Source of the DNA: Hymenobacter chitinivorans DSM 11115
GTDB taxonomy: Bacteria > Bacteroidota > Bacteroidia > Cytophagales > Hymenobacteraceae
Assembly: GCF_002797555.1 (NCBI RefSeq)
Contig: NZ_PGFA01000001.1
Span: 62,001 to 126,000 of the forward strand
DNA length: 64,000 nucleotides
Direction: 5' to 3'
A model generated the notes under the pieces. That model was not told the origin of the DNA. It was given only the letters and a program-made list of their open reading frames with translations, and searched no databases. The position numbers were made by a program, and so were the translations under genes. Shown here one piece after another: positions 1-64,000 of this stretch; the stretch's first letter is position 1, and each line of letters starts with the position of its first letter.

Positions 1-1304
1 CGCTGGGCGCCCCGGCTACTTACGCCCGCCTGGGCCTGCAGGCCGGGGCCGTAGTCCAGACCTTCTACGCGCAGCGGGGTTTCGAACCGGCCTGGACGGA
101 TGCTTCCGCTGGCTGGAGTAGTCCGGCCCGGGAGGCGGTGCAGCTGCTGGGCCGGGCCCGGGAGTTTGGCCTGCGCCCGGCCACCTACGGCCACTCCCTG
201 CTGGTTGCTCTGCCCGATTCGCTGGCGGCGGCCACCACCACCGACGCCCGCAGCCGGCAGCTGGCCACCTTCGAGCTGCGCCTCACCGATGCCCTGCTGC
301 GTTACGCGGCCCACCTGCGCGCCGGGCAGCTCGACGCCCGCACTCTGCAGCCCGTCCCGCTCGGGGGCGAAGCAGCCCGGCAGGCCACCGCCGCGCTGGA
401 GCAGGCCCTGGCCGCGGCAACCTTGGCGCCGGCCTTGCTGCAGGGCCAGCCCCGCAGCTTTACTTACCGGCAGGTGCAGCAGGCCTGGAGCCAGCAGCTG
501 GCCGTCACCGATTCGCTGGGACTGACCGGCAACGAGGCCGACTTCCGGCGGGTGGCCGTGAATCTGGAGCGGCTGCGTTGGGAAACCCCGGCGGCCGATA
601 CCGGCGAGGTGGCCCTGGTCAATATTCCGGCGTTTCGGCTGCAAATACTCAAGAATGGGCGGGTAGTGCAAAGCCACCGGGTGGTGGTGGGCAAGCCCGA
701 AACGCCCACGCCCACGCTCAGCAGCCGGCTTATCGTTTTCGTGACGGCGCCCGACTGGCGGGTGCCCTATAGTATTGCCGTGCGCGAAATACTGCCCCAG
801 CTCCAGGACGACCCCAGCTTCCTCTACGACAACCACTACCGTCTCTACGACGCCCGGGGCCGGCTGGTGAACCCCTGGCACGTGCCCTGGCGCACGGTCA
901 CGCCCGAAACGTTTCCCTACACCATTCGGCAAACGGCGGGGCGGCACAATGCCCTGGGCAACATCGTGTTTTACTTCTCCAACCAGCACAGCGTCTTTCT
1001 GCACGACACGCCGGCGCGCAGCCTGTTTCAGCGGCCCCAGCGCGCCCTGAGCCACGGCTGCGTGCGGGTCGAGAAGCCGCTGGCCTTGGCTACCTACCTG
1101 CTGCGGCGCGAAAACCAGCAGGCGGCCCTGACCAGTGTGCGCCGCAGCATTGCCCAGCGCGAGAAGTGCCGCTTCGACCTGGCCCAGGGCCTGCCCCTGC
1201 AGATTCGCTACTACACCTGCCAGGCCGACAACGGCCGGCTGCAGTTTTATGCCGACGTGTACTGCCAGGACGAGCCCCTGCTGGCCGCTTTGTTTGGGCG
1301 CTAA
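1..1304 (+). CDS. L,D-transpeptidase (YcbB/YkuD type), 5' partial
   Basis: The reading frame is open from the left edge of the window (frame starting at base 3), so the true start lies upstream. The visible N-terminal part (FYAQRGFEPAWT) resembles the scaffold region of YcbB-type L,D-transpeptidases. The C-terminal half carries a YkuD catalytic domain with the signature SHGCVRVEKP; the catalytic Cys codon is at about 1059-1061. Enzymes of this family form 3-3 cross-links in peptidoglycan in the periplasm. An ATG at 138 exists, but the conserved upstream residues argue against it as the start. About 90 residues follow the HGCVR motif; they include a conserved-looking FDLAQGLPLQIRYYT segment typical of this family's C-terminus. 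Confidence 0.88.
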   Translation, partial: LGAPATYARLGLQAGAVVQTFYAQRGFEPAWTDASAGWSSPAREAVQLLGRAREFGLRPATYGHSLLVALPDSLAAATTTDARSRQLATFELRLTDALLRYAAHLRAGQLDARTLQPVPLGGEAARQATAALEQALAAATLAPALLQGQPRSFTYRQVQQAWSQQLAVTDSLGLTGNEADFRRVAVNLERLRWETPAADTGEVALVNIPAFRLQILKNGRVVQSHRVVVGKPETPTPTLSSRLIVFVTAPDWRVPYSIAVREILPQLQDDPSFLYDNHYRLYDARGRLVNPWHVPWRTVTPETFPYTIRQTAGRHNALGNIVFYFSNQHSVFLHDTPARSLFQRPQRALSHGCVRVEKPLALATYLLRRENQQAALTSVRRSIAQREKCRFDLAQGLPLQIRYYTCQADNGRLQFYADVYCQDEPLLAALFGR

Positions 1305-1487
1305 AGCCGCGCTGCCTACCCCCAACGGCCGGTTGATACCGCCTAAGCCGGGGTTGGTGTAATAAACTTCCGCCGCCCAGCGCGGCCCACTACCTTTCCA
1401 CTATCAATTGAACTCCAGAGTACTTGTCAGGGCCCGACCCGGGTACGTATGGTGGAGAAGGGATACAATTGGTTTGGAAGAGAAGTA

Positions 1488-1519
1488 AAAAAAGGCACCT
1501 AGTAAGGTGCCTTTTTTTG
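1488..1519. terminator. Intrinsic terminator, probably bidirectional
   Basis: AAAGGCACCT and AGGTGCCTTT form a perfect 10-bp stem around an AGTA loop, with A and T runs on the two sides. It lies between the plus-strand L,D-transpeptidase gene and the minus-strand helix-turn-helix gene, so it can serve both convergent genes. Confidence 0.85.
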
Positions 1520-1555
1520 TGCGGGTTCGGCGCGGAGCAAAAAGCCGGGCCGCCG

Positions 1556-2008
1556 TTAGTGGCAGGCCCCAGTCACGGGCGTGGTCTGCCGGATCCGCTT
1601 CAGAGCTTTGCTCACGGTGACGTAGCTGATGGAGGGGGTGTAGCCGGCGCCCACCAAGAACTCGGCTAGCTGGCGCAGGCTCCAGGAGGCTTGCGGCTCG
1701 TCGGCCACCAGGTGAGTTAGGGCGGCTTCGGCGGCGGGGGTGAGCTTGGTGGGTGCGCCGCCCTGCACCGAGGCCGCCAGGTAGGCCGTGAGGCCCAGGC
1801 GGCGGTAGGCGCGGCGCATAGCGTACACCCGGTCGTCGGTGGTGCCCAGGCGCTGGGCGCAGGCCGCCGCCGAGTGGCCCGCGGCCCAGTACAGCAGCAC
1901 CTGAGCCCGATTGTGCTGCACCGGCAGCAAGTCGTTCTGGCGCAGGTAGTCGTCGAGCTGCTGGCGCTGCCGGAGAGTGAGGTGGAGAGTTTGCCGCTGG
2001 CGGCCCAT
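1556..2008 (-). CDS. Orphan helix-turn-helix protein, IS630-transposase N-terminus type
   Basis: The 150-aa protein resembles the DNA-binding N-terminal part of IS630-family transposases. A homeodomain-like helix-turn-helix lies at about residues 15-70 (LTLRQRQQLDDYL...NRAQVLLYWAAG.S...CAQRLGTTDDRV) and a second winged-helix-like part at about 90-140 (LTPAAEAALTHLV...WSLRQLAEFL). No DDE catalytic domain follows: the stop is close to a terminator and only 251 bp separate it from the next gene. No terminal inverted repeats were seen. It is either an insertion-sequence remnant or a domesticated regulator. It is the last gene of the minus-strand PUL block, 50 bp after the transporter gene, so read-through from that operon is possible. 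Confidence 0.6.
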   Translation of the reverse strand: MGRQRQTLHLTLRQRQQLDDYLRQNDLLPVQHNRAQVLLYWAAGHSAAACAQRLGTTDDRVYAMRRAYRRLGLTAYLAASVQGGAPTKLTPAAEAALTHLVADEPQASWSLRQLAEFLVGAGYTPSISYVTVSKALKRIRQTTPVTGACH

Positions 2009-2058
2009 GAGCGTAGCTTGCTAAAGGATAAAGTATAAGAGGGCTAAAAGAAGCAGCC

Positions 2059-3327
2059 TTAGACGGCGGGCAGACGGAACACGTGCCCCTTGAGCCCGTA
2101 CCAGAAAATGTAGGCGTAGCAGAGCACAGGCAGCACGAAGGCCCAGCGCAGGGAGCTGGCATCGGCAACCACGGCGAAGAGCAGGGGCACGATGGCACCG
2201 CCCACGATGGCCACGTTCAGCAAACCCGAGGCCTGCTCGGTGTGCCGGCCCAGCCCGGCCACGGCCAGGGTGAAGATGGTGGCAAACATGATGGAGTTCA
2301 TCAGGCCCACGGCCAGCAGGCTCCACATGGCCACTTCGCCCCGGGTCAGGGCCGAGATGATGAGCAGCAGCACGGCGCCAATAGCGTTGAAGGCCAGCAA
2401 CCGGCCGGGGTTAAACTTATTGAGCAGGTAAGCTCCAATAAAGCGGCCCACCATGGCCCCGCCCCAGTAGTACGACACCTGCTTGCCAGCCACGGCCGGG
2501 GCCATATTCATTACCTCGGGCAAATGCAAATAGCTCACAATGTGGGAGCCAATAGCTACTTCCCCGCCCACGTAAGCGAAGATGCCCACCATGCCCAGCA
2601 GCAGGTGGCGGTACTGCAAGATGCTCTGGGAAGAGGAGCCGGCCGCCGGGGCGTGCGTAATAGTCGGGAGCTTGAGCAGGGCCAGCAGGGCGCTGATGAC
2701 CAGCAGCACGGCCCCGATGCCCAGGTATGGTACCTGCACGGCGCGCACGTCGATGGCCGCCGCGGCCTGGGGCGTATCCAGGGCCGGCAGGTGGGACAAA
2801 ATCAGCCAGGTGCCCAGCAGCGGGGCCACAGTGGTGCCCAGCGAGTTGAAGGCCTGGGTGAGCGTGAGCCGGGCCGGGGCCGAGCGGGCCGGACCCAGAA
2901 TGGCTACGTAAGGGTTGCCGGCCACTTGCAGCAGCACCACCCCGGTAGCCAGCACAAACAGCGCCGCCAGAAACAGCCCGTAGCTGCGGCTGGCCGCGGC
3001 CGGGTAAAACAGGAAGCAGCCCAGGGCCGCCACCACGAAGCCCGTGAGCATACCGCCCTTGTAGCCCAGGCGCTTAACCAGCCAGCCGGCCGGAATGCCC
3101 ATCACGAAGTAGGCTCCAAAAAAGCAGAAGTTAATCAGGTTGGCCTGGGTGTAGTTGAGCTGGAAAATGGACTTGAGGTAGGGAATCAGGATGTCGTTGA
3201 GGCAGGTGATAAAGCCCATCATGAAGAAGAGCACCGTCAGCGACGACAAGGCCGAGGTGTAGCTCGGGGTGTTCTGGTCGTGGTCGGTGGTGGGCGGACC
3301 CAGGGTGGAAGGAGCAACTACAGCCAT
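2059..3327 (-). CDS. Sugar MFS transporter, FucP/GluP (fucose/glucose-galactose) family
   Basis: The 422-aa protein has about twelve hydrophobic membrane segments and the features of the FucP branch of the major facilitator superfamily: an N-terminal LTVLFFMMGFITCLNDILIP segment and the VAGNPYVAILGP segment in the middle of the N-terminal half. Family members carry out proton-coupled uptake of monosaccharides across the inner membrane. The start at 3327 (MAVVAPSTLG) was chosen because the frame extends 94 codons further upstream only as low-complexity, Arg/Pro-rich sequence that runs into the neighbouring gene. It follows the SGNH esterase gene by 47 bp on the same strand at the end of the glycanase cluster. 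The natural reading is uptake of the monosaccharide (glucose) released by the upstream glycosidases; the exact sugar cannot be read from sequence. Confidence 0.88.
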   Translation of the reverse strand: MAVVAPSTLGPPTTDHDQNTPSYTSALSSLTVLFFMMGFITCLNDILIPYLKSIFQLNYTQANLINFCFFGAYFVMGIPAGWLVKRLGYKGGMLTGFVVAALGCFLFYPAAASRSYGLFLAALFVLATGVVLLQVAGNPYVAILGPARSAPARLTLTQAFNSLGTTVAPLLGTWLILSHLPALDTPQAAAAIDVRAVQVPYLGIGAVLLVISALLALLKLPTITHAPAAGSSSQSILQYRHLLLGMVGIFAYVGGEVAIGSHIVSYLHLPEVMNMAPAVAGKQVSYYWGGAMVGRFIGAYLLNKFNPGRLLAFNAIGAVLLLIISALTRGEVAMWSLLAVGLMNSIMFATIFTLAVAGLGRHTEQASGLLNVAIVGGAIVPLLFAVVADASSLRWAFVLPVLCYAYIFWYGLKGHVFRLPAV

Positions 3328-3374
3328 GCGGAAAAAAGAGGAAAGGGAGAGAAAAAGCGGAAGGGGTAAACGGG

Positions 3375-4115
3375 TTATTTGCGCTTGAGAGCCTGGGCCA
3401 CGGCCTGGTTGAGCAGGGGCTCCATCACCCGGTAGCCGGCCAGGTTGGGGTGCACGCCGTCCTCGCCGTACACTTTCTTCAGGCCCTGCTGCTCGTCGGC
3501 CATCGGGGTATGGAAGTCGAGGTAGACTAGGTGCTGCTGGTCGGCGTAGGCTCGGAACTGCCGGTTGAGGGCCACAATTTTGGGTGCCGGATTCAGGCCC
3601 TTGCGCCACCAGAAGTCGGTGGCGGGCAGCACCGAGGCCAGCACCACCCGAATGCGGTGGGCCTGGGCCAGCTCCACCATGCTCTTGATGTTGCTCATGG
3701 TGTGCTCGGGCACGTAGGGGCCGCCATTCTCGGCCACGTCGTTGGTACCCACGATGATGACCACCACGGCCGGCCGCAGGTCGATGACGTCCTGGCGGAA
3801 GCGCAGCAGGGTTTGGCCGGTGTGCTGCCCGCTGATGCCCCGCCCGATGTAGCCGTAGGGCTTGCCGGCAAAGAAGGCCGAGTCAGTCTTGACCCAGCCT
3901 TCGGTAATGGAGTTGCCAATAATGACCACCCGGGCCGGACTGGCCGGCGGGGCGGGCAGCCGCTCGTTGGCCGCGGCGTAGCGCTTCAGATTAGCGTAGT
4001 CGGCTGGGGGCTGCTGCTGGGCCCGGGCCGCTACCGGCGCCAGCAGGGCCACCGCCAGCAGCAGGCGGCGCACTCGTGGCCAACGGAAAGCCAGCTGTTT
4101 TGGGAGAGTAATCAT
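3375..4115 (-). CDS. Secreted SGNH/GDSL-type esterase or acetylhydrolase
   Basis: The 246-aa protein has an Arg-rich N-terminus, a hydrophobic core and an AxA-like cleavage region (VAARAQQQ), so it is probably exported. The SGNH blocks are all visible: block I GNSITEG with the nucleophile Ser69, block II GISG, block III GTND, and block V GEDGVHPN with Asp219 and His222. The fold is used by lipases, acetylxylan esterases and platelet-activating-factor-like acetylhydrolases. Its position in a glycanase cluster suggests removal of acyl groups from a polysaccharide or oligosaccharide, but the substrate is an inference. The 363-bp gap upstream holds a 21-bp repeat array. Confidence 0.88.
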   Translation of the reverse strand: MITLPKQLAFRWPRVRRLLLAVALLAPVAARAQQQPPADYANLKRYAAANERLPAPPASPARVVIIGNSITEGWVKTDSAFFAGKPYGYIGRGISGQHTGQTLLRFRQDVIDLRPAVVVIIVGTNDVAENGGPYVPEHTMSNIKSMVELAQAHRIRVVLASVLPATDFWWRKGLNPAPKIVALNRQFRAYADQQHLVYLDFHTPMADEQQGLKKVYGEDGVHPNLAGYRVMEPLLNQAVAQALKRK

Positions 4116-4293
4116 GCCTGATGAAACCGGGAAAATCGCGCAAGCGGCCGGCGGGGCGGCGGCCGGAGCGAAAGTGGGCTGAGAAGAGAAGTAAAGAGTC
4201 CGGCAACCGGCGGGCTGGTAGCCGCAATAGCCACCCGCCGCCCCGAGGCCCCAGCTACCGTGTCTGAAACATCAAATTAGCTATGGGATGCCT

Positions 4294-4440
4294 CTTCGGT
4301 CGTTGTAGTTGGCGCTTCGGGGGCTACGTGCGAGACTTCGGGCGGTGTGCGGGAAGCTTCGCTTGCTGTGGGCAGACCTTCGGACGCTGTAGTTGCGGCT
4401 TCGGGTGCTGTTTCCAGGGCTTCGGGGCGGCTAGGGGCAG
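4294..4440. repeat. Seven degenerate tandem 21-bp repeats
   Basis: Seven consecutive 21-bp units each begin CTTCG on the plus strand (at 4294, 4315, 4336, 4357, 4378, 4399 and 4420), with a loose consensus CTTCGGGNGCTGT followed by a G-rich tail. The period is a multiple of three, so open frames run through both strands; the minus frame reads as seven heptads of PEAxxTA type. It fills most of the 363-bp gap between the SGNH esterase and the downstream GH30 gene. The unit is related to the 21-bp units at 25412-25579 (shared CTTCrGGnGyT on the appropriate strand). I see no ribosome-binding context that would make it a gene. Confidence 0.85.
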
Positions 4441-4478
4441 CTTTTTGAGAGGCAGCGCAGCTCCACATCGGTTAGCCG

Positions 4479-5954
4479 CTAGTTGATAACGAGCGTCATG
4501 ATGGAGTGGGGCAGGCTGCTGACAGCGGCGGCCTGGCCCTGCATCCAGAGCTGGAAGTCCTGCTTTTGGTCGCCGTCGTTCATTACTACCACGGCTACTT
4601 TGCCGTCGGTGTTGAGGAAGGCGGTGGTGCTCAGGTGGTCCCGGTTGGAGGAGCTGACGATGCGCTTGGCGCCGGGGCGGATAAACTTGGAGAAGTGCCC
4701 GATGTAGTAGTAAATGTTGGTATACACCAGCTTGCCCGTGCGCGTATCGCCGATAAGCGGGGCGTAGCAGAAGTTCTTGACGTGGTTGGGGCCGCCCTGC
4801 TCGTCGAGCAGCACGTTCCAGTCGGTCCAGCCCACGTTGCCGTTGTTGAAGTCGTTAATCATCGACATGCCGTACTTCTCGCCCAGGGCCCAGTCGTTGA
4901 CCTTGCTGAAGTCGAACTTCTCGATGCAGGCCTCGGTGAGCAGCAGGTTCATATTGGGGTAGGTTTCGTGCACCCGGCGCACGTTGTCGAACATCATGCT
5001 GCTGCCGGTCCAGGTTTCGTACCAGTGGTAACCCACGCCCCACACGTACTGGGCCGCCTTGGGGTCGTCGAGAATGGTGCTGGCGCGCTGGTAGACCTGG
5101 TCCCGGTTGTGGTCCCAGGCAATGAGCTTCCGGTCGCCCAGGCCGCTCTTCTTCAGCGTGGGCCCCAAGTATTCCTTGATAAAGTCGCGCTCCTCGGTGG
5201 CCGTAAACAGGCAGGATTCCCACTTCTGCACGGCCATGGGCTCGTTCTGGGTGCTCAGGCCCCAAATCGGAATGCCCTGGCGCTCATACTCCCGGATAAA
5301 CTTCACGTAGTGGTCGGCCCAGGTCTGGCGGTACTGGGGCAGCAGCTTGCCGCCCTTGAGGCGGTTGCTGTTGTCCTTCATCCAGGCCGGCGGGCTCCAG
5401 GGCGCCACGTACATCGTGAGCTTGCCCCCGGCGGCGGCAATGGCCTGCTTGATAAACGGAATGCGGTACTGCTCGTCGTGCTTGACGCTGAAGGTCTTCA
5501 GGCTCTCGTCCTTGTCGGCCACGTAGTCGTAGGGGGCGCTGCTGAAGTCGGAGCTGGCAATGGTGGTGCGGGCCAGGGTGTAGCCAATGCCCTTGGTGGG
5601 GCTGTAGTAGGCCTGCATGAATTCCTGCTGCTGGTCTTTGCTGAGCTTGGCGTAGGTTTCGGCCGCCGCGTCGGTCAGGGCTCCCCCGATGCCGAGCATC
5701 GTCTGAAACGTCTTGGTGGGGTCCACGAATACGCACACCTGGGTTTCCAGCGGTTGGGGCGCGGGCTGAAAACTCAGGCTGGAGCCGGCGGCCAGGCGTT
5801 GGTCGGTACCGGCTACGGTGGCGTACACCTGGGCCTTTTTGCCGGCCACGGAGTAGGCTTTAAAGTTGCGGGCGGGGTTGGCCGCGTTCTGCGCCAGCAC
5901 CCCACCCACGGTCAGGGTCGAGAGCAGCAGGGAAGAAAGAAACTTGTTGAGCAT
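4479..5954 (-). CDS. Glycoside hydrolase family 30 (glucosylceramidase/beta-glucosidase type)
   Basis: The 491-aa secreted enzyme starts with a signal peptide (MLNKFLSSLLLSTLTVGGVLAQ). The GH30 (beta/alpha)8 barrel begins near residue 75 with FQTMLGIGGALTDAAAE. The acid/base glutamate is Glu238 in STQNEP and the nucleophile is Glu341 in LLTEACIE. A C-terminal beta-rich region (FIRPGAKRIVSSSNRD...VAVVVMNDGDQ) matches the side beta-domain of the family. GH30 members cleave beta-linked glucans, glucosylceramide or xylosides depending on subfamily. It differs clearly from the two other GH30 genes in this cluster (no lipobox, different catalytic surroundings), so it probably acts on another bond or on shorter oligosaccharides. 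It is transcribed with the GH5 gene, 84 bp downstream of it. Confidence 0.92.
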   Translation of the reverse strand: MLNKFLSSLLLSTLTVGGVLAQNAANPARNFKAYSVAGKKAQVYATVAGTDQRLAAGSSLSFQPAPQPLETQVCVFVDPTKTFQTMLGIGGALTDAAAETYAKLSKDQQQEFMQAYYSPTKGIGYTLARTTIASSDFSSAPYDYVADKDESLKTFSVKHDEQYRIPFIKQAIAAAGGKLTMYVAPWSPPAWMKDNSNRLKGGKLLPQYRQTWADHYVKFIREYERQGIPIWGLSTQNEPMAVQKWESCLFTATEERDFIKEYLGPTLKKSGLGDRKLIAWDHNRDQVYQRASTILDDPKAAQYVWGVGYHWYETWTGSSMMFDNVRRVHETYPNMNLLLTEACIEKFDFSKVNDWALGEKYGMSMINDFNNGNVGWTDWNVLLDEQGGPNHVKNFCYAPLIGDTRTGKLVYTNIYYYIGHFSKFIRPGAKRIVSSSNRDHLSTTAFLNTDGKVAVVVMNDGDQKQDFQLWMQGQAAAVSSLPHSIMTLVIN

Positions 5955-6038
5955 GATAAGGGAAGGATGCGCGGGGAGGACCGCCTAAGCGGCCCGTCGG
6001 CGGAGAGGCGCCGACGGGCCGCGGGTAAAAAAATCAGG

Positions 6039-8162
6039 CTAGCGGCTGATAACCAGGCGGCGCTGCAGCTGGCCCTCGGTGGTGCCGAGGCGCAGCACAT
6101 ACACGCCGGCCGGCAACGCCGCCACGTTCAGGGTAAAAGTGTTCAGACCAGTAGTAGCCGGAGCGGCCGGGCGTTGGAGCACGGTTTTGCCCAGCATATC
6201 CACCAGCTCTACGCGCAACGGCTGGGCTTGGGTGGCGGTGTAGTCAAAAGTTAGCGTGGTAGTTACGGTGGTGGGGTAGAGCTGCAGGCGCGCATCGGCC
6301 GCCGAGCCGGCCGTGGCCGCCAGGGCCGGGCGGGCCGCCCCCTGGTCCGAGAAGTACCAGCGCTGGTTGTTGCCGCCGCCGTAAGTCCACATGTGAATAG
6401 CGGCGCCGTCGGCGGTGGAGTTGTTTTCCACGTCGAGGGCCTTACCGCTGTACTTGCTGATGATGCGGTAGGTGCCGTCGCCATTGCTCAGAATCTGCCA
6501 GTACTGGCTGTCCTGGCTCAGCCAGTCCCACTGGTGCACGGCGGCGCCGTCGGCAGTGCTGGGGCCAGCAATGTCGAGGCTCTTGTTGCTGTTCAAATTC
6601 ACGATGCGTACGTAGCCGCCGCCGGCATCCACGAGCTTCCACTTCTGGCTGGCCGAGGCCACCCAGCCCCACTGCTGCACCCGGCCGCCGTTTACCTGGG
6701 AGTTGGCCGATACTTCCATGGCCTTGCCCCCGTTCTTGGAGCTGATTTCGTAGATGCGCCCGATGCTGGGGCCGCTGGGCGTGGCGGTGGTGCCGTTGTA
6801 GTTGCCGCCGCCGGGGTAGTTAATAATGCCGTTCTGGTTTGGCGACACAGCCGCCACGGTCGTGTTAGGCACGCAGTTGGCCCACTGAATGTTGGTCAGC
6901 ACCTGGTTCAGGCCCGCCGGGCCGTCCACCACGTAGGGCGGGTTGATGTGCATAAAGGCCGGGTTGCTGCGGTCCTCGAAGCGCTTGTAGGTCCAGTGGC
7001 ACCAGCCGATGCCCACCGAGTTCAGGTTCTTGGCCGCGTCGCGCATCCAGGTGTCGGTGTTTTCGCCGGTTTCACCCACCCAAATCGGCACGTTGTGGGT
7101 CGAGCGGAAGTTGCGCAGGTTACCGATAAAGCGCAGGTCGTTGGCCCCGCCGCCGGTCGAGTTCACGCCGTTGTCCATCTCATACCCGCCGCCGCTGTAG
7201 CGGTGGGAGTTATACACCAGGTTGGTGCGGTTGGAGAAGGTAAAGGGCTCCATGTAGTTGTAGTCGTTGCCCCAGCCGTTGCCCTCGACCAAAATCAGGT
7301 GGTTGTCGCCCTGACTCCGAATGGAGGTAATCAGGCGCTGCAGCACGTCGTGAATCTTGGGGTTGTTGGGGAAGTTGTTCGGCTCGTTGATCAAGTCGTA
7401 CATGGCCACCCGGGAGTCGTTCTTGTAGCGGTTCGAGACGAAGCGCCACAGCCGATCCAGCACGTCCTGGTTGATCTGCCGGTTCCAGAGGTCGTTGGCC
7501 ACAATCTGGTCGGCAATGTTGGCGTCGGTGCCCTGGGAACCCGGCACGGCGTGCATGTCGAGCACCACGTACATGTTGTTGGCCTGAGCCCAGGCCAGGG
7601 TGTTGTCAATCATGCGCAGCGCCGCCATGTTGGCCGGGTCTACGAAGAGCTGATTGTTGTTGTACCAGCCCGTGAGCTGGCTCACGTAGGAGTCGTACGA
7701 GACGGTGCCGCGCATCACGCTGTTGCGCACGGCCCGCTGGGCGGGCGTCAGAAACAGCTCGTAGTGCAGCGGCAGGCGCACGCAGTTGAAGCCCTTGCTG
7801 GCGATGTAGTCGATATCGGGCTTGGTGATGAAATTGTCGCGGTAGTTCTGGTAGAAGGTTTCCACGGCCGCGTCGCTCATGCCCGCGTTATAAAGGGTCT
7901 TTTTGACCTTGCCCTGGGTCTGCTTGCCGTCGAGGCCGGGCCAGCCCACTTTCATCATGTAACCTTCCTGCACGGCCCAGTTGCCCAGGTTCATGCCGTT
8001 CAGTATCACTTCCTGGTTGCTGGCATTAACGATGCGCTGCCCGTCGGCCCGCAAAAAGCTCTGGGCCGTGGCCTCGTGGCCCAGGACCAGGAAGCCGGTG
8101 GCCAGCACCAGCGCCGTGCGCAGCTGCCGCGCCGCACCCGCTAAAAAGGTAGTCTTGTTCAT
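6039..8162 (-). CDS. GH5 glycanase with ricin-type lectin and T9SS sorting domain
   Basis: The 707-aa protein has an N-terminal signal peptide ending near ATAQS. A GH5 catalytic domain spans about residues 40-430: acid/base Glu260 in DLINEPNN and nucleophile Glu364 in WVGETGEN. A ricin-type beta-trefoil lectin at about 455-600 shows repeated QxW-type motifs (VQQWGW, VHQWDW, IHMWTY). The last 75-80 residues (ARLQLYPTTVTTTLTFDY...LPAGVYVLRLGTTEGQLQRRLVISR) are a T9SS type A sorting domain, so the enzyme is expected at the cell surface or secreted. The N-terminal LNGMNLGNWAVQEGYMM segment is typical of exo-glucanase-like GH5 proteins. In this PUL it probably degrades beta-glucan; the linkage is an inference. 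Confidence 0.92.
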   Translation of the reverse strand: MNKTTFLAGAARQLRTALVLATGFLVLGHEATAQSFLRADGQRIVNASNQEVILNGMNLGNWAVQEGYMMKVGWPGLDGKQTQGKVKKTLYNAGMSDAAVETFYQNYRDNFITKPDIDYIASKGFNCVRLPLHYELFLTPAQRAVRNSVMRGTVSYDSYVSQLTGWYNNNQLFVDPANMAALRMIDNTLAWAQANNMYVVLDMHAVPGSQGTDANIADQIVANDLWNRQINQDVLDRLWRFVSNRYKNDSRVAMYDLINEPNNFPNNPKIHDVLQRLITSIRSQGDNHLILVEGNGWGNDYNYMEPFTFSNRTNLVYNSHRYSGGGYEMDNGVNSTGGGANDLRFIGNLRNFRSTHNVPIWVGETGENTDTWMRDAAKNLNSVGIGWCHWTYKRFEDRSNPAFMHINPPYVVDGPAGLNQVLTNIQWANCVPNTTVAAVSPNQNGIINYPGGGNYNGTTATPSGPSIGRIYEISSKNGGKAMEVSANSQVNGGRVQQWGWVASASQKWKLVDAGGGYVRIVNLNSNKSLDIAGPSTADGAAVHQWDWLSQDSQYWQILSNGDGTYRIISKYSGKALDVENNSTADGAAIHMWTYGGGNNQRWYFSDQGAARPALAATAGSAADARLQLYPTTVTTTLTFDYTATQAQPLRVELVDMLGKTVLQRPAAPATTGLNTFTLNVAALPAGVYVLRLGTTEGQLQRRLVISR

Positions 8163-8303
8163 GTTCTGTGGGAATTTTGGTGGTGGAAAAAAACGGAGAG
8201 ACAGAGCGGAGAACAGGTGTGAGCGGGGCGGAAAGCGGAAGAGCGGAAAGCGGAGCGGGATAAGGGGAAAAGGAGGAAAAGCGGGTCTAGAAAAAAGCCG
8301 GGC

Positions 8304-9806
8304 CTACCAGACGTAGGTGCCGACGGCACCGGCGCTCAGCACGCTCGTGACGACCTTGCCACGGTACTGAATGTCGAAGCTTTGCGACTGGCTGCTGCCG
8401 TTTTGCACGATGAGGACCTTCTTGCCGTCGGGGTTCTTGAAGGCCACGTTCGACAGGCTGCTGGGCACGTTGGTATCGATGCGGACGGAGCCCGGGCGCA
8501 CGAATTTGGCGGCGTGGGCCACCGTGTAGTAGGCCGGGTTGCGGGTCACGCTGTTGCCATTGATGGTCAGGGCGCCCAGGCAGGTGGAGCAGCCGCCGTC
8601 GGTGTGGGGGCCGTAGTTCTGGTCGGCGGCCAGGTTCCACTCCAGCACGTTCTTGCTCCAGTTGCGGGTGGCCCCGATGATGAGGTTATTCACGTGCCAG
8701 CCAAAGTCGCCGGCGAAGTTGCCGGGGCCGCCCACCCACTGCTCGGTGAAGTACACGTTCTTGGTGGGGTAGGCGTTGTGCACGCCGGTCAGGGCCGAGA
8801 TGCTGCCCGCGTAGAGGTGAAAGGCCGAGCCATCCACGTACTGACTGGCCACTGGGTCGGCTAGGATTGCCAGCGGGTAGTCGGTCCGGTCAAGGTTGTG
8901 GTCGTAGAGGATAATCTTGGTATTCAGGCCGGCCGCCCGCAGGGCCGGGCCCACGTGGTTTTTGATGAAGTCGGCCTGCTGGGCGGCCGTCATCACCAGG
9001 CTGGGGTTGTTGTACTCGTTGAGGGGCTCGTTTTGCAGCGTCACCGCGTCGAGCGTGATGCCCTCGGCCTGCATGGCTTTGAGGTACTTCACGAAGTACT
9101 GGGCGTAGGCCGCGTAGTATTCGGGTTTCAAAGAGCCGCCCTTCAGGCTGCCGTTGGTTTTCATCCAGGCCGGCGCCGACCATGGGGAGCCCAGAATCTT
9201 CAGCGTGGGGTTCAGCGCCAGAATGCTCTTGAGCACCGGAATCAGGTCGGTTTTGTCGGGGGCGAGGCTGAACTTTTCGAGCTGGGGGTCGGTCTGCCCG
9301 GCCGGCAAATCGTCGTAGGTAAAGGGGCGGGCATCCAAGTCGGAAGCCCCGATGCTGATGCGCAGGTAGCTGGTGCCGATGTTGGTGTTGTCGGTGGCGA
9401 AAAGCTCCTGCAGCAGCGCCGTGCGGGTAGGGGCGCTGAGCTGGTTGATGAGCATGGCGCTGCCGCCGGTGAGCGTGTAGCCAAACCCGTCAATCGACTG
9501 GTAGGTCTTGGTCGTGTCGACGATAATGGTCGGATTGGAGCTGCTGGGTGCCTGGAAGTTGAGCACCGCCGCACTTTTCTGAAACAGCGAAGCCTGGTCG
9601 GGCGTGGTCAGCCACAGGGCCACCTGGGAGGGGCCGGTAGTTGGCGGATTGCCGCCCCCGCCCCCCGTGCCGCCGGTGGTGCCCCCGCCGCCGGGAGCTG
9701 GCGTGTCTTCCTTTTCCGAGGTGCACTGGGTGAGCAAGGCCACTGGCAGCAGCACGCAGCTCAGGGCCAAACGAAGACGACGGGAAGCAGAAGCAGAAAA
9801 ACGCAT
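8304..9806 (-). CDS. GH30 glycosidase, lipoprotein (copy B)
   Basis: The 500-aa protein has a lipoprotein signal (lipobox LLTQC, Cys28) followed by a Gly/Thr-rich linker, so it is probably anchored to the outer membrane. The GH30 catalytic domain starts around residue 95 (YQSIDGFGYTLTGGSA). Acid/base is Glu260 in TLQNEP and nucleophile is Glu355 in VYFTEQWVG. The catalytic surroundings (LRISIGASDLD, GSPWSAPAWMKTN) resemble bacterial GH30 subfamilies that include beta-1,6-glucanases; this subfamily call is from memory of the family and not from an alignment. It is closely similar along its whole length to the GH30 at 11054-12484, indicating tandem duplication. The start at 9806 was preferred over one 20 codons upstream because it gives a proper lipoprotein signal. 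Confidence 0.92.
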   Translation of the reverse strand: MRFSASASRRLRLALSCVLLPVALLTQCTSEKEDTPAPGGGGTTGGTGGGGGNPPTTGPSQVALWLTTPDQASLFQKSAAVLNFQAPSSSNPTIIVDTTKTYQSIDGFGYTLTGGSAMLINQLSAPTRTALLQELFATDNTNIGTSYLRISIGASDLDARPFTYDDLPAGQTDPQLEKFSLAPDKTDLIPVLKSILALNPTLKILGSPWSAPAWMKTNGSLKGGSLKPEYYAAYAQYFVKYLKAMQAEGITLDAVTLQNEPLNEYNNPSLVMTAAQQADFIKNHVGPALRAAGLNTKIILYDHNLDRTDYPLAILADPVASQYVDGSAFHLYAGSISALTGVHNAYPTKNVYFTEQWVGGPGNFAGDFGWHVNNLIIGATRNWSKNVLEWNLAADQNYGPHTDGGCSTCLGALTINGNSVTRNPAYYTVAHAAKFVRPGSVRIDTNVPSSLSNVAFKNPDGKKVLIVQNGSSQSQSFDIQYRGKVVTSVLSAGAVGTYVW

Positions 9807-9870
9807 AGCAGCTAGTAAAAAAGGTAAGGCCAGCACCCGCCGGGGGCACTGGCCGGTAAGAATCAAGCGG

Positions 9871-10983
9871 TTATTCGACCACCACGCGGCGGGTGCTCAG
9901 TTCGGAGCCCACGCGCAGCGTGACCAGGTAAGCACCGGCCGGGAGCTGGCGCAGCGGGGCCAGGGCCAGGTCATGAGTTCCGGCCGGCTGAGCCGCGTCC
10001 AGCAGGCTAAGTACTTTCTGGCCCAGGCTGTTGTATACGTTCACGGCCACGGCAGTAGCGGTGGGCACGGTGTAGCTCAGGCGGCTGTTGGCAGCCACGG
10101 GGTTGGGGTAGGCAGCCACCTGCAAAGCCTCCGAAGCCGCGCGGCTAGCCAGCACGCCCGTGCCCACCCGGTAGGAGTAGCTCTGGGTGCCGGCAATGGC
10201 GGTAAAGTCGGGGTTGGCTCCCAGGGCTGTGGTCCGGCCCGAAATCTGGGGCAGCACGTCGGAATAGAACTCGGCGTTGTCGCCCACGTAGGCCACCATC
10301 ACCCGGAAAATGTCGTTGGTAGAGGCTCCGCCCAGGGCCGACAGCGGGTACTCGATTTCCCAGCCCGTGGTGGTATTGGCGGCTACGCTGCCGGTGGCGC
10401 TGGTTTTGTAGGAAATCTTGCCGCCCAGCACGCCGCTGTTGGCATCCGTAATCGTGAAGGCCGTACCGGTTTTGTTGGTCGAGCCCAGGTACACGTCGGG
10501 GTATTTGCCGGCGCTGGTCGGGTTGGCCGTAAAGTCAATCTTGCTGTGGTAGACGTCGCCGCTGCCGGTAGCGGAAAACGGCGACACGGTCAGGCGGAAG
10601 CCGTAATCCACGGGCATGTCGAGGGTGGGCTGGCTGCGAAACTGCGAGGAGTTGTCGGAGCCGCCGGCCAGCTTGGTATTGGCCGCCACGCCGGTTTTGT
10701 TGGGCGCGTCCAGGTACAGCAGCAGGGCGTTGTAGTCGCCTTTCTCGGGCGAGGCCACCACCATAATGTTGAGCGTGGTGGCCGTGGTGCCCATGTAGAG
10801 CGCCTTCAGGCCCCGGTCGGCTTCGGAGTGGGCATTGGTGTAGGTGCCCACCAGCTGGTACTTACCCGCCCCCGTCCCGATTTCGGCGGCCGACAGGGTG
10901 CCGTCCACGGTAATCTGGGCCTGAGCCGAGAGCGAAGCGGCCGTCAGAGCAGCCACAGTAGCAAGAGTAAAGAGTTGTTTCAT
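9871..10983 (-). CDS. T9SS-sorted surface protein with CBM9/DOMON-like domain
   Basis: The 370-aa protein has a clear signal peptide (MKQLFTLATVAALTAASLSAQA). The first domain (about residues 22-265) begins ITVDGTLSAAEIG, the kind of start seen in CBM9-like and DOMON-like carbohydrate-binding beta-sandwiches, and ends with WEIEYPLSALGG...FRVMVAYVGDN, also typical of that fold. The last 80 residues (LQVAAYPNPVAANSRLSYTV...LPAGAYLVTLRVGSELSTRRVVVE) are a T9SS type A sorting domain. It lies between the two related GH30 genes in the PUL. The expected position after susD for a surface glycan-binding protein is otherwise empty, so a glycan-binding role at the cell surface is plausible but unproven. 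No catalytic residues were recognised. Confidence 0.75.
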   Translation of the reverse strand: MKQLFTLATVAALTAASLSAQAQITVDGTLSAAEIGTGAGKYQLVGTYTNAHSEADRGLKALYMGTTATTLNIMVVASPEKGDYNALLLYLDAPNKTGVAANTKLAGGSDNSSQFRSQPTLDMPVDYGFRLTVSPFSATGSGDVYHSKIDFTANPTSAGKYPDVYLGSTNKTGTAFTITDANSGVLGGKISYKTSATGSVAANTTTGWEIEYPLSALGGASTNDIFRVMVAYVGDNAEFYSDVLPQISGRTTALGANPDFTAIAGTQSYSYRVGTGVLASRAASEALQVAAYPNPVAANSRLSYTVPTATAVAVNVYNSLGQKVLSLLDAAQPAGTHDLALAPLRQLPAGAYLVTLRVGSELSTRRVVVE

Positions 10984-11020
10984 GGGAATTTTGAAATAGG
11001 AGTGAGTTAAGTGAGGTCAG

Positions 11021-11045
11021 GAAGGGAAGGGAAGGGAAGGGAAGG
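11021..11045. repeat. Pentanucleotide microsatellite (GAAGG)x5
   Basis: Five exact GAAGG units lie in the 70-bp gap between the GH30 gene ending at 11054 and the start of the T9SS protein gene at 10983. It sits in the predicted leader of the downstream gene on the minus strand. Such tracts can change length by slippage; whether this one does is unknown. Confidence 0.8.
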
Positions 11046-11053
11046 AGGCGGGG

Positions 11054-12484
11054 CTACCACACGTAGGTGCCCACGCCGCCGGCGGGTAGGGTGGCGGCAA
11101 AGGCTTTGCCCTGGTGCCGCACGCTGAAGGTCTGGGCCGCCGGACTGTCGTTTTGCACCACCAGCACCTTGTCGCCGTTGGGGGCTTTGAAGGCCACGTT
11201 GGGCAGCTTTTCGGGCAGGGTAGAGCCGATGCGCACCGAGCCGGGGCGGGCAAACTTGCTGGCGTGGGCAATGATGTAGTAGGCGTCTTCGCGGGTCACG
11301 TTGTTGCCGTCCAGAGTCAGGGCGCCGCGGCACTCGGTGCAGCCGCCGGGCGTGTGCGGGTTTTGCTGGGGGTCGGCGGCCAGGTTCCACTCCAGCACGG
11401 TGCGGGCCCAGTTGCGGGTGGCCCCGATGATGAGGGTGCGCACGTGCCAGGGCAGGTTTTCGGCGAATTTGCTCTTCGAGCCCACCCACTGCTCGGTGAA
11501 GTACAGGCTCTTGTCGGGATGGGCGTCGTGCACCTTGCTCAGGGCATCAATCTGCCCGGCGTACATGTGGAAGGCCGAGCCATCCACGTACTTCTTGGCC
11601 TCGGGGTCGTTGAGGATGGTGAGCGGATACTCGGGCTTGTCGCAGTTGTGGTCGTAGACGATGATTTTCGTGTCGATCTTGGCCTGCTGAAAGGCCGGGC
11701 CCAGGTTCTTTTTCACGAACTCGGCCTGCTGCTCGGCCAGCATGAGCAGGCTGGGGTTATTGCCCGGGTGCAGGGGCTCGTTCTGCACCGTAATGGCGTC
11801 AATTCGCACGCCCTGGGCCTTCATGCCCTGCACATACTTCACGAAGTAGCGGGCGTAGGCGTCGTAGAACTCGGGCTTGAGTGAGCCGCCCTTGGAGTTG
11901 CCGTTGGTTTTCATCCAGGTGGGCGGCGACCAGGGCGAACCGAGGATTTTAATCTTGGGGTTGATGGCCAGAATTTCCTTGAGCACCGGAATCAGGTGCG
12001 GCTGGTCGGGGGCCAGGCTGAACTTGGTCAGCTCCGGGTCAGTTTGGCCGGCGGGCAGGTCGTCGTAGCTGAAAACCTGGGCATCGAGGTCGGAAGCCCC
12101 GATGCTCAGGCGGAGGTAGCTCACGCCGATGTTGTTGCCGTCGGTACCGAAGAGCTCCTGCAGCAGGGCCTTGCGCTCCGGGGCGCCCATGCGGTGCAGC
12201 AGCTCGGCCGAGCCGCCGGTGAGGCAGTAGCCAAACCCGTCGATGGGCTGAAACGTCTGTTGGTCGTTGATGTCAATAACGGCGCCCGAGGGCTGGGCCG
12301 TGGTCCAGGGCAGGGCGGCCTGGCTCTGAAACAGCGCCGTTTTATCCGTGGTGGTCAGCCAGAAGGCCGCGCCGCGGGCCGCGGCCGAGCTGGCCTGCGG
12401 AGTACGCTGGCAGCTGGTGGTTAGCCCCCCGAGCGAGAGCAGCAGGGCCAGGGCGGAAGCGGACAAGGAAAAAGTGCGGAACAT
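11054..12484 (-). CDS. GH30 glycosidase, lipoprotein (copy A)
   Basis: The 476-aa protein begins with a lipoprotein signal (GLTTSC, Cys25). The GH30 core runs from about residue 75 (FQPIDGFGYCLTGGSAELL). Acid/base Glu236 sits in TVQNEP and nucleophile Glu331 in LYFTEQWVG. It shares long blocks with copy B at 8304-9806 (SIGASDLDA, YDDLPAGQTDP, LGSPWS, DGSAFH.YAG, IIGATRNW, VLEWNLAAD and the final GTYVW). It lacks the Gly-rich linker of copy B. It is the first enzyme gene after susD (201 bp). It probably attacks the same glucan as copy B; why two copies are kept is not evident. The frame is open 56 codons upstream of the chosen start, but only this start gives a lipobox signal. Confidence 0.92.
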   Translation of the reverse strand: MFRTFSLSASALALLLSLGGLTTSCQRTPQASSAAARGAAFWLTTTDKTALFQSQAALPWTTAQPSGAVIDINDQQTFQPIDGFGYCLTGGSAELLHRMGAPERKALLQELFGTDGNNIGVSYLRLSIGASDLDAQVFSYDDLPAGQTDPELTKFSLAPDQPHLIPVLKEILAINPKIKILGSPWSPPTWMKTNGNSKGGSLKPEFYDAYARYFVKYVQGMKAQGVRIDAITVQNEPLHPGNNPSLLMLAEQQAEFVKKNLGPAFQQAKIDTKIIVYDHNCDKPEYPLTILNDPEAKKYVDGSAFHMYAGQIDALSKVHDAHPDKSLYFTEQWVGSKSKFAENLPWHVRTLIIGATRNWARTVLEWNLAADPQQNPHTPGGCTECRGALTLDGNNVTREDAYYIIAHASKFARPGSVRIGSTLPEKLPNVAFKAPNGDKVLVVQNDSPAAQTFSVRHQGKAFAATLPAGGVGTYVW

Positions 12485-12685
12485 GCTAGAAAGGGAAGTT
12501 GAGCGGAGAGCAGTAGTGCGCGGCGCCCCAGCGGCGCCACTCGAAGGCCAGGAGAAGTACCAGCAGGTGAAGCCTGCGGGCCGGTTTCGTTTCTCTCCCA
12601 CACCGAAACCGGCCCCGGCTTCGCGCGACCAGGCCTCCCCACGGCCGCGCAAAACAAATCGGGGGCGTTGCAGCGCCCCCGACGC

Positions 12686-14128
12686 TTAGAACCCAGGGTT
12701 TTGCGACGACTGGGCGTTGTTGTTCATTTCGTTCTGCGGAATCGGGAAGAGCAGGTACTTTTCCTCCCGGCTGCCGCGGATTTGCTCAATCACATCCAAA
12801 GCCGTCTTGGCGTGCTTGGCCGAGGGGTCGGCCTGGGTGTGGCGGGCGTAGCGCAGCAGGTCGTACCACCGCTCGCCCTCGAAGGCCAGCTCCAGGCGGC
12901 GCTGCTTGTCAATTTCGGCCCGCAGGCTTTCCTTGGTAGCCCCGGCGGCGGGGAAATCGGCCAGGCCAGCCCGGCGGCGCACGGTGTTAAGCTTGTCGAG
13001 CACGTCGGAGGCGGGGTTACCCAGCTCGTTGGCGGCCTCGGCATAAATCAGGTATACCTCGGCCAGGCGAATGACATACGTGTTGTCGGGGCTGTTGAAA
13101 GCGTTGGGGTTGCCGGGCCACTTGTACACGAAGGGGCCGTTGTCGTTGCCGGTACCGGCCCCGCCGTCCACGTAGCTGGCGTGGTCGATGCCGCCGGGCA
13201 CGGGCCCAATGGCCGCCCAGCGCTTGTCGTTCTTATCCGACAAGCCCAGCTGTACCAGCTCCTGGGTTGGAATGTTGAACTTGGGGAAAGAGTAGGTAGC
13301 CGGCGGGTTGGGCAGCAGCAAGTCGGGCAGGATGTTGTTGCCGTCGAGCGCGCCCGAGTTCTGGATTTCGAAGATGGACTCCCCGGTGTTGTTGGCCGGA
13401 AACAGCGACTTAAAGCTGCCGTTGAGCGAGTACGTCTTGTTGCTGAGCACCGCGTTGGCGGCGGCCAGGGCCGCGCTCCACTGGCGCTGGGTGAGCTGCA
13501 CGCGGGCCAGAATGGCGCTGGCCGCCGCCCGGCTGGCCCGGAAGTTTTTGGCGGCCGGGGCCTTTTCGGCGGCCTGGGTCAGGTCCGACACCACCTGGGC
13601 GTACACGGCTTCGGCCGAGGCCCGGGGCAGCGACACCGCCTCGGGCGTGCCGCTTTCGGTGGGCTCCAGGCGCAGCGGTACGCCCCCGTACAGCTTCACC
13701 AGGTTGAAGTAGTGCAGGCCCCGCAGGAAGTAGGCTTCGCCCAGGATTTCATCGCGGCGCTGCGCCGGCATCGAAATGCCCGGCACGTACTTAATCACGG
13801 CGTTGGCGCGGTTGATGCCGATGTAGGAGTCGCGGTAAATGTTGGTCACCTGGCTGGTGGTGGGCGTCCAGGCAATGCGCTCCATGGAGCCCACGTCGCC
13901 GTTGGCGCTGGTGCAGTTGTCGGAAGGCATTTCGCCGGCCACAATCAAATCCTGGCTCCAGAGGCCGGTGCCCTGCAGGGCATCGTAGGCGGCCGTAATG
14001 GCGGCTTCGGCGTCGTCACCGGTTTTGAAGAATGTGTTGGGCGACACCGTGGGCAGCGGCTCTTTGTCGAGCACGTTGCAGCCACCCAGCAGCATCAGGG
14101 CGAAAACGGGGATGAATATCTTTTTCAT
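12686..14128 (-). CDS. SusD/RagB family outer-membrane glycan-binding lipoprotein
   Basis: The 480-aa protein has the lipobox LMLLGGC (Cys17) and the N-terminal SusD signature KEPLPTVSPNTFF...DDAEAAITAAYDALQ. The helical TPR-like N-terminal half contains RAEAYFLRGLHYFNLVKLYGGVPL-type sequence (here EAYFLRGLHYFNLVKLYGG), and the C-terminal half ends with LRAEIDKQRRLELAFEGERWYDLLRYA and FPIPQNEMNNN, the usual RagB/SusD ending. It forms the lid of the SusC channel and captures the polysaccharide at the cell surface. It follows susC by 27 bp on the same strand, the standard paired arrangement. Confidence 0.96.
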   Translation of the reverse strand: MKKIFIPVFALMLLGGCNVLDKEPLPTVSPNTFFKTGDDAEAAITAAYDALQGTGLWSQDLIVAGEMPSDNCTSANGDVGSMERIAWTPTTSQVTNIYRDSYIGINRANAVIKYVPGISMPAQRRDEILGEAYFLRGLHYFNLVKLYGGVPLRLEPTESGTPEAVSLPRASAEAVYAQVVSDLTQAAEKAPAAKNFRASRAAASAILARVQLTQRQWSAALAAANAVLSNKTYSLNGSFKSLFPANNTGESIFEIQNSGALDGNNILPDLLLPNPPATYSFPKFNIPTQELVQLGLSDKNDKRWAAIGPVPGGIDHASYVDGGAGTGNDNGPFVYKWPGNPNAFNSPDNTYVIRLAEVYLIYAEAANELGNPASDVLDKLNTVRRRAGLADFPAAGATKESLRAEIDKQRRLELAFEGERWYDLLRYARHTQADPSAKHAKTALDVIEQIRGSREEKYLLFPIPQNEMNNNAQSSQNPGF

Positions 14129-14155
14129 GGGATTCGTCGGGAGAGGGAGGTGCGG

Positions 14156-17100
14156 TTAGAAGCTGGCGTTCAGGCCGATGGTGTAGGTGCGCGCCTGCGG
14201 ATAGGTGCCGAAGTCGCGGCCAAACGTGGTGCTGGAGAACGGGTCGGCGCTTACTTCCGGGTCGTAGCCCGAGTAGTCGGTCCAGGTCAGCAGGTTCTGG
14301 CCGGTCACGTAGAGGCGCAGGCCACTGAAGTGGGCTTTCTGCAGCAGCGTGGTCGGGATGTTGTAGGCCAGGGTCAGGTTTTTGAGGCGCACGTAGGAGC
14401 CGTCTTCCACGAAGCGGGTCGAGAAGCGGTTGTTCTGGTTCAAATCCTCCGTGGAAGCCCGCGGAATGTTGGTGTTCGTGTTCGTCGGCGTCCAGCGGTT
14501 GAGCACGGCCGTGCTCTGGTTTACCGGGCCCACGGCACTTTCAATCGTCTGGCGGTTCAGGTTCTGAATATCATTGCCGAAGCTGCCCTGGAAGAACACC
14601 GACAGCTCCAGGCCCTTGAAGGTGAACGTGTTGGTCACGCCCGCAATGGACTTGGGGTTGGGGTTGCCGATGATGGTGCGGTCCTTGTCGTTAATCACGC
14701 CGTCGTTGTTGACGTCGGCAAAGCGCACGTCGCCGGGCTTGGCGTTGTCCTGCTTGGGAGCCGACTTAATCTCGTCGGCCGACTGGAAGATGCCGGTGGC
14801 CACGTAGCCGAAGAAGGAGCCCAGGGGCTGGCCTTTGCGCAGGATGTTGTTGTTGCCGATTACTTCGCGGTCCACCAGCACGTTCTGCTCGTTGGTTTGC
14901 TGGCCCAGGTTTACCAGCTGGTTGCGGTTGAGGGTAAAGTTCAGGTTCGTAGTCCAGCTGAAGCTGCCTTCGTTGCCCTGCACGTTGTTGGTAGTCAGGC
15001 CCAACTCGATGCCCTTGTTCTCAATTTCGCCCAGGTTCTGGGTTACTTCCAGCGTCTGCGCGCCGGTGCTGGGCGCAATCGGGACGTTGTAGAGCAGGTC
15101 GGTGGTGCGCTTGCGGTAGGCGTCGAAGGTGAACTGGGCGCGGTCCTGCAGCAGGTTCAGGTCTACCCCCACGTTGACCTGCTTGGTGGTTTCCCACTTC
15201 AGGTCGCGGTTGCCGATGCGGCCGGGCCGAATACCGCCCACGATGTTGGTACCGCTGCCGCCCCCGTAGTTCGAGCCGGTGTCGTAGGAGCTAAACCGGG
15301 AATAGGTATAGATTTCCTGGTTGCCGTTCACGCCGTAGCTGCCCCGGATTTTGAAGTCGGAGACGGTGCCATTCTGCGGGAAGAACGACTCCTTGGCCAC
15401 GCGCCAGGCCACCGATACGGCGGGGAAGTAACCCCAGTGCTGCTCGAACTTGCTGGTCGCGTCGGCGCGCAGGCTGACGGTCGCCAGGTAGCGCTCGTCA
15501 TAGTTGTAGATAGCCCGGCCGAAGTAGCTCATCAGGCCCCACTCGTCCTCGTAGCTGTTGGTGCCGGTGCGGGTAGCGCCGGCCGATACGTAGGGGCTGG
15601 CGTTGGAAGCAAAACCCTGCGAGGAGGCCCCGGACGTAAAGCGGTTCGACTCCTGCACCGACTGGCCGGCCAGCAGCGTCAGGCGGTGCCGGTCACCGAG
15701 CTTGGGGTCGTAGGTCAGCGTGTTTTCCCACAGCCAGATGTTCTGAATGTTGGTGCCGGTGGCGGCGCTGCCCTTCAGGTTTTGCTCGGGCGTGGAGCGC
15801 GAGGTGCCGGGATATTCCCGGGTGATGTACTGGTTTTCGAGCTGGGTCCGGAAGTCCAGGCCGAGCGAGGTCCGGAATTTGAGGTTGTCGCGGATGTCGG
15901 CCTCCCCATACACGTTGCCAATAGCTTGGTAGATAATGGCGTTGTTGTGGGTTTCGAGCAGGTTGCCGATGGGGTTGTCCGACAGCGAGAAGGGGTTCAG
16001 GCCGTAGGTGCCGTCGGGGTTGTAGACCGGCACGGTCGGAATCTGGGCCAGGGCGCCGAGCACGGTACCCGAGCTGCCCAGCGCAATTTCGCTCCGGACG
16101 CTGCCGTTGTTGTTGGTGCGGCTAAAGTTCAGGTTGGTGCCAAAGCGGAAGCGGTTGCCGGCCTGCTGGTCCAGGTTGAGCTTGAAGTTGTAGCGGTCGA
16201 AGCCCGAATTGCGGATGATGCCGTCCTGCTTGAAGTAGCCGCCCGACACGTAGTAGCGGGTTTTGTCGGTGCCGCCGCTCACGTTGAGCTGGTAGCTCTG
16301 AATGGCCGCTTTGCGGTACATCTCGTCCTGCCAGTCGGTGTTGGCGGGCAGGTTGTTGAGGTCGGTATAAGCCGGCCCGAGCGGAGTGCTGGCATTGGCC
16401 CGGGCTTCGTTGTAGTACTCGGCAAATTGGCGGGCGTTGAGCAGGTCAATCTTCTTGCGCAGCTGCTGCTGCCCGAAAAACATGCTGAAGCCCAGCTGGG
16501 GCTTGCCGATTTTGCCGCGCTTGGTGGTGATGACAACGACGCCGTTGGAAGCGCGCAGGCCGTAAATAGCCGCCGCGGCGCCGTCCTTCAGCACGTCGAT
16601 GCTTTCAATGTCGTTGGGGTTGAGCGTGTTGAGCGGGTTGGGTTTCTGGTTGCCGATGCTCAGCTCCCGGTCATACGTCGGCAGCACTGGCACCCCGTCG
16701 ATAACGTAGAGCGGGGAGTTGCTCATGCTAATCGAGTTGTTGCCCCGAATCCGCACGTTGATGCCCGCGCCCGGAGCCCCGCTCGGCGAAGTCACCTGCA
16801 CGCCGGGAGTCTGGCCTTGCAGGGCCTGGTCGAAGCCCGCTACGGGCTGGCGCTCAAGAGCTTTAGCGCTTACCGACGACACTGCGGTGGTAAGCTCCTG
16901 CCGGCTCTGGGTGCCGTAGCCTACAACTACGACTTCTTTCAGGGCCTGCACGTCTTCATTCAGCGTGGTGCTGCCCACGGTCGTCGTCTGCCCGTCCACT
17001 ACCGTAATGGGGATGCGTGCAGTGATGTAACCCACCGACGAAATAACCAGGGTTTGGGCCCCGGCCGGTACGTCCGGAATCAGGTATTCCCCGTTGGTGT

Positions 17101-17389
17101 TGGTGGCTCCGCCCAGGGTGGTGCCCGCCACTACCACCGTCACGCCCGGCATACCTTGGCCGTCAGCATCCACTACGCGGCCCGAAACGGGAGCATTTAC
17201 CAGGAAGGCCGAGTACAGATCCTTTACCGCGTCGGTGCGGGCCGGAATGGCCGCCCAGACGTGGGGAGTCGCCGGGCTCGTCAGGGGGTGGGCGGCCGCC
17301 AGGCTCGTGAGCAGAATGCTACCCAGGGCCGGCGTTAGCAGCAGCCGGAGCGGGCGGGAGCCGTGGGGGAATTGGAGTAAAAACGGCAT
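14156..17389 (-). CDS. SusC/RagA family TonB-dependent outer-membrane transporter
   Basis: The 1077-aa protein has a signal segment, a CarboxypepD_reg-like domain (VSGRVVDADGQGMPGVTVVVAG...GEYLIPDVPAG), the SusC motif LKEVVVVGYGTQ, a plug domain (LQGQTPGVQV...INVRIRGNNSI...PLYVIDGVPV) and a large 22-strand-type barrel ending RTYTIGLNASF. It imports oligosaccharides from the cell surface with energy from TonB. The start at 17389 (MPFLLQFPHG) was chosen; the frame is open 71 codons further upstream but that part is not signal-like and would overlap the palindromes in the upstream region. It pairs with the SusD gene immediately downstream. The leader of 352 bp to the regulator gene holds two palindromes and a terminator listed separately. 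Confidence 0.95.
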   Translation of the reverse strand: MPFLLQFPHGSRPLRLLLTPALGSILLTSLAAAHPLTSPATPHVWAAIPARTDAVKDLYSAFLVNAPVSGRVVDADGQGMPGVTVVVAGTTLGGATNTNGEYLIPDVPAGAQTLVISSVGYITARIPITVVDGQTTTVGSTTLNEDVQALKEVVVVGYGTQSRQELTTAVSSVSAKALERQPVAGFDQALQGQTPGVQVTSPSGAPGAGINVRIRGNNSISMSNSPLYVIDGVPVLPTYDRELSIGNQKPNPLNTLNPNDIESIDVLKDGAAAAIYGLRASNGVVVITTKRGKIGKPQLGFSMFFGQQQLRKKIDLLNARQFAEYYNEARANASTPLGPAYTDLNNLPANTDWQDEMYRKAAIQSYQLNVSGGTDKTRYYVSGGYFKQDGIIRNSGFDRYNFKLNLDQQAGNRFRFGTNLNFSRTNNNGSVRSEIALGSSGTVLGALAQIPTVPVYNPDGTYGLNPFSLSDNPIGNLLETHNNAIIYQAIGNVYGEADIRDNLKFRTSLGLDFRTQLENQYITREYPGTSRSTPEQNLKGSAATGTNIQNIWLWENTLTYDPKLGDRHRLTLLAGQSVQESNRFTSGASSQGFASNASPYVSAGATRTGTNSYEDEWGLMSYFGRAIYNYDERYLATVSLRADATSKFEQHWGYFPAVSVAWRVAKESFFPQNGTVSDFKIRGSYGVNGNQEIYTYSRFSSYDTGSNYGGGSGTNIVGGIRPGRIGNRDLKWETTKQVNVGVDLNLLQDRAQFTFDAYRKRTTDLLYNVPIAPSTGAQTLEVTQNLGEIENKGIELGLTTNNVQGNEGSFSWTTNLNFTLNRNQLVNLGQQTNEQNVLVDREVIGNNNILRKGQPLGSFFGYVATGIFQSADEIKSAPKQDNAKPGDVRFADVNNDGVINDKDRTIIGNPNPKSIAGVTNTFTFKGLELSVFFQGSFGNDIQNLNRQTIESAVGPVNQSTAVLNRWTPTNTNTNIPRASTEDLNQNNRFSTRFVEDGSYVRLKNLTLAYNIPTTLLQKAHFSGLRLYVTGQNLLTWTDYSGYDPEVSADPFSSTTFGRDFGTYPQARTYTIGLNASF

Positions 17390-17531
17390 AGTAATGTGGG
17401 TTAAGTGAAGGGAGAGGGGGCAGAAAAGACGACTGACGACGGGCCCGCCGGGAAAGCAGGGTGACGCAGGCGTCCGGAGGATTGAGAAGAATTCGGGGTG
17501 AGTGGACCAGCCGGCGGGCCTGGGGCAGCGG

Positions 17532-17545
17532 TGCAAACGTTTGCA
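17532..17545. promoter_or_regulatory. 14-bp perfect palindrome TGCAAACGTTTGCA, LacI-type operator candidate
   Basis: The palindrome TGCAAACGTTTGCA with a central CG has the form of LacI/GalR-family operators. It lies 143-156 bp upstream of the susC start codon. No LacI-type DNA-binding gene is present in this window, so a regulator encoded elsewhere would be needed. Confidence 0.55.
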
Positions 17546-17594
17546 GTTGCGGGGCAGGGCCGAGCTACCGGGTTGCACAAAATTGCAGGCCCGC

Positions 17595-17614
17595 ATCAGC
17601 AAGGGCTTGCTGAT
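17595..17614. promoter_or_regulatory. Inverted repeat ATCAGCAAG-GG-CTTGCTGAT upstream of susC
   Basis: Two perfect 9-bp arms are separated by only 2 bp, about 205-225 bp upstream of the susC start and between susC and its regulator gene. The short spacer argues against an RNA hairpin and for a dimeric protein-binding site, possibly for the hybrid regulator encoded just upstream. Function is inferred from position. Confidence 0.4.
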
Positions 17615-17680
17615 TTATTTCAAAATTCGTTCACCGGCTAAAACAGTGGTATTTGCTTGAATTTCTGATAGATATAAAAT

Positions 17681-17710
17681 AAAAAAAACCGGCCCTGGAA
17701 GGGGCCGGTT
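17681..17710 (-). terminator. Intrinsic terminator of the hybrid regulator gene
   Basis: AACCGGCCC and GGGCCGGTT form a 9-bp GC-rich stem with a 6-nt loop. On the minus strand the stem is followed by a run of T. It lies 30 bp past the stop codon of the regulator gene, separating that transcript from the susC operon. Confidence 0.88.
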
Positions 17711-17741
17711 GCAGTTTTATAACAGGGCTTTTGAGAATATA

Positions 17742-20585
17742 TCAGTGCTGCGGGGCAATGTGCAGGCTGCGAAACTCGGACGGGGAAATCTGGTAGCGGG
17801 CCTTGAAGGAAGTGGAGAAGTAAGAGGGCGAGGAAAAGCCCAACTCGTAGGCCACTTCCGAAATCGTTAGCGCTTCGTTGAGCAGCAACTCCCGGGCCTT
17901 GGTCAGGCGCAGGCTCTGAATGAAGTCGGTGACGCCAGTGCCGAGTACGGCCTTCACTTTGCGGTAGAGCTGCATGCGCGAGATGCCCAGGCTACGGGCA
18001 ATGTCTTCCACGGAGAGGTCGGTCTTGGTCAGGTTGCTTTCCACGATGCCCGTCAGGTCCTGCAGGAATTTCTGGTCGGGGTTGGTGGTCGTCACCGTGG
18101 CCGAGTCTACGCTCAGCTCGCGGCGGAAATGCTCCCGCTGCCGGGCGCGGTTGGCCAGCAGCGTCCGCACGCTTTCCAGCAGGAAAGTAGGGTTGAAGGG
18201 CTTGGTCAAGTACAGGTCGGCGCCGGCCTGCACGCCTTCCACCTGCTGCTCGGGCGCGTTGCGGGCCGTGAGCAGCACCACCGGAATGTGCGAGGTGCGC
18301 CAGTCGTTGCGCAGCTGGGTCACCACTTCCAGGCCGCTGAGGCCGGGCATCATGACGTCGCACACAATCAGGTCCGGAATCAGGTCGGTGGCCAGGCGGA
18401 AGCCGCTGTGCCCATCGGTGGCCGTCTGCACCCGGAAGTCGTGGCGCAGCTTGCGGGCCAGGAAGTCGTTGACCTCGGGGTTGTCCTCAATGACCAGCAC
18501 CAGCGTCTCGCTGTGGGCGTCGGCCGTGGCGGCCTCGGCGTCGGGGCCAAAGTCGGTGGCCAGGGCTTCGGGCTCGTCGAGGGTGAGCAGCGTGGGCGCG
18601 GCCGGCTCGATGGAGCGCAGTTCGGCGGGCAGCTCCCGCGGCAGGGTCACGACGAAGGTGCTGCCCTGGCCCGGCTGGGAGCTAAACGTGAGCTGGCCCT
18701 GGTGCAGGCGCACCAGGCCCTGAGCCAACGCCAGGCCCATGCCCGAGCCTTTGGCCACGGCGCCCTGGTCACCCTGATAAAACCACTCGAAGATATGGGC
18801 CCGGTCCTGGTCCGAGATGCCCCGGCCGGTGTCGGCGATGCTCACGCGCAGGGTCTGGCCTTCGCCTTGCTGCAGACTGATAGTAATCTGGCCCTGGTCG
18901 GGGGTAAACTTCAGGGCGTTGGAGAGCAGGTTGAAAAAGACCTTATCCAGGATGTTGCCGTCGAACCAGGCCGGCAGCACGGGCTCGGCGGCCAAAAAGC
19001 GCAGCGTCACGCCGCGCAGGCGGGCCGGCTTCTCGAAGGCGTCCACAATTTCGCGCACGAAAGCCACCAGGTTGCTTTCCGTGGCCCGCACCGCCATTTT
19101 GCCCACCTCGATTTTACGGAAGTCCAGCAGCTGATTCACCAGCTGCAGCAGGCGTTGGGTGTTGCGGCGCACCAGGGCCAGGTCCTGGCGCTGGGCCGCA
19201 CTCAGATCGGGGCTGCTGGTGAGCAGCTCTTCCACCGGGCCCAGGATGAGGGTGAGCGGGGTGCGCAGCTCGTGACTAAAGTTGGTGAAGAAGCGCAGCT
19301 TGGCCTCGGTATCGGCGCGGGCCTGTTCGGCCAGGGCTTCAAGCTGGTTGCGCTGCTTGCGGATTTCTTCGTTCTGACTGACCAGCTGGCGGTTAATTTT
19401 GTCGTTTTCGGCGTTTTGCAAAGCCAGCTGGTGGTTGATGAGCCGGTTTTTGCGGGCCGAGTTCCAGGCTATCATCCCCAGCACCGTGGCGCCCAGCAAC
19501 GTGGCCAGCAGTCCGTACAGAATGGTTTGCTGACTGGCGTAGGTGGCTTGCAGGCGCTGAAGCAGACTTTGCTGCCGCTCGATGTCCTGCTGCTGAGTTA
19601 TCATCTTGTCGGTCTGCTGCTGCATCGTCCGCACGTTGGTCGAGTCGATGACAATAGTGCCGAGCGTGTTTTCGTGCTTGTAGGGCTGCTTGCTGAGAAT
19701 GCTCAGGGCCGTGCGAATGGCGTCCTCACCGCCGGGCGAGTACAGCACCGAGGCCGTTTCGATGCCCCGCTGCACCAGGTCCAGGCCTTCGTTCTTACCC
19801 GCCAGCCCATCCACGCCAATGATTTTCACCTTTTTTCCCAAACCCAGCTGCCGGCAGATTTCGGCGGCCCCGCGGCCCATGCCGTCGTTGTGGGCAAAGA
19901 TGAGCGACACCTCGGGGTGGGCCTGCAGGGCCGTGGCCAGGGCGGGCAGCTTTTTCTCGGTCCAGTCGCCGGTTACCTGGCTAACTACTTGCAGGTCGGG
20001 GTAGGCCGCCAGGGTTTGGGCAAAGCCCTGGTGCCGGTCGGAAGTGGCCGAGGAGCCGGGCGTGCCCAGCACCTCGATGATGCGGCCGTGGTGATTGAGC
20101 AGGCGGGCGGCGTAGCGGGCCGCCGTCTGGCCCACCTCCAGGTTGTCGCCGCCCACGTAGGCCGTATACTGCCGGGAGGCCGTGCGCCGGTCGAGCAGCA
20201 CCACCGGAATGCCGCGGCGGTAGGCTTCCTCCACGGCCGGCGTCACCGGACCCGCCTCGTAGGGTGACACGATGAGCAAATCAATACCCCCACGCATCAG
20301 CTCCCGGATTTGCTGCTGCTGCACCTGGCTGTTGTCGTGGGCGTTGAGCATGCGTAGCTCTACCTCGGGGTGGAAGCTCAGCTCCCGCTCCATCCCGGCC
20401 AGCATGGCCTGCCGCCAGGGCCCGGCCGTGCTGCACTGCGAAAACCCGATGCGGTAGGCGGGCTGCTTACTGGGCTGGGCACAGCCGCTCAGCAGCGCCA
20501 GGGCCGGCCACAGGTAACGCAAAAAAGAGAAGACAAGTCGATTCAAGGCCGGAGGGATGCCCGCGGCCCACTCGGCGCAGAACAT
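17742..20585 (-). CDS. Hybrid two-component regulator with sugar-binding sensor (HTCS)
   Basis: The 947-aa protein combines all parts of a two-component system. In order: an N-terminal signal or lipobox-like segment (LALLSGC, Cys35); a LacI/RbsB-like periplasmic sugar-binding domain at about 43-315 (IGFSQCSTAGPWRQAML, LIVSPYEAGPVTPAVEEAYRR); a coiled segment; a transmembrane helix at about 355-375; HisKA with His438 in FTNFSHELRTPLT; HATPase_c at about 545-650 (LLSNALKFTP, DTGRGIS, GSGMGLAL); a receiver domain at about 692-812 with Asp743 in CDVMMPG; and an AraC-type helix-turn-helix at about 845-945. It should sense an oligo- or monosaccharide in the periplasm and activate the adjacent susC operon. 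The exact start is uncertain; a TTG codon 13 codons downstream would also give a signal sequence. Confidence 0.93.
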   Translation of the reverse strand: MFCAEWAAGIPPALNRLVFSFLRYLWPALALLSGCAQPSKQPAYRIGFSQCSTAGPWRQAMLAGMERELSFHPEVELRMLNAHDNSQVQQQQIRELMRGGIDLLIVSPYEAGPVTPAVEEAYRRGIPVVLLDRRTASRQYTAYVGGDNLEVGQTAARYAARLLNHHGRIIEVLGTPGSSATSDRHQGFAQTLAAYPDLQVVSQVTGDWTEKKLPALATALQAHPEVSLIFAHNDGMGRGAAEICRQLGLGKKVKIIGVDGLAGKNEGLDLVQRGIETASVLYSPGGEDAIRTALSILSKQPYKHENTLGTIVIDSTNVRTMQQQTDKMITQQQDIERQQSLLQRLQATYASQQTILYGLLATLLGATVLGMIAWNSARKNRLINHQLALQNAENDKINRQLVSQNEEIRKQRNQLEALAEQARADTEAKLRFFTNFSHELRTPLTLILGPVEELLTSSPDLSAAQRQDLALVRRNTQRLLQLVNQLLDFRKIEVGKMAVRATESNLVAFVREIVDAFEKPARLRGVTLRFLAAEPVLPAWFDGNILDKVFFNLLSNALKFTPDQGQITISLQQGEGQTLRVSIADTGRGISDQDRAHIFEWFYQGDQGAVAKGSGMGLALAQGLVRLHQGQLTFSSQPGQGSTFVVTLPRELPAELRSIEPAAPTLLTLDEPEALATDFGPDAEAATADAHSETLVLVIEDNPEVNDFLARKLRHDFRVQTATDGHSGFRLATDLIPDLIVCDVMMPGLSGLEVVTQLRNDWRTSHIPVVLLTARNAPEQQVEGVQAGADLYLTKPFNPTFLLESVRTLLANRARQREHFRRELSVDSATVTTTNPDQKFLQDLTGIVESNLTKTDLSVEDIARSLGISRMQLYRKVKAVLGTGVTDFIQSLRLTKARELLLNEALTISEVAYELGFSSPSYFSTSFKARYQISPSEFRSLHIAPQH

Positions 20586-20659
20586 CTACCAAATATACAG
20601 GAGTCGCCGCGTAGTTGCTGCTAAAAGGATACAGCCAAGCTAGGCCCCAAGTTCCGGAC

Positions 20660-21391
20660 TTAGCCGGCGACGGGTCCTTGCAGGCGGCTGGCATCGTCGT
20701 AGAGCGGGGCCGTACCAGCTACCCGGCCCTGCATTTTGCGCCGCCACTGCCCGCCCAACGCCGGGCAATTCAGCAGTTCGGCGGCCAAAGCCAGGTTTTC
20801 GCGCTGCTCGTACTTCACGCTGTTGACCAGGGTCAGGGGCCAGGCGGGGTAGGGGCGCTCCAGCAGCTCCAGGGCGTCGGTGGGGGCCACGTGGCCGGGC
20901 TGCAGCACCCGCAGGTACCAGCCGGTGCGGCCCGAGTCCTGCAGCCACTTGGGCAGCATAGGCGTTTGCCAGCGCAGGCCCAGCTTGTAGCAGGGGGAGC
21001 GGGGCTGGGAAACCTGCACGACGGCCTCACCGAGCCGGAAAATGTCGCCCAGGCAGACGTCGTGCTCGGTGGCGGGGCCGGCCAGGGTCAGGTTTTCGCC
21101 GAAGCTGCCGGGCAGCATGGGGCGGCCCAGCTGCTGACTCCAATACGCGTAATGCGCCCCGGGATACACGCACAAAGCCTGGTCGGGGCCGCCGTGGTTT
21201 TTCTGGTCGGCCTGCAGGTCGCCGGCCAGGTTCAGGCCGTCCAGCCACACGGGCCCGGTAATTTCGGCTTTGCGGATGGCCGAGGTCCAGGGCCGGGAAA
21301 CTGCTGCAGCGCTGGGGGCGGCAAAGGTGGCGGGCCGGCCCACGCGCACGGAGGCCAGGGGCAGAGTCAGGGCAGTCAGGCGGGTCGACAT
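20660..21391 (-). CDS. MOSC domain-containing protein
   Basis: The 243-aa protein has a MOSC (molybdenum cofactor sulfurase C-terminal) core: SAIRKAEITGPVWLDGLNLAGDLQAD..NHGGPDQALCVYP near the N-terminus, PGSFGENLTLAG in the middle and the conserved Cys in SQPRSPCYKLGLR. The arrangement matches the YiiM-like group, some of which reduce N-hydroxylated compounds with a molybdenum cofactor. The start at 21391 was chosen because the open frame continues far upstream through the neighbouring gene with no family similarity. It does not appear functionally linked to the PUL. Confidence 0.82.
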   Translation of the reverse strand: MSTRLTALTLPLASVRVGRPATFAAPSAAAVSRPWTSAIRKAEITGPVWLDGLNLAGDLQADQKNHGGPDQALCVYPGAHYAYWSQQLGRPMLPGSFGENLTLAGPATEHDVCLGDIFRLGEAVVQVSQPRSPCYKLGLRWQTPMLPKWLQDSGRTGWYLRVLQPGHVAPTDALELLERPYPAWPLTLVNSVKYEQRENLALAAELLNCPALGGQWRRKMQGRVAGTAPLYDDASRLQGPVAG

Positions 21392-21486
21392 CGGGCGAGG
21401 GAGTTGGAAAGCAAAACAAACGGGCGGTGGGCAGCCGTTTCTGCCCGCGGCCAAGGTCCGCAAAATTGCCTTAACTCCCGCCCAGC

Positions 21487-21786
21487 TTACTCCTGAAACA
21501 GCTTCTTCTCGGCCCAGAAAGTACCAAACGGCACTACCGACACGGCCAGGGCCAGCAGGGCCTTGCCCCCCGACCAGCTCCGCAGCAGGCTCACCTGCAG
21601 CACCAGCAGCACGTAGAGCACAAAGAGTACCCCGTGGGCCATGCCCACCGCCTTTACTGCCTCGGGTTGGCCAGCCAGGTACTTGAGCGGCATGGCAATG
21701 CCCAGCAGCACCAGAAACGATACGCCTTCCAGAAATCCAACCACGCGCAGGCGGCCCAAGGGCGTCCGCCACCAAGAAGAAAGCAT
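21487..21786 (-). CDS. DUF3817 family small membrane protein
   Basis: The 99-aa protein has about three transmembrane segments and the DUF3817 pattern: RLRVVGFLEGVSFLVLLGIAMPLKY, then VGMAHGVLFVLYVLLVLQV and a final SVVPFGTFWAEKKL. The family is widespread and of unknown function. It lies 95 bp upstream of the MOSC gene on the same strand. Confidence 0.85.
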   Translation of the reverse strand: MLSSWWRTPLGRLRVVGFLEGVSFLVLLGIAMPLKYLAGQPEAVKAVGMAHGVLFVLYVLLVLQVSLLRSWSGGKALLALAVSVVPFGTFWAEKKLFQE

Positions 21787-21933
21787 ACAAGCAGCTACTG
21801 ATGAAGCCGCAAGATACGACGCGGCCGGGGCCGGCGGGCGGCACCGGTTGGGGCTGCTGTAGTAAGCTCGGCCTAACTCATTGATAACGCGCGCCGTAAG
21901 CCTAGGCTGAATTCACCAACCTATTCTCTTGTC

Positions 21934-22635
21934 ATGACCCAGTCTAACCAACCTACTCGCAGCGGCAGCGCATCCTCGTATAACTCGGCCTCCCTGGGCT
22001 CCTCCAACGCCGACGACTCCTTATTGAGCCAGGCCGGCAAGTGGCTTAATAAAGGCAGCATGGGCGACATGCTCGGCCGCATGACGACCACCCAGAAAGT
22101 AGTGGGCGGGGCCCTGCTGGCCGTGGGTGCCGCGGCCCTGCTGCGCGGCAACAAGGGCAAGACCCGCAAAGCCTCAGCCGGTGCCAGCGCTGGTTCCGAT
22201 GCCCAAACCGACACGCTCAACGAACTGCTCTATTTCGTTAACGACCGGATAGAGGGCTACCAGCGCGCCGTGGACGAAAGCCAGGACCCCCAACTCAGTG
22301 GCTACTACAAGCAGCTGGTCAGCCAGAGCCAGCAGTTTGCCAATGAGCTCAACGGCTACCTACGCCAGCAGGGCGGCGGCCGCCAGGACAGCACCACGGT
22401 GAAAGGCAAGTTCTACCGCGCCTGGATGGATGCCAAAGCGGCCCTGACCGGCGCCGACGAAAAAGCCATTCTGGGCTCCAACATCTACGGCGAAGAGTGG
22501 GCCATCAAAGCCTACGAGGATGCCCTGAGCGACAATACCCTGCGCGGCCCGGTGCGCCAGGCCGTGGAGCGCCAGTGCCAGCAGTCGAAGCAGACGTACA
22601 ACCGCCTCAAAAACATGGAAAACAAGCAGGAGTAG
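21934..22635 (+). CDS. DUF2383 / PA2169-family four-helix-bundle protein
   Basis: The 233-aa protein has a Ser/Asn-rich N-terminus, a possible membrane helix (VVGGALLAVGAAALL, about residues 55-70), a Lys/Ala linker, and a C-terminal ferritin-like four-helix bundle (TLNELLYFVNDRIEGYQRAV...YRAWMDAKAALTG...EEWAIKAYEDALSD). This is the DUF2383 family, often seen in stress-related genes; a molecular function is not established. The gene stands alone on the plus strand and ends at a strong terminator. Confidence 0.85.
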   Translation: MTQSNQPTRSGSASSYNSASLGSSNADDSLLSQAGKWLNKGSMGDMLGRMTTTQKVVGGALLAVGAAALLRGNKGKTRKASAGASAGSDAQTDTLNELLYFVNDRIEGYQRAVDESQDPQLSGYYKQLVSQSQQFANELNGYLRQQGGGRQDSTTVKGKFYRAWMDAKAALTGADEKAILGSNIYGEEWAIKAYEDALSDNTLRGPVRQAVERQCQQSKQTYNRLKNMENKQE

Positions 22636-22654
22636 TTGCTTAGGTTGAGCACCA

Positions 22655-22692
22655 CTAAAAAAGGGCACCCACTGCTGGGTGCCCTTTTTTAG
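22655..22692. terminator. Strong bidirectional terminator
   Basis: CTAAAAAAGGGCACCC and GGGTGCCCTTTTTTAG form a perfect 16-bp stem with a 6-nt loop (ACTGCT). It separates the convergent DUF2383 and astacin genes. Confidence 0.93.
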
Positions 22693-22732
22693 TGGCGTAA
22701 CGGCGCTGGACCGGCCAGCGCGCTACTCCGCT

Positions 22733-23566
22733 TTAGTACATAATGTCGATGCCGGCCCGGTCGCCGGCGGAGAGGGCTGAGCGTTGGATGTTGAAGGTGG
22801 AGCCGTCTTTCTTGGTGATGGTGGGCTGGCCGTTGGAGGAGAAGGAGAACGAGCCGTACATCATGATGGAGCCGAAGTCGAGGGCGCCGAAGTCGGTGCC
22901 GCTGTAGCCGGAGGTGCTGTACTTGACGAAGTTATTTTCGTAGCCCGACTGAATGTTCTGGGTCAGGATGTTGACGTAGGTGTCCCGGTCGTTGCGGGTT
23001 TGCTCGTGGAACAGGCCCAGGGCGTGGCCGATTTCGTGAATGGTATTACCCGTTGTGCAGCCCGAGGCCAGGTTGATGTACTGCCGGCCGCCAATCATGC
23101 CGATGTTGGAGGAGCAGCCCGAGCCCACGCGGAAGGTCACGTAGTTGGCCTGGGTGGTGCGCGGCACGAAGCGCACGGCGGTATAGGTCTGCCAGTGGGT
23201 AATGGCGTCGGTTACGCGGTTCTGGCTGGGCAGGGCGGCATCAATGGTGTAGTAGACCACGGCGCTGGGCCACTTGCCGGTGTTGCGGCCGGCGCTTTCG
23301 GTCTGCGGGCCGGTGGGGTTTACCTGGCTGGCCGTCAGGATAATGTCGCCTTCGAGGATGTTCTCCCCGTTGATTTGCTGGTACACGCCCAGCTTGCTGA
23401 CCTGGGCCGGGCCCGTCTGGCTGGGGTAGGCTTCTTCCACTTTGGCGGCCTGCACGGCGGCCGTGCTGGCGGGGGCGGCGGCATCTTGTTCTTTGGAGCA
23501 GCTGGAGAAGGCCGTCATTCCGAGACCTAAGCCGAGCATCAGGAGAGAAAAGCGGGTTGTTTTCAT
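22733..23566 (-). CDS. Astacin-family (M12A) zinc metalloprotease, lipoprotein
   Basis: The 277-aa protein has a lipoprotein signal (AFSSC, Cys23). The zinc site is complete: HEIGHALGLFHEQTR, with ligands His177, His181 and His187 and catalytic Glu178. The Met-turn is SIMMYGSFSFS at about 233-243. A propeptide-like region precedes the catalytic domain, which starts near WPSAVVYYTID (about residue 99), the usual astacin N-terminal strand. Four cysteines in the domain can form disulfides. It is expected at the outer membrane or surface and should cleave proteins; the substrate is unknown. Confidence 0.93.
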   Translation of the reverse strand: MKTTRFSLLMLGLGLGMTAFSSCSKEQDAAAPASTAAVQAAKVEEAYPSQTGPAQVSKLGVYQQINGENILEGDIILTASQVNPTGPQTESAGRNTGKWPSAVVYYTIDAALPSQNRVTDAITHWQTYTAVRFVPRTTQANYVTFRVGSGCSSNIGMIGGRQYINLASGCTTGNTIHEIGHALGLFHEQTRNDRDTYVNILTQNIQSGYENNFVKYSTSGYSGTDFGALDFGSIMMYGSFSFSSNGQPTITKKDGSTFNIQRSALSAGDRAGIDIMY

Positions 23567-23770
23567 AGGGAGAAGGAAGTGAAGTAATTATGAATTTAAC
23601 AAATAATGGCCTTTTATTTTGGAATAACTACCAATAAACAACCTAATTGATTGAAAATACTATAAATACTATTACGTATTGGGTTGGTGCCATTGCTTAT
23701 GGCATCCACATCGGGGCCATAGAGTGCGGTGCGGCTAGCAACGTGCTGGCGGCGGCGGCCCCCAATGGCG

Positions 23771-23823
23771 GAAGCCTTTGGGCTACCCCGCCAGCTAGGC
23801 AAGTGGGGTAGCCCAAAGGCTTC
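23771..23823. repeat. 19-bp perfect inverted repeat
   Basis: GAAGCCTTTGGGCTACCCC at 23771-23789 is repeated exactly in inverse at 23805-23823, with a 15-nt spacer. It starts 28 bp past the stop codon of the minus-strand T9SS gene. No T-run follows on the minus strand, so it is not a standard intrinsic terminator, although it may still act on the mRNA end. It could be a REP-like repeat. Confidence 0.85.
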
Positions 23824-23851
23824 GAAAGGGGCTGGGCGGAAGAGGAGGCGG

Positions 23852-25204
23852 CTAGGGCAGCACTACCACGGCGGTGCTCTGCCGGACTTGGGCGCCTTCC
23901 AGCACGATGGTATAGAGGCCCGCGCCGAACGGGGCCAGGGCCAGGCCCAGGGGGGCGGCCGTGAGGGCTACTACCTGGCGCGACCGGCCCAGGGCATCCA
24001 CGACGGTGGCGCGCTGGTAGCGGCCGGCGGCGGGCAGGGTCACGGTGTTGGTGGTCGGGTTCGGATACAGCGTCACTTCGGCGGCCGTAGCGCGCTGGGT
24101 GGGCAGGGCCACGCCGGCGTATTTCACCAGGGCAGGGTTGGAACGGACGCCATTCTCAAACTGGCTGGCCCAGGCCTGGGTGGGGCTACCGGCGGCTAGC
24201 AGGCTGTGGGCCTTGGCGTCGATAGTGGTCCAGGTGGCGCCGTCGTCGGTGGAGAGGGAGGTGCCGTCCTGGGCGTTGGCAGTAGATTGGTAGGAGGCGC
24301 CGGCGCTGAGGTAGTGGCGGGGGGCGCCGGGCACGGCCACCAGGGTGGTCAGCAGCTGGGGCTTGGCGTAGGGCACCGGGGTCCAGGTCTGGCCGCCGTC
24401 GGTGGTGCGCAGCAGCTGGTTGGAGCTATAGGCCAGGCCGTGCAGGGCGTCGTGGAAGGCGGTGCCCTGCAGTTCAAGCTGTAGCCCGGTGGTACTGCTC
24501 TGCCAGGTTTGGCCCTGGTCGGGGGTGTGGAGTACCTGCCCGCTGCGGGTGGTGACCCACAGGTGGGAGCCCAGCACGGTGATACTGCCCAGTTGGTCGT
24601 TGGGGAGGCGGGGCAGGGGCTGAGCCACGGGCGCCCAGGTTTGGCCACCATCGGTGGTGAGCAGGAAGGGCCAGGTAGTGGGGGTGGCTTCGTCGGGGTA
24701 GGTGAGGGCCACAGCGCGGGTAGCGGAGAAGGAGCGCACAGCCTTGAGGCGGGTGCCGGCCACCGGGTTGGTAACCTGCTCGAAGCTCTTACCGGCTAGG
24801 CCCGTGGTCGACTTGAATAGCTGCATTCCGTCGCGCACGCCCCCGCTGCGGGTGCTGACTACGGCCCAGGCCGTTTGGCCGTCCAGGGTCCAGCAGTCTT
24901 CCAGGACCGTGCCGGCGGGGCCGTTGTAGGAGGCCAGGACCTTGGTTTGCCAGGTCTGGCCCTGGTCGGTGGAGGTGTGGACGGTGCTTTGCACCACGCC
25001 CAGGGAGCCGCTAAAGGTGGACGTGGCCCAGAGCGCCGGGCCGGCCAGCTGCAGGGTTTCGACGGTGCTGCCGCCGGTGGCGCCGTAGTAGGCATCCCAG
25101 GGCAGAACGGGGGCCGGGGCCCAGGGCGCTTGGGCCCGGGCGGCCGGAGTGGCGGCCAGGCCCAGCAGGGCCAGCATCGTGAGGCGGGAGAATAGGTGTT
25201 GCAT
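23852..25204 (-). CDS. T9SS-sorted beta-propeller protein with BNR/sialidase-like repeats
   Basis: The 450-aa protein has a signal peptide (MQHLFSRLTMLALLGLAATPAARAQ). At least five BNR-type Asp-box motifs are visible (STDQGQTWQ, TTDGGQTWAP, TPDQGQTWQS, TTDGGQTWTP, STDDGATWTT), which indicates a beta-propeller. The final 75 residues (EVTLYPNPTTNTVTLPAAG...GAGLYTIVLEGAQVRQSTAVVVLP) are a T9SS type A sorting domain. Despite Asp boxes no sialidase catalytic Arg triad or Tyr was recognised, so a binding or scaffold role is as likely as an enzyme. The start at 25204 was preferred to a frame start 21 codons upstream because it yields a clean signal peptide. Confidence 0.85.
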   Translation of the reverse strand: MQHLFSRLTMLALLGLAATPAARAQAPWAPAPVLPWDAYYGATGGSTVETLQLAGPALWATSTFSGSLGVVQSTVHTSTDQGQTWQTKVLASYNGPAGTVLEDCWTLDGQTAWAVVSTRSGGVRDGMQLFKSTTGLAGKSFEQVTNPVAGTRLKAVRSFSATRAVALTYPDEATPTTWPFLLTTDGGQTWAPVAQPLPRLPNDQLGSITVLGSHLWVTTRSGQVLHTPDQGQTWQSSTTGLQLELQGTAFHDALHGLAYSSNQLLRTTDGGQTWTPVPYAKPQLLTTLVAVPGAPRHYLSAGASYQSTANAQDGTSLSTDDGATWTTIDAKAHSLLAAGSPTQAWASQFENGVRSNPALVKYAGVALPTQRATAAEVTLYPNPTTNTVTLPAAGRYQRATVVDALGRSRQVVALTAAPLGLALAPFGAGLYTIVLEGAQVRQSTAVVVLP

Positions 25205-25411
25205 GCGGATGAAGGGGGGTAAGAATAGATAGGAGGAACTGCTTAAAGCTAAGCAGAATAGCGGCAATGGAAAGGGGATGGAAGAATTCGGGGCGATGGG
25301 GAGCAGGGGGAGCAGCTCCGGTCGAAAATCTGCGGCGGGTGGCCGGCCAGCGGAGCCGGGAGGACGGGCGCAGGCCGGGGAAGTGCTCCGAGCGGCTCAA
25401 GTGGGGTTCCT

Positions 25412-25579
25412 AACACCTGAAGTACGGCCTCGAACACCTGAAGTGTGTTGTCGAAGGCCCAAAGTACGATGTCGAACACCTGAAGTGCGGTGTCGAACAC
25501 CTGAAGTACGATGTCGAACACCTGAAGTGCGGTGTCGAACACCTGAAGTGCGGTGTCGAACGCCTGAAGTGCGGTGTCG
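25412..25579. repeat. Eight tandem 21-bp repeats
   Basis: Eight consecutive 21-bp units (starting at 25412, 25433, 25454, 25475, 25496, 25517, 25538 and 25559) follow the pattern AACACCTGAAG plus TGCGGTGTCG. Three are identical (25475, 25517, 25538) and a poorer ninth unit may precede at 25391. There are no spacers, so it is not CRISPR. The array lies in the 472-bp gap between the divergent T9SS propeller gene and the plus-strand gene at 25677. Open frames run through both strands (plus: TPEVRCR heptads; minus: VFDTALQ heptads), as expected for a 21-bp unit free of stops. Confidence 0.93.
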
Positions 25580-25676
25580 AAGGGTAGAAAAAAGAAAAGC
25601 GTTGACTACGAGTACACTGCGGGGTAATTAATCCTAGCTTACGGTTGAGTTACACCTTCTAATCTTATTATGTTGT

Positions 25677-26387
25677 ATGAGTAAGCCCGTACCTAATTTC
25701 CATTTCCGCCAGGAAGAATTACTGCCCCTGGCCCGGCTGCTGCACGGCCACGTCACGCGGGACCTGGCCGAGTTTAAGGCCTTGCTGCCCCAGGAGTACG
25801 GGCCGCAGTTTTTGCCCGACTACGCCGCCCGCCTAGCCGCGGCCGAAGTGCTGGTCAGCCCCACGACGACCCGGGCCCAGGGGGAGGTGATTACCCAGCG
25901 TATTAAGAGCACGACGGAGAAGCTGCCCCTGCTGCTCGACCACCTCGACGCCCGGGTGCGGCGGGCCCAGGGCCTGACGGTGCCGGCCGGTTCGTTTGGC
26001 ACCAAAGCAGTGCGGCAGGCCCGCAGCTCGGGCGACGTGGAGCGCCTGGAGAGTAAGCTCAAAAGTTTGCTCCAGAACCTGGATGCCAACCAGGCGGCGC
26101 TGCAAGCCAAGGGCCACCCGGCCGCGGACACCCAGGCCCTGCGCACCCTCTACGCCGACCTGACCCAGGACACGACCCTGCAGGATTTGCACCAAAGCAC
26201 GCAGCCCACGCTCACGGCCGACAACATGGCGACCCTGAACCACCTCTACGCGCTGATGCAGGAGGTGCTGGCCGACGGCAAAAGCCTCTACGGCCGCTCG
26301 GATAAGGTGAAGGCCCGCAGTAGCTACACGCTGCGGCAGCTGCTGAAGCGGGTGCGCACGGAGCGGGGTGGGGAGAGTGAGGCGTAA
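25677..26387 (+). CDS. Hypothetical alpha-helical protein, unknown function
   Basis: The 236-aa protein has no signal peptide and no motif I recognise. It is rich in Leu, Ala, Gln and Arg and is predicted by eye to be mostly helical, with likely coiled segments at about 60-85 (EVITQRIKSTTEKLPLLLDHLDARVRR) and 120-150 (RLESKLKSLLQNLDANQAAL). The C-terminus is basic (LRQLLKRVRTER). The gene stands alone between the 21-bp array and a terminator; its GC content is like the host genome. Codon use and the following terminator make it a real gene. Confidence 0.75.
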   Translation: MSKPVPNFHFRQEELLPLARLLHGHVTRDLAEFKALLPQEYGPQFLPDYAARLAAAEVLVSPTTTRAQGEVITQRIKSTTEKLPLLLDHLDARVRRAQGLTVPAGSFGTKAVRQARSSGDVERLESKLKSLLQNLDANQAALQAKGHPAADTQALRTLYADLTQDTTLQDLHQSTQPTLTADNMATLNHLYALMQEVLADGKSLYGRSDKVKARSSYTLRQLLKRVRTERGGESEA

Positions 26388-26406
26388 GGAGTGTTAGTGG
26401 AAAAGG

Positions 26407-26436
26407 AAAAGGGCACCCGTTGGGGTGCCCTTTTTT
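26407..26436 (+). terminator. Intrinsic terminator
   Basis: The stem GGGCACCC/GGGTGCCC, extended by A and T runs, has a 4-nt loop (GTTG) and a six-T tail. It lies 20 bp after the stop codon of the hypothetical gene. Its stem is nearly the same as the one at 22655-22692. Confidence 0.92.
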
Positions 26437-26445
26437 GTGGAGGGT

Positions 26446-26590
26446 GCAGTCGCTCGGCTATGCCGAGTGACGACTACGCTTGAGCAGCTGTGCTGCGAAT
26501 TGGGTCGCGCCGCTAGAACTATACGGCGCGGGATGCTCGGGGCGGAGCCCCTCGGGCGTAGTGGTCACTCGGCAATAGCCGAGCGACTGC
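26446..26590. repeat. REPIN-like element with 34-35 bp inverted arms
   Basis: The arm at 26446-26479 (GCAGTCGCTCGGCTATGCCG...) returns in inverse at 26556-26590 with one substitution and one inserted base. Each arm contains its own small hairpin (CTCGGC...GCCGAG). The 76-nt interior holds further hairpins: GCGCCG/CGGCGC around an 11-nt loop and GGGGC/GCCCC around GGA. The whole is a clover-like structure of about 145 bp, fitting a doublet of REP sequences or a small non-autonomous mobile element. It lies exactly at the junction between host-like DNA and the AT-rich cassette. Confidence 0.85.
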
Positions 26591-26613
26591 GGCGCAACTA
26601 GGCGCACCATTGA

Positions 26614-27009
26614 TCAATATAATTGCCCAATAACGTCGAAGGGTAAATTATAGTTGTGTGTTCTATAGCCGTTCGTGTCAACTAATACAATATCCATGGC
26701 TTCTGTTATCATGCCGCTCGTTGATATGTATGGCTCTTTTCTTATGATTATATATTTAGGCATCGTTCTATTTGTTCCATATATCCCTATGTATGGGCAT
26801 TCGCTTTCGTCGCAAATCGAATAGTTTTTTTCTCCAGGGAAGTTAAGTGGGTTAGCAAGTGTGAAATTCTGAAATATATTTAACTCTTCATAAGTCATGC
26901 ATCTGGCTTCCTCATCTTCATCCAAGATAAACCAAGTTGCAGTATAGCCAGTTGTATTTCTGCTGACGTTGTATTTAAAATTTTCGATGTTGGTTTGTAA
27001 TTTGTACAT
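26614..27009 (-). CDS. Hypothetical protein in AT-rich cassette
   Basis: The 131-aa protein is not recognised. It has no signal peptide. It is rich in Thr, Asn, Tyr and Ile and contains an acidic stretch ILDEDEEARCMTYEE and a CDESEC motif with three cysteines in total. The start codon is 9 bp after the stop of the DUF3800 gene, so the two are almost surely co-transcribed. Base composition is far more AT-rich than surrounding genes, which indicates recent acquisition. It could be a partner, inhibitor or immunity factor of the DUF3800 protein; that is inference from the pairing only. Confidence 0.65.
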   Translation of the reverse strand: MYKLQTNIENFKYNVSRNTTGYTATWFILDEDEEARCMTYEELNIFQNFTLANPLNFPGEKNYSICDESECPYIGIYGTNRTMPKYIIIRKEPYISTSGMITEAMDIVLVDTNGYRTHNYNLPFDVIGQLY

Positions 27010-27018
27010 GGCTTGTCG

Positions 27019-28191
27019 TTAGTTTGTGTTATCAATAAGTTTCTGAAGTTCGCTATATTCAGACCTGTCTAAAATATCGAGGGTGTTGCTTGTTGATAGT
27101 TTTATGAGGTCTCGACATTTTCTGACTCTATTTATCATAGGAATAATTATGCTATTGCTATGGTTGATAAACTGATATATGTCTGATACACTTGTGGGAA
27201 GCTTGTAACCCTTGTCACCGCTGCTGCTACTAGCTATTAATACTCCTGCGTCACGTAGTTTACCAACAATTGAAGTCCTGAAGTAGAGCGGTGTTAATCT
27301 TGTTTCTCTTCCAGCGTTAAGATGATTGATAAGTTCTTGTGTCGGTACGAAGCCTTGCTTCTGATAAGATCTTTGATAAAAGAGTAAAAGCTTTAAAAAA
27401 GAAACTTGCTCAATATCGCCTGGGTTATTAATTTTTTTATTATCAATAAAGTCAATAGCGTATCTAAGGCTTAATTTAGCTATATTCTCATCGAATTCAC
27501 GCTTCTCGTCTTCGATAGGATAATAGTTTACATCTTTATAATTAGGTGGAAATTCATTGATACTTGCTATTTGATGGCGTATTAAATTTAGAAAGTTCAC
27601 TGTATCAAAGCCTTTTTCGCTATATTTTTTTCTTTGATTTTCATCATAGTGGTGGCCTATGGTTCCAGCTATGAAGTCAGCTATTTGTATTAATATATTT
27701 TTCTCGCTGTTTTCAAGATCAAAATATGATCCATGAAATAAATCTCTTATATGGTTCTTTTTAACATATTCTTTGAACTCTCTCATGTAATCATTTGACC
27801 CGTGCTCATCTACAACCAAAGTCAAATTTGGTAATGTTCTATATAACTCTTTATATACAAGGCCGTTTATAAACTTGTGAAATGATGCTTTGTGCTTGAA
27901 GCCTTCACTGTATAACGCCCTTTTATCAACAGTGACAGCGAATATCTGAATATTCATTTTTCCTATCTCTTCAAGGATTAGAAGTCGGCGTTTATAGTTT
28001 GTAGCAACATTCTTAGACTTTATCTCTCCAGTTTGAAAGTGTCTTTTTCTTATTGCTTCTGCTTGAATTTCAAGTAAGCCAAGATCATGTTTATCCACGA
28101 TGATACTAGCAACAATGAAATGTGTGCTCTGTCTTCCGAAATCAAAGGAAGTATTCCCATATTCGTCTGCAAAAGCTACTGGTTGTTTCAT
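27019..28191 (-). CDS. DUF3800 (RNase H-like fold) protein with C-terminal extension
   Basis: The 390-aa protein shows the DUF3800 pattern: an N-terminal acidic motif FADEYGNTSFDF (Asp9, Glu10), a hydrophobic strand HFIVASIIV, a second acidic motif TLVVDEHGSNDY in the middle, and a third, ILIQIADFIAGTIGHH, near residue 190. This spacing of acidic motifs is what suggests an RNase H-like nuclease fold for the family. Residues of about 265-390 form an extra domain with winged-helix-like segments (ELINHLNAG...LYFRTSIVGKLRDAGVLIASS...GYKLP). DUF3800 genes are often found on mobile or defence-type DNA, but no function is proven for this one. AT-rich composition marks it as foreign. Confidence 0.8.
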   Translation of the reverse strand: MKQPVAFADEYGNTSFDFGRQSTHFIVASIIVDKHDLGLLEIQAEAIRKRHFQTGEIKSKNVATNYKRRLLILEEIGKMNIQIFAVTVDKRALYSEGFKHKASFHKFINGLVYKELYRTLPNLTLVVDEHGSNDYMREFKEYVKKNHIRDLFHGSYFDLENSEKNILIQIADFIAGTIGHHYDENQRKKYSEKGFDTVNFLNLIRHQIASINEFPPNYKDVNYYPIEDEKREFDENIAKLSLRYAIDFIDNKKINNPGDIEQVSFLKLLLFYQRSYQKQGFVPTQELINHLNAGRETRLTPLYFRTSIVGKLRDAGVLIASSSSGDKGYKLPTSVSDIYQFINHSNSIIIPMINRVRKCRDLIKLSTSNTLDILDRSEYSELQKLIDNTN

Positions 28192-28212
28192 ACAGATCGT
28201 AGTTTAAAGCAA

Positions 28213-28246
28213 AAACCCCGCGCCAGCCTAAGCCAACGCGGGGTTA
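28213..28246 (-). terminator. Intrinsic terminator after icd
   Basis: AACCCCGCG and CGCGGGGTT form a 9-bp stem with a 14-nt loop. On the minus strand a T-run follows. It lies just past the icd stop codon and also insulates the AT-rich cassette. Confidence 0.88.
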
Positions 28247-28269
28247 TTTAATTGGCTACGGCCAAGCTA

Positions 28270-29535
28270 CTACATCCGGGCGATAATCTCGTCGCCGAAC
28301 TCCGAGCATTTCAGCAGAGTAGCGCCTTCCATGAGGCGTTCGAAGTCGTAGGTTACGCGCTTCGAGGCAATGGCAGCTTCCAGACCTTTGTAGATTAGGT
28401 CGGCGGCTTCCTGCCAGCCCAGGTGCTCGAGCATCATGGCGCCGGAGAGAATCACCGAGCCGGGGTTTACCTTATCGAGGCCGGCATACTTGGGGGCGGT
28501 GCCGTGGGTTGCTTCGAAGATGGCGTGGCCGGTCATGTAGTTGATGTTGGCACCGGGCGCAATGCCAATACCCCCCACGATGGCGGCCAGGGCGTCGGAG
28601 ATATAGTCGCCGTTCAGGTTCAGGGTAGCAACGACCGAGTACTCGGAGGGGCGGAGCAGGATCTGCTGCAGGAAGGCATCGGCGATGCTGTCCTTAATCA
28701 GGATCTTGCCGCTTTCCAGGGCAGCCTTCTGCTGGGCATCGGCTACGTCCTGGCCCTGCTTGGCCACGATTTTGTCGTACTGGGCCCAGGTGAATACTTT
28801 GTCGCCGAACTCGCGCTCGGCCAGCTCGTAGCCCCAGGTTTTGAAGGCACCCTCGGTGAACTTCATGATGTTGCCCTTGTGCACGATGGTCACCGAAGGC
28901 TTGTTGTGGCTAATGGCGTACTCGATGGCGGCGCGTACGAGGCGCTCGGTGCCTTCCTTGGACACGGGCTTGATGCCGAACGAGGACGACTCGGGGAAGC
29001 GGATTTTCTTCACGCCCATCTCGTCCTGCAGGAATTCCAGCATTTTCTGGGCCTGGGGCGTACCGTTCATGTACTCGATGCCGGCGTAGATGTCCTCGGT
29101 GTTTTCGCGGAAGATCACCATGTCGGTCAGCTCGGGGCGCTTCACGGGGGAAGGCACGCCTTCAAACCAGCGCACGGGGCGCAGGCAGGCGTAGAGGTCG
29201 AGCTCCTGGCGCAGGGCCACGTTCAGGGAGCGGATACCACCGCCGACGGGGGTGGTCAGGGGGCCTTTGATGCCCACGAGGTAGTCGCGGAAGGCATCCA
29301 GGGTTTCGTTGGGCAGCCAGTTGCCGGTTTGCTTGAACGACTTCTCGCCCGCCAGCACTTCTTTCCACATCAGCTTGCGCGAGCCGCCGTAGGCCTTTTC
29401 TACTGCGGCGTCGAATACGCGCACGGAAGCGGCCCAAATGTCGGGACCGGTACCATCGCCCTCAATGAAAGGAATTACGGGTTGGTCGGGTACGCTCAGC
29501 TTACCGCCTTTGATGGTGATTTTGTTCTCTGCCAT
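28270..29535 (-). CDS. icd: Isocitrate dehydrogenase, NADP-dependent
   Basis: The 421-aa cytoplasmic enzyme oxidatively decarboxylates isocitrate to 2-oxoglutarate in the TCA cycle. Family features in order: [12 protein letters not shown] near residue 25, the [31 protein letters not shown] segment around 100-130, [14 protein letters not shown] with the substrate-binding residues, [15 protein letters not shown], and the C-terminal [33 protein letters not shown]. The length matches the prokaryotic homodimeric type. It is a single gene with its own terminator and 216 bp of upstream sequence that includes a REP-like repeat. Confidence 0.97.
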
Positions 29536-29632
29536 TGTTAAAAGTTGTCAGTTGCGAATTGACAGTTATTTAGGGTGTTTAAGTTGTTTTTAAGAGGTAA
29601 CAAATCCGTCTATGTTCCTTGGCAACGTTGGC

Positions 29633-29729
29633 CGTCATGTCGAACAGGGTGAGACATCTCGCGTGCTGATGTTGCAATGCTATCTGATTACCATTGCACG
29701 CGAGATATCTCACTGCGTTCGATATGACG
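29633..29729. repeat. Imperfect inverted repeat, 34-bp arms (REP-like)
   Basis: The arm CGTCATGTCGAAC... at 29633-29666 recurs in inverse at 29696-29729 with five mismatches in 34 positions. The loop is 29 nt. Both arms contain TCGAAC...GTGAGA.ATCTCGCGTGC. It fills the short gap between the icd start and the end of the M16 protease gene. Confidence 0.82.
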
Positions 29730-29751
29730 TTCTGCTGGGGCGCATATTTGG

Positions 29752-32700
29752 TTAATAGCCGAAAATCTCTTTCAGCGTGAGTTGCTGGACCTGACCGTAC
29801 TTGGCCAGCTCCTTGAAGTTGAGGCGGTCTTTGGAGCCGATGACCAGGATGGTCTGGCTTTGGCCCTTGACCTTGGCTTGCTGAAACTTCTTCAGATCGT
29901 CGAAGCTCATGTTCTGGGTTTGCTCGTACACGTCGCGGCGCAGGTCGTAATCGAGGCCCAGGCGCTTGGCGCGCTCGTAGCTGAAGAGGATGTCGGACTT
30001 GGTGATGCGCTCGGTGGCGATGCTGTTGCGGATGCTTTGCTTGGCGATTTGCAGGTTGGCTTCAGCCACGGGCAGGTCGTTGAGCAGGGTCTCCATGCCG
30101 GCCATGGCCTCGCCGAGCTTGTCGCTCTGGGTGCCGATGTAGCTCAGGTTGTAGTTGGAGCGGCCCAGCTTGTCGGCGTTGGCGTAGCGGGAGGAGGCGG
30201 AGTAAGCCAAGGCCTTGGACTCGCGCAGCTCCTGAAACACGATGCTGCCCATGCCGCCGCCGAAGTACTCGTTGTAGAGGCTCACGGTGGGCACCAGGGC
30301 TTTATCGTACACGTCGCCGCGGGTCAGGAACAGGATTTCGGCCTGCACCATGTTGTAGTCGACCCAGTACACCTTGCGGTCTTTGAGCGGCTGCTCGGCA
30401 AAGTCCTTGTTGGCCGGTACGGGCGTGAGCTTGGCGGGTGTTTTATGGAAAGCATTCAGGACGGTTACCACGCCGGCCTGATTCTCCGTCTGCCCAGCAT
30501 CAGTGCCGTCACTCTTTACTGTAACGGTTTGCAGGCCTTCCGTGCGGCGCGGCCCATAATACAACACCCGGTGCTGGTAGCTGGTCAGCTTCTTGGTCAG
30601 GGCGGTGAGGTCGGCGGGCTTCAGGGCCTTGAGCTCTTTCTCGCTCAGCTGGCTGGTGAAGGGGTTTTTGGGGCCGTACTTGGCGAAGCTCAGCATGGCC
30701 TGGGTCAGGATAACCTGCTTGTTGAGCTTGGCATCCTTGCGGGCCTTGAGCACCCCATCCACCATGTCCTTGAGGGCTTTGGCGTCGGGCTTGGGGTTGG
30801 CCAGCAGGCTTTCGAAGAGTTGCAGGGCCGGCTCGAAGTTGCTGTTGAGGCCGCCGAGGCTGACGTAAACGCGGTCCTGCCCGCTGGATACCCCGAAGGA
30901 GCAGCCCAGCTTGTAGAACTCCTGCTGGAGCTGGGCGGCCGAGAACTTGTCGGTACCCAGGTACTGGAGGTAGTCGGCGGCCAGGCCCAGCTTGGGGTCG
31001 TTGTTGGTGCCCAGGTCCAGGATGTAGTACAGGTTGAACAGCTCGTTTTCGGTGTTGCGGGTGTAGTACACCGGCACGCCCGAAGTCAGCTTGAGCTCCT
31101 GAATGTCCTTTTTGTAATCCACGAACACCGGCTGGAGCTCGGGGCTGGGCTTGCTCACCACTTCCTTGTAGAAGCTGGAGGCCACTTCGCGATTCACGGG
31201 CACCGGCGTAATGGCGGGCTTTACCACTTTGGGCGTGCTCGTGTCCTTGCCGGTTTTCTTGTAAATCAGCGCGTAGTTCTGGCCGTAGTACTGGTTGGCC
31301 ACGCGCAGTACTTTCGCTTTCGTGATTTTGCCGAAGTCCTCGTACTGCTGGAGCACATCCTGCCAGCTCTGGCGCGAGACGAAGGCGGCCACGAAGGCGC
31401 CGGCGCGGGCCTCGTTGCTCTCGTAGCTCTTGGTGCGCTGCAGCTTCTCGTTGTTGATGATGGCCGGAATCAGCCAGTCGGGGAAGCTGCCCTTTTTCAC
31501 CAGCTCCAGCTGACTTAGCAGCAGGTCGCGCACCTGGGGCAGGGTCTGGCCCTGGCGGGGGGTGGCGTAGAGGACGTGGGACGAGTAGTCGTTGTTGATA
31601 TCGGTGAACGAGGCGGCCTGCAGTACCCGCTGCTGCTGGTTCAGGTTCAGGTCAATCAGGCCGGCCTGGCCGTTGGTCAGGATCTTGTCGATCATGCGCA
31701 GCACCAGCGCGTCGTGGGTGGCGGCGCCGGGGAAGCGGAAGCCGAGCATCACGTTTTCCGCGTCGGGGCCCACTACTTCCTTTACTACGGGCGCGGCAAT
31801 AGCGTCTTCCTTAGCAGGGGTGAAGGTGGGTACCGGCTTGCTTTGGAGCTTGCCGAAGTACTGGTCGATGAGGCGGATGGTCTGGTCGTAGTCCAGGTCG
31901 CCCGAGAGGCACAAGGCTACGTTGTTGGGCACGTAGTACTGGCCGAAATACTTCTTGATTTCGGTGATGGAGGGGTTTTGCAGGTGCTGAATCGTCCCAA
32001 TGGTGGTTTGGGTGCCGTACTCGTGCTTGCGGTACAGGCTGGCGTTCAGCGCCTCGTATTCCTTGCTGAAGTCGTTATCTAGCCCGCGGTTTTTCTCCTC
32101 GTACACAGCCTCCAGCTCGGTGTGAAACAGGCGGGGCACCATTTCGCCCAGCCGCTCACTCTGGATGGCGGCCCACTTCTCAATCTGGTTGGAGGGAATA
32201 TCCTCCTGGTACACCGTCTGCTCGACGGACGTGTAGGCATTGGAACCCTTCGAGCCGATGGCGCCCATCACCTTGTCGTACTCGTTGGCCACGGCGTACT
32301 TGGCCGCCACGCTCGAAACGGAGTCAATCTGGTGGTAGAGCTTCTTGCGCTCCGCCGGGTCGGTTTTGGAGCGGTAGACCTCGTAGAGGGCCTCAATCTT
32401 GTCCAATTCCGGCTTTTCGGCGGCCCAGTTCTGGGTGCCCAGGCGGGAAGTGCCCTTGAACACCATGTGCTCGAGGTAGTGGGCCAGGCCGGTGGCGGTG
32501 TGCGGGTCGTTCTTGGAGCCGGCGCGCACGGCCAGGTAGGTCTGAATGCGTGGGGCGTCGTCGTAGTCCGACAGGTACACGGTCAGGCCGTTGTCGAGGG
32601 TATAGATGCGGGCCTTGAGCGGGTCGCCAGCCACGGTTTCGTACTTGTACTCTTTCTGCTGCGCCGGGGCCGTTGGGGTCGGAGCGGTAGTCGCCGCCGC

Positions 32701-32787
32701 GGTGGTGGCGGGCTTGCTCGTCTGGCACTGGGTGGTGAGCCCAAGCGCCGCAATGGCTGGAAAAAGAAGCAGAAAGGGTTTTTTCAC
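29752..32787 (-). CDS. M16 family zinc peptidase (insulinase/pitrilysin type), lipoprotein
   Basis: The 1011-aa protein starts at a GTG codon (32787), giving MKKPFLLLFPAIAALGLTTQC with a lipobox at Cys21; the in-frame ATG 22 codons further upstream would spoil the signal. The inverted zinc motif HYLEH (His103, Glu106, His107) lies in the first M16 domain, and VYEEKNRGLDNDF supplies the distal acidic ligand. A second M16 domain in the C-terminal half (from about residue 520) lacks the zinc motif, as usual for the two-domain members. It degrades peptides, probably in the periplasm or at the outer membrane. Confidence 0.93.
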   Translation of the reverse strand: MKKPFLLLFPAIAALGLTTQCQTSKPATTAAATTAPTPTAPAQQKEYKYETVAGDPLKARIYTLDNGLTVYLSDYDDAPRIQTYLAVRAGSKNDPHTATGLAHYLEHMVFKGTSRLGTQNWAAEKPELDKIEALYEVYRSKTDPAERKKLYHQIDSVSSVAAKYAVANEYDKVMGAIGSKGSNAYTSVEQTVYQEDIPSNQIEKWAAIQSERLGEMVPRLFHTELEAVYEEKNRGLDNDFSKEYEALNASLYRKHEYGTQTTIGTIQHLQNPSITEIKKYFGQYYVPNNVALCLSGDLDYDQTIRLIDQYFGKLQSKPVPTFTPAKEDAIAAPVVKEVVGPDAENVMLGFRFPGAATHDALVLRMIDKILTNGQAGLIDLNLNQQQRVLQAASFTDINNDYSSHVLYATPRQGQTLPQVRDLLLSQLELVKKGSFPDWLIPAIINNEKLQRTKSYESNEARAGAFVAAFVSRQSWQDVLQQYEDFGKITKAKVLRVANQYYGQNYALIYKKTGKDTSTPKVVKPAITPVPVNREVASSFYKEVVSKPSPELQPVFVDYKKDIQELKLTSGVPVYYTRNTENELFNLYYILDLGTNNDPKLGLAADYLQYLGTDKFSAAQLQQEFYKLGCSFGVSSGQDRVYVSLGGLNSNFEPALQLFESLLANPKPDAKALKDMVDGVLKARKDAKLNKQVILTQAMLSFAKYGPKNPFTSQLSEKELKALKPADLTALTKKLTSYQHRVLYYGPRRTEGLQTVTVKSDGTDAGQTENQAGVVTVLNAFHKTPAKLTPVPANKDFAEQPLKDRKVYWVDYNMVQAEILFLTRGDVYDKALVPTVSLYNEYFGGGMGSIVFQELRESKALAYSASSRYANADKLGRSNYNLSYIGTQSDKLGEAMAGMETLLNDLPVAEANLQIAKQSIRNSIATERITKSDILFSYERAKRLGLDYDLRRDVYEQTQNMSFDDLKKFQQAKVKGQSQTILVIGSKDRLNFKELAKYGQVQQLTLKEIFGY

Positions 32788-33043
32788 GAAATTCCCAGGG
32801 CAGAAAGCGAGGCGTAAGGACAAGGTTTCAAAGATAGGCGGCCGGTATTGCAATTAAAAACCCAATGCGCTATTGGATTGATTATGAGCGGATTTTAAGT
32901 TGGGCGCAAAGTCCGGAATAATTAGTATGTAAGGCCGGCTGGTTTTGGGTGCTTGGTGGCAAGTCGGAGACTGGCCGCGTGCAGGGCCCGGCCGACGCGG
33001 CGGCGCCGAAGCCAGTGGGTCGGATTGGGAAGGGGTAAAACGC

Positions 33044-33130
33044 TAGTAGCGCGAACTTTGTGGTTCGCGTGCCCGAACGACAACCGTGGAAACGGCGCGG
33101 GGCACGCGAACTACAAAGTTCGCGCTACTA
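33044..33130. repeat. 31-bp inverted repeat, one mismatch (REP/MITE-like)
   Basis: TAGTAGCGCGAACTTTGTGG... at 33044-33074 recurs in inverse at 33100-33130 with a single mismatch; the loop is 25 nt. Each arm also holds a small internal palindrome (GCGAAC...GTTCGC). It lies in the 361-bp gap between the M16 gene and dnaX, 18 bp past the dnaX stop codon. The rest of that gap shows nothing I can name. Confidence 0.9.
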
Positions 33131-33148
33131 CCTACTGGCGGTAAGATA

Positions 33149-35281
33149 TTAGTCGGTATCCAGGCCCAGGCGTTGCTTCATGGTGAGCAGCACCGGGAAT
33201 TTCTCGGAGAGGTACTCGAATTTATCGGCCGAGGTGTAGAGCATGCGGCCGGTGGGCGCTTTTTCGGCCAGTACCACCTGCACGTTGAGGTGGCGGTAGC
33301 CGGTGCGGCGGCGCAGCTCGGTGAGCAGTTCGGCGCGGAAGTCATTGAACTGGTCGAGCTGCACGGGGTTGTCCACGGTGAGGTGCACCACGTGCTGCTC
33401 ATCCACGAGAATGGGCCGGTTGAGCAGCACGTACTCGGTCATCCGCTCCGCCCGTCTCGACTCCTTGATTTCATTCCAGACCTGAAGCAGCTTTTCCTCA
33501 TCGATGGGCGGCAGGCCCGTGACGGGACCCGTGGGCTCGTCTTCCACCACCGCCGGACCGGCCTGACTGGCCGAAACCTGCTGGGCCACCTGGGCTTTAA
33601 GGTCTTTGAGGCTGGGAATAAGCTTGGCCGCGGGGCTCAGGGGCTTGAGCATGGGCGCAATGCGGCGCGGCCCCTCGGGCTCGTGGCCTTCGAAGCTCGG
33701 CGCCCCGATTTCCACGTGCGGACTCGTGTCGCGGAACTGCTGCACGGGCTCCACCACGTCCCCGTCGTCCTCGATGCTGGGGGTGTCGTGCAGCTCCTCG
33801 ATGCCGCTTTCGATGGGCACAATGGGCTCCGGGTCGGCGGGGGCCGTTACGACGGGCCGGGCTGCCGCGGCCGAAACCGGCGGCGGGGGCGTAGCTTGGG
33901 TAATAGCTGCCGCTACGGCCCGTGGGGCGCCATTCACGGCCGGGGCGGCAGCGGCACCAGCACCGTTTACGGCCGGAGCCGGAATGGCCGCGCCGTTCGA
34001 AGCCGGGGCAACGGGCGCTACACTAGTTTTTTTTTTAGCCTCGCCGTTGGAGGACGAAGGGCTCATTTCGCGGGCGAACTGTACCGCCCCGTTCAGGTAG
34101 GCCAGCTTCATGAGCATGAGCTCCACGTGCAGGCGCTGGTTTTTGGCCTGCTTGAATTCCCGGTCGCACTGGCTCACCAGGTTCAGGGCCGAGAGCAAAA
34201 AGGCCAGCGGGGCGGCCTGGGCCTGCTGCACGTAGCGGGCCCGAATGCCTTCCGACACTTCCAGCAGCTGCACCGTCACCTGGTCTTTGCACACGAGCAA
34301 GCCGCGCAAATGCTCGGCGGCGCCCACCACGAAGTTGTGCAAATCGAAGCCGTTCTGCATTACCTCGTCGAGCAGCAGCAGGGTCTGGGACAAATCTTCC
34401 CGCAGCAGGGCATCGATGAGGCGGAAGTAGTACTCGTAGTCGAGGATGTGCAGGTTCTGGACCACATCCTTATAAGTCAGATTGTGGCCCGAGAAGGTCA
34501 CCATCTGGTCGAACATGCTCAGCGCGTCGCGCAGGCCGCCGTCGGCTTTCTGGGCCAGCAGGTGCAGGGCGTCGTCTTCGGCCTGGATTTTCTCCTGCGT
34601 GGCCACGTGCCGCAAATGCCCGCGAATGTCGTCGACCCGAATCCGGTTGAAGTCGAAAATCTGGCAGCGGGAGAGAATCGTGGGGATAATCTTGTGCCGC
34701 TCGGTGGTAGCCAAAATGAAAATGGCGTAGGACGGCGGCTCTTCCAGGGTCTTCAGAAAGGCGTTGAAGGCCGCATTGGAGAGCATGTGCACCTCGTCGA
34801 TGATGTACACCTTAAAGCGGCCCTGCTGCGGGGCGTAGCGCACCTGCTCCACCAGGCTGCGGATGTCTTCCACTGAGTTGTTGGAAGCGGCATCGAGCTC
34901 GTGCACGTTGAAGGAGGCATTTTCCTGGAAGGCCCGGCAGGAGGGGCACTGCCCGCAGGCTTCGAGCTCAAACGGGGTGTTGTCCGGGTCGGCAGCCTTC
35001 TGCAAGGCGGCCGGCACCAGCTCGGGCTGGGTGCGCAGCAACTCCGATACCGGCCGGCCCTGGCGCACGTGCTGTTCCACAAACTCGCAGTTGATGGTCT
35101 TGGCCAGAATCCGGGCGCAGGTGGTTTTGCCCACGCCCCGGGGGCCGCAAAACAGGAAGGCCTGGGCCAGGTGCTTGCTGGTAATGGCATTCTGCAGCGT
35201 GGTAGTCACGTGCTGCTGGCCCACCACGCTTCTGAACGTGGCAGGACGATATTTACGGGCCGAAACGACGAAATTTTCCAT
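33149..35281 (-). CDS. dnaX: DNA polymerase III subunits gamma/tau
   Basis: The 710-aa clamp-loader ATPase starts MENFVVSARKYRPATFRSVVGQ, the usual N-terminus. Walker A is GPRGVGKTT (about 46-54), the zinc-binding cysteines are in CEF plus ACGQCPSC, the DEVHMLS Walker B follows, and the SRC sensor is ILSRCQIFDFNRI. Domain III ends near residue 370. A long Ala/Pro-rich linker (about 390-500) leads to a C-terminal tau-like part that binds the polymerase. The dnaX start at 35281 excludes 29 upstream in-frame codons without family similarity. No obvious slippery A-run suggesting a programmed frameshift was found in the middle of the gene apart from a run near 34027-34036. Confidence 0.96.
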   Translation of the reverse strand: MENFVVSARKYRPATFRSVVGQQHVTTTLQNAITSKHLAQAFLFCGPRGVGKTTCARILAKTINCEFVEQHVRQGRPVSELLRTQPELVPAALQKAADPDNTPFELEACGQCPSCRAFQENASFNVHELDAASNNSVEDIRSLVEQVRYAPQQGRFKVYIIDEVHMLSNAAFNAFLKTLEEPPSYAIFILATTERHKIIPTILSRCQIFDFNRIRVDDIRGHLRHVATQEKIQAEDDALHLLAQKADGGLRDALSMFDQMVTFSGHNLTYKDVVQNLHILDYEYYFRLIDALLREDLSQTLLLLDEVMQNGFDLHNFVVGAAEHLRGLLVCKDQVTVQLLEVSEGIRARYVQQAQAAPLAFLLSALNLVSQCDREFKQAKNQRLHVELMLMKLAYLNGAVQFAREMSPSSSNGEAKKKTSVAPVAPASNGAAIPAPAVNGAGAAAAPAVNGAPRAVAAAITQATPPPPVSAAAARPVVTAPADPEPIVPIESGIEELHDTPSIEDDGDVVEPVQQFRDTSPHVEIGAPSFEGHEPEGPRRIAPMLKPLSPAAKLIPSLKDLKAQVAQQVSASQAGPAVVEDEPTGPVTGLPPIDEEKLLQVWNEIKESRRAERMTEYVLLNRPILVDEQHVVHLTVDNPVQLDQFNDFRAELLTELRRRTGYRHLNVQVVLAEKAPTGRMLYTSADKFEYLSEKFPVLLTMKQRLGLDTD

Positions 35282-35340
35282 ACTCCTTCCTGCAAAGATA
35301 CCCCGAAAAGACGGGCTTTGGAAGGGTTGCAAAGACCATT

Positions 35341-36108
35341 TCAGCCGGCCACGCCCAGCACCTTGCACAAGGCTGCCGTTCGGTTATCCACTGCCAGCTT
35401 AACATAGATGTTCTGCAAATGATTCTGCACGGTGCGCGGGCTGATGCGCAGGCGCTGGCTGATTTCCTTGTCGCTCAGGCCCTGGCGCAGGCAGCCCAGC
35501 AGCTCGGCTTCGCGGGGCGTAAAATGGTCGTGCAGCAGGAAATTGTTGGGGCTCAGCCCCGGCACGGCGGCGGCAAGATGGGCCTGCCGCACGGCCTGCT
35601 GAAAGTGGGGCACCAGCAGGGTTAGCAGGTAGCGGTCGGCCTCGGTGAAGTCGCGGCCGGCGCGGTTGAGGGTGCAGGTAATCCAGCCGTATTCCACCAC
35701 GGGCAACCCCACAATCAGCTCCCGCAGGGGCAGGCCGGTGGGCTGGTAAAATTCCTGGTAGAGTGCCGAATTGCGAAACTGCCGGCTCGGACGAAAGTCG
35801 CTGGTCCGCAGGGCTTCGGGACGCCGCTCCACGATGAGGCTGACGAAAAGCGGGTGCTCGGGCAACAGCTGGCGCAGGGTTTCGAAGTCGGCCGCCGAAA
35901 ACCGCTGGGCCGGGTAGTAGCCCAGGTTCACCATGCCGCTGGATTGGTCGAACCCGTCGAGACTAACAATTTCGGCGCTGAGAGCGGTGGCGGCCGCCTG
36001 GGCCAGTCGCGCAAACACGGGCCCGGCCTCGGTGGCGTACACCAGCAAGGTGGCCTGCTGCAGGCGCTGCAGCTCGGCGGGGCGCAGATAGGTGCGGGTA
36101 AGAGCCAT
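35341..36108 (-). CDS. LuxR-type helix-turn-helix transcriptional regulator
   Basis: The 255-aa protein has an N-terminal sensor-like domain with no clear name (about 1-165) and a C-terminal LuxR/GerE helix-turn-helix (FTPREAELLGCLRQGLSDKEISQRLRISPRTVQNHLQNIYVKLAVDNRTAAL, about 190-245). No receiver-domain aspartate pattern is visible at the N-terminus, so it is probably not a classical response regulator. The start at 36108 (MALTRTYL) was chosen; nine more codons upstream are open. It is divergent from the propeller-type hybrid regulator at 36370, with 261 bp between the start codons. Confidence 0.85.
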   Translation of the reverse strand: MALTRTYLRPAELQRLQQATLLVYATEAGPVFARLAQAAATALSAEIVSLDGFDQSSGMVNLGYYPAQRFSAADFETLRQLLPEHPLFVSLIVERRPEALRTSDFRPSRQFRNSALYQEFYQPTGLPLRELIVGLPVVEYGWITCTLNRAGRDFTEADRYLLTLLVPHFQQAVRQAHLAAAVPGLSPNNFLLHDHFTPREAELLGCLRQGLSDKEISQRLRISPRTVQNHLQNIYVKLAVDNRTAALCKVLGVAG

Positions 36109-36369
36109 CAGAACAGCGGCAAGTAAAGCAAGCAAAGCACGGGGGCCGCTAGGCTATGTACGGAGGAAGCTGCCAATTGGAAGATATAGTGACTAGGTAA
36201 TATTACTCATTTATCCCGACTCGGCGGCGCGTAGCTTGCGGAAGCCCCCGAAAGTAACTTGGCAACACACATCATCATGTGATTGAAGTAGATAGGCTTT
36301 GGGGGTAAACTTGGCGGGGCAAATCTGGCTGGCGCTTTTGCTGGCCGTTGCCCCACTTTTTCTGCTTGT

Positions 36370-39300
36370 ATGCGCCACTGCCACCCACTTGTGCTACTTC
36401 GCTTACTGGCTTTGCTCGTGCTGCTGGGCGGCGCCGGTGCGGCCCGGGCCCAAACCCTGGCCACGCGGGTGTATACCCTGGCCGACGGACTGCCGCAAAG
36501 CACCGTGTACGCCCTGGCGCAGGACGACCGGGGCCAGCTCTGGGCCGGCACCCAGGGTGGGGTCGGCTGGTTCGACGGCCACCGTTTTCAGAGCCTTGAT
36601 ACCCACCAGGGCCTGCCCGACAACCACGTAACGGCCCTGCTGCCCGGCCCGGGCCACCGCATGCGGCTGGGGCACTACTACGGGGCGTTGTCGGAAATCG
36701 ACTCGGCGGGCAAAGTCCGGCTGATTGGGCCCCGGCAATGGCGGGCCAAGGCGCCCATTCATCAGCTGCTGCCCGCCGCCAAGGGCGGCTTGTGGGCCGT
36801 CACGTCCGGGGCCGGGCTTTACCGCCTGCCGGGCTATTCGGGTGGCCCAGTACAGCATTTTACTAAAGCCCAAGGCTTGCCCTGCGACACAATTAGCCAG
36901 GTAGCGGCCGGCCCCCGCGGGCAGCTCTGGCTGGCTACCCCCGACGGGCTGGGCGTACTCGATACGGTGGCCGGGCGCGCGGTGCCCGCCCCGGCGGTAC
37001 TGGCCCGGCAGCGGCTCTATTCTATCTATCGGGTGTCGGATAAGGCGTACTGGGTGGGCCTGGCCAATGGGCTGGGGGAGCTGACGCAAACCGCGGCCGG
37101 CTGGCAGCTGCGCCCTATCGGCACCAGTCAGGGCCTTTGCCCGGGGCCGGTGCTGCGGGTATTGGCCGACCACCAGGGCCGAATCTGGACCTTGGCGGCG
37201 GCCGGCATTTCGCGCTACGAGCCCCGCACCGGCCGGGCCGTGTCGTTTCCCCAAACCCATTTGCTCAGCGACCAGACCGGCAACAGCCTGCTCGAAGACC
37301 GGGAAGGCAACCTCTGGGCCGCCCTCGACGACGGAATTCTGCAGCACATTGCCGACGAGCGGTTTACCTTATACGGGACTGAGGAAGGCATGAGCGGCGG
37401 TACCGACGTGCAGGCTATTATTCCGATGGGCTCCGGCCTCTACTGGGTGGCTACCCGCAACGGTCTGTGGGAGCTGCGGCCCACCGCCCCGGCCGGGCAG
37501 CGGCTGCGGCCCGGGCACCAGCGGCCGGGCGGGGCCGAGGCCAACTTTATCCGGGCCTTGTTCCGGGACCGGCAGGGCCGGGTGTGGCTGGGCAGCCGCG
37601 GGGCCGGCGCCGCGTATTACGACCCCGCTACCGGGCAATGGCGGGAACTGAGCAACGTGGCCGGGCTGGTCGGGCAAAACGTGCGGCACTTTGCTCAGGA
37701 CCGCCTCGGGCGGGTGTGGGCCGTGACGGGCGGGGGCGGGGCCACCGTTATTCTGAACCCACGTACGGGGGAGGCGCGCACCTACGGCGCGAGTTCCGGC
37801 TTAGGTTCCAACGAGTTTTGGACCGCCTTCCAGGACCGGCAGGGCACGCTCTGGCTGGGCTCCGACGACCGGGGCCTGATTCGGGTGGAGCCGCGGGCTG
37901 CTGGAGCGGATGAGTTCCAACGGGCGCCCGGGCAGCCGGCCCGCCTCAGCATTGGCCATATTACGGAAGACGGCCGCGGGCAGCTGTGGCTGGGCAGCAT
38001 TGGCAGCGGGCTGCTGCGCTACGACGGGCAGCGCCTGCATAGCTACGGCCCCGAAGTTGGGTTGCATTCCAACAACCCATATTTCGCGGAAGCCGATGCC
38101 CAGGGCCGGATTTGGCTGGGTACCGAGCAAGGCCTGGAAGTATTTGACCCGGCTACCCGCCGCACCACGCACTACGGCCTGGCCGAAGGCTTTCTGGGCC
38201 AGGAAACCAACCAGGGCGCGGTGCTCATCGAACCCGACGGGCAGGTGTGGGCCGGCACCATCAACGGGCTGATGCGCTACAACCCCGCCGGGGCCCGCCC
38301 CAACCGGGTGCCGCCCCGCACCCGCATCAGCGGCACCCGGGTCTTTATGCAGGACACCGTGCTGGCCAACGGCTTTACGCTGCCCTACGCGCTGAATCAC
38401 CTGACCTTCGACTTCGTGGGCGTAAGCCTTACCAACCCCGCCAAGGTGCGCTACCAGTACCGGCTGGCGGGCTTCGATGCGCACTGGAGCCGGCCGGGCG
38501 CCACCACCTTTGCCACCTACACCAACCTGCCGCCCGGCCACTACACGTTTGAGGTCAAGGCGGCCAACAACGACGGAGTATGGAATCCGGAGCCGACCCG
38601 GCTGCGCTTCACCATCGGGGCGCCGTGGTGGCGCAGCTGGGGGGCGTACGGGCTGTATCTGCTGGTTCTGGCTGGCTCTTTCTACGCCGTGCGCCGCCAG
38701 ACCCAGCGCCGGGAGCGGGAGCGGGCCCGCCAGCAGCTCGAGTACCAGGCCCTGACCCATCTGCAGGAAATGGACCGGGTCAAAACCGACTTTTTTACCA
38801 ATATCAGCCACGAGCTACGCACCCCGCTGACCCTCATTCTGGGCCCGGCCGAGGAGCTGGCCCAGGACCCCGCGGAGCCCGTACGCCAGCACGGGCAGCG
38901 GATCTTGGGCAACGCCCGCAAGCTGCTCCACCTCATCAACCAGCTCCTGGATTTGAGCCGCCTGGAGGCCGGCGGCCTGGCCCTGCACCCCCAGCCCGGC
39001 GACGTGGCCGCCGCCGCCCGCACCTGGCTGGCCGCCTTTGAAGAACTGGCCACCGCCCGGCAGGTGGGCTTGCACCTGGCCCTGCCCGCCACCGTCGTCC
39101 CCCTGGTATTCGACGCGGCCCGACTGGAGGAAGTGGTAACCAACCTGCTGGCCAATGCCCTGCGCTTTACGCCCGTTGGCGGCCACGTAACCCTGGCCGT
39201 GCGCGACGAGCCCGCCTCAGCCGGGGCGCCCGGCGGGGCGGTAGTTCTGAGCGTGCAGGACACCGGGGTGGGCATTCGGCCCGAGCACGTGCCCCACCTG

Positions 39301-40386
39301 TTCGACCGGTTTTACCAGGTGCCCGGCACTGCAGCCGCTTCTACCGGCTCGGGCGTGGGCCTGGCCCTGGTCAAAGAGCTGACCGAACGGCACGGCGGCA
39401 CGGTGCAGGTGCTGAGCACGCCCGGCGCGGGTACCACCTTCGTGGTGCGTCTGCCCCGGCAGCTCACGCCCGAGCTGACCAGTCAGCCCCTTGCGCCGGC
39501 GCCGGAAGCGGGGCTCAAGGCGTGGGCAGGTACCGCCGGGGAACCGCTGGCGGAGCCGGAAAAAGCGGCTGAGGCGCCGGAAACGGCGGCTGACGCAGAG
39601 GCCGAAGTGGTGCTGGTGGTGGACGACAGCCTGGAGGTGCGGGAATTTGTGCGGGCCGCGCTGGCCACGGAAGGCTACCGGATTGTCACGGCAGCCTCGG
39701 GGCCGGAAGCCGCGCAGCTGGCCGCCGAGCTGGTGCCGAGCCTGGTGGTATCGGATGTAATGATGCCGCCGAGCTTCGACGGGTTTGAGCTCTGCCGCCA
39801 ACTCAAAACCGCCGTGAGCACCAGCCACATTCCCGTGGTGCTGCTCACGGCCCGAGCCACGGCCACCGACCGGATTGAGGGCCTCGAAACCGGAGCCGAT
39901 GCCTACCTGACCAAGCCCTTTGCCCCGCGGGAGCTGCGGGCTCAGGTGCGCAACCTGCTGGCTCTGCGCCGCCGCGTAAGCCAGGAGCTGGCCGAGCCCG
40001 AGCCCAGCGCCCCTGAATCGTTCCGGTCCTACGCGGCCGCCGTGGCCGCCCTGCCCTCCCTGGACCAGACCTTCCTGACCAAAGTGGAAGAAGCCGTGGA
40101 GCAAAACCTGGACAACGGCGAGTTCAGCGTGGAAATGCTCAGTGAGGCAGTCGCCCTGAGCCGGGCCCAGCTCCACCGCAAGCTTAAGGCCCTCACCGGC
40201 CAGGCGCCCAGCGACTTTATCCGCAACCTGCGCCTGCGCCGGGCCCACGTGCTGCTGGCCGCCCGCGCCGGCTCCGTGTCCGAAATTGCTTACCAGGTCG
40301 GCTTCAACTCGCCCGCCCACTTCAGCACCAGCTTCAGCAAGCAGTTCGGCTACGCCCCCAGCGAAGTAGCGGGGTTAATGTGCTAA
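36370..40386 (+). CDS. Hybrid two-component regulator, propeller type (Reg_prop HTCS)
   Basis: The 1338-aa protein has a signal peptide (ALLVLLGGAGAARAQ). About 14 Reg_prop repeats form two seven-bladed beta-propellers at about 30-640 (DRGQLWAGTQGGVGWFDG and many WLGS/WAGT variants). A Y_Y_Y domain follows at about 690-750 (YRLAGFDAHWSRPGATT), then one transmembrane helix (YGLYLLVLAGSFYAV). HisKA has His814 in FTNISHELRTPLT, with HATPase_c at about 910-1035. The receiver has Asp1129 in SDVMMPPSFDG, where the usual MPxMDG loop carries two extra residues. An AraC-type helix-turn-helix ends the protein. Such regulators sense extracellular polysaccharide-derived or host signals. It lies directly upstream of the TANFOR surface block and may control it. 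Confidence 0.94.
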   Translation: MRHCHPLVLLRLLALLVLLGGAGAARAQTLATRVYTLADGLPQSTVYALAQDDRGQLWAGTQGGVGWFDGHRFQSLDTHQGLPDNHVTALLPGPGHRMRLGHYYGALSEIDSAGKVRLIGPRQWRAKAPIHQLLPAAKGGLWAVTSGAGLYRLPGYSGGPVQHFTKAQGLPCDTISQVAAGPRGQLWLATPDGLGVLDTVAGRAVPAPAVLARQRLYSIYRVSDKAYWVGLANGLGELTQTAAGWQLRPIGTSQGLCPGPVLRVLADHQGRIWTLAAAGISRYEPRTGRAVSFPQTHLLSDQTGNSLLEDREGNLWAALDDGILQHIADERFTLYGTEEGMSGGTDVQAIIPMGSGLYWVATRNGLWELRPTAPAGQRLRPGHQRPGGAEANFIRALFRDRQGRVWLGSRGAGAAYYDPATGQWRELSNVAGLVGQNVRHFAQDRLGRVWAVTGGGGATVILNPRTGEARTYGASSGLGSNEFWTAFQDRQGTLWLGSDDRGLIRVEPRAAGADEFQRAPGQPARLSIGHITEDGRGQLWLGSIGSGLLRYDGQRLHSYGPEVGLHSNNPYFAEADAQGRIWLGTEQGLEVFDPATRRTTHYGLAEGFLGQETNQGAVLIEPDGQVWAGTINGLMRYNPAGARPNRVPPRTRISGTRVFMQDTVLANGFTLPYALNHLTFDFVGVSLTNPAKVRYQYRLAGFDAHWSRPGATTFATYTNLPPGHYTFEVKAANNDGVWNPEPTRLRFTIGAPWWRSWGAYGLYLLVLAGSFYAVRRQTQRRERERARQQLEYQALTHLQEMDRVKTDFFTNISHELRTPLTLILGPAEELAQDPAEPVRQHGQRILGNARKLLHLINQLLDLSRLEAGGLALHPQPGDVAAAARTWLAAFEELATARQVGLHLALPATVVPLVFDAARLEEVVTNLLANALRFTPVGGHVTLAVRDEPASAGAPGGAVVLSVQDTGVGIRPEHVPHLFDRFYQVPGTAAASTGSGVGLALVKELTERHGGTVQVLSTPGAGTTFVVRLPRQLTPELTSQPLAPAPEAGLKAWAGTAGEPLAEPEKAAEAPETAADAEAEVVLVVDDSLEVREFVRAALATEGYRIVTAASGPEAAQLAAELVPSLVVSDVMMPPSFDGFELCRQLKTAVSTSHIPVVLLTARATATDRIEGLETGADAYLTKPFAPRELRAQVRNLLALRRRVSQELAEPEPSAPESFRSYAAAVAALPSLDQTFLTKVEEAVEQNLDNGEFSVEMLSEAVALSRAQLHRKLKALTGQAPSDFIRNLRLRRAHVLLAARAGSVSEIAYQVGFNSPAHFSTSFSKQFGYAPSEVAGLMC

Positions 40387-40529
40387 TGTGTTGGAATGTG
40401 CGCGGGTGCTAATGGTTGAATGGGGAGAATGGGAGAAATGTGGGGTATGAAAAGGCGTGTCATGGCGAGGCGCAGCCGTGGCAATGACAGCCAATTAGCA
40501 CATCAGCACATGAATCATTAGCACATTAA
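40375..40529. repeat. Composite repeat with 14-bp inverted ends
   Basis: TTAATGTGCTAATG at 40375-40388 returns exactly in inverse at 40516-40529. A central palindrome TGTCATGGC...GCAATGACA spans 40458-40489, and extra AGCACAT/ATGTGCT variants lie on both sides. The left end overlaps the last codons of the hybrid regulator gene (stop at 40386). It looks like a small mobile or REP-type insertion. Confidence 0.75.
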
Positions 40530-40535
40530 AAAGAG

Positions 40536-40582
40536 TTTGCGACCTGCGTGAAAGCCTTTGGCGCGGCATTCGGCCTCCTTTG
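40536..40582 (+). promoter_or_regulatory. Shared upstream element, copy 1 (before GNAT gene)
   Basis: A 21-nt block, TTTGCGACCTGC followed by GTGAAAGCC, is followed after exactly 19 nt by TCCTTTG (ending 40582). The same block, spacer length and TCCTTTG occur at 41310 and 52307. The TTTG at the end is positioned like the -7 TAnnTTTG element of Bacteroidota promoters; the block would then cover the -33 region and upstream. The start codon lies 34 nt downstream of the last TTTG. Confidence 0.65.
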
Positions 40583-40612
40583 CAGCACCTATTGACCTTA
40601 ACTGCTCGTGCT

Positions 40613-41248
40613 ATGCAAACCTTGGCTCTGCCCGCCCGCCGTCTGGGGCCGCCCGATGAAGAATGGGCCGCCGTGCTGCTCACGGAGGCCTATGCGGCCG
40701 ACCCCGCCTACCAAACTCTCTGGGGCCCCGACGTTTTTGAGCCCCTGCTGGGCTGGATGCAGCTACTGGTGCGCTACGGTCTGCGCGAAGGCTGCCTCTA
40801 TACCAGCCCCGGCGAGCAGGCCGTGGCTTTGTGGCTGCCCGACAAGGCCGCCCCGCTATCCTGGGGGCAGCTGCTGCGGGGTGGGCAGCTGGCCCTGTTG
40901 CTCCGGCTGGGCGGCCTGCCGCTGCAGCAGCTGTTGCGCTGGCACCGCACCCAGGATGCCTGGCGCCACCAAACGTTGCCCGTGGCCCACCACTACCTGC
41001 TGGCCCTCGGGGTACGGCCCGCCGGGCAGGGGCGGGGCGAGGCTCGCAACCTGCTGCGGGCGTCGGTGGCCGCCGTGGGCGGGCGGTACCTGCCGTGCTA
41101 CGGGCTGGCCACGGGCTTGGCGGGAGTGTACCTGGGCCAGCGCCTGGGCTTCGAAGTGGCCGCCTTCGCCGAACAGCCGGCCCTGAATGCGCTGGACCGG
41201 CTGCTGGTACCGAGCTGGGCCATGGTGCGGCCGGCCGCCGCCATTTGA
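40613..41248 (+). CDS. GNAT-family N-acetyltransferase
   Basis: The 211-aa cytoplasmic protein resembles GNAT enzymes: an N-terminal LLTEAYAADPAYQTLWG region, strand beta4 with HHYLLALGVRPAGQGRGEARNLLRA containing the acetyl-CoA pyrophosphate motif (RPAGQGRGE), and a C-terminal YLGQRLGFEVAAF segment typical of the fold. The substrate is not evident. The start at 40613 (MQTLALPARR) lies downstream of the shared upstream element; an ATG 33 nt earlier overlaps the proposed -7 element and is less likely. It is the first gene after the propeller-type regulator and has its own terminator. Confidence 0.8.
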   Translation: MQTLALPARRLGPPDEEWAAVLLTEAYAADPAYQTLWGPDVFEPLLGWMQLLVRYGLREGCLYTSPGEQAVALWLPDKAAPLSWGQLLRGGQLALLLRLGGLPLQQLLRWHRTQDAWRHQTLPVAHHYLLALGVRPAGQGRGEARNLLRASVAAVGGRYLPCYGLATGLAGVYLGQRLGFEVAAFAEQPALNALDRLLVPSWAMVRPAAAI

Positions 41249-41267
41249 TTTCGTCGCAAACCCTTAT

Positions 41268-41291
41268 AAAAAGCCGTTAACGGCCTTTTTT
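41268..41291 (+). terminator. Intrinsic terminator after GNAT gene
   Basis: AAAAAGCCGTTAACGGCCTTTTTT forms a short hairpin with one unpaired base and a T tail. It lies 20 bp past the GNAT stop codon and its T-run overlaps the start of the next regulatory element. Confidence 0.75.
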
Positions 41292-41356
41292 GCGACCTGC
41301 ACGCACGTCTTTGCAACCTGCGTGAATGCCTGCCGGCCCGGTCTGCCCGTCCTTTG
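41289..41356 (+). promoter_or_regulatory. Shared upstream element, copy 2 (before lipoprotein/TANFOR operon)
   Basis: The conserved block TTTGCAACCTGC plus GTGAATGCC at 41310-41330 is followed by exactly 19 nt and TCCTTTG (ending 41356). A second, weaker block (TTTGCGACCTGC...) starts at 41289, precisely 21 nt upstream, so the two lie on the same face of the helix. The lipoprotein start codon is 64 nt downstream of the last TTTG. Confidence 0.68.
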
Positions 41357-41416
41357 AGGCTCTTTCTAGTGCCACAACTTCTTCTAATTATACCACGCCA
41401 ACCCTTTCTGCAAAAC

Positions 41417-41989
41417 ATGAAAACATTACTTACTCCCGTTGCCTTGCTCCGCATTCTGCTGCTGAGCTCCCTGGTCGGATTAGCCGCCTGCGGCAGCAAA
41501 GACAGTGAAGACCCCACGCCAGACCCTGCGGCCACCGCGGCTACGAACGAGGTGCACTGGAAAATCAGTGGCACCGAATACGTGGCCCGCGACATTGCCC
41601 AGGCCCAGGCCCATTACCGGCCCACTACCGCCGACAACCTGCCCGCCACGGCCAAGGATATGGTCATCATTGCCAACGACGGCAAAAACTACCAGCTGAC
41701 GCTGCTCATGACCAACTTCACCGGCGTGGGCACCTACACCATGACCTCGGCGGGCGGTACCAACGGCGGCTTTACCCTCATGGACGGCTCGAAGCTGACC
41801 TACAGCTCCATGTGGTCGGCCAAGGCGCCGGCGGGGCAGTTTGTGGTAACTGAGTTTGATGCTGCCAAGTCGATCCTGAAAGGCACCTTCAGCTTTAACG
41901 CCCGGGTGCGCATTTCCAGCGGCGTGTACGGCTCCGACCAGGACGTGACCAGCGGCACGTTCAGCTTTAAGTCGCTGGTTAAATACTAG
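41417..41989 (+). CDS. Lipoprotein, DUF6252-like
   Basis: The 190-aa protein has a lipoprotein signal (LVGLAAC, Cys25) and a linker of acidic and Ala residues. The mature domain (about 40-190) reads VHWKISGTEYVARDIAQAQ...KNYQLTLLMTNFTGVGTYTM...LKGTFSFNARVR...VTSGTFSFKSL, a beta-rich pattern close to that of the lipoproteins grouped as DUF6252. It shares the final VTxGxFSFxx ending and overall layout with the lipoprotein at 52434, a likely paralogue. It is the first gene of the barrel/TANFOR/fibronectin operon (25 bp to the next gene). Confidence 0.78.
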   Translation: MKTLLTPVALLRILLLSSLVGLAACGSKDSEDPTPDPAATAATNEVHWKISGTEYVARDIAQAQAHYRPTTADNLPATAKDMVIIANDGKNYQLTLLMTNFTGVGTYTMTSAGGTNGGFTLMDGSKLTYSSMWSAKAPAGQFVVTEFDAAKSILKGTFSFNARVRISSGVYGSDQDVTSGTFSFKSLVKY

Positions 41990-42014
41990 GCCGCCCGGCT
42001 AGTCGCCTTTTCGG

Positions 42015-43751
42015 ATGAAAAATTCCTGTCGTTTTTGCCACCCCGCGGGTTGGGGTTTGGGGGGGCTATGCCTATTGGTCAGCCTCGCCGCCCGGGGCCA
42101 GGACCTGGCGGCGCTGCCCCAGCAGAAGCCCTTCACGGTAACCGGCGCGGTAGACGTGCGCACCATTTTCTACCAGGCCCGGGGCATTTCGGCCCGCCGC
42201 CAACCGTTTTCCTACGTGCTCAGCGGCTCGCCCACGCTGAATATCTACGGGCTGGCCGTGCCCCTGAGCTTTACGCTGAGTGAGCAGGACCGGCAGTTTC
42301 GCCAGCCCTTCAACCAGTTTGGCCTGAGCCCCACCTACAAGTGGGTAACCTTGCACGGCGGCTACCGCAACCTGACCTACTCGCCCTTTACCCTGGCCGG
42401 CCACACCGTGCTGGGGGCGGGCCTGGAGCTGACGCCGGGCAAGTTCCGCTTCGGCTTCATCACCGGCCGCCTCAGCCGGGCCACCACCGTGGACCCGGTG
42501 AGCGGGGCGCTGGCGCCGTTTTCCTTCTCGCGCCGGGGCGTAGCGGGTCACATTGGGGTGGGCTCCGAGAAAAGCTTCGTGGACCTGAGCTTTGTACGGG
42601 CCCACGACGACAGCAGCAGCGTAAGCCGGGCCACCCGCCAGGAAGCGGCCAAAACCGGGGCGGTGAACAACGCCGTGCTGCCCGCCGAAAACGTGGTACT
42701 GGGCCTGAGCGGCAAGCTGACCTTCGCCAAAAACTGGCTGGTGGAAGGCGACGGGGGCCTAAGCGTGTACACCCGCAACCAGGGCAGCAAATTGCAAGTC
42801 GATGCCCTGCCAGCCGCCGTTTCCAATTCCCTGGGCAAGCTCATTACCCTGAACGGCTCGACGGAAACCTATACCGCCTGGCAGGCGGCGGCGGGCTACC
42901 AGAAAAACAGCACCGGCCTGAAAGTGCGCTACCGCCGCGTGGCCCCGGGCTACCAGAGCATGGGCGCCTACTACTTCCAGGACGACGTGGAAAACCTGAC
43001 CCTGGTGCCCAGCTTCGCGCTCTTTAAGCAGCATCTGCGCTTCAACGGCAGTCTGGGCGTGCAGCAGGACAACCTGCGCCGGCAAAAGCAGCTGACCAGT
43101 CGGCGCTTCATTGCCTCGGCCACGGCCACCATCGACTTCACCGAACGGCTGGGCGTGGACGTGGGCTACTCCAACTTCAGCACCGACCAGCAGCCCGGGG
43201 CCGTGCAGGTGTCCGACACGTTTCGGCTGGCCCAAACCCAGCAGAGCGTGTCAGTGGCCCCGCGCTACACCTACGCCGGCGAAACCTGGGGCCACACTGT
43301 GCTGCTGAGCGTGGACCGCGCCACCCTGCGCGACCAGGGCCCCGGCGGGCTGGGCCGCCTCGGCGACTTCACTTCCCTCAACGCTTTTCTGACTTACCAG
43401 CTGACCTGGGTGCCACGCCGCTTCACGGTGGGCGCCACCTACAACTTCACCCGCCTGGAGCTGGCCCAGGGCAACGACGGCAACCGCGGCCTGCAACTCA
43501 CCGCCGACCAGAGCTTCGGGCCCAAGGGCGACTTCCGGGTGGGCTTGCGCGGCTCCTGGCTGCGGGGGCTGCGGGTAGGGCAGGAAAGCAAGCTGCTCGG
43601 CGGCGGGCTGCGCCTCTCGTACCGCGCCGGCAAGCACCACACCTTCCGCACCGACGTGGCCTTTACCGGCAACTACCCCGACTCCGAAACGCCCCAACTC
43701 CGCCGCTACTCCGAGTCGCGGGGGGAAGTGGGCTACACCTTCTCGCTCTGA
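42015..43751 (+). CDS. Outer-membrane beta-barrel protein of the TANFOR cluster
   Basis: The 578-aa protein has a signal peptide (LGGLCLLVSLAARG) and consists of alternating hydrophobic/polar strands throughout (VLGAGLELTPGKFRFGFITGRL, GVGSEKSFVDLSFVRAHDD) ending with an aromatic-type final strand (GEVGYTFSL). This is the pattern of a large outer-membrane barrel with about 20 or more strands. I do not recognise a named family with certainty. It lies between the lipoprotein and the 1995-aa TANFOR protein (52 bp before the latter) and may anchor or export it; that is an inference from context. Confidence 0.72.
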   Translation: MKNSCRFCHPAGWGLGGLCLLVSLAARGQDLAALPQQKPFTVTGAVDVRTIFYQARGISARRQPFSYVLSGSPTLNIYGLAVPLSFTLSEQDRQFRQPFNQFGLSPTYKWVTLHGGYRNLTYSPFTLAGHTVLGAGLELTPGKFRFGFITGRLSRATTVDPVSGALAPFSFSRRGVAGHIGVGSEKSFVDLSFVRAHDDSSSVSRATRQEAAKTGAVNNAVLPAENVVLGLSGKLTFAKNWLVEGDGGLSVYTRNQGSKLQVDALPAAVSNSLGKLITLNGSTETYTAWQAAAGYQKNSTGLKVRYRRVAPGYQSMGAYYFQDDVENLTLVPSFALFKQHLRFNGSLGVQQDNLRRQKQLTSRRFIASATATIDFTERLGVDVGYSNFSTDQQPGAVQVSDTFRLAQTQQSVSVAPRYTYAGETWGHTVLLSVDRATLRDQGPGGLGRLGDFTSLNAFLTYQLTWVPRRFTVGATYNFTRLELAQGNDGNRGLQLTADQSFGPKGDFRVGLRGSWLRGLRVGQESKLLGGGLRLSYRAGKHHTFRTDVAFTGNYPDSETPQLRRYSESRGEVGYTFSL

Positions 43752-43803
43752 TTCGCCCTTGTCCTAACTCCACTGACCTCTTCTTTCCCCGGAACCCCCT
43801 GCT

Positions 43804-46800
43804 ATGAACTTTCCGCTACCATTTTTCTTGCTTCGGCGTCGCCCCGCGGTGCTGCTACTTGCCTTGGCGCTCAGCCTCGGTCTGCTCGGTGTGAGCGGCG
43901 CGGCCCGGGCCCAGTCGGCCAACGACGTGCGGGTGACCGTGCTGGTGTTGCCGCCCTACTCGACCCACTTATCCGACTACGTGGACCAGCCCAACCGGCT
44001 CGTCGTCACGCTCACCAACCTGACCCGCACGCCGGTGAGCCTACAGCTGGCCGGCACGCTCACCGGCGACAATGGGGTACGGGTGCAAACCAGCGCCCAG
44101 GCCCGCTCGCCGCGCCCGGTTCAGCTGACGGGGCTGCAAACCCGCCAGCTGGACCGGGACGAGCTGGGGCAATTGTTCGACGAAAACCAGCTGACCTACA
44201 GCGGCGTGACGGTGCAGCAAATGGTGCGCGGCAATGGCCTGCCCGAAGGCAGCTACACGCTCTGCGTCCGGGCCCTTGACTACGCCACCTTGCAGCCCCG
44301 CTCGGCCGAAAACCCGCTGGGTTGCAGCCGCTCCTTTTTGCTGCGCAGCCTGGAACCGCCAATTATCGTGCGGCCCGCCGCCGAGGAAATCGTGAAAACC
44401 CAGAGCCCGCAGAACATCCTCTTTACCTGGACCCGGCCGGCCGGCGCCCCCATCAGCACCGAGTACGAGCTGCGCATCGTGGAAATGTCGGACCCCAAGC
44501 GCAACCCCAACGACGCCTTTCTGGCCGGCACCACACCAGCCCTGTTTGAGCGCACGGTAAGCCCGGCCACCACCTTGCTCTACGGCCCCGCCGACCCGGC
44601 CCTGATTCCGGGCCGGCGCTACGCCTTTGCCGTCACGGCCCGCGACCCGCAAGGCCGCGCGGTGTTCCGCAACAATGGCCGCTCCGAGGTCAGCACCTTC
44701 GTGTACGGGGCCGCCACCAAGTATTCCGACTCTAACTCGGGTGTGGTAGTAACCCCGCCGGTGAAAGTGCCCGGCCTCGACAAAGGCCCCGTTAAAGTGG
44801 CCGCGCCGCCGGTGAAGGCCACCGGGCCGGCCGTGAATCCGGCCGCGTACCAGCCCGTGTTCTACACGACCCAGATTACCACCCAGATAGTCGGCTTTTT
44901 TCCCGACGACCCCGCGCAGAAAACTCACCTGTTTGCCAATAAGTCGGTCAAGCTGGTCATCGACTACGAGGCCATTTATTCCGACGGCTCCCGGTCCAGC
45001 AACGAATATGCCGCCCACCGCATGCCCGACTACCACAAGGTGCTGGCCACCGGCACCACCGACGGCAGCGGCAACCTGCAGCTGGCCTACCTGACCCAGA
45101 TTAATTACCGGACCACGGCAGACACCACCTTCGCCGCCGATAATACTGAAGTGCCGACCATGTTTCACGGCCGGCTGCAACGCGGGCTGCGCATTTTGGT
45201 CAACAGCCAGTACTACACCAGCCCCGACCAGATATTCCGGCCCCCCACGGGCGCCAACGTGGCCTTTACGCTGCAACAGCAGCGGGCCGGCGTGCGGTCC
45301 GTGAGCTTGAACGTGCGCCTGCAGCCCCGGCAGTTCAGCCAGGCCGAAGTCCAGGAAAACGGGCAGGCCAAGCAGGACCCGCTGCTGAACGTGCCGGTGT
45401 ACGTGCTGCGCAAGTGGAAACCTACGGCCTTCCCGCCCGAAGGCAACGCCCCCGATATGGCCTCGCCGCTGGCCGGTTACGTGGTAGTGTCCAAGGCCGC
45501 CGCCAGCCAGCTGACGACCATTGACGGGGTGAAATACGCCACGGCTACGTTCAACATGCTGCTGCCGGGCCTCAACCCCAGCACGCCCTACTACCTCTAC
45601 GCCGACGTGCGAAGTGAGGCTATGGGTGACAACCGCGCGGTGGCCTACACCTGCCCGGTCCTGCCCTGGAGCATCGGCAACGAGCCCAGCCCCGACCATA
45701 CCCCGGGCTCGTACTACGGCAAGAAAGTGGAGGGCAAGCAGCGCGACCTGTACAACCTGCAGAACCCCTGGCTGGTGGGCAACGGGCAGTGGAACCTGAG
45801 CCATGCCGTGGACGTGGCCAACCTGAGCCTGGAGCCCCAGGCCCCGCGGGTGGTGGGCAACACCTACCGCGGTGAAAACGCCAGCAAGGCCCTGCCCGGC
45901 GTCACGGCCCTGCTTATGCGCATCAACGACGACTGGACCGGCGGCACCGCCGAGCGGTACGGGTACTCCCGCGAAAAGGACGGCTTCTTCGTCTTTACCA
46001 AAGTACACCCCGACGTGAATGCCGCCGGCAAGATTACGGGCCCCAGCAAGCGGTGGGTGACGCTCCAAAAAGACGGCTACGCGACTCTGGTGACGCCCAT
46101 GCTCAACAACGGCAAGCCCCTGGCCTTCGGGCAGCAGCTCGATTTGGGTAAAATGCTCTTGCAGCCCCTGGGCCGGGTCAAAGGCGAAATCGTGGGCGAC
46201 GTGGTGCTCGAATCAGTGACCATCAGCGGGGTCGAAGCGCCCGGCAAAGGCAAAAAGAAAGGCCAGAACATCCAGGTAACCACCTCGAAAGGCGCCGTGC
46301 TCACGCCGCCGGCCCGGGTATGGGTAGGCGAGGGGCTGGAGCAGGTGCTCAACAAGCCCAAAGCGGAAAGCGGCGGCCCCCGCAGCTTCGACGTGGCGGC
46401 GCCCACCGGCAAGCAGATGCTGCACGTGGAGCCCTACGACCCCAACTACTTCACCACCGACACCCTCATCAACGTCACCGGCGACAAGTTCGACGTGGGC
46501 CGGGTGCGCCTCGTGCACAAACTCCACCGCCTGCATATCATCGTGTATGAGTCCGACAAAAAAGGCGGCACCGTAACTTCCGTGGGCGGCGTACAGCCCA
46601 TCGGGCAGGGCGGCAGCATGGCCGGGACGGGCGTTTCAGGAACCAGCGCTACTTCCTACACCCCGGCCAGCGGCTCGGGCAGCAAGAACAGCGGCCCCGC
46701 TCCAACCACCACGACTACGGTCGGTGCCGCCGGCGGGGTGGGCGGCAACTTCCAGGGTGGCGCCGGCAATGTGAACAGTGCTCTGGGCACCGGCGTCAAC

Positions 46801-49791
46801 TCGGCTACCGTCAATCAGCTGGCGGCCAGTGTTCTGCCCGGTTGGGGCACGGCCATCAAAAACGTGAAAGTGGAAGTGCTGGCGTTGAGTGAGCCTACCG
46901 AAACGACCACCGACGTGGGCGGCAGCGCCACGCTGCGCTTTGCCTCCAGCGGCACCAAGTTTACCCTGCGCCTCACGCCCCTCGATGGCAGCTACCAGGC
47001 CCGGGAAGTAACGCTGGTCAACAACCTCTCCCGCCAGGACAGCGTCTACCACCTGGCCCTCGAACCCGCCCTGGTGGTGCGCGGGCAGGTGCGCCTGGGC
47101 AAGCAGCCCATTGCCGGCGCCCGGGTGTTCGTCGATTGGTCGGGCCTGAAGGTGGAAACCTTCTCCGACGCCAACGGCAACTACGAGCTGGGCGGCGTGC
47201 CGGCCAAGCAGCCCCTCACGCTGCGGGCCACGCGCACCGGCAGCAGCTACGTGGGCGCCGAGCTGAAACGTACGTTCAACACCGCTACCGACGGCGTCGA
47301 TTTGCTCATCAGTCAGTACAACAAGCTCGATTTGAGCCGCCTGCTGGGCGTGCCGGTCGAGGTGGAAACCCTGGAAGACAAAGCCGGGGTGGTCAGCATC
47401 ACCGGGGCCTTCGTGCGGCTGCGCGGCACCGCCGGCCTGGCCCCGGCCGATACGGCCCTGCGCCTGCCCTTCGGCACGGTAGCCGTGAAAGGCGGCGCCG
47501 AGAAAAACGTCAAAGGCATTCCCTACATGATGCCCGCCGCCGGCAACAGCGTGACCAGCAGCCTGACCAAGGCCGAAGTAGTAGTGAACGGCAAGCTCCC
47601 CGGCTTTTTGGTGAAGTCTGACGGCCTGCGGGTGGTAGGCGGGGCCAATGGGCAGCCGGGCGCGGTGCGTGGGGCGGTATATCTGCCCGTGACGCAGTTC
47701 AAAGACCAGAGCATCAGCTTCGGCGCTACCGACAAAGTTTATCTGGCGCATCCCACGGCCCCGGCCCCCGACCGGCTGCTCTACCCGGCCCTGGTGCCGG
47801 CCGGTACCGAAGCCGCTCCGGCCCCGCGCTGGCAGCCGGTTACCGCCGACAACAAAGCCCTGACCTACAAGCTCTACAATTTCCCCGCCGAGGCTGCCAC
47901 CGCGGCCTCGGCCCTGGGCCACGACACGCTTCGGCTGGCTACCACCCTGCACCCGCAGCCCGCCGGCCTGGCCACGCCACTCAGCGTCAACGTGGGCGTT
48001 ATCAGTGCCCTGCCCGCCAAAGTGCTGCCCGTGTCGGGCACGGCCAAACTGAGCTTACCCCTGGAAAGCTGGACCCTGGAATCGAGCAAGTTTACGCTCA
48101 GCAAAAACCAGGGCCTGTATTTGGCCAGCGGCACGCTCCACCTCGGCGCCATAACCGACGCGGCCCACGACGTGGCCTTCGAAGAGCTGACCATTCTGCC
48201 CGCCAGCCTCAGCCAGGCCAGTTTTAACCTGAGCAGCCTCAAGCTCGGCGGCGTCGGTACGCTGGCCGTGGTTAAGGAAGCCAAGGCCCTGCTGGCCTTC
48301 GACGCGGGCCAGAAGCACTGGAGCCTCGACGTGCTGCGCCCCGACCAAACCGGCGCGGCCGTGGCTTCGCTCAGCGGCCTGCCCGACGCGGCCGGCAGCG
48401 TGGATTTGCGCCTGCTGACCTTCTTTGCCAACCAAACCCAGGCTGCCCAGCTCATCGACAACAGCCCGGCCCTGACCCTGAACCAGGTCGTGAGCTTCCG
48501 ACCCGTGACGATGGTGGTGGGCCAGGACAACCTGCAGCTCGGGGGCACCATCAACCTCAACATCCCGCAGCTGGGCGAGCAGGACGGCAAGCTGACCATC
48601 GTGCGCGAAAACCAGCAGCCTAAGCTCCTGGTAACCATGCCCGACATGCAGTTCCAGACCGGCCCCTTGGTCGTGAAGCTGCCCGGGCTGAACTACCAGC
48701 GCCTGGCCACGGGCGGCGTCAGCTTCGAGGGCACGGCCGAGGAGCCCGGGGTGGTCAAGTTCAACGTGAAGCTCTACCACACCCCCGATTCCACGGCCCT
48801 TGGCCTCAAGCCCCAGCAGAAGTTTGAGCTGGCCCAGGGGGGTGGATACCTCGACAACGTGCGCGGCTGGATGCGGCCCAGCGGCGGCCAGTGGCCCCTG
48901 CTCACTTTCGGCGGCGACGTGAAAAACGCCAACGGCCTGAGCGGGGTGCTGTCCTTGTCGGTGCACGGGGATATTATGTCGGAAAACCAGCAGATAACGG
49001 TGAAAAACGTGCCCACGCCCTTCGGCGACATGCAGCTCACCTTCGACATCCCGAAAAAGCGCCTCGTAGGCTACCTCCCGTTTGAAAAAGACATGGGTGG
49101 GGGCACCAAGGTCCACGGCTCGGCCAACCTGCTGGCCGACCCCAGCGGCTGGATGATGCTGTCGGCCGGCGAAATGGAGAAAAGCAACCCAGCCCTGCAG
49201 GGTGCGGCCATGCTCATGGTGGGCAGCCACGCCCTGGAGCCCGAAATTCAGGAGCAGTTCCAGAAATTTTCCTACTTCTACCAGACCAAGGGCACCATGC
49301 CGCCTTCCTTCCCCAAAACCGTCGAGGGCTTCTACTTCGAGGGTAAAATTGGGATGCCGGTGCCCATCATTCCCAGCTTTGATGTGGATCTGATTGTCAT
49401 TTCGGGCAAGCTGGAGTCGGTCATGGGCGGCGACATGCGCATGGGCATGAACTTCAGCAACGGCACCGAGTTTGGCATCGGCCAAAGCGTGTTCCTCGAC
49501 GTGAAGGCCGGCGTGGGCGGTACTGCAATTATTGTTTGCGGCGGCGTGGAAGGCGGCGTGCATGCCGACCTCAGCGCCGATGGCAAGGTGAACGTGAGCA
49601 GCGGCGACTGGAGCATTGCCGGCGACGCCTCAGTGAAGCTTACTGCCACAGCCTACGGCGGCTACGGCGTCTGCGACTCCGACTGCTCTTGGTTTACCTG
49701 CGACAAACACGAAAAGAGCGTGGACCTGACCGTCGGCGCCAAAATCGGCGTCAGCAATGCCGGCACCGACTATTCCGTCTACCTCAAATAA
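43804..49791 (+). CDS. TANFOR-domain giant surface protein (1995 aa)
   Basis: This is the largest gene of the window. After a signal peptide (LLGVSGAARAQ) the N-terminus is a TANFOR domain at about 38-180 (VRVTVLVLPPYSTHLSDYV, LVVTLTNLTRTPVSLQL, GLPEGSYTLCVRALDY, GCSRSFLL), a domain named from Tannerella forsythia. A fibronectin-like region follows at about 180-310 (PPIIVRPAAEEIVKTQSPQN...TWTRP). At least two carboxypeptidase-regulatory-like beta-domains are visible (GNYELGGVPAKQPLTLRAT at about 1120-1145). The last 60 residues have four cysteines (VCDSDCSWFTCDKHEK) and an end rich in beta strands. Ser/Thr/Gly-rich linkers lie at about 935-1000. No T9SS tail is evident. Its role is unknown; export and surface display are likely. 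Confidence 0.86.
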   Translation: MNFPLPFFLLRRRPAVLLLALALSLGLLGVSGAARAQSANDVRVTVLVLPPYSTHLSDYVDQPNRLVVTLTNLTRTPVSLQLAGTLTGDNGVRVQTSAQARSPRPVQLTGLQTRQLDRDELGQLFDENQLTYSGVTVQQMVRGNGLPEGSYTLCVRALDYATLQPRSAENPLGCSRSFLLRSLEPPIIVRPAAEEIVKTQSPQNILFTWTRPAGAPISTEYELRIVEMSDPKRNPNDAFLAGTTPALFERTVSPATTLLYGPADPALIPGRRYAFAVTARDPQGRAVFRNNGRSEVSTFVYGAATKYSDSNSGVVVTPPVKVPGLDKGPVKVAAPPVKATGPAVNPAAYQPVFYTTQITTQIVGFFPDDPAQKTHLFANKSVKLVIDYEAIYSDGSRSSNEYAAHRMPDYHKVLATGTTDGSGNLQLAYLTQINYRTTADTTFAADNTEVPTMFHGRLQRGLRILVNSQYYTSPDQIFRPPTGANVAFTLQQQRAGVRSVSLNVRLQPRQFSQAEVQENGQAKQDPLLNVPVYVLRKWKPTAFPPEGNAPDMASPLAGYVVVSKAAASQLTTIDGVKYATATFNMLLPGLNPSTPYYLYADVRSEAMGDNRAVAYTCPVLPWSIGNEPSPDHTPGSYYGKKVEGKQRDLYNLQNPWLVGNGQWNLSHAVDVANLSLEPQAPRVVGNTYRGENASKALPGVTALLMRINDDWTGGTAERYGYSREKDGFFVFTKVHPDVNAAGKITGPSKRWVTLQKDGYATLVTPMLNNGKPLAFGQQLDLGKMLLQPLGRVKGEIVGDVVLESVTISGVEAPGKGKKKGQNIQVTTSKGAVLTPPARVWVGEGLEQVLNKPKAESGGPRSFDVAAPTGKQMLHVEPYDPNYFTTDTLINVTGDKFDVGRVRLVHKLHRLHIIVYESDKKGGTVTSVGGVQPIGQGGSMAGTGVSGTSATSYTPASGSGSKNSGPAPTTTTTVGAAGGVGGNFQGGAGNVNSALGTGVNSATVNQLAASVLPGWGTAIKNVKVEVLALSEPTETTTDVGGSATLRFASSGTKFTLRLTPLDGSYQAREVTLVNNLSRQDSVYHLALEPALVVRGQVRLGKQPIAGARVFVDWSGLKVETFSDANGNYELGGVPAKQPLTLRATRTGSSYVGAELKRTFNTATDGVDLLISQYNKLDLSRLLGVPVEVETLEDKAGVVSITGAFVRLRGTAGLAPADTALRLPFGTVAVKGGAEKNVKGIPYMMPAAGNSVTSSLTKAEVVVNGKLPGFLVKSDGLRVVGGANGQPGAVRGAVYLPVTQFKDQSISFGATDKVYLAHPTAPAPDRLLYPALVPAGTEAAPAPRWQPVTADNKALTYKLYNFPAEAATAASALGHDTLRLATTLHPQPAGLATPLSVNVGVISALPAKVLPVSGTAKLSLPLESWTLESSKFTLSKNQGLYLASGTLHLGAITDAAHDVAFEELTILPASLSQASFNLSSLKLGGVGTLAVVKEAKALLAFDAGQKHWSLDVLRPDQTGAAVASLSGLPDAAGSVDLRLLTFFANQTQAAQLIDNSPALTLNQVVSFRPVTMVVGQDNLQLGGTINLNIPQLGEQDGKLTIVRENQQPKLLVTMPDMQFQTGPLVVKLPGLNYQRLATGGVSFEGTAEEPGVVKFNVKLYHTPDSTALGLKPQQKFELAQGGGYLDNVRGWMRPSGGQWPLLTFGGDVKNANGLSGVLSLSVHGDIMSENQQITVKNVPTPFGDMQLTFDIPKKRLVGYLPFEKDMGGGTKVHGSANLLADPSGWMMLSAGEMEKSNPALQGAAMLMVGSHALEPEIQEQFQKFSYFYQTKGTMPPSFPKTVEGFYFEGKIGMPVPIIPSFDVDLIVISGKLESVMGGDMRMGMNFSNGTEFGIGQSVFLDVKAGVGGTAIIVCGGVEGGVHADLSADGKVNVSSGDWSIAGDASVKLTATAYGGYGVCDSDCSWFTCDKHEKSVDLTVGAKIGVSNAGTDYSVYLK

Positions 49792-49799
49792 CCCCGGCC

Positions 49800-51872
49800 A
49801 TGAATCTGTTTCAGAAGCAAATAAAAAACGGGCCGCTGGCGGTGCTGGCGGCGTTGGTAATGTCCGCCGCGCAGGCCCAGAACCCAACTGCTCCCGCCGT
49901 GGGCGGAGGCCGGGGAATCTTCGTGTACTCGCCCAAGCCCCAGGCGGCCGGCACCTGGGCCGGGGCCGCCGCTACCAGCATTCAGGTGGAGCGGCGGGTG
50001 GCCAGCGGCACGGCGTTTGCGCCGGTAGCTCAGCTTTCGGCCCCGGCTACGGCCGCCGAGTTTGAGGCCCGGGTGCTGAGTTTCAACCGCCGCCTGACCA
50101 TTCCGTTGACCGGCCTGGAAGGCCCGCTGGTGCAGAAGCTGGCCCGTATCTGGGAACGAACCCACCGCCTCGACAGCCTGCGCGCCTACAGCCAGCTGAT
50201 GCCAGTGCAGCAGGCTGTGGGCCTGGTATTACTCGACAGCACGGCCCAGCGTGGCACTTCGTACGTGTACCGCGTCACGGCCCAGCGCAACGGCGCCCCG
50301 GTGGGTGCGGCGGCCCAGAGTGCGGCCGTGAGCTGGCCGGGCAAGCCCACCGGCGGCAAGCTGAAAAAGCTGCCTGCGGTAACCGAAGACAACCGGATTA
50401 TTCCGCGCTGGCGCCAGCTCGACGGGCCGCAGCGGGCTGTGTACGTGCAGCTCCGCCGCCAGGACGACGCCCGTGGGGAGTGGAAAACGGCGGCTGCTCC
50501 ACTCACCCTGGAGTCGTTCCAGAAGGCCCTGGCCCTGGTGGCTTACGACCGAAACGTACAGCCCGTGCACGCCTACCGCTACACCCTGCGCACCCTCGAC
50601 CAGTACGAAAACCCCGGTCCCGCCGCCGATACCGTGCTGGCCGCCGCCTACAACTTCCTCGACGCGGCCGTGCTGCGCGACTTCCGGGCCCAGGCCCAGC
50701 AGGCCGGCCCCACCACCGAGCCCGGCATCCGGCTGAGCTGGCGCCTGCCCGACGCTAACAAGCTCCGCTCGGTGCGCATCTTTCGCAGCACCCTGCTCGA
50801 CAAGGATTTCAAGCTCCTGGCCGAAGTGACGCCCACCGAAGCAGGCTACTTTGACGCCACCGCCGCGCCCATGCAAAAGTACTACTACTACGTGCAGCCC
50901 ACCGGCCTTTTGCAGGAACCGGGTGTGCCCAGCAGCAAGGCTTTTGCTTTGTTTGAGGACCAGCGCCCCCCGCTGCCGCCCCACGAGGTGCGCGCCGCCC
51001 CGGTGCCCGGCGGCATCCGGCTGCGCTGGCTGCCCGGCGACAAATTCACCAAGGGCTACTATGTGTACCGGGCCGCCGGGCCGGCGGCCAAGCTCACCCT
51101 CGTCGGAGCCCTGCGGCCCCACCAGGAAAAAGCCGCCGAGCAGGTCTTCGTCGACAGCAGCCGCACGTTGCAGCCCGCCGTGCGCTACCGCTACGCCGTG
51201 CAGGCCGAGAATTCCAGCCACCGCCCCAGCATTTACTCCGATACGGTGGAAACGACGGCCGGCGTGAAGCGTCCCGTGGCTACTGCGGCTCACGCCCTGG
51301 CGCCGGTAGCCGGGGCCGAGGCCCAGTGGGAAAACGGCCGACCCGTGGTGCGCTGGCAAGCCGCCCCGGAAGCGGCTTTCTACGAAGTGAGCCGCCGCGT
51401 GGAGGGCCAGCCGCAGTTTCAGCGCCTGCCGCTGGGCCCCCGTATGCCCGGTTCCCGTACCGAGCGGCGCCCCTTGGCCCAGGCCGGCTTTTGCGACTCC
51501 ACGGCCCGCCCCGGCCAGAGCTACGAGTACGAAATTGTGAGCCTGGATGAGCAGGGCCGCCGCAGCACCCCGGCGCGGCTGAGCTTGCGGGCCGCCGAAA
51601 CTGCTGCCGCGCCAGCCACACTGACGGCGGCAGCCGTGGGCAAAACCGTGGAACTGCGCTGGGCCGCCGAGGCCGCCGCCCCGCAGTACCGGGTGTACCG
51701 CTACGAGCCCGGCGCCAAGCCCCAGGCCGTGGCTACCGTGGCGGCCAGCCCCGCCACCTACCGCGACGCCACCGTGCAGCCCCGCCGAACTTACTTCTAC
51801 TACGTGGCTTCACTCGACGCCCAGCGCCGGGAAGCGGCCCGCAGTGAGCCAATCGGGGTGCGGGTGCCCTAG
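49800..51872 (+). CDS. Secreted protein with fibronectin type III-like repeats
   Basis: The 690-aa protein starts 8 bp after the TANFOR stop codon (MNLFQKQIKNGPLAVLAALVMSAAQAQ, a clear signal peptide). At least five fibronectin type III-like modules are visible, with repeated forms such as RLSWRLPDANKLRSVRIFRS, RLRWLPGDKFTKGYYVYRA, VVRWQAAPEAAFYEVSRRV and ELRWAAEAAAPQYRVYRYE, each closing with YYYYV/YEYEIVSLD-type strands. No T9SS sorting tail is evident. The very short spacing means translation is coupled to the TANFOR gene, which suggests that the two proteins work together at the cell surface. Confidence 0.85.
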   Translation: MNLFQKQIKNGPLAVLAALVMSAAQAQNPTAPAVGGGRGIFVYSPKPQAAGTWAGAAATSIQVERRVASGTAFAPVAQLSAPATAAEFEARVLSFNRRLTIPLTGLEGPLVQKLARIWERTHRLDSLRAYSQLMPVQQAVGLVLLDSTAQRGTSYVYRVTAQRNGAPVGAAAQSAAVSWPGKPTGGKLKKLPAVTEDNRIIPRWRQLDGPQRAVYVQLRRQDDARGEWKTAAAPLTLESFQKALALVAYDRNVQPVHAYRYTLRTLDQYENPGPAADTVLAAAYNFLDAAVLRDFRAQAQQAGPTTEPGIRLSWRLPDANKLRSVRIFRSTLLDKDFKLLAEVTPTEAGYFDATAAPMQKYYYYVQPTGLLQEPGVPSSKAFALFEDQRPPLPPHEVRAAPVPGGIRLRWLPGDKFTKGYYVYRAAGPAAKLTLVGALRPHQEKAAEQVFVDSSRTLQPAVRYRYAVQAENSSHRPSIYSDTVETTAGVKRPVATAAHALAPVAGAEAQWENGRPVVRWQAAPEAAFYEVSRRVEGQPQFQRLPLGPRMPGSRTERRPLAQAGFCDSTARPGQSYEYEIVSLDEQGRRSTPARLSLRAAETAAAPATLTAAAVGKTVELRWAAEAAAPQYRVYRYEPGAKPQAVATVAASPATYRDATVQPRRTYFYYVASLDAQRREAARSEPIGVRVP

Positions 51873-51997
51873 ATAACGCGGCAGTTGTTCCGGCAACAGA
51901 CCGGGTTGTCACGGTTAACGGCCGCGGCAAGCTTACTGGGCTTATGGTGGCCCTTCGGCCGCTCCAACCCGGCGCCGGAATACGCCTAGTCTGCTAG

Positions 51998-52138
51998 GTA
52001 TGCATAATTACTAAATGCCAAAAAATGTATACCATTTTCGCTTTAGTTAGGTATACAATTTTGGTAATAGCAAGTACGTGTATACAGTTTGCTGGCTCGT
52101 TTGGTATACGATGCATTTTTAGAATGTAACCTGTATAC
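51998..52138. repeat. Six GTATAC-type palindromes at alternating 29/24-bp spacing
   Basis: Sites start at 51998 (GTATGC), 52027, 52051, 52080, 52104 and 52133 (all GTATAC). The distances are 29, 24, 29, 24 and 29 bp, so the period is 53 bp. Odd sites are preceded by G (GGTATAC) and even ones by T (TGTATAC). The tract is AT-rich and lies in the 561-bp gap between the fibronectin-like gene and the next lipoprotein gene. The remaining part of that gap (51873-51990) shows nothing I can name. Confidence 0.8.
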
Positions 52139-52269
52139 AATATAACAGGGTGCGGGCGGGGCTTTCTGCTGCGGGCCGTTGGTGCCGAGAAGTTGTCCAC
52201 TTGTGGTGCCTGAACCGGACTACGGGCTACGCTAAAGTCGGCAGCACACCCCCTTTTGACGGCAGAATA

Positions 52270-52353
52270 CGACCTGCGCGCACCCGGCGCGACGCCCGCG
52301 CATGCTTTTGCGACCTGCCCGAAAGCCCCTGCCCGCGCCTTGCCCTTCCTTTG
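52270..52353 (+). promoter_or_regulatory. Shared upstream element, copy 3 (before second lipoprotein operon)
   Basis: The conserved block TTTGCGACCTGC plus CCGAAAGCC at 52307-52327 is followed by exactly 19 nt and TCCTTTG (ending 52353). Further degenerate copies of the CGACCTGC core start at 52270 and 52290, that is 41 and 21 nt upstream of the core in the main block at 52311. The next start codon is about 80 nt downstream. Confidence 0.68.
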
Positions 52354-52433
52354 TCCCCGTTGCTGCTGCTTTACAATCAAGTGGTTACCAGCGGCGGCAC
52401 GGCTCCAATTTCTCACCTCACTCTTCCTCTCTG

Positions 52434-52976
52434 ATGACTATGCTTTCTTTCACCAACCGCTTCTTCCAATCGGTGCTGCTGCTGGGCGTGCTGGCCGCGG
52501 CGGCTTGTTCCTGCTCTAAAGACGATGCCGACGCGGCCGACCCCAACGGCGACGGCGACGGTACCCTGACCTGGACCCACAACGGCACCACCTACACCAG
52601 CAAGGCCTATTCCAGCGCCATCGTCGACAGTGATACTTCCCTGCTGATTACGGGCAGCTCGGCCGACATGAAAAACGCAGTGTCGTTGCGGCTCAAGAAA
52701 ATATACAAGCTGGGCGCCACCACCTACGACCTCAAGAAAGGCTCGGTGCTCAATAATTACCCCGTGGGCGGCATCACGCTCAACAGCGCCACGCAGTTTA
52801 TTACCCTCTACGGCCCCAGCGCCAGCAACGGCTCCATCGTGGTGACCCAGTACGACCGGGCCGCCCAGAAAGTGGCCGGCACCTTCAGCTTCACCGGCGG
52901 GCCCGTGCCCAACTCGGGCAGCACCGGCACCCAGAGCGTGACCAACGGCTCGTTCAGCTTCACCCGCTTCCGCTAG
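52434..52976 (+). CDS. Lipoprotein, DUF6252-like (paralogue of the one at 41417)
   Basis: The 180-aa protein has a lipoprotein signal (LGVLAAAAC, Cys25 or Cys27) and an acidic linker (KDDADAADPNGDGDG) that resembles a surface-exposure signal. The mature domain (LTWTHNGTTYTSKAY...VSLRLKKIYKLGATTYDL...KVAGTFSFTGG...VTNGSFSFTRF) follows the same scheme as the 41417 lipoprotein. ATGs at 52434 and 52440 are both possible starts. It is preceded by the third copy of the shared upstream element and followed 53 bp later by another lipoprotein gene. Confidence 0.78.
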   Translation: MTMLSFTNRFFQSVLLLGVLAAAACSCSKDDADAADPNGDGDGTLTWTHNGTTYTSKAYSSAIVDSDTSLLITGSSADMKNAVSLRLKKIYKLGATTYDLKKGSVLNNYPVGGITLNSATQFITLYGPSASNGSIVVTQYDRAAQKVAGTFSFTGGPVPNSGSTGTQSVTNGSFSFTRFR

Positions 52977-53029
52977 GCGTAGGCGGCTTATTGTACCCTG
53001 TTTATTCTTCACTCTCGATGCTTTTGCCC

Positions 53030-53566
53030 ATGAAAACGCTCCGCCATATTCTGCTCCTGAGTTTGCTGCTCACGGCCTTTGCCTGCAAAAAAGATAAGGA
53101 GGCCGAGCCCACCAAAACCGACCTGCTGACGGCCAAAACCTGGAAAGACCAGTCCCAGACGCTGCGCCTCAATACCAGTGAAGGCACCCGGCCCACGGCC
53201 GCGGCCGACGTGAATACCTACCAGTTCACGCGCGACGGAAAAGTGACCATCACGGCGGCCAACAACACCAGCACCACCGGTACCTGGGCCTTTGTCAACA
53301 ACGAGTCCCAACTGGCCCTTACCTCGGCCGGGACGACCAATACGTTTGCCCTCTTTGAGGTCAGCGCCACCAAGCTGTCCTTTGGGCTGAGCTACAACCA
53401 GGCCCAGATTCAGCAGGGCCTAGGCAGCAACGGGGGCGCGGAAGGGCAGTTTCTGAAGCTGCTGCTGCTCTCGGCCGGCAACTTCACCTTCCCTAGCGGC
53501 ACGCCCACGATTCCCACCAATCAGCTCACGGCTGTGGACTGGAAAAACAACGCCCTGCCGCGCTAA
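53030..53566 (+). CDS. Lipocalin-like lipoprotein
   Basis: The 178-aa protein has a lipobox (LLTAFAC, Cys19) and a Lys/Asp/Glu-rich start to the mature part (KKDKEAEPTKTD). The mature domain begins LLTAKTWKDQSQTLRLN and has YQFTRDGKVTITAANN.TSTTGTWAFVNNESQLALTS, the usual pattern of lipocalin-like Bacteroidota lipoproteins with a repeated strand order. It follows the preceding lipoprotein gene by 53 bp and is probably in the same transcript. Ligand and role are unknown. Confidence 0.78.
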   Translation: MKTLRHILLLSLLLTAFACKKDKEAEPTKTDLLTAKTWKDQSQTLRLNTSEGTRPTAAADVNTYQFTRDGKVTITAANNTSTTGTWAFVNNESQLALTSAGTTNTFALFEVSATKLSFGLSYNQAQIQQGLGSNGGAEGQFLKLLLLSAGNFTFPSGTPTIPTNQLTAVDWKNNALPR

Positions 53567-53617
53567 GCGGCCGGCGCCCAGGCCCGGTATTGCCTACCTC
53601 TTTTCGCTGTTTTTGCC

Positions 53618-55804
53618 ATGAGAAATCTGCTTTTTCTGTTGCCTAGCCTGAGTGTGCCACTGGCTGCGCTGGCCCAGCCGGCGGCGCCCGTGGCCCCAGT
53701 GCGGCCCATGACGGATACCTACTTCGGGCAAACGGTGACGGACCCATACCGCTGGCTGGAAGACGTAAAATCGGCCGAAACCCAGGCCTGGATGCACGGC
53801 CAGGCTGACTACGCCCGCCAGCAGCTCGACCAGCTACCCGACCGCGCCGCGCTGTACGCCCGCATCCAGGAGCTGGGCAATGCGGCGGCGGCCCGCACCG
53901 GCCGCTACCAGCGCCGCGGCCAGCAGCTGTTCTACCTCAAGCGTGGCGCCGCCGAAAACCTCTACAAGCTCTACACCCGCCCTGGGATGCAGGGAGCGGA
54001 GAAGCTGGTGTTTGACCCCGAAAAGCTGCCCGCTACGCCCGGTCAGCACTGGTCTATTGCCTACTTCACCGCCTCGCCCGATGGCCGCACGGTGGCTATT
54101 GGCGTGGCGGGGGGCGGCTCCGAAAATGCGGTGGTCAAGCTCATCGACACGGCCACCGGCCGCCAGCTCGACGCCGATTTGCCCCGGGCCCGTTTCTCTA
54201 GCCCGGAGTGGCAGCCCGACAGCCGCGCCTTTTTCTACAGCCGCACCCGCGAAATGACGCCCGGTGTAAAGCCCGGCGACGAGTTTACGAAAGTCACCAG
54301 CTACCGGCACCAGCTGGGCACCGCGCCCACCGCTGACGTGCCCGTGCTGGGCTACGACTACGCCCCGCCGAGTGTGGCGCTCAAAACCATTAATGAGGAG
54401 GCTTTTGTGGAAGTGCCCGCCGGGGCCGCCGTGCCCACGGCCGTAGCCCTGATTGAGCGAGGTACCCGGCGGGAGCTGGAGCTGTACGTGGCCCCGTTGG
54501 CCGGTTTGACCAAGCCCCGCACCACGGCCTGGCAAAAAGTGTGCGGCGCGGCCGATGAGGTGACGGCCTACGCCGTGCAGGGCGACAACCTGTACTTGTT
54601 GTCGCACAAAAACGCCCCCCGCTTTCAGGTGCTGCGCACCAGCCTGAGCAAGCCTAACCTGGCCATGGCCACCGTGGTAGTGCCCCAGATGAGCAGCGTG
54701 GTGCAGGAGATTTTTGCCGCCAAGGATGCCCTGTACCTGCAGCTGCTCGACGGTGGGCCCAACCAGTTTGCGCGCCTGCCCCACGGCCAGAGCGGGGCGG
54801 CCGTGGAGCTGCTGCCGCTGCCCTTCCCCGGGGCCGGGGTGTTCGAAGTAATCCACGACCCGCGGCAGGCCGGTATCTGGGCGGGCCTTACGTCGTGGAC
54901 GCGCTGGGGCGACTATTTTGCCTACGACCCCGCCGCCCGCCGCTTTACCGCTACCCAGCTCGAGCCCCAGAGCCCCTACGATAACCCCGCCGACCTGGAA
55001 GTAGCCGAAGTGAAAGTAAAAAGCCACGACGGAACGCTGGTGCCGCTGTCCATCGTGTACAAAAAAGGACTGAAGCGCGACGGCACGGCCCCCGTGCTGC
55101 TGCAAGGCTACGGGGCTTACGGCAGTAGCCAGGCGCCCATTTATGATGCCACTTACCTGACGCTGCTGGAGCGGGGCGCAGTGCTGGCCGTGGCCCACGT
55201 GCGCGGCGGCGGCGAATACGGGCAGGAATGGTACAAAGCCGGCTATCAGGCCACCAAGCCCAACACCTGGAAAGACTTTATTGCCTGCGCCGAATACCTG
55301 ATTAAGGAAGGCTATACTACGCCGGCCCGGCTCACCGGGCAGGGCACCAGCGCCGGCGGCATCCTCATTGGCCGCGCCGTCACGGAGCGCCCCGACTTGT
55401 TTGGGGCCGCCGTGTTCAACGTGGGCTGCCTCGACGCGGTGCGCTTCGAAACTACCGCCAATGGCCAAGGCAACATCCCCGAGTTTGGGAGCGTCAAAAC
55501 TGAGGCGGGCTTCCGGGCGCTGGCCGAAATGAGCACCTACGGCCATATTCAGCCCGGCACGAAGTACCCCGCCGTGCTGCTCATACACGGCGTAAACGAC
55601 CGGCGGGTGGACGTGTGGCAGTCCTTGAAAACGGCCGCCAAGCTCCAGGCCGCTACCGCCAGTGGCCGCCCCGTGCTGCTCCGCCTCGACTTCGACGCCG
55701 GCCACGGCATGGGCTCTACCAAAGACCAGCGCTACCAGCAGCTGGCCGACATCATGGCTTTGGTGCTCAGCCAGAACGCCCCGGCCACGGCTGCCCGCAA
55801 CTAG
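53618..55804 (+). CDS. Prolyl oligopeptidase family (S9A) serine peptidase
   Basis: The 728-aa protein has a signal peptide (LLFLLPSLSVPLAALAQ), a seven-bladed propeller domain at about 75-440 and a C-terminal alpha/beta-hydrolase domain. The start of the mature part (PVTDTYFGQTVTDPYRWLED-like) is the family signature (here MTDTYFGQTVTDPYRWLED). The triad is Ser578 in GTSAGG, Asp661 in GVNDRRVD and His696 in DAGHGMG. The nucleophile elbow GTSAGG differs from the usual GGSNGG. Such enzymes cut short proline-containing or basic peptides. It is exported, unlike many cytoplasmic members. Confidence 0.93.
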   Translation: MRNLLFLLPSLSVPLAALAQPAAPVAPVRPMTDTYFGQTVTDPYRWLEDVKSAETQAWMHGQADYARQQLDQLPDRAALYARIQELGNAAAARTGRYQRRGQQLFYLKRGAAENLYKLYTRPGMQGAEKLVFDPEKLPATPGQHWSIAYFTASPDGRTVAIGVAGGGSENAVVKLIDTATGRQLDADLPRARFSSPEWQPDSRAFFYSRTREMTPGVKPGDEFTKVTSYRHQLGTAPTADVPVLGYDYAPPSVALKTINEEAFVEVPAGAAVPTAVALIERGTRRELELYVAPLAGLTKPRTTAWQKVCGAADEVTAYAVQGDNLYLLSHKNAPRFQVLRTSLSKPNLAMATVVVPQMSSVVQEIFAAKDALYLQLLDGGPNQFARLPHGQSGAAVELLPLPFPGAGVFEVIHDPRQAGIWAGLTSWTRWGDYFAYDPAARRFTATQLEPQSPYDNPADLEVAEVKVKSHDGTLVPLSIVYKKGLKRDGTAPVLLQGYGAYGSSQAPIYDATYLTLLERGAVLAVAHVRGGGEYGQEWYKAGYQATKPNTWKDFIACAEYLIKEGYTTPARLTGQGTSAGGILIGRAVTERPDLFGAAVFNVGCLDAVRFETTANGQGNIPEFGSVKTEAGFRALAEMSTYGHIQPGTKYPAVLLIHGVNDRRVDVWQSLKTAAKLQAATASGRPVLLRLDFDAGHGMGSTKDQRYQQLADIMALVLSQNAPATAARN

Positions 55805-55850
55805 CTTTCCTCTCATTTCTACGGCCCTTTCTGACTAATAGCCTCGCCTT

Positions 55851-56957
55851 ATGCCTTTCTTTCTTCACCATCTGCGCCGGGCGCTTCTGCTCGGTTTGCC
55901 AGTGGCGGTGTTGGCCGCCTGCTCGCCCGAAGCCCCCGCTACCGAAGCTCCCACGACGCCCGCCCAGCCGGCCGCGGCCCCCGTAGCCCCTGCTGCGCCA
56001 GCGCCGGCTGCCGCGGCTCCCGCCGAACCGGCCACGCCAGCCACGCCAGCCACGCCAGCCACGCCAGCCGGTTTTGACCCCAGCCAGGTGCCGGTGGCCA
56101 ACCCCAAGCTCGGCGCTTTTCCTTACTTCAGCCTGCTGGATGGCTACGTGAAAATGGACGAGAAAACTGCCCCCGGCAACTCGGCCCGGGAAATGAACAA
56201 GGAGGTGAATTTCGACCAGTACGAGTTTTTCGACGGCACCAAGCTCATTCCCGTGGCTGGCCGCCTGCGCACGGTCATTGCCATGGGCAAAACGGCCTCC
56301 TTCTTCCAGGTCCAGAAAACCTACGAGCAGCTCATCCACGACATGGGCGGCGTGACGGTGTTTGAGGGCAGCGGGGAGAAAATGAAGGGCCTGAAAATCA
56401 ACTACGAAGACGGCCGCCACCGCGCCCGGTACAACATGCTGCCCTACGAAAAAATGGGCGTCTACATGGTGCGCACCCCCGATAAGGAAATCTGGGTGGA
56501 AGCCTACAAAGCCTACGCTTCCGACCCGGAAAACTACTGGCTGACGGTGGTCGAGAAGAAAGCCCTGCCCATGCAGGCCAGCGTGCTGCCCGCCGAGCAG
56601 CTCAAAAAGGAACTCGACGCCAACGGCCACGTGGCGCTCTACATCAACTTCGACACCGACAAGGCTAGCATCAAATCCGAGTCGGGGCCGGTGGTGGGGG
56701 AGGTGGCGAAGCTGTTGCAACAGAACCCCACTCTGCGCCTGACCGTGGAAGGCCACACCGACAACGCCGGCACGCCGGCCCACAACCAGCAGCTTTCCGA
56801 GCAGCGTGCCCAGGCCGTAGTAGCCGCCCTCACCAGCCAGCAGATTACCGCCGACCGCCTCAAACCCGCCGGCTTCGGCCAAACCAAACCCCTGGCCGAC
56901 AATGCCACCGAGGAAGGTAAAGCCAAAAACCGCCGCGTGGAACTCGTTCGGCTGTAG
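55851..56957 (+). CDS. OmpA-family lipoprotein with Pro/Ala/Thr-rich linker
   Basis: The 368-aa protein has a lipobox (VLAAC at about residue 25). A linker of Pro, Ala and Thr (about 25-80) contains four 9-bp repeats. A middle domain at about 90-240 resembles DUF4892 (VKMDEKTAPGNSAREMNKEV...VAGRLRTVIAMGK). The C-terminal OmpA domain starts VALYINFDTDKASIK and contains LTVEGHTDNAGTPAHNQQLSEQRA and NRRVELV, which bind peptidoglycan. It links the outer membrane to the cell wall. It ends 46 bp before the stop of the convergent lipoprotein gene. Confidence 0.9.
   Translation: MPFFLHHLRRALLLGLPVAVLAACSPEAPATEAPTTPAQPAAAPVAPAAPAPAAAAPAEPATPATPATPATPAGFDPSQVPVANPKLGAFPYFSLLDGYVKMDEKTAPGNSAREMNKEVNFDQYEFFDGTKLIPVAGRLRTVIAMGKTASFFQVQKTYEQLIHDMGGVTVFEGSGEKMKGLKINYEDGRHRARYNMLPYEKMGVYMVRTPDKEIWVEAYKAYASDPENYWLTVVEKKALPMQASVLPAEQLKKELDANGHVALYINFDTDKASIKSESGPVVGEVAKLLQQNPTLRLTVEGHTDNAGTPAHNQQLSEQRAQAVVAALTSQQITADRLKPAGFGQTKPLADNATEEGKAKNRRVELVRL
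56032..56067 (+). repeat. Four 9-bp repeats inside the OmpA gene
   Basis: CCACGCCAG is repeated four times in tandem and encodes ATP triplets in the linker. The unit is a multiple of three, so copy number can change without a frameshift. Confidence 0.85.
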
Positions 56958-56966
56958 GCTAGCGCT

Positions 56967-57013
56967 GTTCGGCTAACTCGGTATACGGCCGAAGCCGGCC
57001 GGGTTAGTCGAAC
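56967..57013. terminator. Hairpin between convergent genes
   Basis: Arms GTTCGGCTAACTCGG (56967-56981) and its near-inverse at 56999-57013 (two mismatches) enclose a 17-nt loop. The right arm overlaps the stop codon of the minus-strand gene. There is no T-run, so it is only a possible terminator. Confidence 0.5.
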
Positions 57014-57891
57014 AGGGAATGGTGGGAAGACGATGACGAACTGCGTATCTGCTCGTTCAGGTCGCTGTCGGAGCCGGCGTAGCGGCTGCCGGCCGGCGGG
57101 CGAAAATCCTGGTCGGTGGGCGTAGCCCAGTCCAAACCGTCGAAGTCGAGCTGTTCGCGGGGCTCGTGGATCCGCTGTTTTATCCGGTCCACCAGGCCTT
57201 TTTCTCCGGTGCCACCCGGCGCGTCGGGCTGGGTGTAGTGCACCATGAGGGCCAGGGTGGGCAGGGCCGCCGGAGCATGGTGTTCGATGTAGGGTAGCAG
57301 TTTCGGCTCTACTTTTATCTGCTCCGAATACATGGTTTCACAGCGCATGCGGTCCGGAAATAGAAAGACTATGGCCCGGCAGTCTTTTAGCGTTTCAGCC
57401 ACAGCGCCAACATTTACCTGTTGGTGCGGCAACTCCCCATCAGCCGGGAAAAGGCTGAAAATCGTGCGGTACGGCTGCCAGTTCAGGCTCGGCAGGATGG
57501 GCTGCTGGTCGGCCACCCGGCGTAGGTAGTCGGCGCTGGCAATGCGGCAGTGGGTGTTGCGCGTGCTGTGCTGCAGGTAGTACGTCACGCTGTCGGTGCG
57601 CACGTCGACTAGGATACCGTAGCGGTAGGTGGAGTCCGCAAAGCCGTTGGGTCGCACTTCCCGCCGCAGTTGGGGGCCCCGGAAGTACATGGTCACGTAG
57701 TCGGTGGAGCGTAGGCCATCCAGGGAATGACGCTCCAAAAACCGCAGGGTCCCCACGAAGCTTTTGGGTGCGGCTGGTTTGGCGGGCAGCTCCGCCGCGG
57801 CAGTACGGGGCTCCTCGGCCGTGGGTGAGGAGCAGGCCAGCAGGCCGGCCAGGCAAAGCACCGGTAGGCGGGGCAGGGGTAGTGTTTTCAT
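57004..57891 (-). CDS. Lipoprotein of unknown function
   Basis: The 295-aa protein has a lipobox (LAGLLAC, Cys20). The mature part begins TAEEPRTAAAELPAKP and contains FVGTLRFLERHSLDGLRSTDYVTMYFRGPQLRREVRP, followed by a beta-rich segment (RYGILVDVRTDSVTYYLQH); this resembles the LolA/DUF4412-type layout but I cannot assign it. The C-terminus is odd: a Ser-rich tail with six consecutive serines and two histidines (RSSSSSSHHSLFD). The start at 57891 (MKTLPLPRLP) was chosen for its signal. The 340-bp gap upstream (57892-58231) shows no gene and ends at ssrA. Confidence 0.7.
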   Translation of the reverse strand: MKTLPLPRLPVLCLAGLLACSSPTAEEPRTAAAELPAKPAAPKSFVGTLRFLERHSLDGLRSTDYVTMYFRGPQLRREVRPNGFADSTYRYGILVDVRTDSVTYYLQHSTRNTHCRIASADYLRRVADQQPILPSLNWQPYRTIFSLFPADGELPHQQVNVGAVAETLKDCRAIVFLFPDRMRCETMYSEQIKVEPKLLPYIEHHAPAALPTLALMVHYTQPDAPGGTGEKGLVDRIKQRIHEPREQLDFDGLDWATPTDQDFRPPAGSRYAGSDSDLNEQIRSSSSSSHHSLFD

Positions 57892-58231
57892 GCAGGAAAC
57901 TGAGGCGCAGCGCCGGATTTGGCCCGGAAGATAGGAAGTCAATCCGCGTGACGCCCGTGCTACTCCCGGCCGCATGTGCTGAACTATGGGACTGGGAAAG
58001 GCCGGCCCCGGCAAAAAGAATTACTGGGGCTCAGCCAAAGTTGCGCGTGATATAGCCGCAACTAATTGATTAGCAATAACTTAAATATTGAGTGCGAAGA
58101 TTTTGCACTACTGGTCAGTAGCCGGAAACAGTGCCGGTGAGGGAACATTTTTGCTCGATTTCAGCGTTTTCTTCCCGATGTGCGTACATTCGCACCCCGC
58201 CCAGTGTGGCGGGCATCGTTCTTTACCATTT

Positions 58232-58599
58232 GGGGCTGACCGGAATTGACAGCTTGCGCAAGTCGCGAGTAAGCGTGCCAGGAGTTGAATGGATCTTCTG
58301 CGACCAAATCATTCGAACAATAACTGGCGAGTATAGCTACGCCATGGCTGCTTAGTCTAGGTACTAGGTAATGTCATCGTCCCGCACCCGTTTTCTTTTA
58401 CACGGGTGAGTTCGGGGCGTCGTAAGTAGAAGATAGTTAGAAAGGGCGTGTGACTTTCTAGCGAAAAACAATCGCATCTAAGGGGAGTCTAAGGGCCTGA
58501 TGCGCGCCCGGGCTACCACGAAAATCTAAGCGTAGATACGCACGTAGAAAGCTCGACGGTTTCCTTGTCTGGACCAGGGTTCGACTCCCTGCAGCTCCA
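58232..58599 (+). ncRNA. ssrA: Transfer-messenger RNA (tmRNA)
   Basis: The 5' end GGGGCTGACCGGAATTGACAG and 3' end with T-arm GGGTTCGACTCCC and acceptor strand CAGCTCCA form the tRNA-like part; GGGGCTG pairs with CAGCTCC. The tag frame at 58326-58355 reads GEYSYAMAA then TAG, like other Bacteroidota tags that begin with Gly and end in YAxAA. The 3' CCA is not encoded (the sequence reads ACTG after the acceptor). tmRNA rescues stalled ribosomes and marks their products for proteolysis. Confidence 0.95.
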
Positions 58600-58602
58600 C
58601 TG

Positions 58603-58637
58603 AAAAGCCCTTTCCGGCAACGGGAAGGGCTTTTTTG
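58603..58637 (+). terminator. Intrinsic terminator of ssrA
   Basis: AAAAGCCCTTTCC and GGGAAGGGCTTTTTT form a GC-containing stem with a short loop and a T-run, directly after the tmRNA 3' end. Confidence 0.9.
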
Positions 58638-58922
58638 TTTATTGCCCCTACTTCTGCCAATGGCTACGGCTCGGAAGTCGTAGGAGAGGGTGGAGCTAAG
58701 TTGTGCCTACTGCAACACTTGCAGCGCGGCCTGGTTAATTGCCGGCCACCCCACTGTGACCAACGGAAAAGGATGCCTAGTAAATACCGTTCGTCCCCTC
58801 AGCAACACAATCCAAAGTCTATATTCTCGTATACCCTATTACGCGCCTGCATTGGGGAGCGTGTACACAAGGCGCAAAGACAAGATTTTGCCCGGAATAT
58901 TAAATCAGCCTAAGCCCATTCT
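58638..58922. other. Intergenic stretch without recognised feature
   Basis: This 285-bp stretch lies between the ssrA terminator and the DUF1919 gene. It has small overlapping open frames with no recognisable protein and a lower GC content than the surroundings. I see no RNA gene or repeat. Confidence 0.5.
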
Positions 58923-59603
58923 ATGAGCTATTTCATTGATAAGCGCCGTCAGCAACTCGGACGGGCTATTGACCGCCACCGACTGAAAAACAAAACCTTT
59001 ACGCTTATCTCCAACGACTGCTGGGGTGCCCAAGTATACAAGCACTTTAACCTGCCTTTCAATACTCCTTTCATTAATTTGATGCTGGCCGCCCCGTGCT
59101 ACCTGAAATTAGCATCTGCCCCCCAGCATTACCTGGGGCAGCCCCTTGAATTTCAGGCCGAGTCACGCTACGAATCCATAAACACTTTGCGTAGAGGATG
59201 GAAGCACTACTTTCCTATTGCCACCCTGGGCGGAGAAGTTGAAATTCAATTTCTGCACTACCATTCGGATGAGGAAGCCAAAGAGAAATGGACCCGGCGG
59301 GTAAAGCGGATCAACTGGGAAAACATATTCTTTAAGTTTGACGGCAGTAAGGACTTTGCTACGCCCGAGCTGGTGCAGCAGTTTGACCAACTCACGTTTC
59401 CCCGGCTTACGTTGTTGCGTGAGCCGCAGCCTGGAATTAAGTCGGCTGTTGTGGTGCCCGACTACATCACGGATGGCTTTAAGCTGTTTGAACGCTCTTT
59501 GCCGCACTTCGATCTAGTAGGCTGGCTGAACGGAGGCGATGTGCACGTCACGCCTGGTACCCAGCTCTACAAGAAAGTCTTTTTTCCTAAAGTGTGGCAG
59601 TAG
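58923..59603 (+). CDS. DUF1919 family protein (exopolysaccharide-associated)
   Basis: The 226-aa protein has no signal peptide. It matches the DUF1919 pattern: TLISNDCWGAQVYKHFNLPFNTPFINLML near the start, QFLHYHSDEEAKEKWTRRVKRINWENIFFKFDG in the middle (about 115-145), and PDYITDGFKLFE later. DUF1919 proteins occur in exopolysaccharide clusters and are presumed sugar-transfer or modification enzymes; the reaction is unknown. No other polysaccharide synthesis gene is nearby, so it is an isolated member. GC content is a little lower than that of its neighbours. Confidence 0.88.
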   Translation: MSYFIDKRRQQLGRAIDRHRLKNKTFTLISNDCWGAQVYKHFNLPFNTPFINLMLAAPCYLKLASAPQHYLGQPLEFQAESRYESINTLRRGWKHYFPIATLGGEVEIQFLHYHSDEEAKEKWTRRVKRINWENIFFKFDGSKDFATPELVQQFDQLTFPRLTLLREPQPGIKSAVVVPDYITDGFKLFERSLPHFDLVGWLNGGDVHVTPGTQLYKKVFFPKVWQ

Positions 59604-59664
59604 CAACCTCGTTTTTGACTCAGAAATGGGGTTTTTGTTTCCGGGATACAAAACCGGCCGCGGC

Positions 59665-61251
59665 TTATTCCGCCTTTTCCAGCCGGCCAATTTCCTCCTT
59701 AAGCACGGCCAGGGAAACAGGGCGAAAAACCAGGCTTTGCGCCGGGCGCGTGCTCAGCGTGGTAGCCTGGGTAGCCAGCAGCGTGGTGCCGCCTACTCGC
59801 TTTAAGGCCACCACCGTCACGGGTTCCTGGGCCGGTACGTTGTAGAAGAGGGTTTGCTGGCCCTTGGTCTGGCCCCGCAGCACGCTCCGCTGCTTGGCAA
59901 ACACCAGGCTTACTTCGGTGTTGTCGGCGCCAGTATTCACCGCGAAGGTGACCAGCGGCTGGCTCGAGTTCAAAAAACGGTCACAGTTGATCCAGCCTAG
60001 AGCGGCAGCTGAAAATAGGTAGCTGCTGACGGCGCCGGTCGAGAACTGGGTTACGGTGGAGGCGGTGGCCTGCTGCTCGAAGCTCTGGGCAAAACTTTTG
60101 GCGGAGAGCTGGGCCAGGGTCTTGTCCTCGTTGAGGCCCTCGTACCGAACCGCTGCCTGACCGGTGGGGGTAAACAAAACCGTCAGCTGGTAGATGCTGG
60201 GCACCGCAATATTCTGGTAACGGGCCGGCTCCCAGCGCGGCATAGCTTTTAGAGCCTTTTCAACCAAAGGCGCCAGCTCCGCCACCGAGATGCCCGTGAT
60301 GCTCGGCCCCAGTACTTGCCCGCCGGGGGAAATAGTGAATTGCGCGTGCGCTACGGCCCGCACCCGCAGGCCGGTATTGCCGGAAAGGCGCCGCAGCTCC
60401 TGCCGCTCGGGGCGGGTTACGCGCATCCGGCTCAGGCGCTGCTGCAACTCCCTGCCAACCTGAATTCTGCTCGTTATTTCCCGGCGGGCAATACTTTGGC
60501 CGCGCTTGAAGTGGGGCGGACTGATATGTATCCGGTTGAAAATCATTGGGGGAGTGGGCGCTTGCCAGTTCAGGCCCTGCTCGGGCGAGCCGACGCCGCG
60601 GAAGAGCTGCATACCGGGCTTTTCCTGACGCGTGGGAAAGCGCAGCAGCAGGCGGGCACTGTCGCGTAGGGCGCAATCCTGGCCCTGGGCACGGGCGGCC
60701 AAGTGCAGCATGCCCGCCGTTTCGAGCAGCTGCTCCCCCGAGCGGGTTGATAACTGGTTGAGCACAATCTCGGCCAGGGAGTAAAATTCCCGCAACGACA
60801 CCTCCACGGGGCCAGCCACCAGCGGGCGGCCATCCGGGCGGCGAAATGCCTGGGCGGGCACCCCAATGAGCGTGCCCCCGGTGCCGCGCAGCACAGTGTC
60901 ACGGTCGGTACGAATGACGAAAACCTGGGTTGGAACTTGCCGCTCCAGCTGCCAGGAATCCACCGTTTCGAAGTCTTGGACCGTAATGGCGGCCGTAGCG
61001 GTGGTGGCGGGCCGGGCCGCGCGCCCGTAGCGGTTGACGCGGCTTATCTCGCCGGGGCCGGGCAAAGGTTGGGTGCGGGCGGGCTCAGGGGCCGGTGAAG
61101 CCGGTGGCACGACGGGCGGCGGGGCTGGGGTAGCAGTGGCAGCAACTACAGCTGGCTGCTTTGGCGGCTCACTCCGCAGGGTTTCACGTTGTGAGCAGGC
61201 CGTTGCGCCGAGCGCCAATAGTACTATGGCCGGAAAAGGAAGCTTCACCAT
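59665..61251 (-). CDS. Large lipoprotein with TonB-C-like region, unknown function
   Basis: The 528-aa protein has a lipobox (LGATAC, Cys19) and a Pro/Ala-rich linker to about residue 85. A central beta-rich region (about 95-240: VFVIRTDRDTVLRGTGGTLIGVPAQAF...GPVEVSLREFYSLAEIVLNQLST) resembles sequences common in Bacteroidota surface proteins. A region at about 300-385 (AHAQFTISPGGQVLGPSI...LVEKALKAMPRWEPARY) resembles a TonB C-terminal-like domain. I do not recognise the whole. It is convergent with the DUF1919 gene. The start at 61251 (MVKLPFPAIV) excludes 35 open codons upstream. Confidence 0.72.
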   Translation of the reverse strand: MVKLPFPAIVLLALGATACSQRETLRSEPPKQPAVVAATATPAPPPVVPPASPAPEPARTQPLPGPGEISRVNRYGRAARPATTATAAITVQDFETVDSWQLERQVPTQVFVIRTDRDTVLRGTGGTLIGVPAQAFRRPDGRPLVAGPVEVSLREFYSLAEIVLNQLSTRSGEQLLETAGMLHLAARAQGQDCALRDSARLLLRFPTRQEKPGMQLFRGVGSPEQGLNWQAPTPPMIFNRIHISPPHFKRGQSIARREITSRIQVGRELQQRLSRMRVTRPERQELRRLSGNTGLRVRAVAHAQFTISPGGQVLGPSITGISVAELAPLVEKALKAMPRWEPARYQNIAVPSIYQLTVLFTPTGQAAVRYEGLNEDKTLAQLSAKSFAQSFEQQATASTVTQFSTGAVSSYLFSAAALGWINCDRFLNSSQPLVTFAVNTGADNTEVSLVFAKQRSVLRGQTKGQQTLFYNVPAQEPVTVVALKRVGGTTLLATQATTLSTRPAQSLVFRPVSLAVLKEEIGRLEKAE

Positions 61252-61440
61252 ACCGTAAGCTAGCAAACCACCGGCGCTAACCAAACTAGGGACGCTACAA
61301 GCTCCGGAAAAAGGCAGGTAACAACGCAGCCCTTCACACAGAAACTTGGGGGCCAACCACCTGGCTTGACTACCCGGCCGGCACTGGGGCGGCTAAAGCG
61401 CCTGGCTGCGGTTGGTCGCTCTGGGAGGCAGGGGTTGGGC

Positions 61441-62832
61441 TTACTTCGGGGCAATCGGGGTGGCGGGCGGCAATTCCTGGCTGAGGGTTTCGCGCAGAAA
61501 GCTGGTTTTAAGGTGCTCGTATAAGGAGTGAGAGTCTACCAGGGTGGCCACGGCCTGGGCCATCATGCCGCTGAGCAACAATTGGAAGATGGCACCGTGC
61601 CGGTCGGTCATTTCCAGCACCAGAATAGCGGCCGTAAACGGGGAGCGGACTACGCCCGTCAGAAAGCCCACCATGCTCACCAGAATCAACAGGTTGCGGT
61701 CGGCCAAGGGGACCTGGCCCAGCCGGCAGAGCCCGTCGCCGAGCACAGCCCCGGCGCTGAGTGAGGTAGCAAAGACCCCACCGGCCCCACCGCCGCTGTA
61801 GCTCAGGGCCATACCCGCAAAACGCACCGGAAACAGGTACCAGGGCGTTTGCCCGTCATTCTGAAACAGCAGGCGGTTGATAATGGGCTTGCCGGTGCCC
61901 ATACCCTCAGTGCCGGTCAGGTAAATCAGGCCGGCCAGCAGCAAACCGCAGCCCAGCACCCAGCCGGCTTGCTGGGGCAGCGTGGCAAAACGGCGGCGGT
62001 AGGCATTGAGCCAGAGCAAGGATTTGGCGAAAAAAGCGCCGGCCAGGCCGCAGATAACGGCTACCAGCGCCACCGTAGCCAGAAACCAGCCCGCGTGCGG
62101 CGTCACGGTGGGGTAGCCCAAATAGAGGTAGGGCCCCAGAATAGCCTGCGCCGTGAGGCCGGCCACGATGACGGCCGAAAACACGGCCATCCGAAAACGC
62201 GCCATGTGCATCTGAGTCAGCTCTTCCACCACGAATACGATGCCGCCGAGCGGGGTGTTGAACGCCGCCGCCAGCCCGGCCGCCCCGCCCGTGACCAAGG
62301 CAATCTGCCGGGAGAGTTGGGGCCAGCCGGTAGGTTGCAAACGGTTGATAGCCCGAAAGATGGCCGCCGAAATCTGGATGGTTGGCCCTTCGCGCCCGAT
62401 AATACCGCCGCCCAACAGGAGCGCCACGCTGCTGAGTACTTTCACCACGGCCACCTTGAGGCTCAGCAAGTAGCCGGTGCGGTGGTGGTGCCCCGGCGTT
62501 GACAGCTCGATGCCGGCCATGACCTGCGGAATGCCACTGCCACGAGCCGCCGGCGCCCAGCGCTGCACCAGCGCCCACGACGCCAGGAACGCTAGTGGGG
62601 TGACTATAAAAACCAGCAAGGGCTGCGCCCGAAGCCACGTAAAGCTGGTTTGCTCAGCCCAAACAAACAGCTTTTCGTAGCCAACGGCCACGATACCCAC
62701 CACGATGGACGCAAACCAAAACGGGAAACTTTGCAGAATAAGGCGGCGCACCCGGTCGGAGTACAGTCGCTCGATGACGTGACGGTCGAACCAGGCCAGC
62801 ACCCGGGCGTAGCGAGTTGGAGAAGCAGGCAT
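61441..62832 (-). CDS. ClC-family chloride channel or antiporter
   Basis: The 463-aa membrane protein shows the ClC selectivity-filter motifs: GSGIPQ at 98-103 (the usual form is GSGIPE), GREGP at 146-150 with the gating Glu148, and GGGAGGVFATSLSAGA in the position of GxFxP. The last motif lacks the proline and the usual order, and the loop is Gly-rich. The DMTD-like C-terminus has no CBS domains. Family members move chloride or other anions, often coupled to protons. The start at 62832 (MPASPTRYA) was chosen; 66 further upstream codons are open without similarity. Confidence 0.92.
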   Translation of the reverse strand: MPASPTRYARVLAWFDRHVIERLYSDRVRRLILQSFPFWFASIVVGIVAVGYEKLFVWAEQTSFTWLRAQPLLVFIVTPLAFLASWALVQRWAPAARGSGIPQVMAGIELSTPGHHHRTGYLLSLKVAVVKVLSSVALLLGGGIIGREGPTIQISAAIFRAINRLQPTGWPQLSRQIALVTGGAAGLAAAFNTPLGGIVFVVEELTQMHMARFRMAVFSAVIVAGLTAQAILGPYLYLGYPTVTPHAGWFLATVALVAVICGLAGAFFAKSLLWLNAYRRRFATLPQQAGWVLGCGLLLAGLIYLTGTEGMGTGKPIINRLLFQNDGQTPWYLFPVRFAGMALSYSGGGAGGVFATSLSAGAVLGDGLCRLGQVPLADRNLLILVSMVGFLTGVVRSPFTAAILVLEMTDRHGAIFQLLLSGMMAQAVATLVDSHSLYEHLKTSFLRETLSQELPPATPIAPK

Positions 62833-62982
62833 GCAAAGCAGATAAGGCGGCCGATGACCCCGCGGAGAGGCCCGTTCGGTCGCGACGAACAAGTAGTGGT
62901 AGGGTACTACGCAGTTGGCGGCGGAAGAGAGGAGCCGTAGCCAGACTTCGTTCTGGAGGCGGCCGGCTGCCCGGGCCCGCAC

Positions 62983-63014
62983 AAAAAAGGCTGCCCCAGC
63001 GGAGCAGCCTTTTC
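62983..63014 (-). terminator. Intrinsic terminator after alginate-lyase-family gene
   Basis: AAAAGGCTGC and GCAGCCTTTT form a 10-bp stem with a short loop. On the minus strand a T-run follows. It lies 20 bp past the stop codon at 63034. Confidence 0.88.
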
Positions 63015-63033
63015 GGTACCAACAAACCAAAGT

Positions 63034-64000
63034 CTACCGCCCGATGCTGCGGTGGGTGAAGGAGGTGAAGCCCAGAAAGGTTTTGTCGCCCGACACGCCG
63101 TAGGGGTCCTGCCGGTCGCGCAGGGAGGCCAGCTTGCTGGTGCCGTAGTAGTTGTAGGCCGTTTCGATGCCGGGGAAAATCTGGGTGCCGCTGCAGTTGC
63201 GGGTGTAGTTGCCGGCGGCGGCGTCCTCGTACTTGTTCCAGCCGTTCTTGATCTGCTGGCCGTTGGCCTCGTAAATAGCGGTGTTGCCCTGAATGCGGGC
63301 CGTTTCGGCGGCGTAGGTCAGGGCCGTGAGCGTGTACTGGGGGTGAATACAGTCCCGGTCGCGCTGCTCCTTCACGGCCCCGTCGGAGTAGAAGAGCTGA
63401 GGCAGAATCTGGAACAGGTAGTCGTAGCCCGAGTCGTAGACGGCCGTGCTGTTGAACCACACGCCGAGGGCCATTTTGGCGTAGGCGTAGGAAGCCTGCC
63501 AGTTGTTGATATCGTTGATGGCGCCCGGCACGTTGTTGACGTAGTTGTTCTTGAGGTTGTTCAGAAAGTCCGAGAACTTGCTTACGTCCGTGGCCGACCA
63601 GCCCGCGCCGGTGCCATTCACCTGGTAGTAGCGGATAATTTCGCCGGCGGCTACAAACGTGGGGGCCACCCAGGCGGCTTCCAGGTAGGTTTGGCGGAAC
63701 TCGGTGGGGCTGCCGTCGGGCTTGGGCGAAGTGCTGTAGCGCTGGAAGTTGTAGGCGTAGCCGTTCAGAATCTGCTTAGCCTGGTTGGCATACGTTGCGT
63801 TACCGGTTTTGACCCAGCGCAGAGCGCAGGCGTAGGCCAGAATAGCGTCCCGGCGGATCTGGTCTTCGGTGGGACTGCCGCCGCTGCCCACCACGTACAC
63901 CACGCTGGGAAAGGAGGTGGGCACCGCGTACTGGTTCATGTAGTCGACCACCTTGTTGTAGCCGGCCGTGCGGGTAGCATCACCGGCGTTGGCCTGGGCT
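63034..64000 (-). CDS. Alginate-lyase-family polysaccharide lyase, 5' partial
   Basis: The open frame runs to the right edge of the window without a stop, so about 322 residues of the C-terminal part are visible. The sequence resembles the alpha/alpha-toroid alginate lyase superfamily (Pfam Alginate_lyase): ILAYACALRWVKTGNATYANQAKQILNGYA, then NNWQASYAYAKMALGVWF with the conserved NW motif, and RDRDCIHPQYTLTALTYAAETA, which contains the His typical of the active site. It would cleave a uronate-containing polysaccharide after secretion. It is followed by its own terminator and is the start of another minus-strand unit that lies outside the window. Confidence 0.8.
   Translation of the reverse strand, partial: AQANAGDATRTAGYNKVVDYMNQYAVPTSFPSVVYVVGSGGSPTEDQIRRDAILAYACALRWVKTGNATYANQAKQILNGYAYNFQRYSTSPKPDGSPTEFRQTYLEAAWVAPTFVAAGEIIRYYQVNGTGAGWSATDVSKFSDFLNNLKNNYVNNVPGAINDINNWQASYAYAKMALGVWFNSTAVYDSGYDYLFQILPQLFYSDGAVKEQRDRDCIHPQYTLTALTYAAETARIQGNTAIYEANGQQIKNGWNKYEDAAAGNYTRNCSGTQIFPGIETAYNYYGTSKLASLRDRQDPYGVSGDKTFLGFTSFTHRSIGR

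Follow-up and report, generated by a model that had tools for sequence, protein, structure and literature searches.

Predicted tandem sites of a hybrid two-component regulator at a TANFOR locus of Hymenobacter chitinivorans

In Bacteroidota, hybrid two-component systems (HTCS) are known for sensing glycans. For Bacteroides thetaiotaomicron, the HTCS analysed were selected by glycan use and by the presence of susC/susD nearby; their predicted operators are direct repeats with a mean spacing of 21 bp, read as dimers on one DNA face (Ravcheev et al. 2013, PMC3878776). Parts of HTCS regulators bound such promoters in EMSA. XylS and MtlR are examples of AraC-type regulators with paired direct sites, and the tandem operators of the XylS type have two direct bipartite half-sites with a 21-bp period (PMC4514859). 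XylS itself is a one-component protein from another phylum, and its half-sites have a sequence of their own (PMC4514859); another one-component regulator, XylR-like, is described in PMC12125979. In the primary promoter of Bacteroidetes, TAnnTTTG stands at -7 and a TTTG lies near -33 (cited in PMC7366714). Bacteroidetes also have TANFOR polymorphic toxins, large proteins with an N-terminal TANFOR-like domain, an Fn3-like stretch and exported neighbours; a term search of the paper describing them found no mention of Hymenobacter or of two-component control (PMC7073777).

We compared these systems with a locus of H. chitinivorans DSM 11115 that lies within the window, a 64,000-nt stretch of contig NZ_PGFA01000001.1 (Table 1). 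On the evidence of sequence comparison, three elements at this locus are very probably sites where the HTCS at 36370-40386 would bind, activating an acetyltransferase gene and two lipoprotein operons, one of which includes a TANFOR-type protein.

Table 1 Features of the locus, in window coordinates
Feature	Coordinates	Strand	Basis
LuxR-type regulator (GerE), rival candidate	35341..36135	-	Pfam domain
HTCS, candidate regulator	36370..40386	+	Pfam domains
Half-site before GNAT gene, single copy	40536..40556	+	Block match
TCCTTTG, putative -7 element of GNAT promoter	40576..40582	+	Pattern match; role inferred
GNAT-fold acetyltransferase, start codon assumed	40613..41248	+	No Pfam match; AF2 and Foldseek
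Distal half-site, lipoprotein/barrel/TANFOR operon	41289..41309	+	Pattern match
Proximal half-site, lipoprotein/barrel/TANFOR operon	41310..41330	+	Block match
TCCTTTG, putative -7 element, lipoprotein/barrel/TANFOR operon	41350..41356	+	Role inferred
Lipoprotein-like protein 1 (DUF6252), start assumed	41417..41989	+	Domain scan from 41354
Protein named barrel in the preliminary description	42015..43751	+	Pfam scan: no match
TANFOR-type protein, 1995 aa	43804..49791	+	TIGR02542
689-aa protein, TANFOR operon member, start assumed	49803..51872	+	No family match below E 0.3
Weak third half-site, second lipoprotein operon	52266..52286	+	By eye
Distal half-site, second lipoprotein operon	52286..52306	+	Pattern match
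Proximal half-site, second lipoprotein operon	52307..52327	+	Block match
TCCTTTG, putative -7 element, second lipoprotein operon	52347..52353	+	Role inferred
Lipoprotein-like protein 2 (DUF6252; Riean_0653-like), start assumed	52434..52976	+	Domain scan
Lipoprotein-like protein 3, start assumed	53030..53566	+	Domain scan

The preliminary description of this DNA reported the block TTTGCRACCTGC then SYGAAWGCC at 40536, 41310 and 52307, with 19 nt and TCCTTTG behind each, spacers of differing sequence, and extra blocks upstream of copies 2 and 3. All of this was reproduced. The three blocks are exact and on the + strand, TCCTTTG starts at 40576, 41350 and 52347, the 19-nt spacers differ, and the extra blocks are present (41289; 52286, with a weaker one at 52266). 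Since block, 19 nt and TCCTTTG recur in all copies, the distance from first to last TTTG is 43 in 3/3. Exactly 21 nt 5' of copy 2 stands TTTGCGACCTGCACGCACGTC, a GCGAC half-site stands 21 nt 5' of copy 3, and by eye a weaker half-site lies 41 nt 5' of the proximal half-site of copy 3; copy 1 has no upstream half-site. The element is best described as a single putative AraC-type half-site of 21 bp, usually paired. HTCS operators are characterized by direct repeats spaced about 21 bp apart, and two of the three window sites show such a repeat; two direct bipartite half-sites with this period are also a feature of the XylS-type operators. Like the Bacteroidetes primary promoter (PMC7366714), the window has a TTTG-ending element ahead of the assumed start codons, whose ATG follows the final G of TCCTTTG by 32, 62 and 82 nt. 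Unlike that promoter, TCCTTTG is without the TA, and the -33 region would be taken up by the half-site. We infer that TCCTTTG serves as the -7 promoter element and that the sites act in activation. A scan of 40300-52600 against Rfam at the gathering threshold matched no RNA element.

The candidate regulator combines a Reg_prop propeller sensor, Y_Y_Y, HisKA, HATPase_c, Response_reg and HTH_18, all above the Pfam cut-off. A single polypeptide thus carries the four parts that define an HTCS: a sensor, a histidine kinase, a receiver and an HTH of the AraC type. A SHIP motif is found at 1152, Ala1266 lies within the first recognition helix (SRAQLHRKLKALT), and the gene ends 150 nt before the first site. 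An AraC-type HTCS beside its targets and direct repeats of 21 bp are features shared with the B. thetaiotaomicron regulons; a fixed distance to the -7 element and a residue-base link are not stated in the sections of PMC3878776 consulted for comparison.

A genome-wide search found TTTGCRACCTGC four times in the 5,870,407-base genome, all within one 11.8-kb stretch, and its reversed control had 0 matches in the same genome. This clustering exceeds chance. With up to 3 mismatches the 21-mer occurs at eight places (two for the reversed control), namely the three blocks, the copy at 41289 and four others, which lie within long open frames with neither a tandem partner nor TCCTTTG. A single block was rejected as a genome-wide marker, TTTGCRACCTGC alone being present in 94/120 genomes of the genus. 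Across these 120 genomes the bare 21-mer with up to 2 mismatches stood, by our tally, at 47 places spread over 33 genomes, and its reversed control at 35, a mild excess. What makes a site specific is its tandem partner, its distance to TTTG and an HTCS next to it. Among 14 regions fetched around 21-mer matches, which were picked after their contexts had been inspected, ten had an HTCS with a matching HTH part and four did not (L101, L102, L111 and L112).

Four other genomes (G015, G030, G037 and G092) keep the HTCS, at 66-90% on best segments, together with three block sites each. The GNAT site is a single half-site in both G000 and G015. In G030, G037 and G092 the -7 place reads ACTTTTG at the second sites and TCCTTTA or TTCTTTA at the third. 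Tandem sites (L149) accompany the HTCS of G056, and G041 had no HTCS match at E 1e-45. No HTCS is present in the 19.9 kb fetched for the TANFOR locus of G042; the HTCS of G042 and G095 are located elsewhere in their assemblies.

For a broader comparison we used 35 loci of the HTCS subfamily, chosen by HTCS protein score only, and 20 other HTCS loci as controls. A strict site (GCRAC-21-GCRAC with TTTG at 39-41) was present at 13/35 subfamily loci and 0/20 controls, which leaves 22/35 subfamily loci without it. A matrix trained on TANFOR loci alone (the window and L053-L056) placed 21/35 subfamily loci above the best of the 20 controls, one of them by 0.1 only, and 14/35 failed to beat the controls. 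Among the loci that fell short in either test, some lie close to a contig end and some have a different HTH helix. Spacing 21 stood out in a count that covered 45 loci, 10 of which had been selected by way of block hits. The (21,40) cell contained 15 cases, whereas the 943 cells with a different first spacing averaged 0.066. Spacing spectra of plain k-mers were also made for the flanks of distant HTCS, but other repeats confounded them and they were set aside. In window-match spectra of 59 distant-HTCS loci at 13/16 matches, 21 was the top spacing (10 loci; other spacings mean 1.1, maximum 3), and at 14/16 matches it occurred in 4/59 loci against a maximum of 3. The hits include at least one simple repeat.

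The base at the variable position of the half-site tracks a residue of the first recognition helix. Where this residue is Ala the half-site is GCGAC in 8/8 cases, and where it is Thr in 0/22. On the tree these reduce to three independent contrasts of Ala/Thr against G/A, all agreeing (sign test p 0.25), and the covariation bears only indirectly on the predicted binding of the sites by the HTCS. Because of its position, the direct-repeat geometry, its conservation together with the sites and the residue-base covariation, the HTCS is favoured over the LuxR-type gene at 35341 as the probable regulator.

According to the proposed mechanism, the HTCS would be phosphorylated upon an outside signal, and its AraC-type domains would then line up next to each other along the same face of the DNA, with one monomer per 21-bp half-site. 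The proximal monomer, over the -33 region, would help RNA polymerase onto a weak -7 element (TCCTTTG versus the consensus TAnnTTTG). The same geometry, with the proximal half-site over the -33 region, might suit an HTCS that binds the sites and represses by blocking that region. We consider repression improbable, as a -7 element off consensus is what we would expect of activator-dependent promoters, and AraC-type regulators with paired direct sites beside the promoter are mostly activators. It is slightly less probable still that the sites belong to the LuxR-type regulator. That gene adjoins the HTCS here and in G015, G030, G037, G092, G049 and G116, but it has no match in the fetched DNA of 18/22 site-bearing test loci, the half-site base covaries with a residue of the HTCS, and LuxR-type operators are usually inverted repeats, unlike these direct repeats at 21 bp. 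Equally slim is the chance that the block is the core promoter of a dedicated sigma factor, for example of the ECF type, acting with no activator. The fixed 19-nt spacing to TCCTTTG does look like a two-part promoter, but a core promoter has no need of a head-to-tail repeat 21 bp upstream, the sites follow HTCS genes across loci, and no family of sigma factors reached its cut-off in the six to eight neighbouring proteins scanned. Four near-identical blocks inside 11.8 kb could also be copies of a small repeat, mobile or intergenic, that plays no part in regulation, but this is negligibly likely given differing spacers with constant geometry, no copies elsewhere in the genome, retention at orthologous positions in other species and diverged versions that keep spacings 21 and 40, the last of which already contradicts it. 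The best reading is that of the preliminary description, activator sites that mark out a small local regulon centred on TANFOR, with activation itself deduced and with the position of the HTCS, the 21-bp repeats, conservation and covariation as the evidence. Counting against it are the subfamily loci that lack the strict site or do not beat the controls, the single half-site before the GNAT gene, the divergent -7 sequences in G030, G037 and G092, the small number of independent contrasts, the mild excess of the bare 21-mer and the TANFOR locus of G042.

The GNAT-fold protein was modelled with AF2 at pLDDT 80.6, and its best Foldseek match was 7k09_A (TMq 0.76). The TANFOR-type protein resembles the polymorphic toxins of PMC7073777 in size, a TANFOR-like N-terminal domain, Fn3-like stretch and exported neighbours, but differs in that its match to TIGR02542 (E 1.5e-15, 57.4 bits) is below the NCBIfam cut-off of 67 and in that a Pfam scan with E values up to 1 found no known toxin domain at its C-terminus; a novel domain is possible.

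The subfamily comprises 52 copies among the matches listed in 120 genomes of one genus, and the HTCS with the same kind of site is found at loci without TANFOR too. Predicted sites precede acetyltransferase, lipoprotein and exported-protein genes, with TANFOR at one locus group. The subfamily departs from the B. thetaiotaomicron systems (PMC3878776) in lacking the SusC/SusD neighbours that mark the HTCS of a polysaccharide utilisation locus, with matches at 0/50 subfamily loci against 18/20 (SusC) and 14/20 (SusD) controls. Searches of open-licence literature returned nothing on Hymenobacter with hybrid two-component and AraC, on Hymenobacter with 'two-component regulator propeller', or joining hybrid two-component, polymorphic toxin and Bacteroidetes. 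The mechanism is of a known kind; what is new is the link between residue and base, together with predicted targets that lie outside polysaccharide loci.

More tentatively, and with rather less than even confidence, we suggest that Hymenobacter may have a separate HTCS clade which left polysaccharide uptake and became a dedicated switch for surface-display or competition loci. It would pair one sensor and one half-site code, 19 nt from the -7 element, with interchangeable payloads (TANFOR, S74-chaperoned or T9SS-exported proteins, lipoproteins), in many cases preceded by a gene for an acetyltransferase. One Ala/Thr position in the first recognition helix would set the G/A base of the half-site, so that each sensor's target genes would be readable from sequence. 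If the predicted regulation is true, it names the likely on-switch for loci that encode a TANFOR protein, a kind of protein that has been described among polymorphic toxins. The sequence rule of 21-bp half-sites with 19 nt to the -7 element would find HTCS targets beyond polysaccharide loci, and the one residue-base pair may be the start of a recognition code.

The same block had been noted ahead of the GNAT gene, the lipoprotein/barrel/TANFOR operon and a second lipoprotein operon, and a sequence check confirmed all three copies (40536, 41310 and 52307) as TTTGCRACCTGC-SYGAAWGCC, 19 nt, then TCCTTTG, with 19-nt spacers unlike one another. The preliminary description had read this as a dedicated promoter or activator site. 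In the 5.87 Mb genome (window at G000:C1:62001-126000) the 12-mer TTTGCRACCTGC occurred four times, always at this element, and its reversed control had no match. With up to three mismatches the 21-mer matched eight places, four of them outside the element and within long open frames, without a tandem partner or TCCTTTG. In sequence terms the block behaves as a half-site, with head-to-tail copies at 41289/41310 (period exactly 21 bp) and 52286/52307 (also 21 bp, with a weaker third half-site at 52266), while 40536 had the proximal half-site and no distal copy. Ahead of this GNAT site, 40380-40535 was rich in TAGCACAT/GTGCTAAT-like words, where the distal half-site stands in three other genomes of the genus (G030, G037 and G092); the window's distal half-site may have been replaced by an insertion.

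TCCTTTG began 19 nt past the end of the proximal half-site in 3/3 elements, and its last G lay 32, 62 and 82 nt from the assumed ATG at 40536, 41310 and 52307, respectively. The extent of each operon, the start codons and the placing of TCCTTTG at -7 are predictions, with the -7/-33 Bacteroidetes consensus taken from PMC7366714. TTTG at about -8 to -5 would let the half-sites span roughly -72 to -52 and -51 to -31.

The candidate regulator is a hybrid two-component system protein (HTCS) whose receiver contained a SHIP motif, resembling the S/CHIP motif that a passage of PMC11253607 describes for Bacteroides HTCS. Its receiver and HTH parts were both matched by two other genes in the genome (44% and 41%), whose N-terminal sensors, by eye, are of another, periplasmic-binding-protein-like type. 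One of the two is the second HTCS of the window; with its SusC/SusD-like neighbours it is an ordinary polysaccharide-type locus. The predicted fold of the acetyltransferase was plainly GNAT, nearest to puromycin N-acetyltransferase (7k09, TMq 0.76).

Regulators and associated genes in the window
Feature	Position	Description	Context
Candidate HTCS regulator	36370-40386	1338 aa, full HTCS domain set, C-terminal AraC-type HTH	directly upstream of first site
GNAT acetyltransferase gene	40613-41248	no Pfam family matched; predicted GNAT fold	
Second HTCS	17742-20585 (-)	periplasmic-binding-protein-like sensor (by eye)	adjoins SusC/SusD-like genes
SusC/SusD-like genes	14156-17602 and 12686-14128 (-)		near second HTCS

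Relatives of the TANFOR protein were found in 10/120 genomes of the genus at E 1e-20, own genome counted. G015, G030, G037 and G092 kept the order HTCS, GNAT, lipoprotein, barrel, TANFOR, with the HTCS matching at 66-90% on best segments and three block sites apiece (≤3 mismatches allowed). Counting the window as well, 10/15 sites were paired with a GCRAC 21 bp away and kept the TTTG distance. In G030, G037 and G092, ACTTTTG stood in place of TCCTTTG at the second site, and the third site, ahead of a prolyl-oligopeptidase-like gene, had TCCTTTA or TTCTTTA. The G056 locus (L149) carried a tandem site of the strict form, its TTTG lying at 41; at about 5690-5830 of that locus a predicted exported protein was preceded by as many as four 21-bp GCAAC-type repeats arranged head to tail. 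Scanning found no strict site at the G066 locus (HTCS 49%), where diverged repeats were seen by eye, unscored. No HTCS was found inside 19.9 kb at the G042 TANFOR locus or on the 14 kb G095 TANFOR contig, and G041 was a distant relative. The G015 TANFOR relative was reported in two pieces in different frames (L053, about 8880-14836). In more distant genomes the TANFOR N-terminal part was 71-78% alike and the remainder dropped to about 30%, resembling polymorphic proteins; a passage of PMC7073777 describes TANFOR proteins as polymorphic toxins.

We searched genus-wide with the receiver-HTH part of the window HTCS; among the matches listed, 52 scored ≥214 bits vs ≤193 bits for other HTCS. From the 52 we took 35 new loci, selected solely by protein score, and from below the break 20 control HTCS loci. 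GCRAC-21-GCRAC plus TTTG at 39-41, counted from the proximal G, was present in 13/35 test vs 0/20 control loci. A weight matrix trained on 10 tandem sites (window and fetched loci L053-L056) scored 21/35 test loci above the best control (4.9), one by just 0.1. Adding 10 loci found earlier via block hits gave 22/45 positive loci. Across the 45 loci, spacings (21,40), (21,39) and (21,41) had 15, 7 and 4 cases vs 62 spread over the 943 cells whose first spacing differed (mean 0.066 per cell, maximum 4), and 20 dinucleotide shuffles gave ≤1 case per cell. Near copies among the loci (L165/L166, L107/L150) leave all these counts non-independent.

Putative target genes varied. The 22 site-bearing test loci had matches to GNAT (9), lipoprotein 2/3 (7) and TANFOR or barrel (1, L149); L106 and L108 kept dnaX beside the HTCS with a different exported protein as first target. 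A dnaX, LuxR-type, HTCS neighbourhood was common to several genomes (L106, L108, L178-L180) in varying order, and persisted where downstream exported proteins differ. Eight target-side proteins scanned for families gave Peptidase_S74 in two (L106, L110), PAP2 in one (L104), a weak T9SS sorting tail in one from L110 (22 bits vs cut-off 27) and no family match in four. Neither SusC nor SusD matched at the 50 subfamily loci (35 + 10 + 6, L149 counted once), vs 18/20 and 14/20 control loci, respectively.

The first recognition helix read SR[A/T]Q[L/V]HRKLKALT in most subfamily members. Among tandem-site loci, GCGAC occupied one or more half-sites in 8/8 cases where the HTCS has Ala (all half-sites 24 G, 4 A) and in 0/22 where it has Thr (46 A, 1 C, 1 T; Fisher p 1.7e-7, kinship ignored). 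On a kinship tree built leaving out this column, the Ala label needed three changes, forced by starred branches; 3/3 independent pairs agreed with the residue-base link (sign test p 0.25, three pairs being too few for significance). This covariation modestly ties the half-site to the HTCS over another neighbour.

The literature searched held no report of the present regulon or of the residue-base link. Sections of Ravcheev 2013 (PMC3878776) analyse B. thetaiotaomicron HTCS beside susC/susD, predict direct repeats averaging 21 bp for 16/36 and infer dimers on one face; PMC11253607 in part reports EMSA binding of HTCS regulator parts to promoters of this type, and the XylS site, in a passage of PMC4514859, has a 21-bp period equal to that of the window half-sites. 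Because these repeats, binding and period are already described, the proposed HTCS-site mechanism is of a known kind. In 450-nt flanks of HTCS genes from distant Bacteroidota (L210-L281), 21 bp was the commonest direct-repeat spacing (10/59 loci at 13/16 matches, compared with a mean of 1.1 and a maximum of 3 for the other spacings), which suggests that the 21-bp direct repeat is a general HTCS rule.
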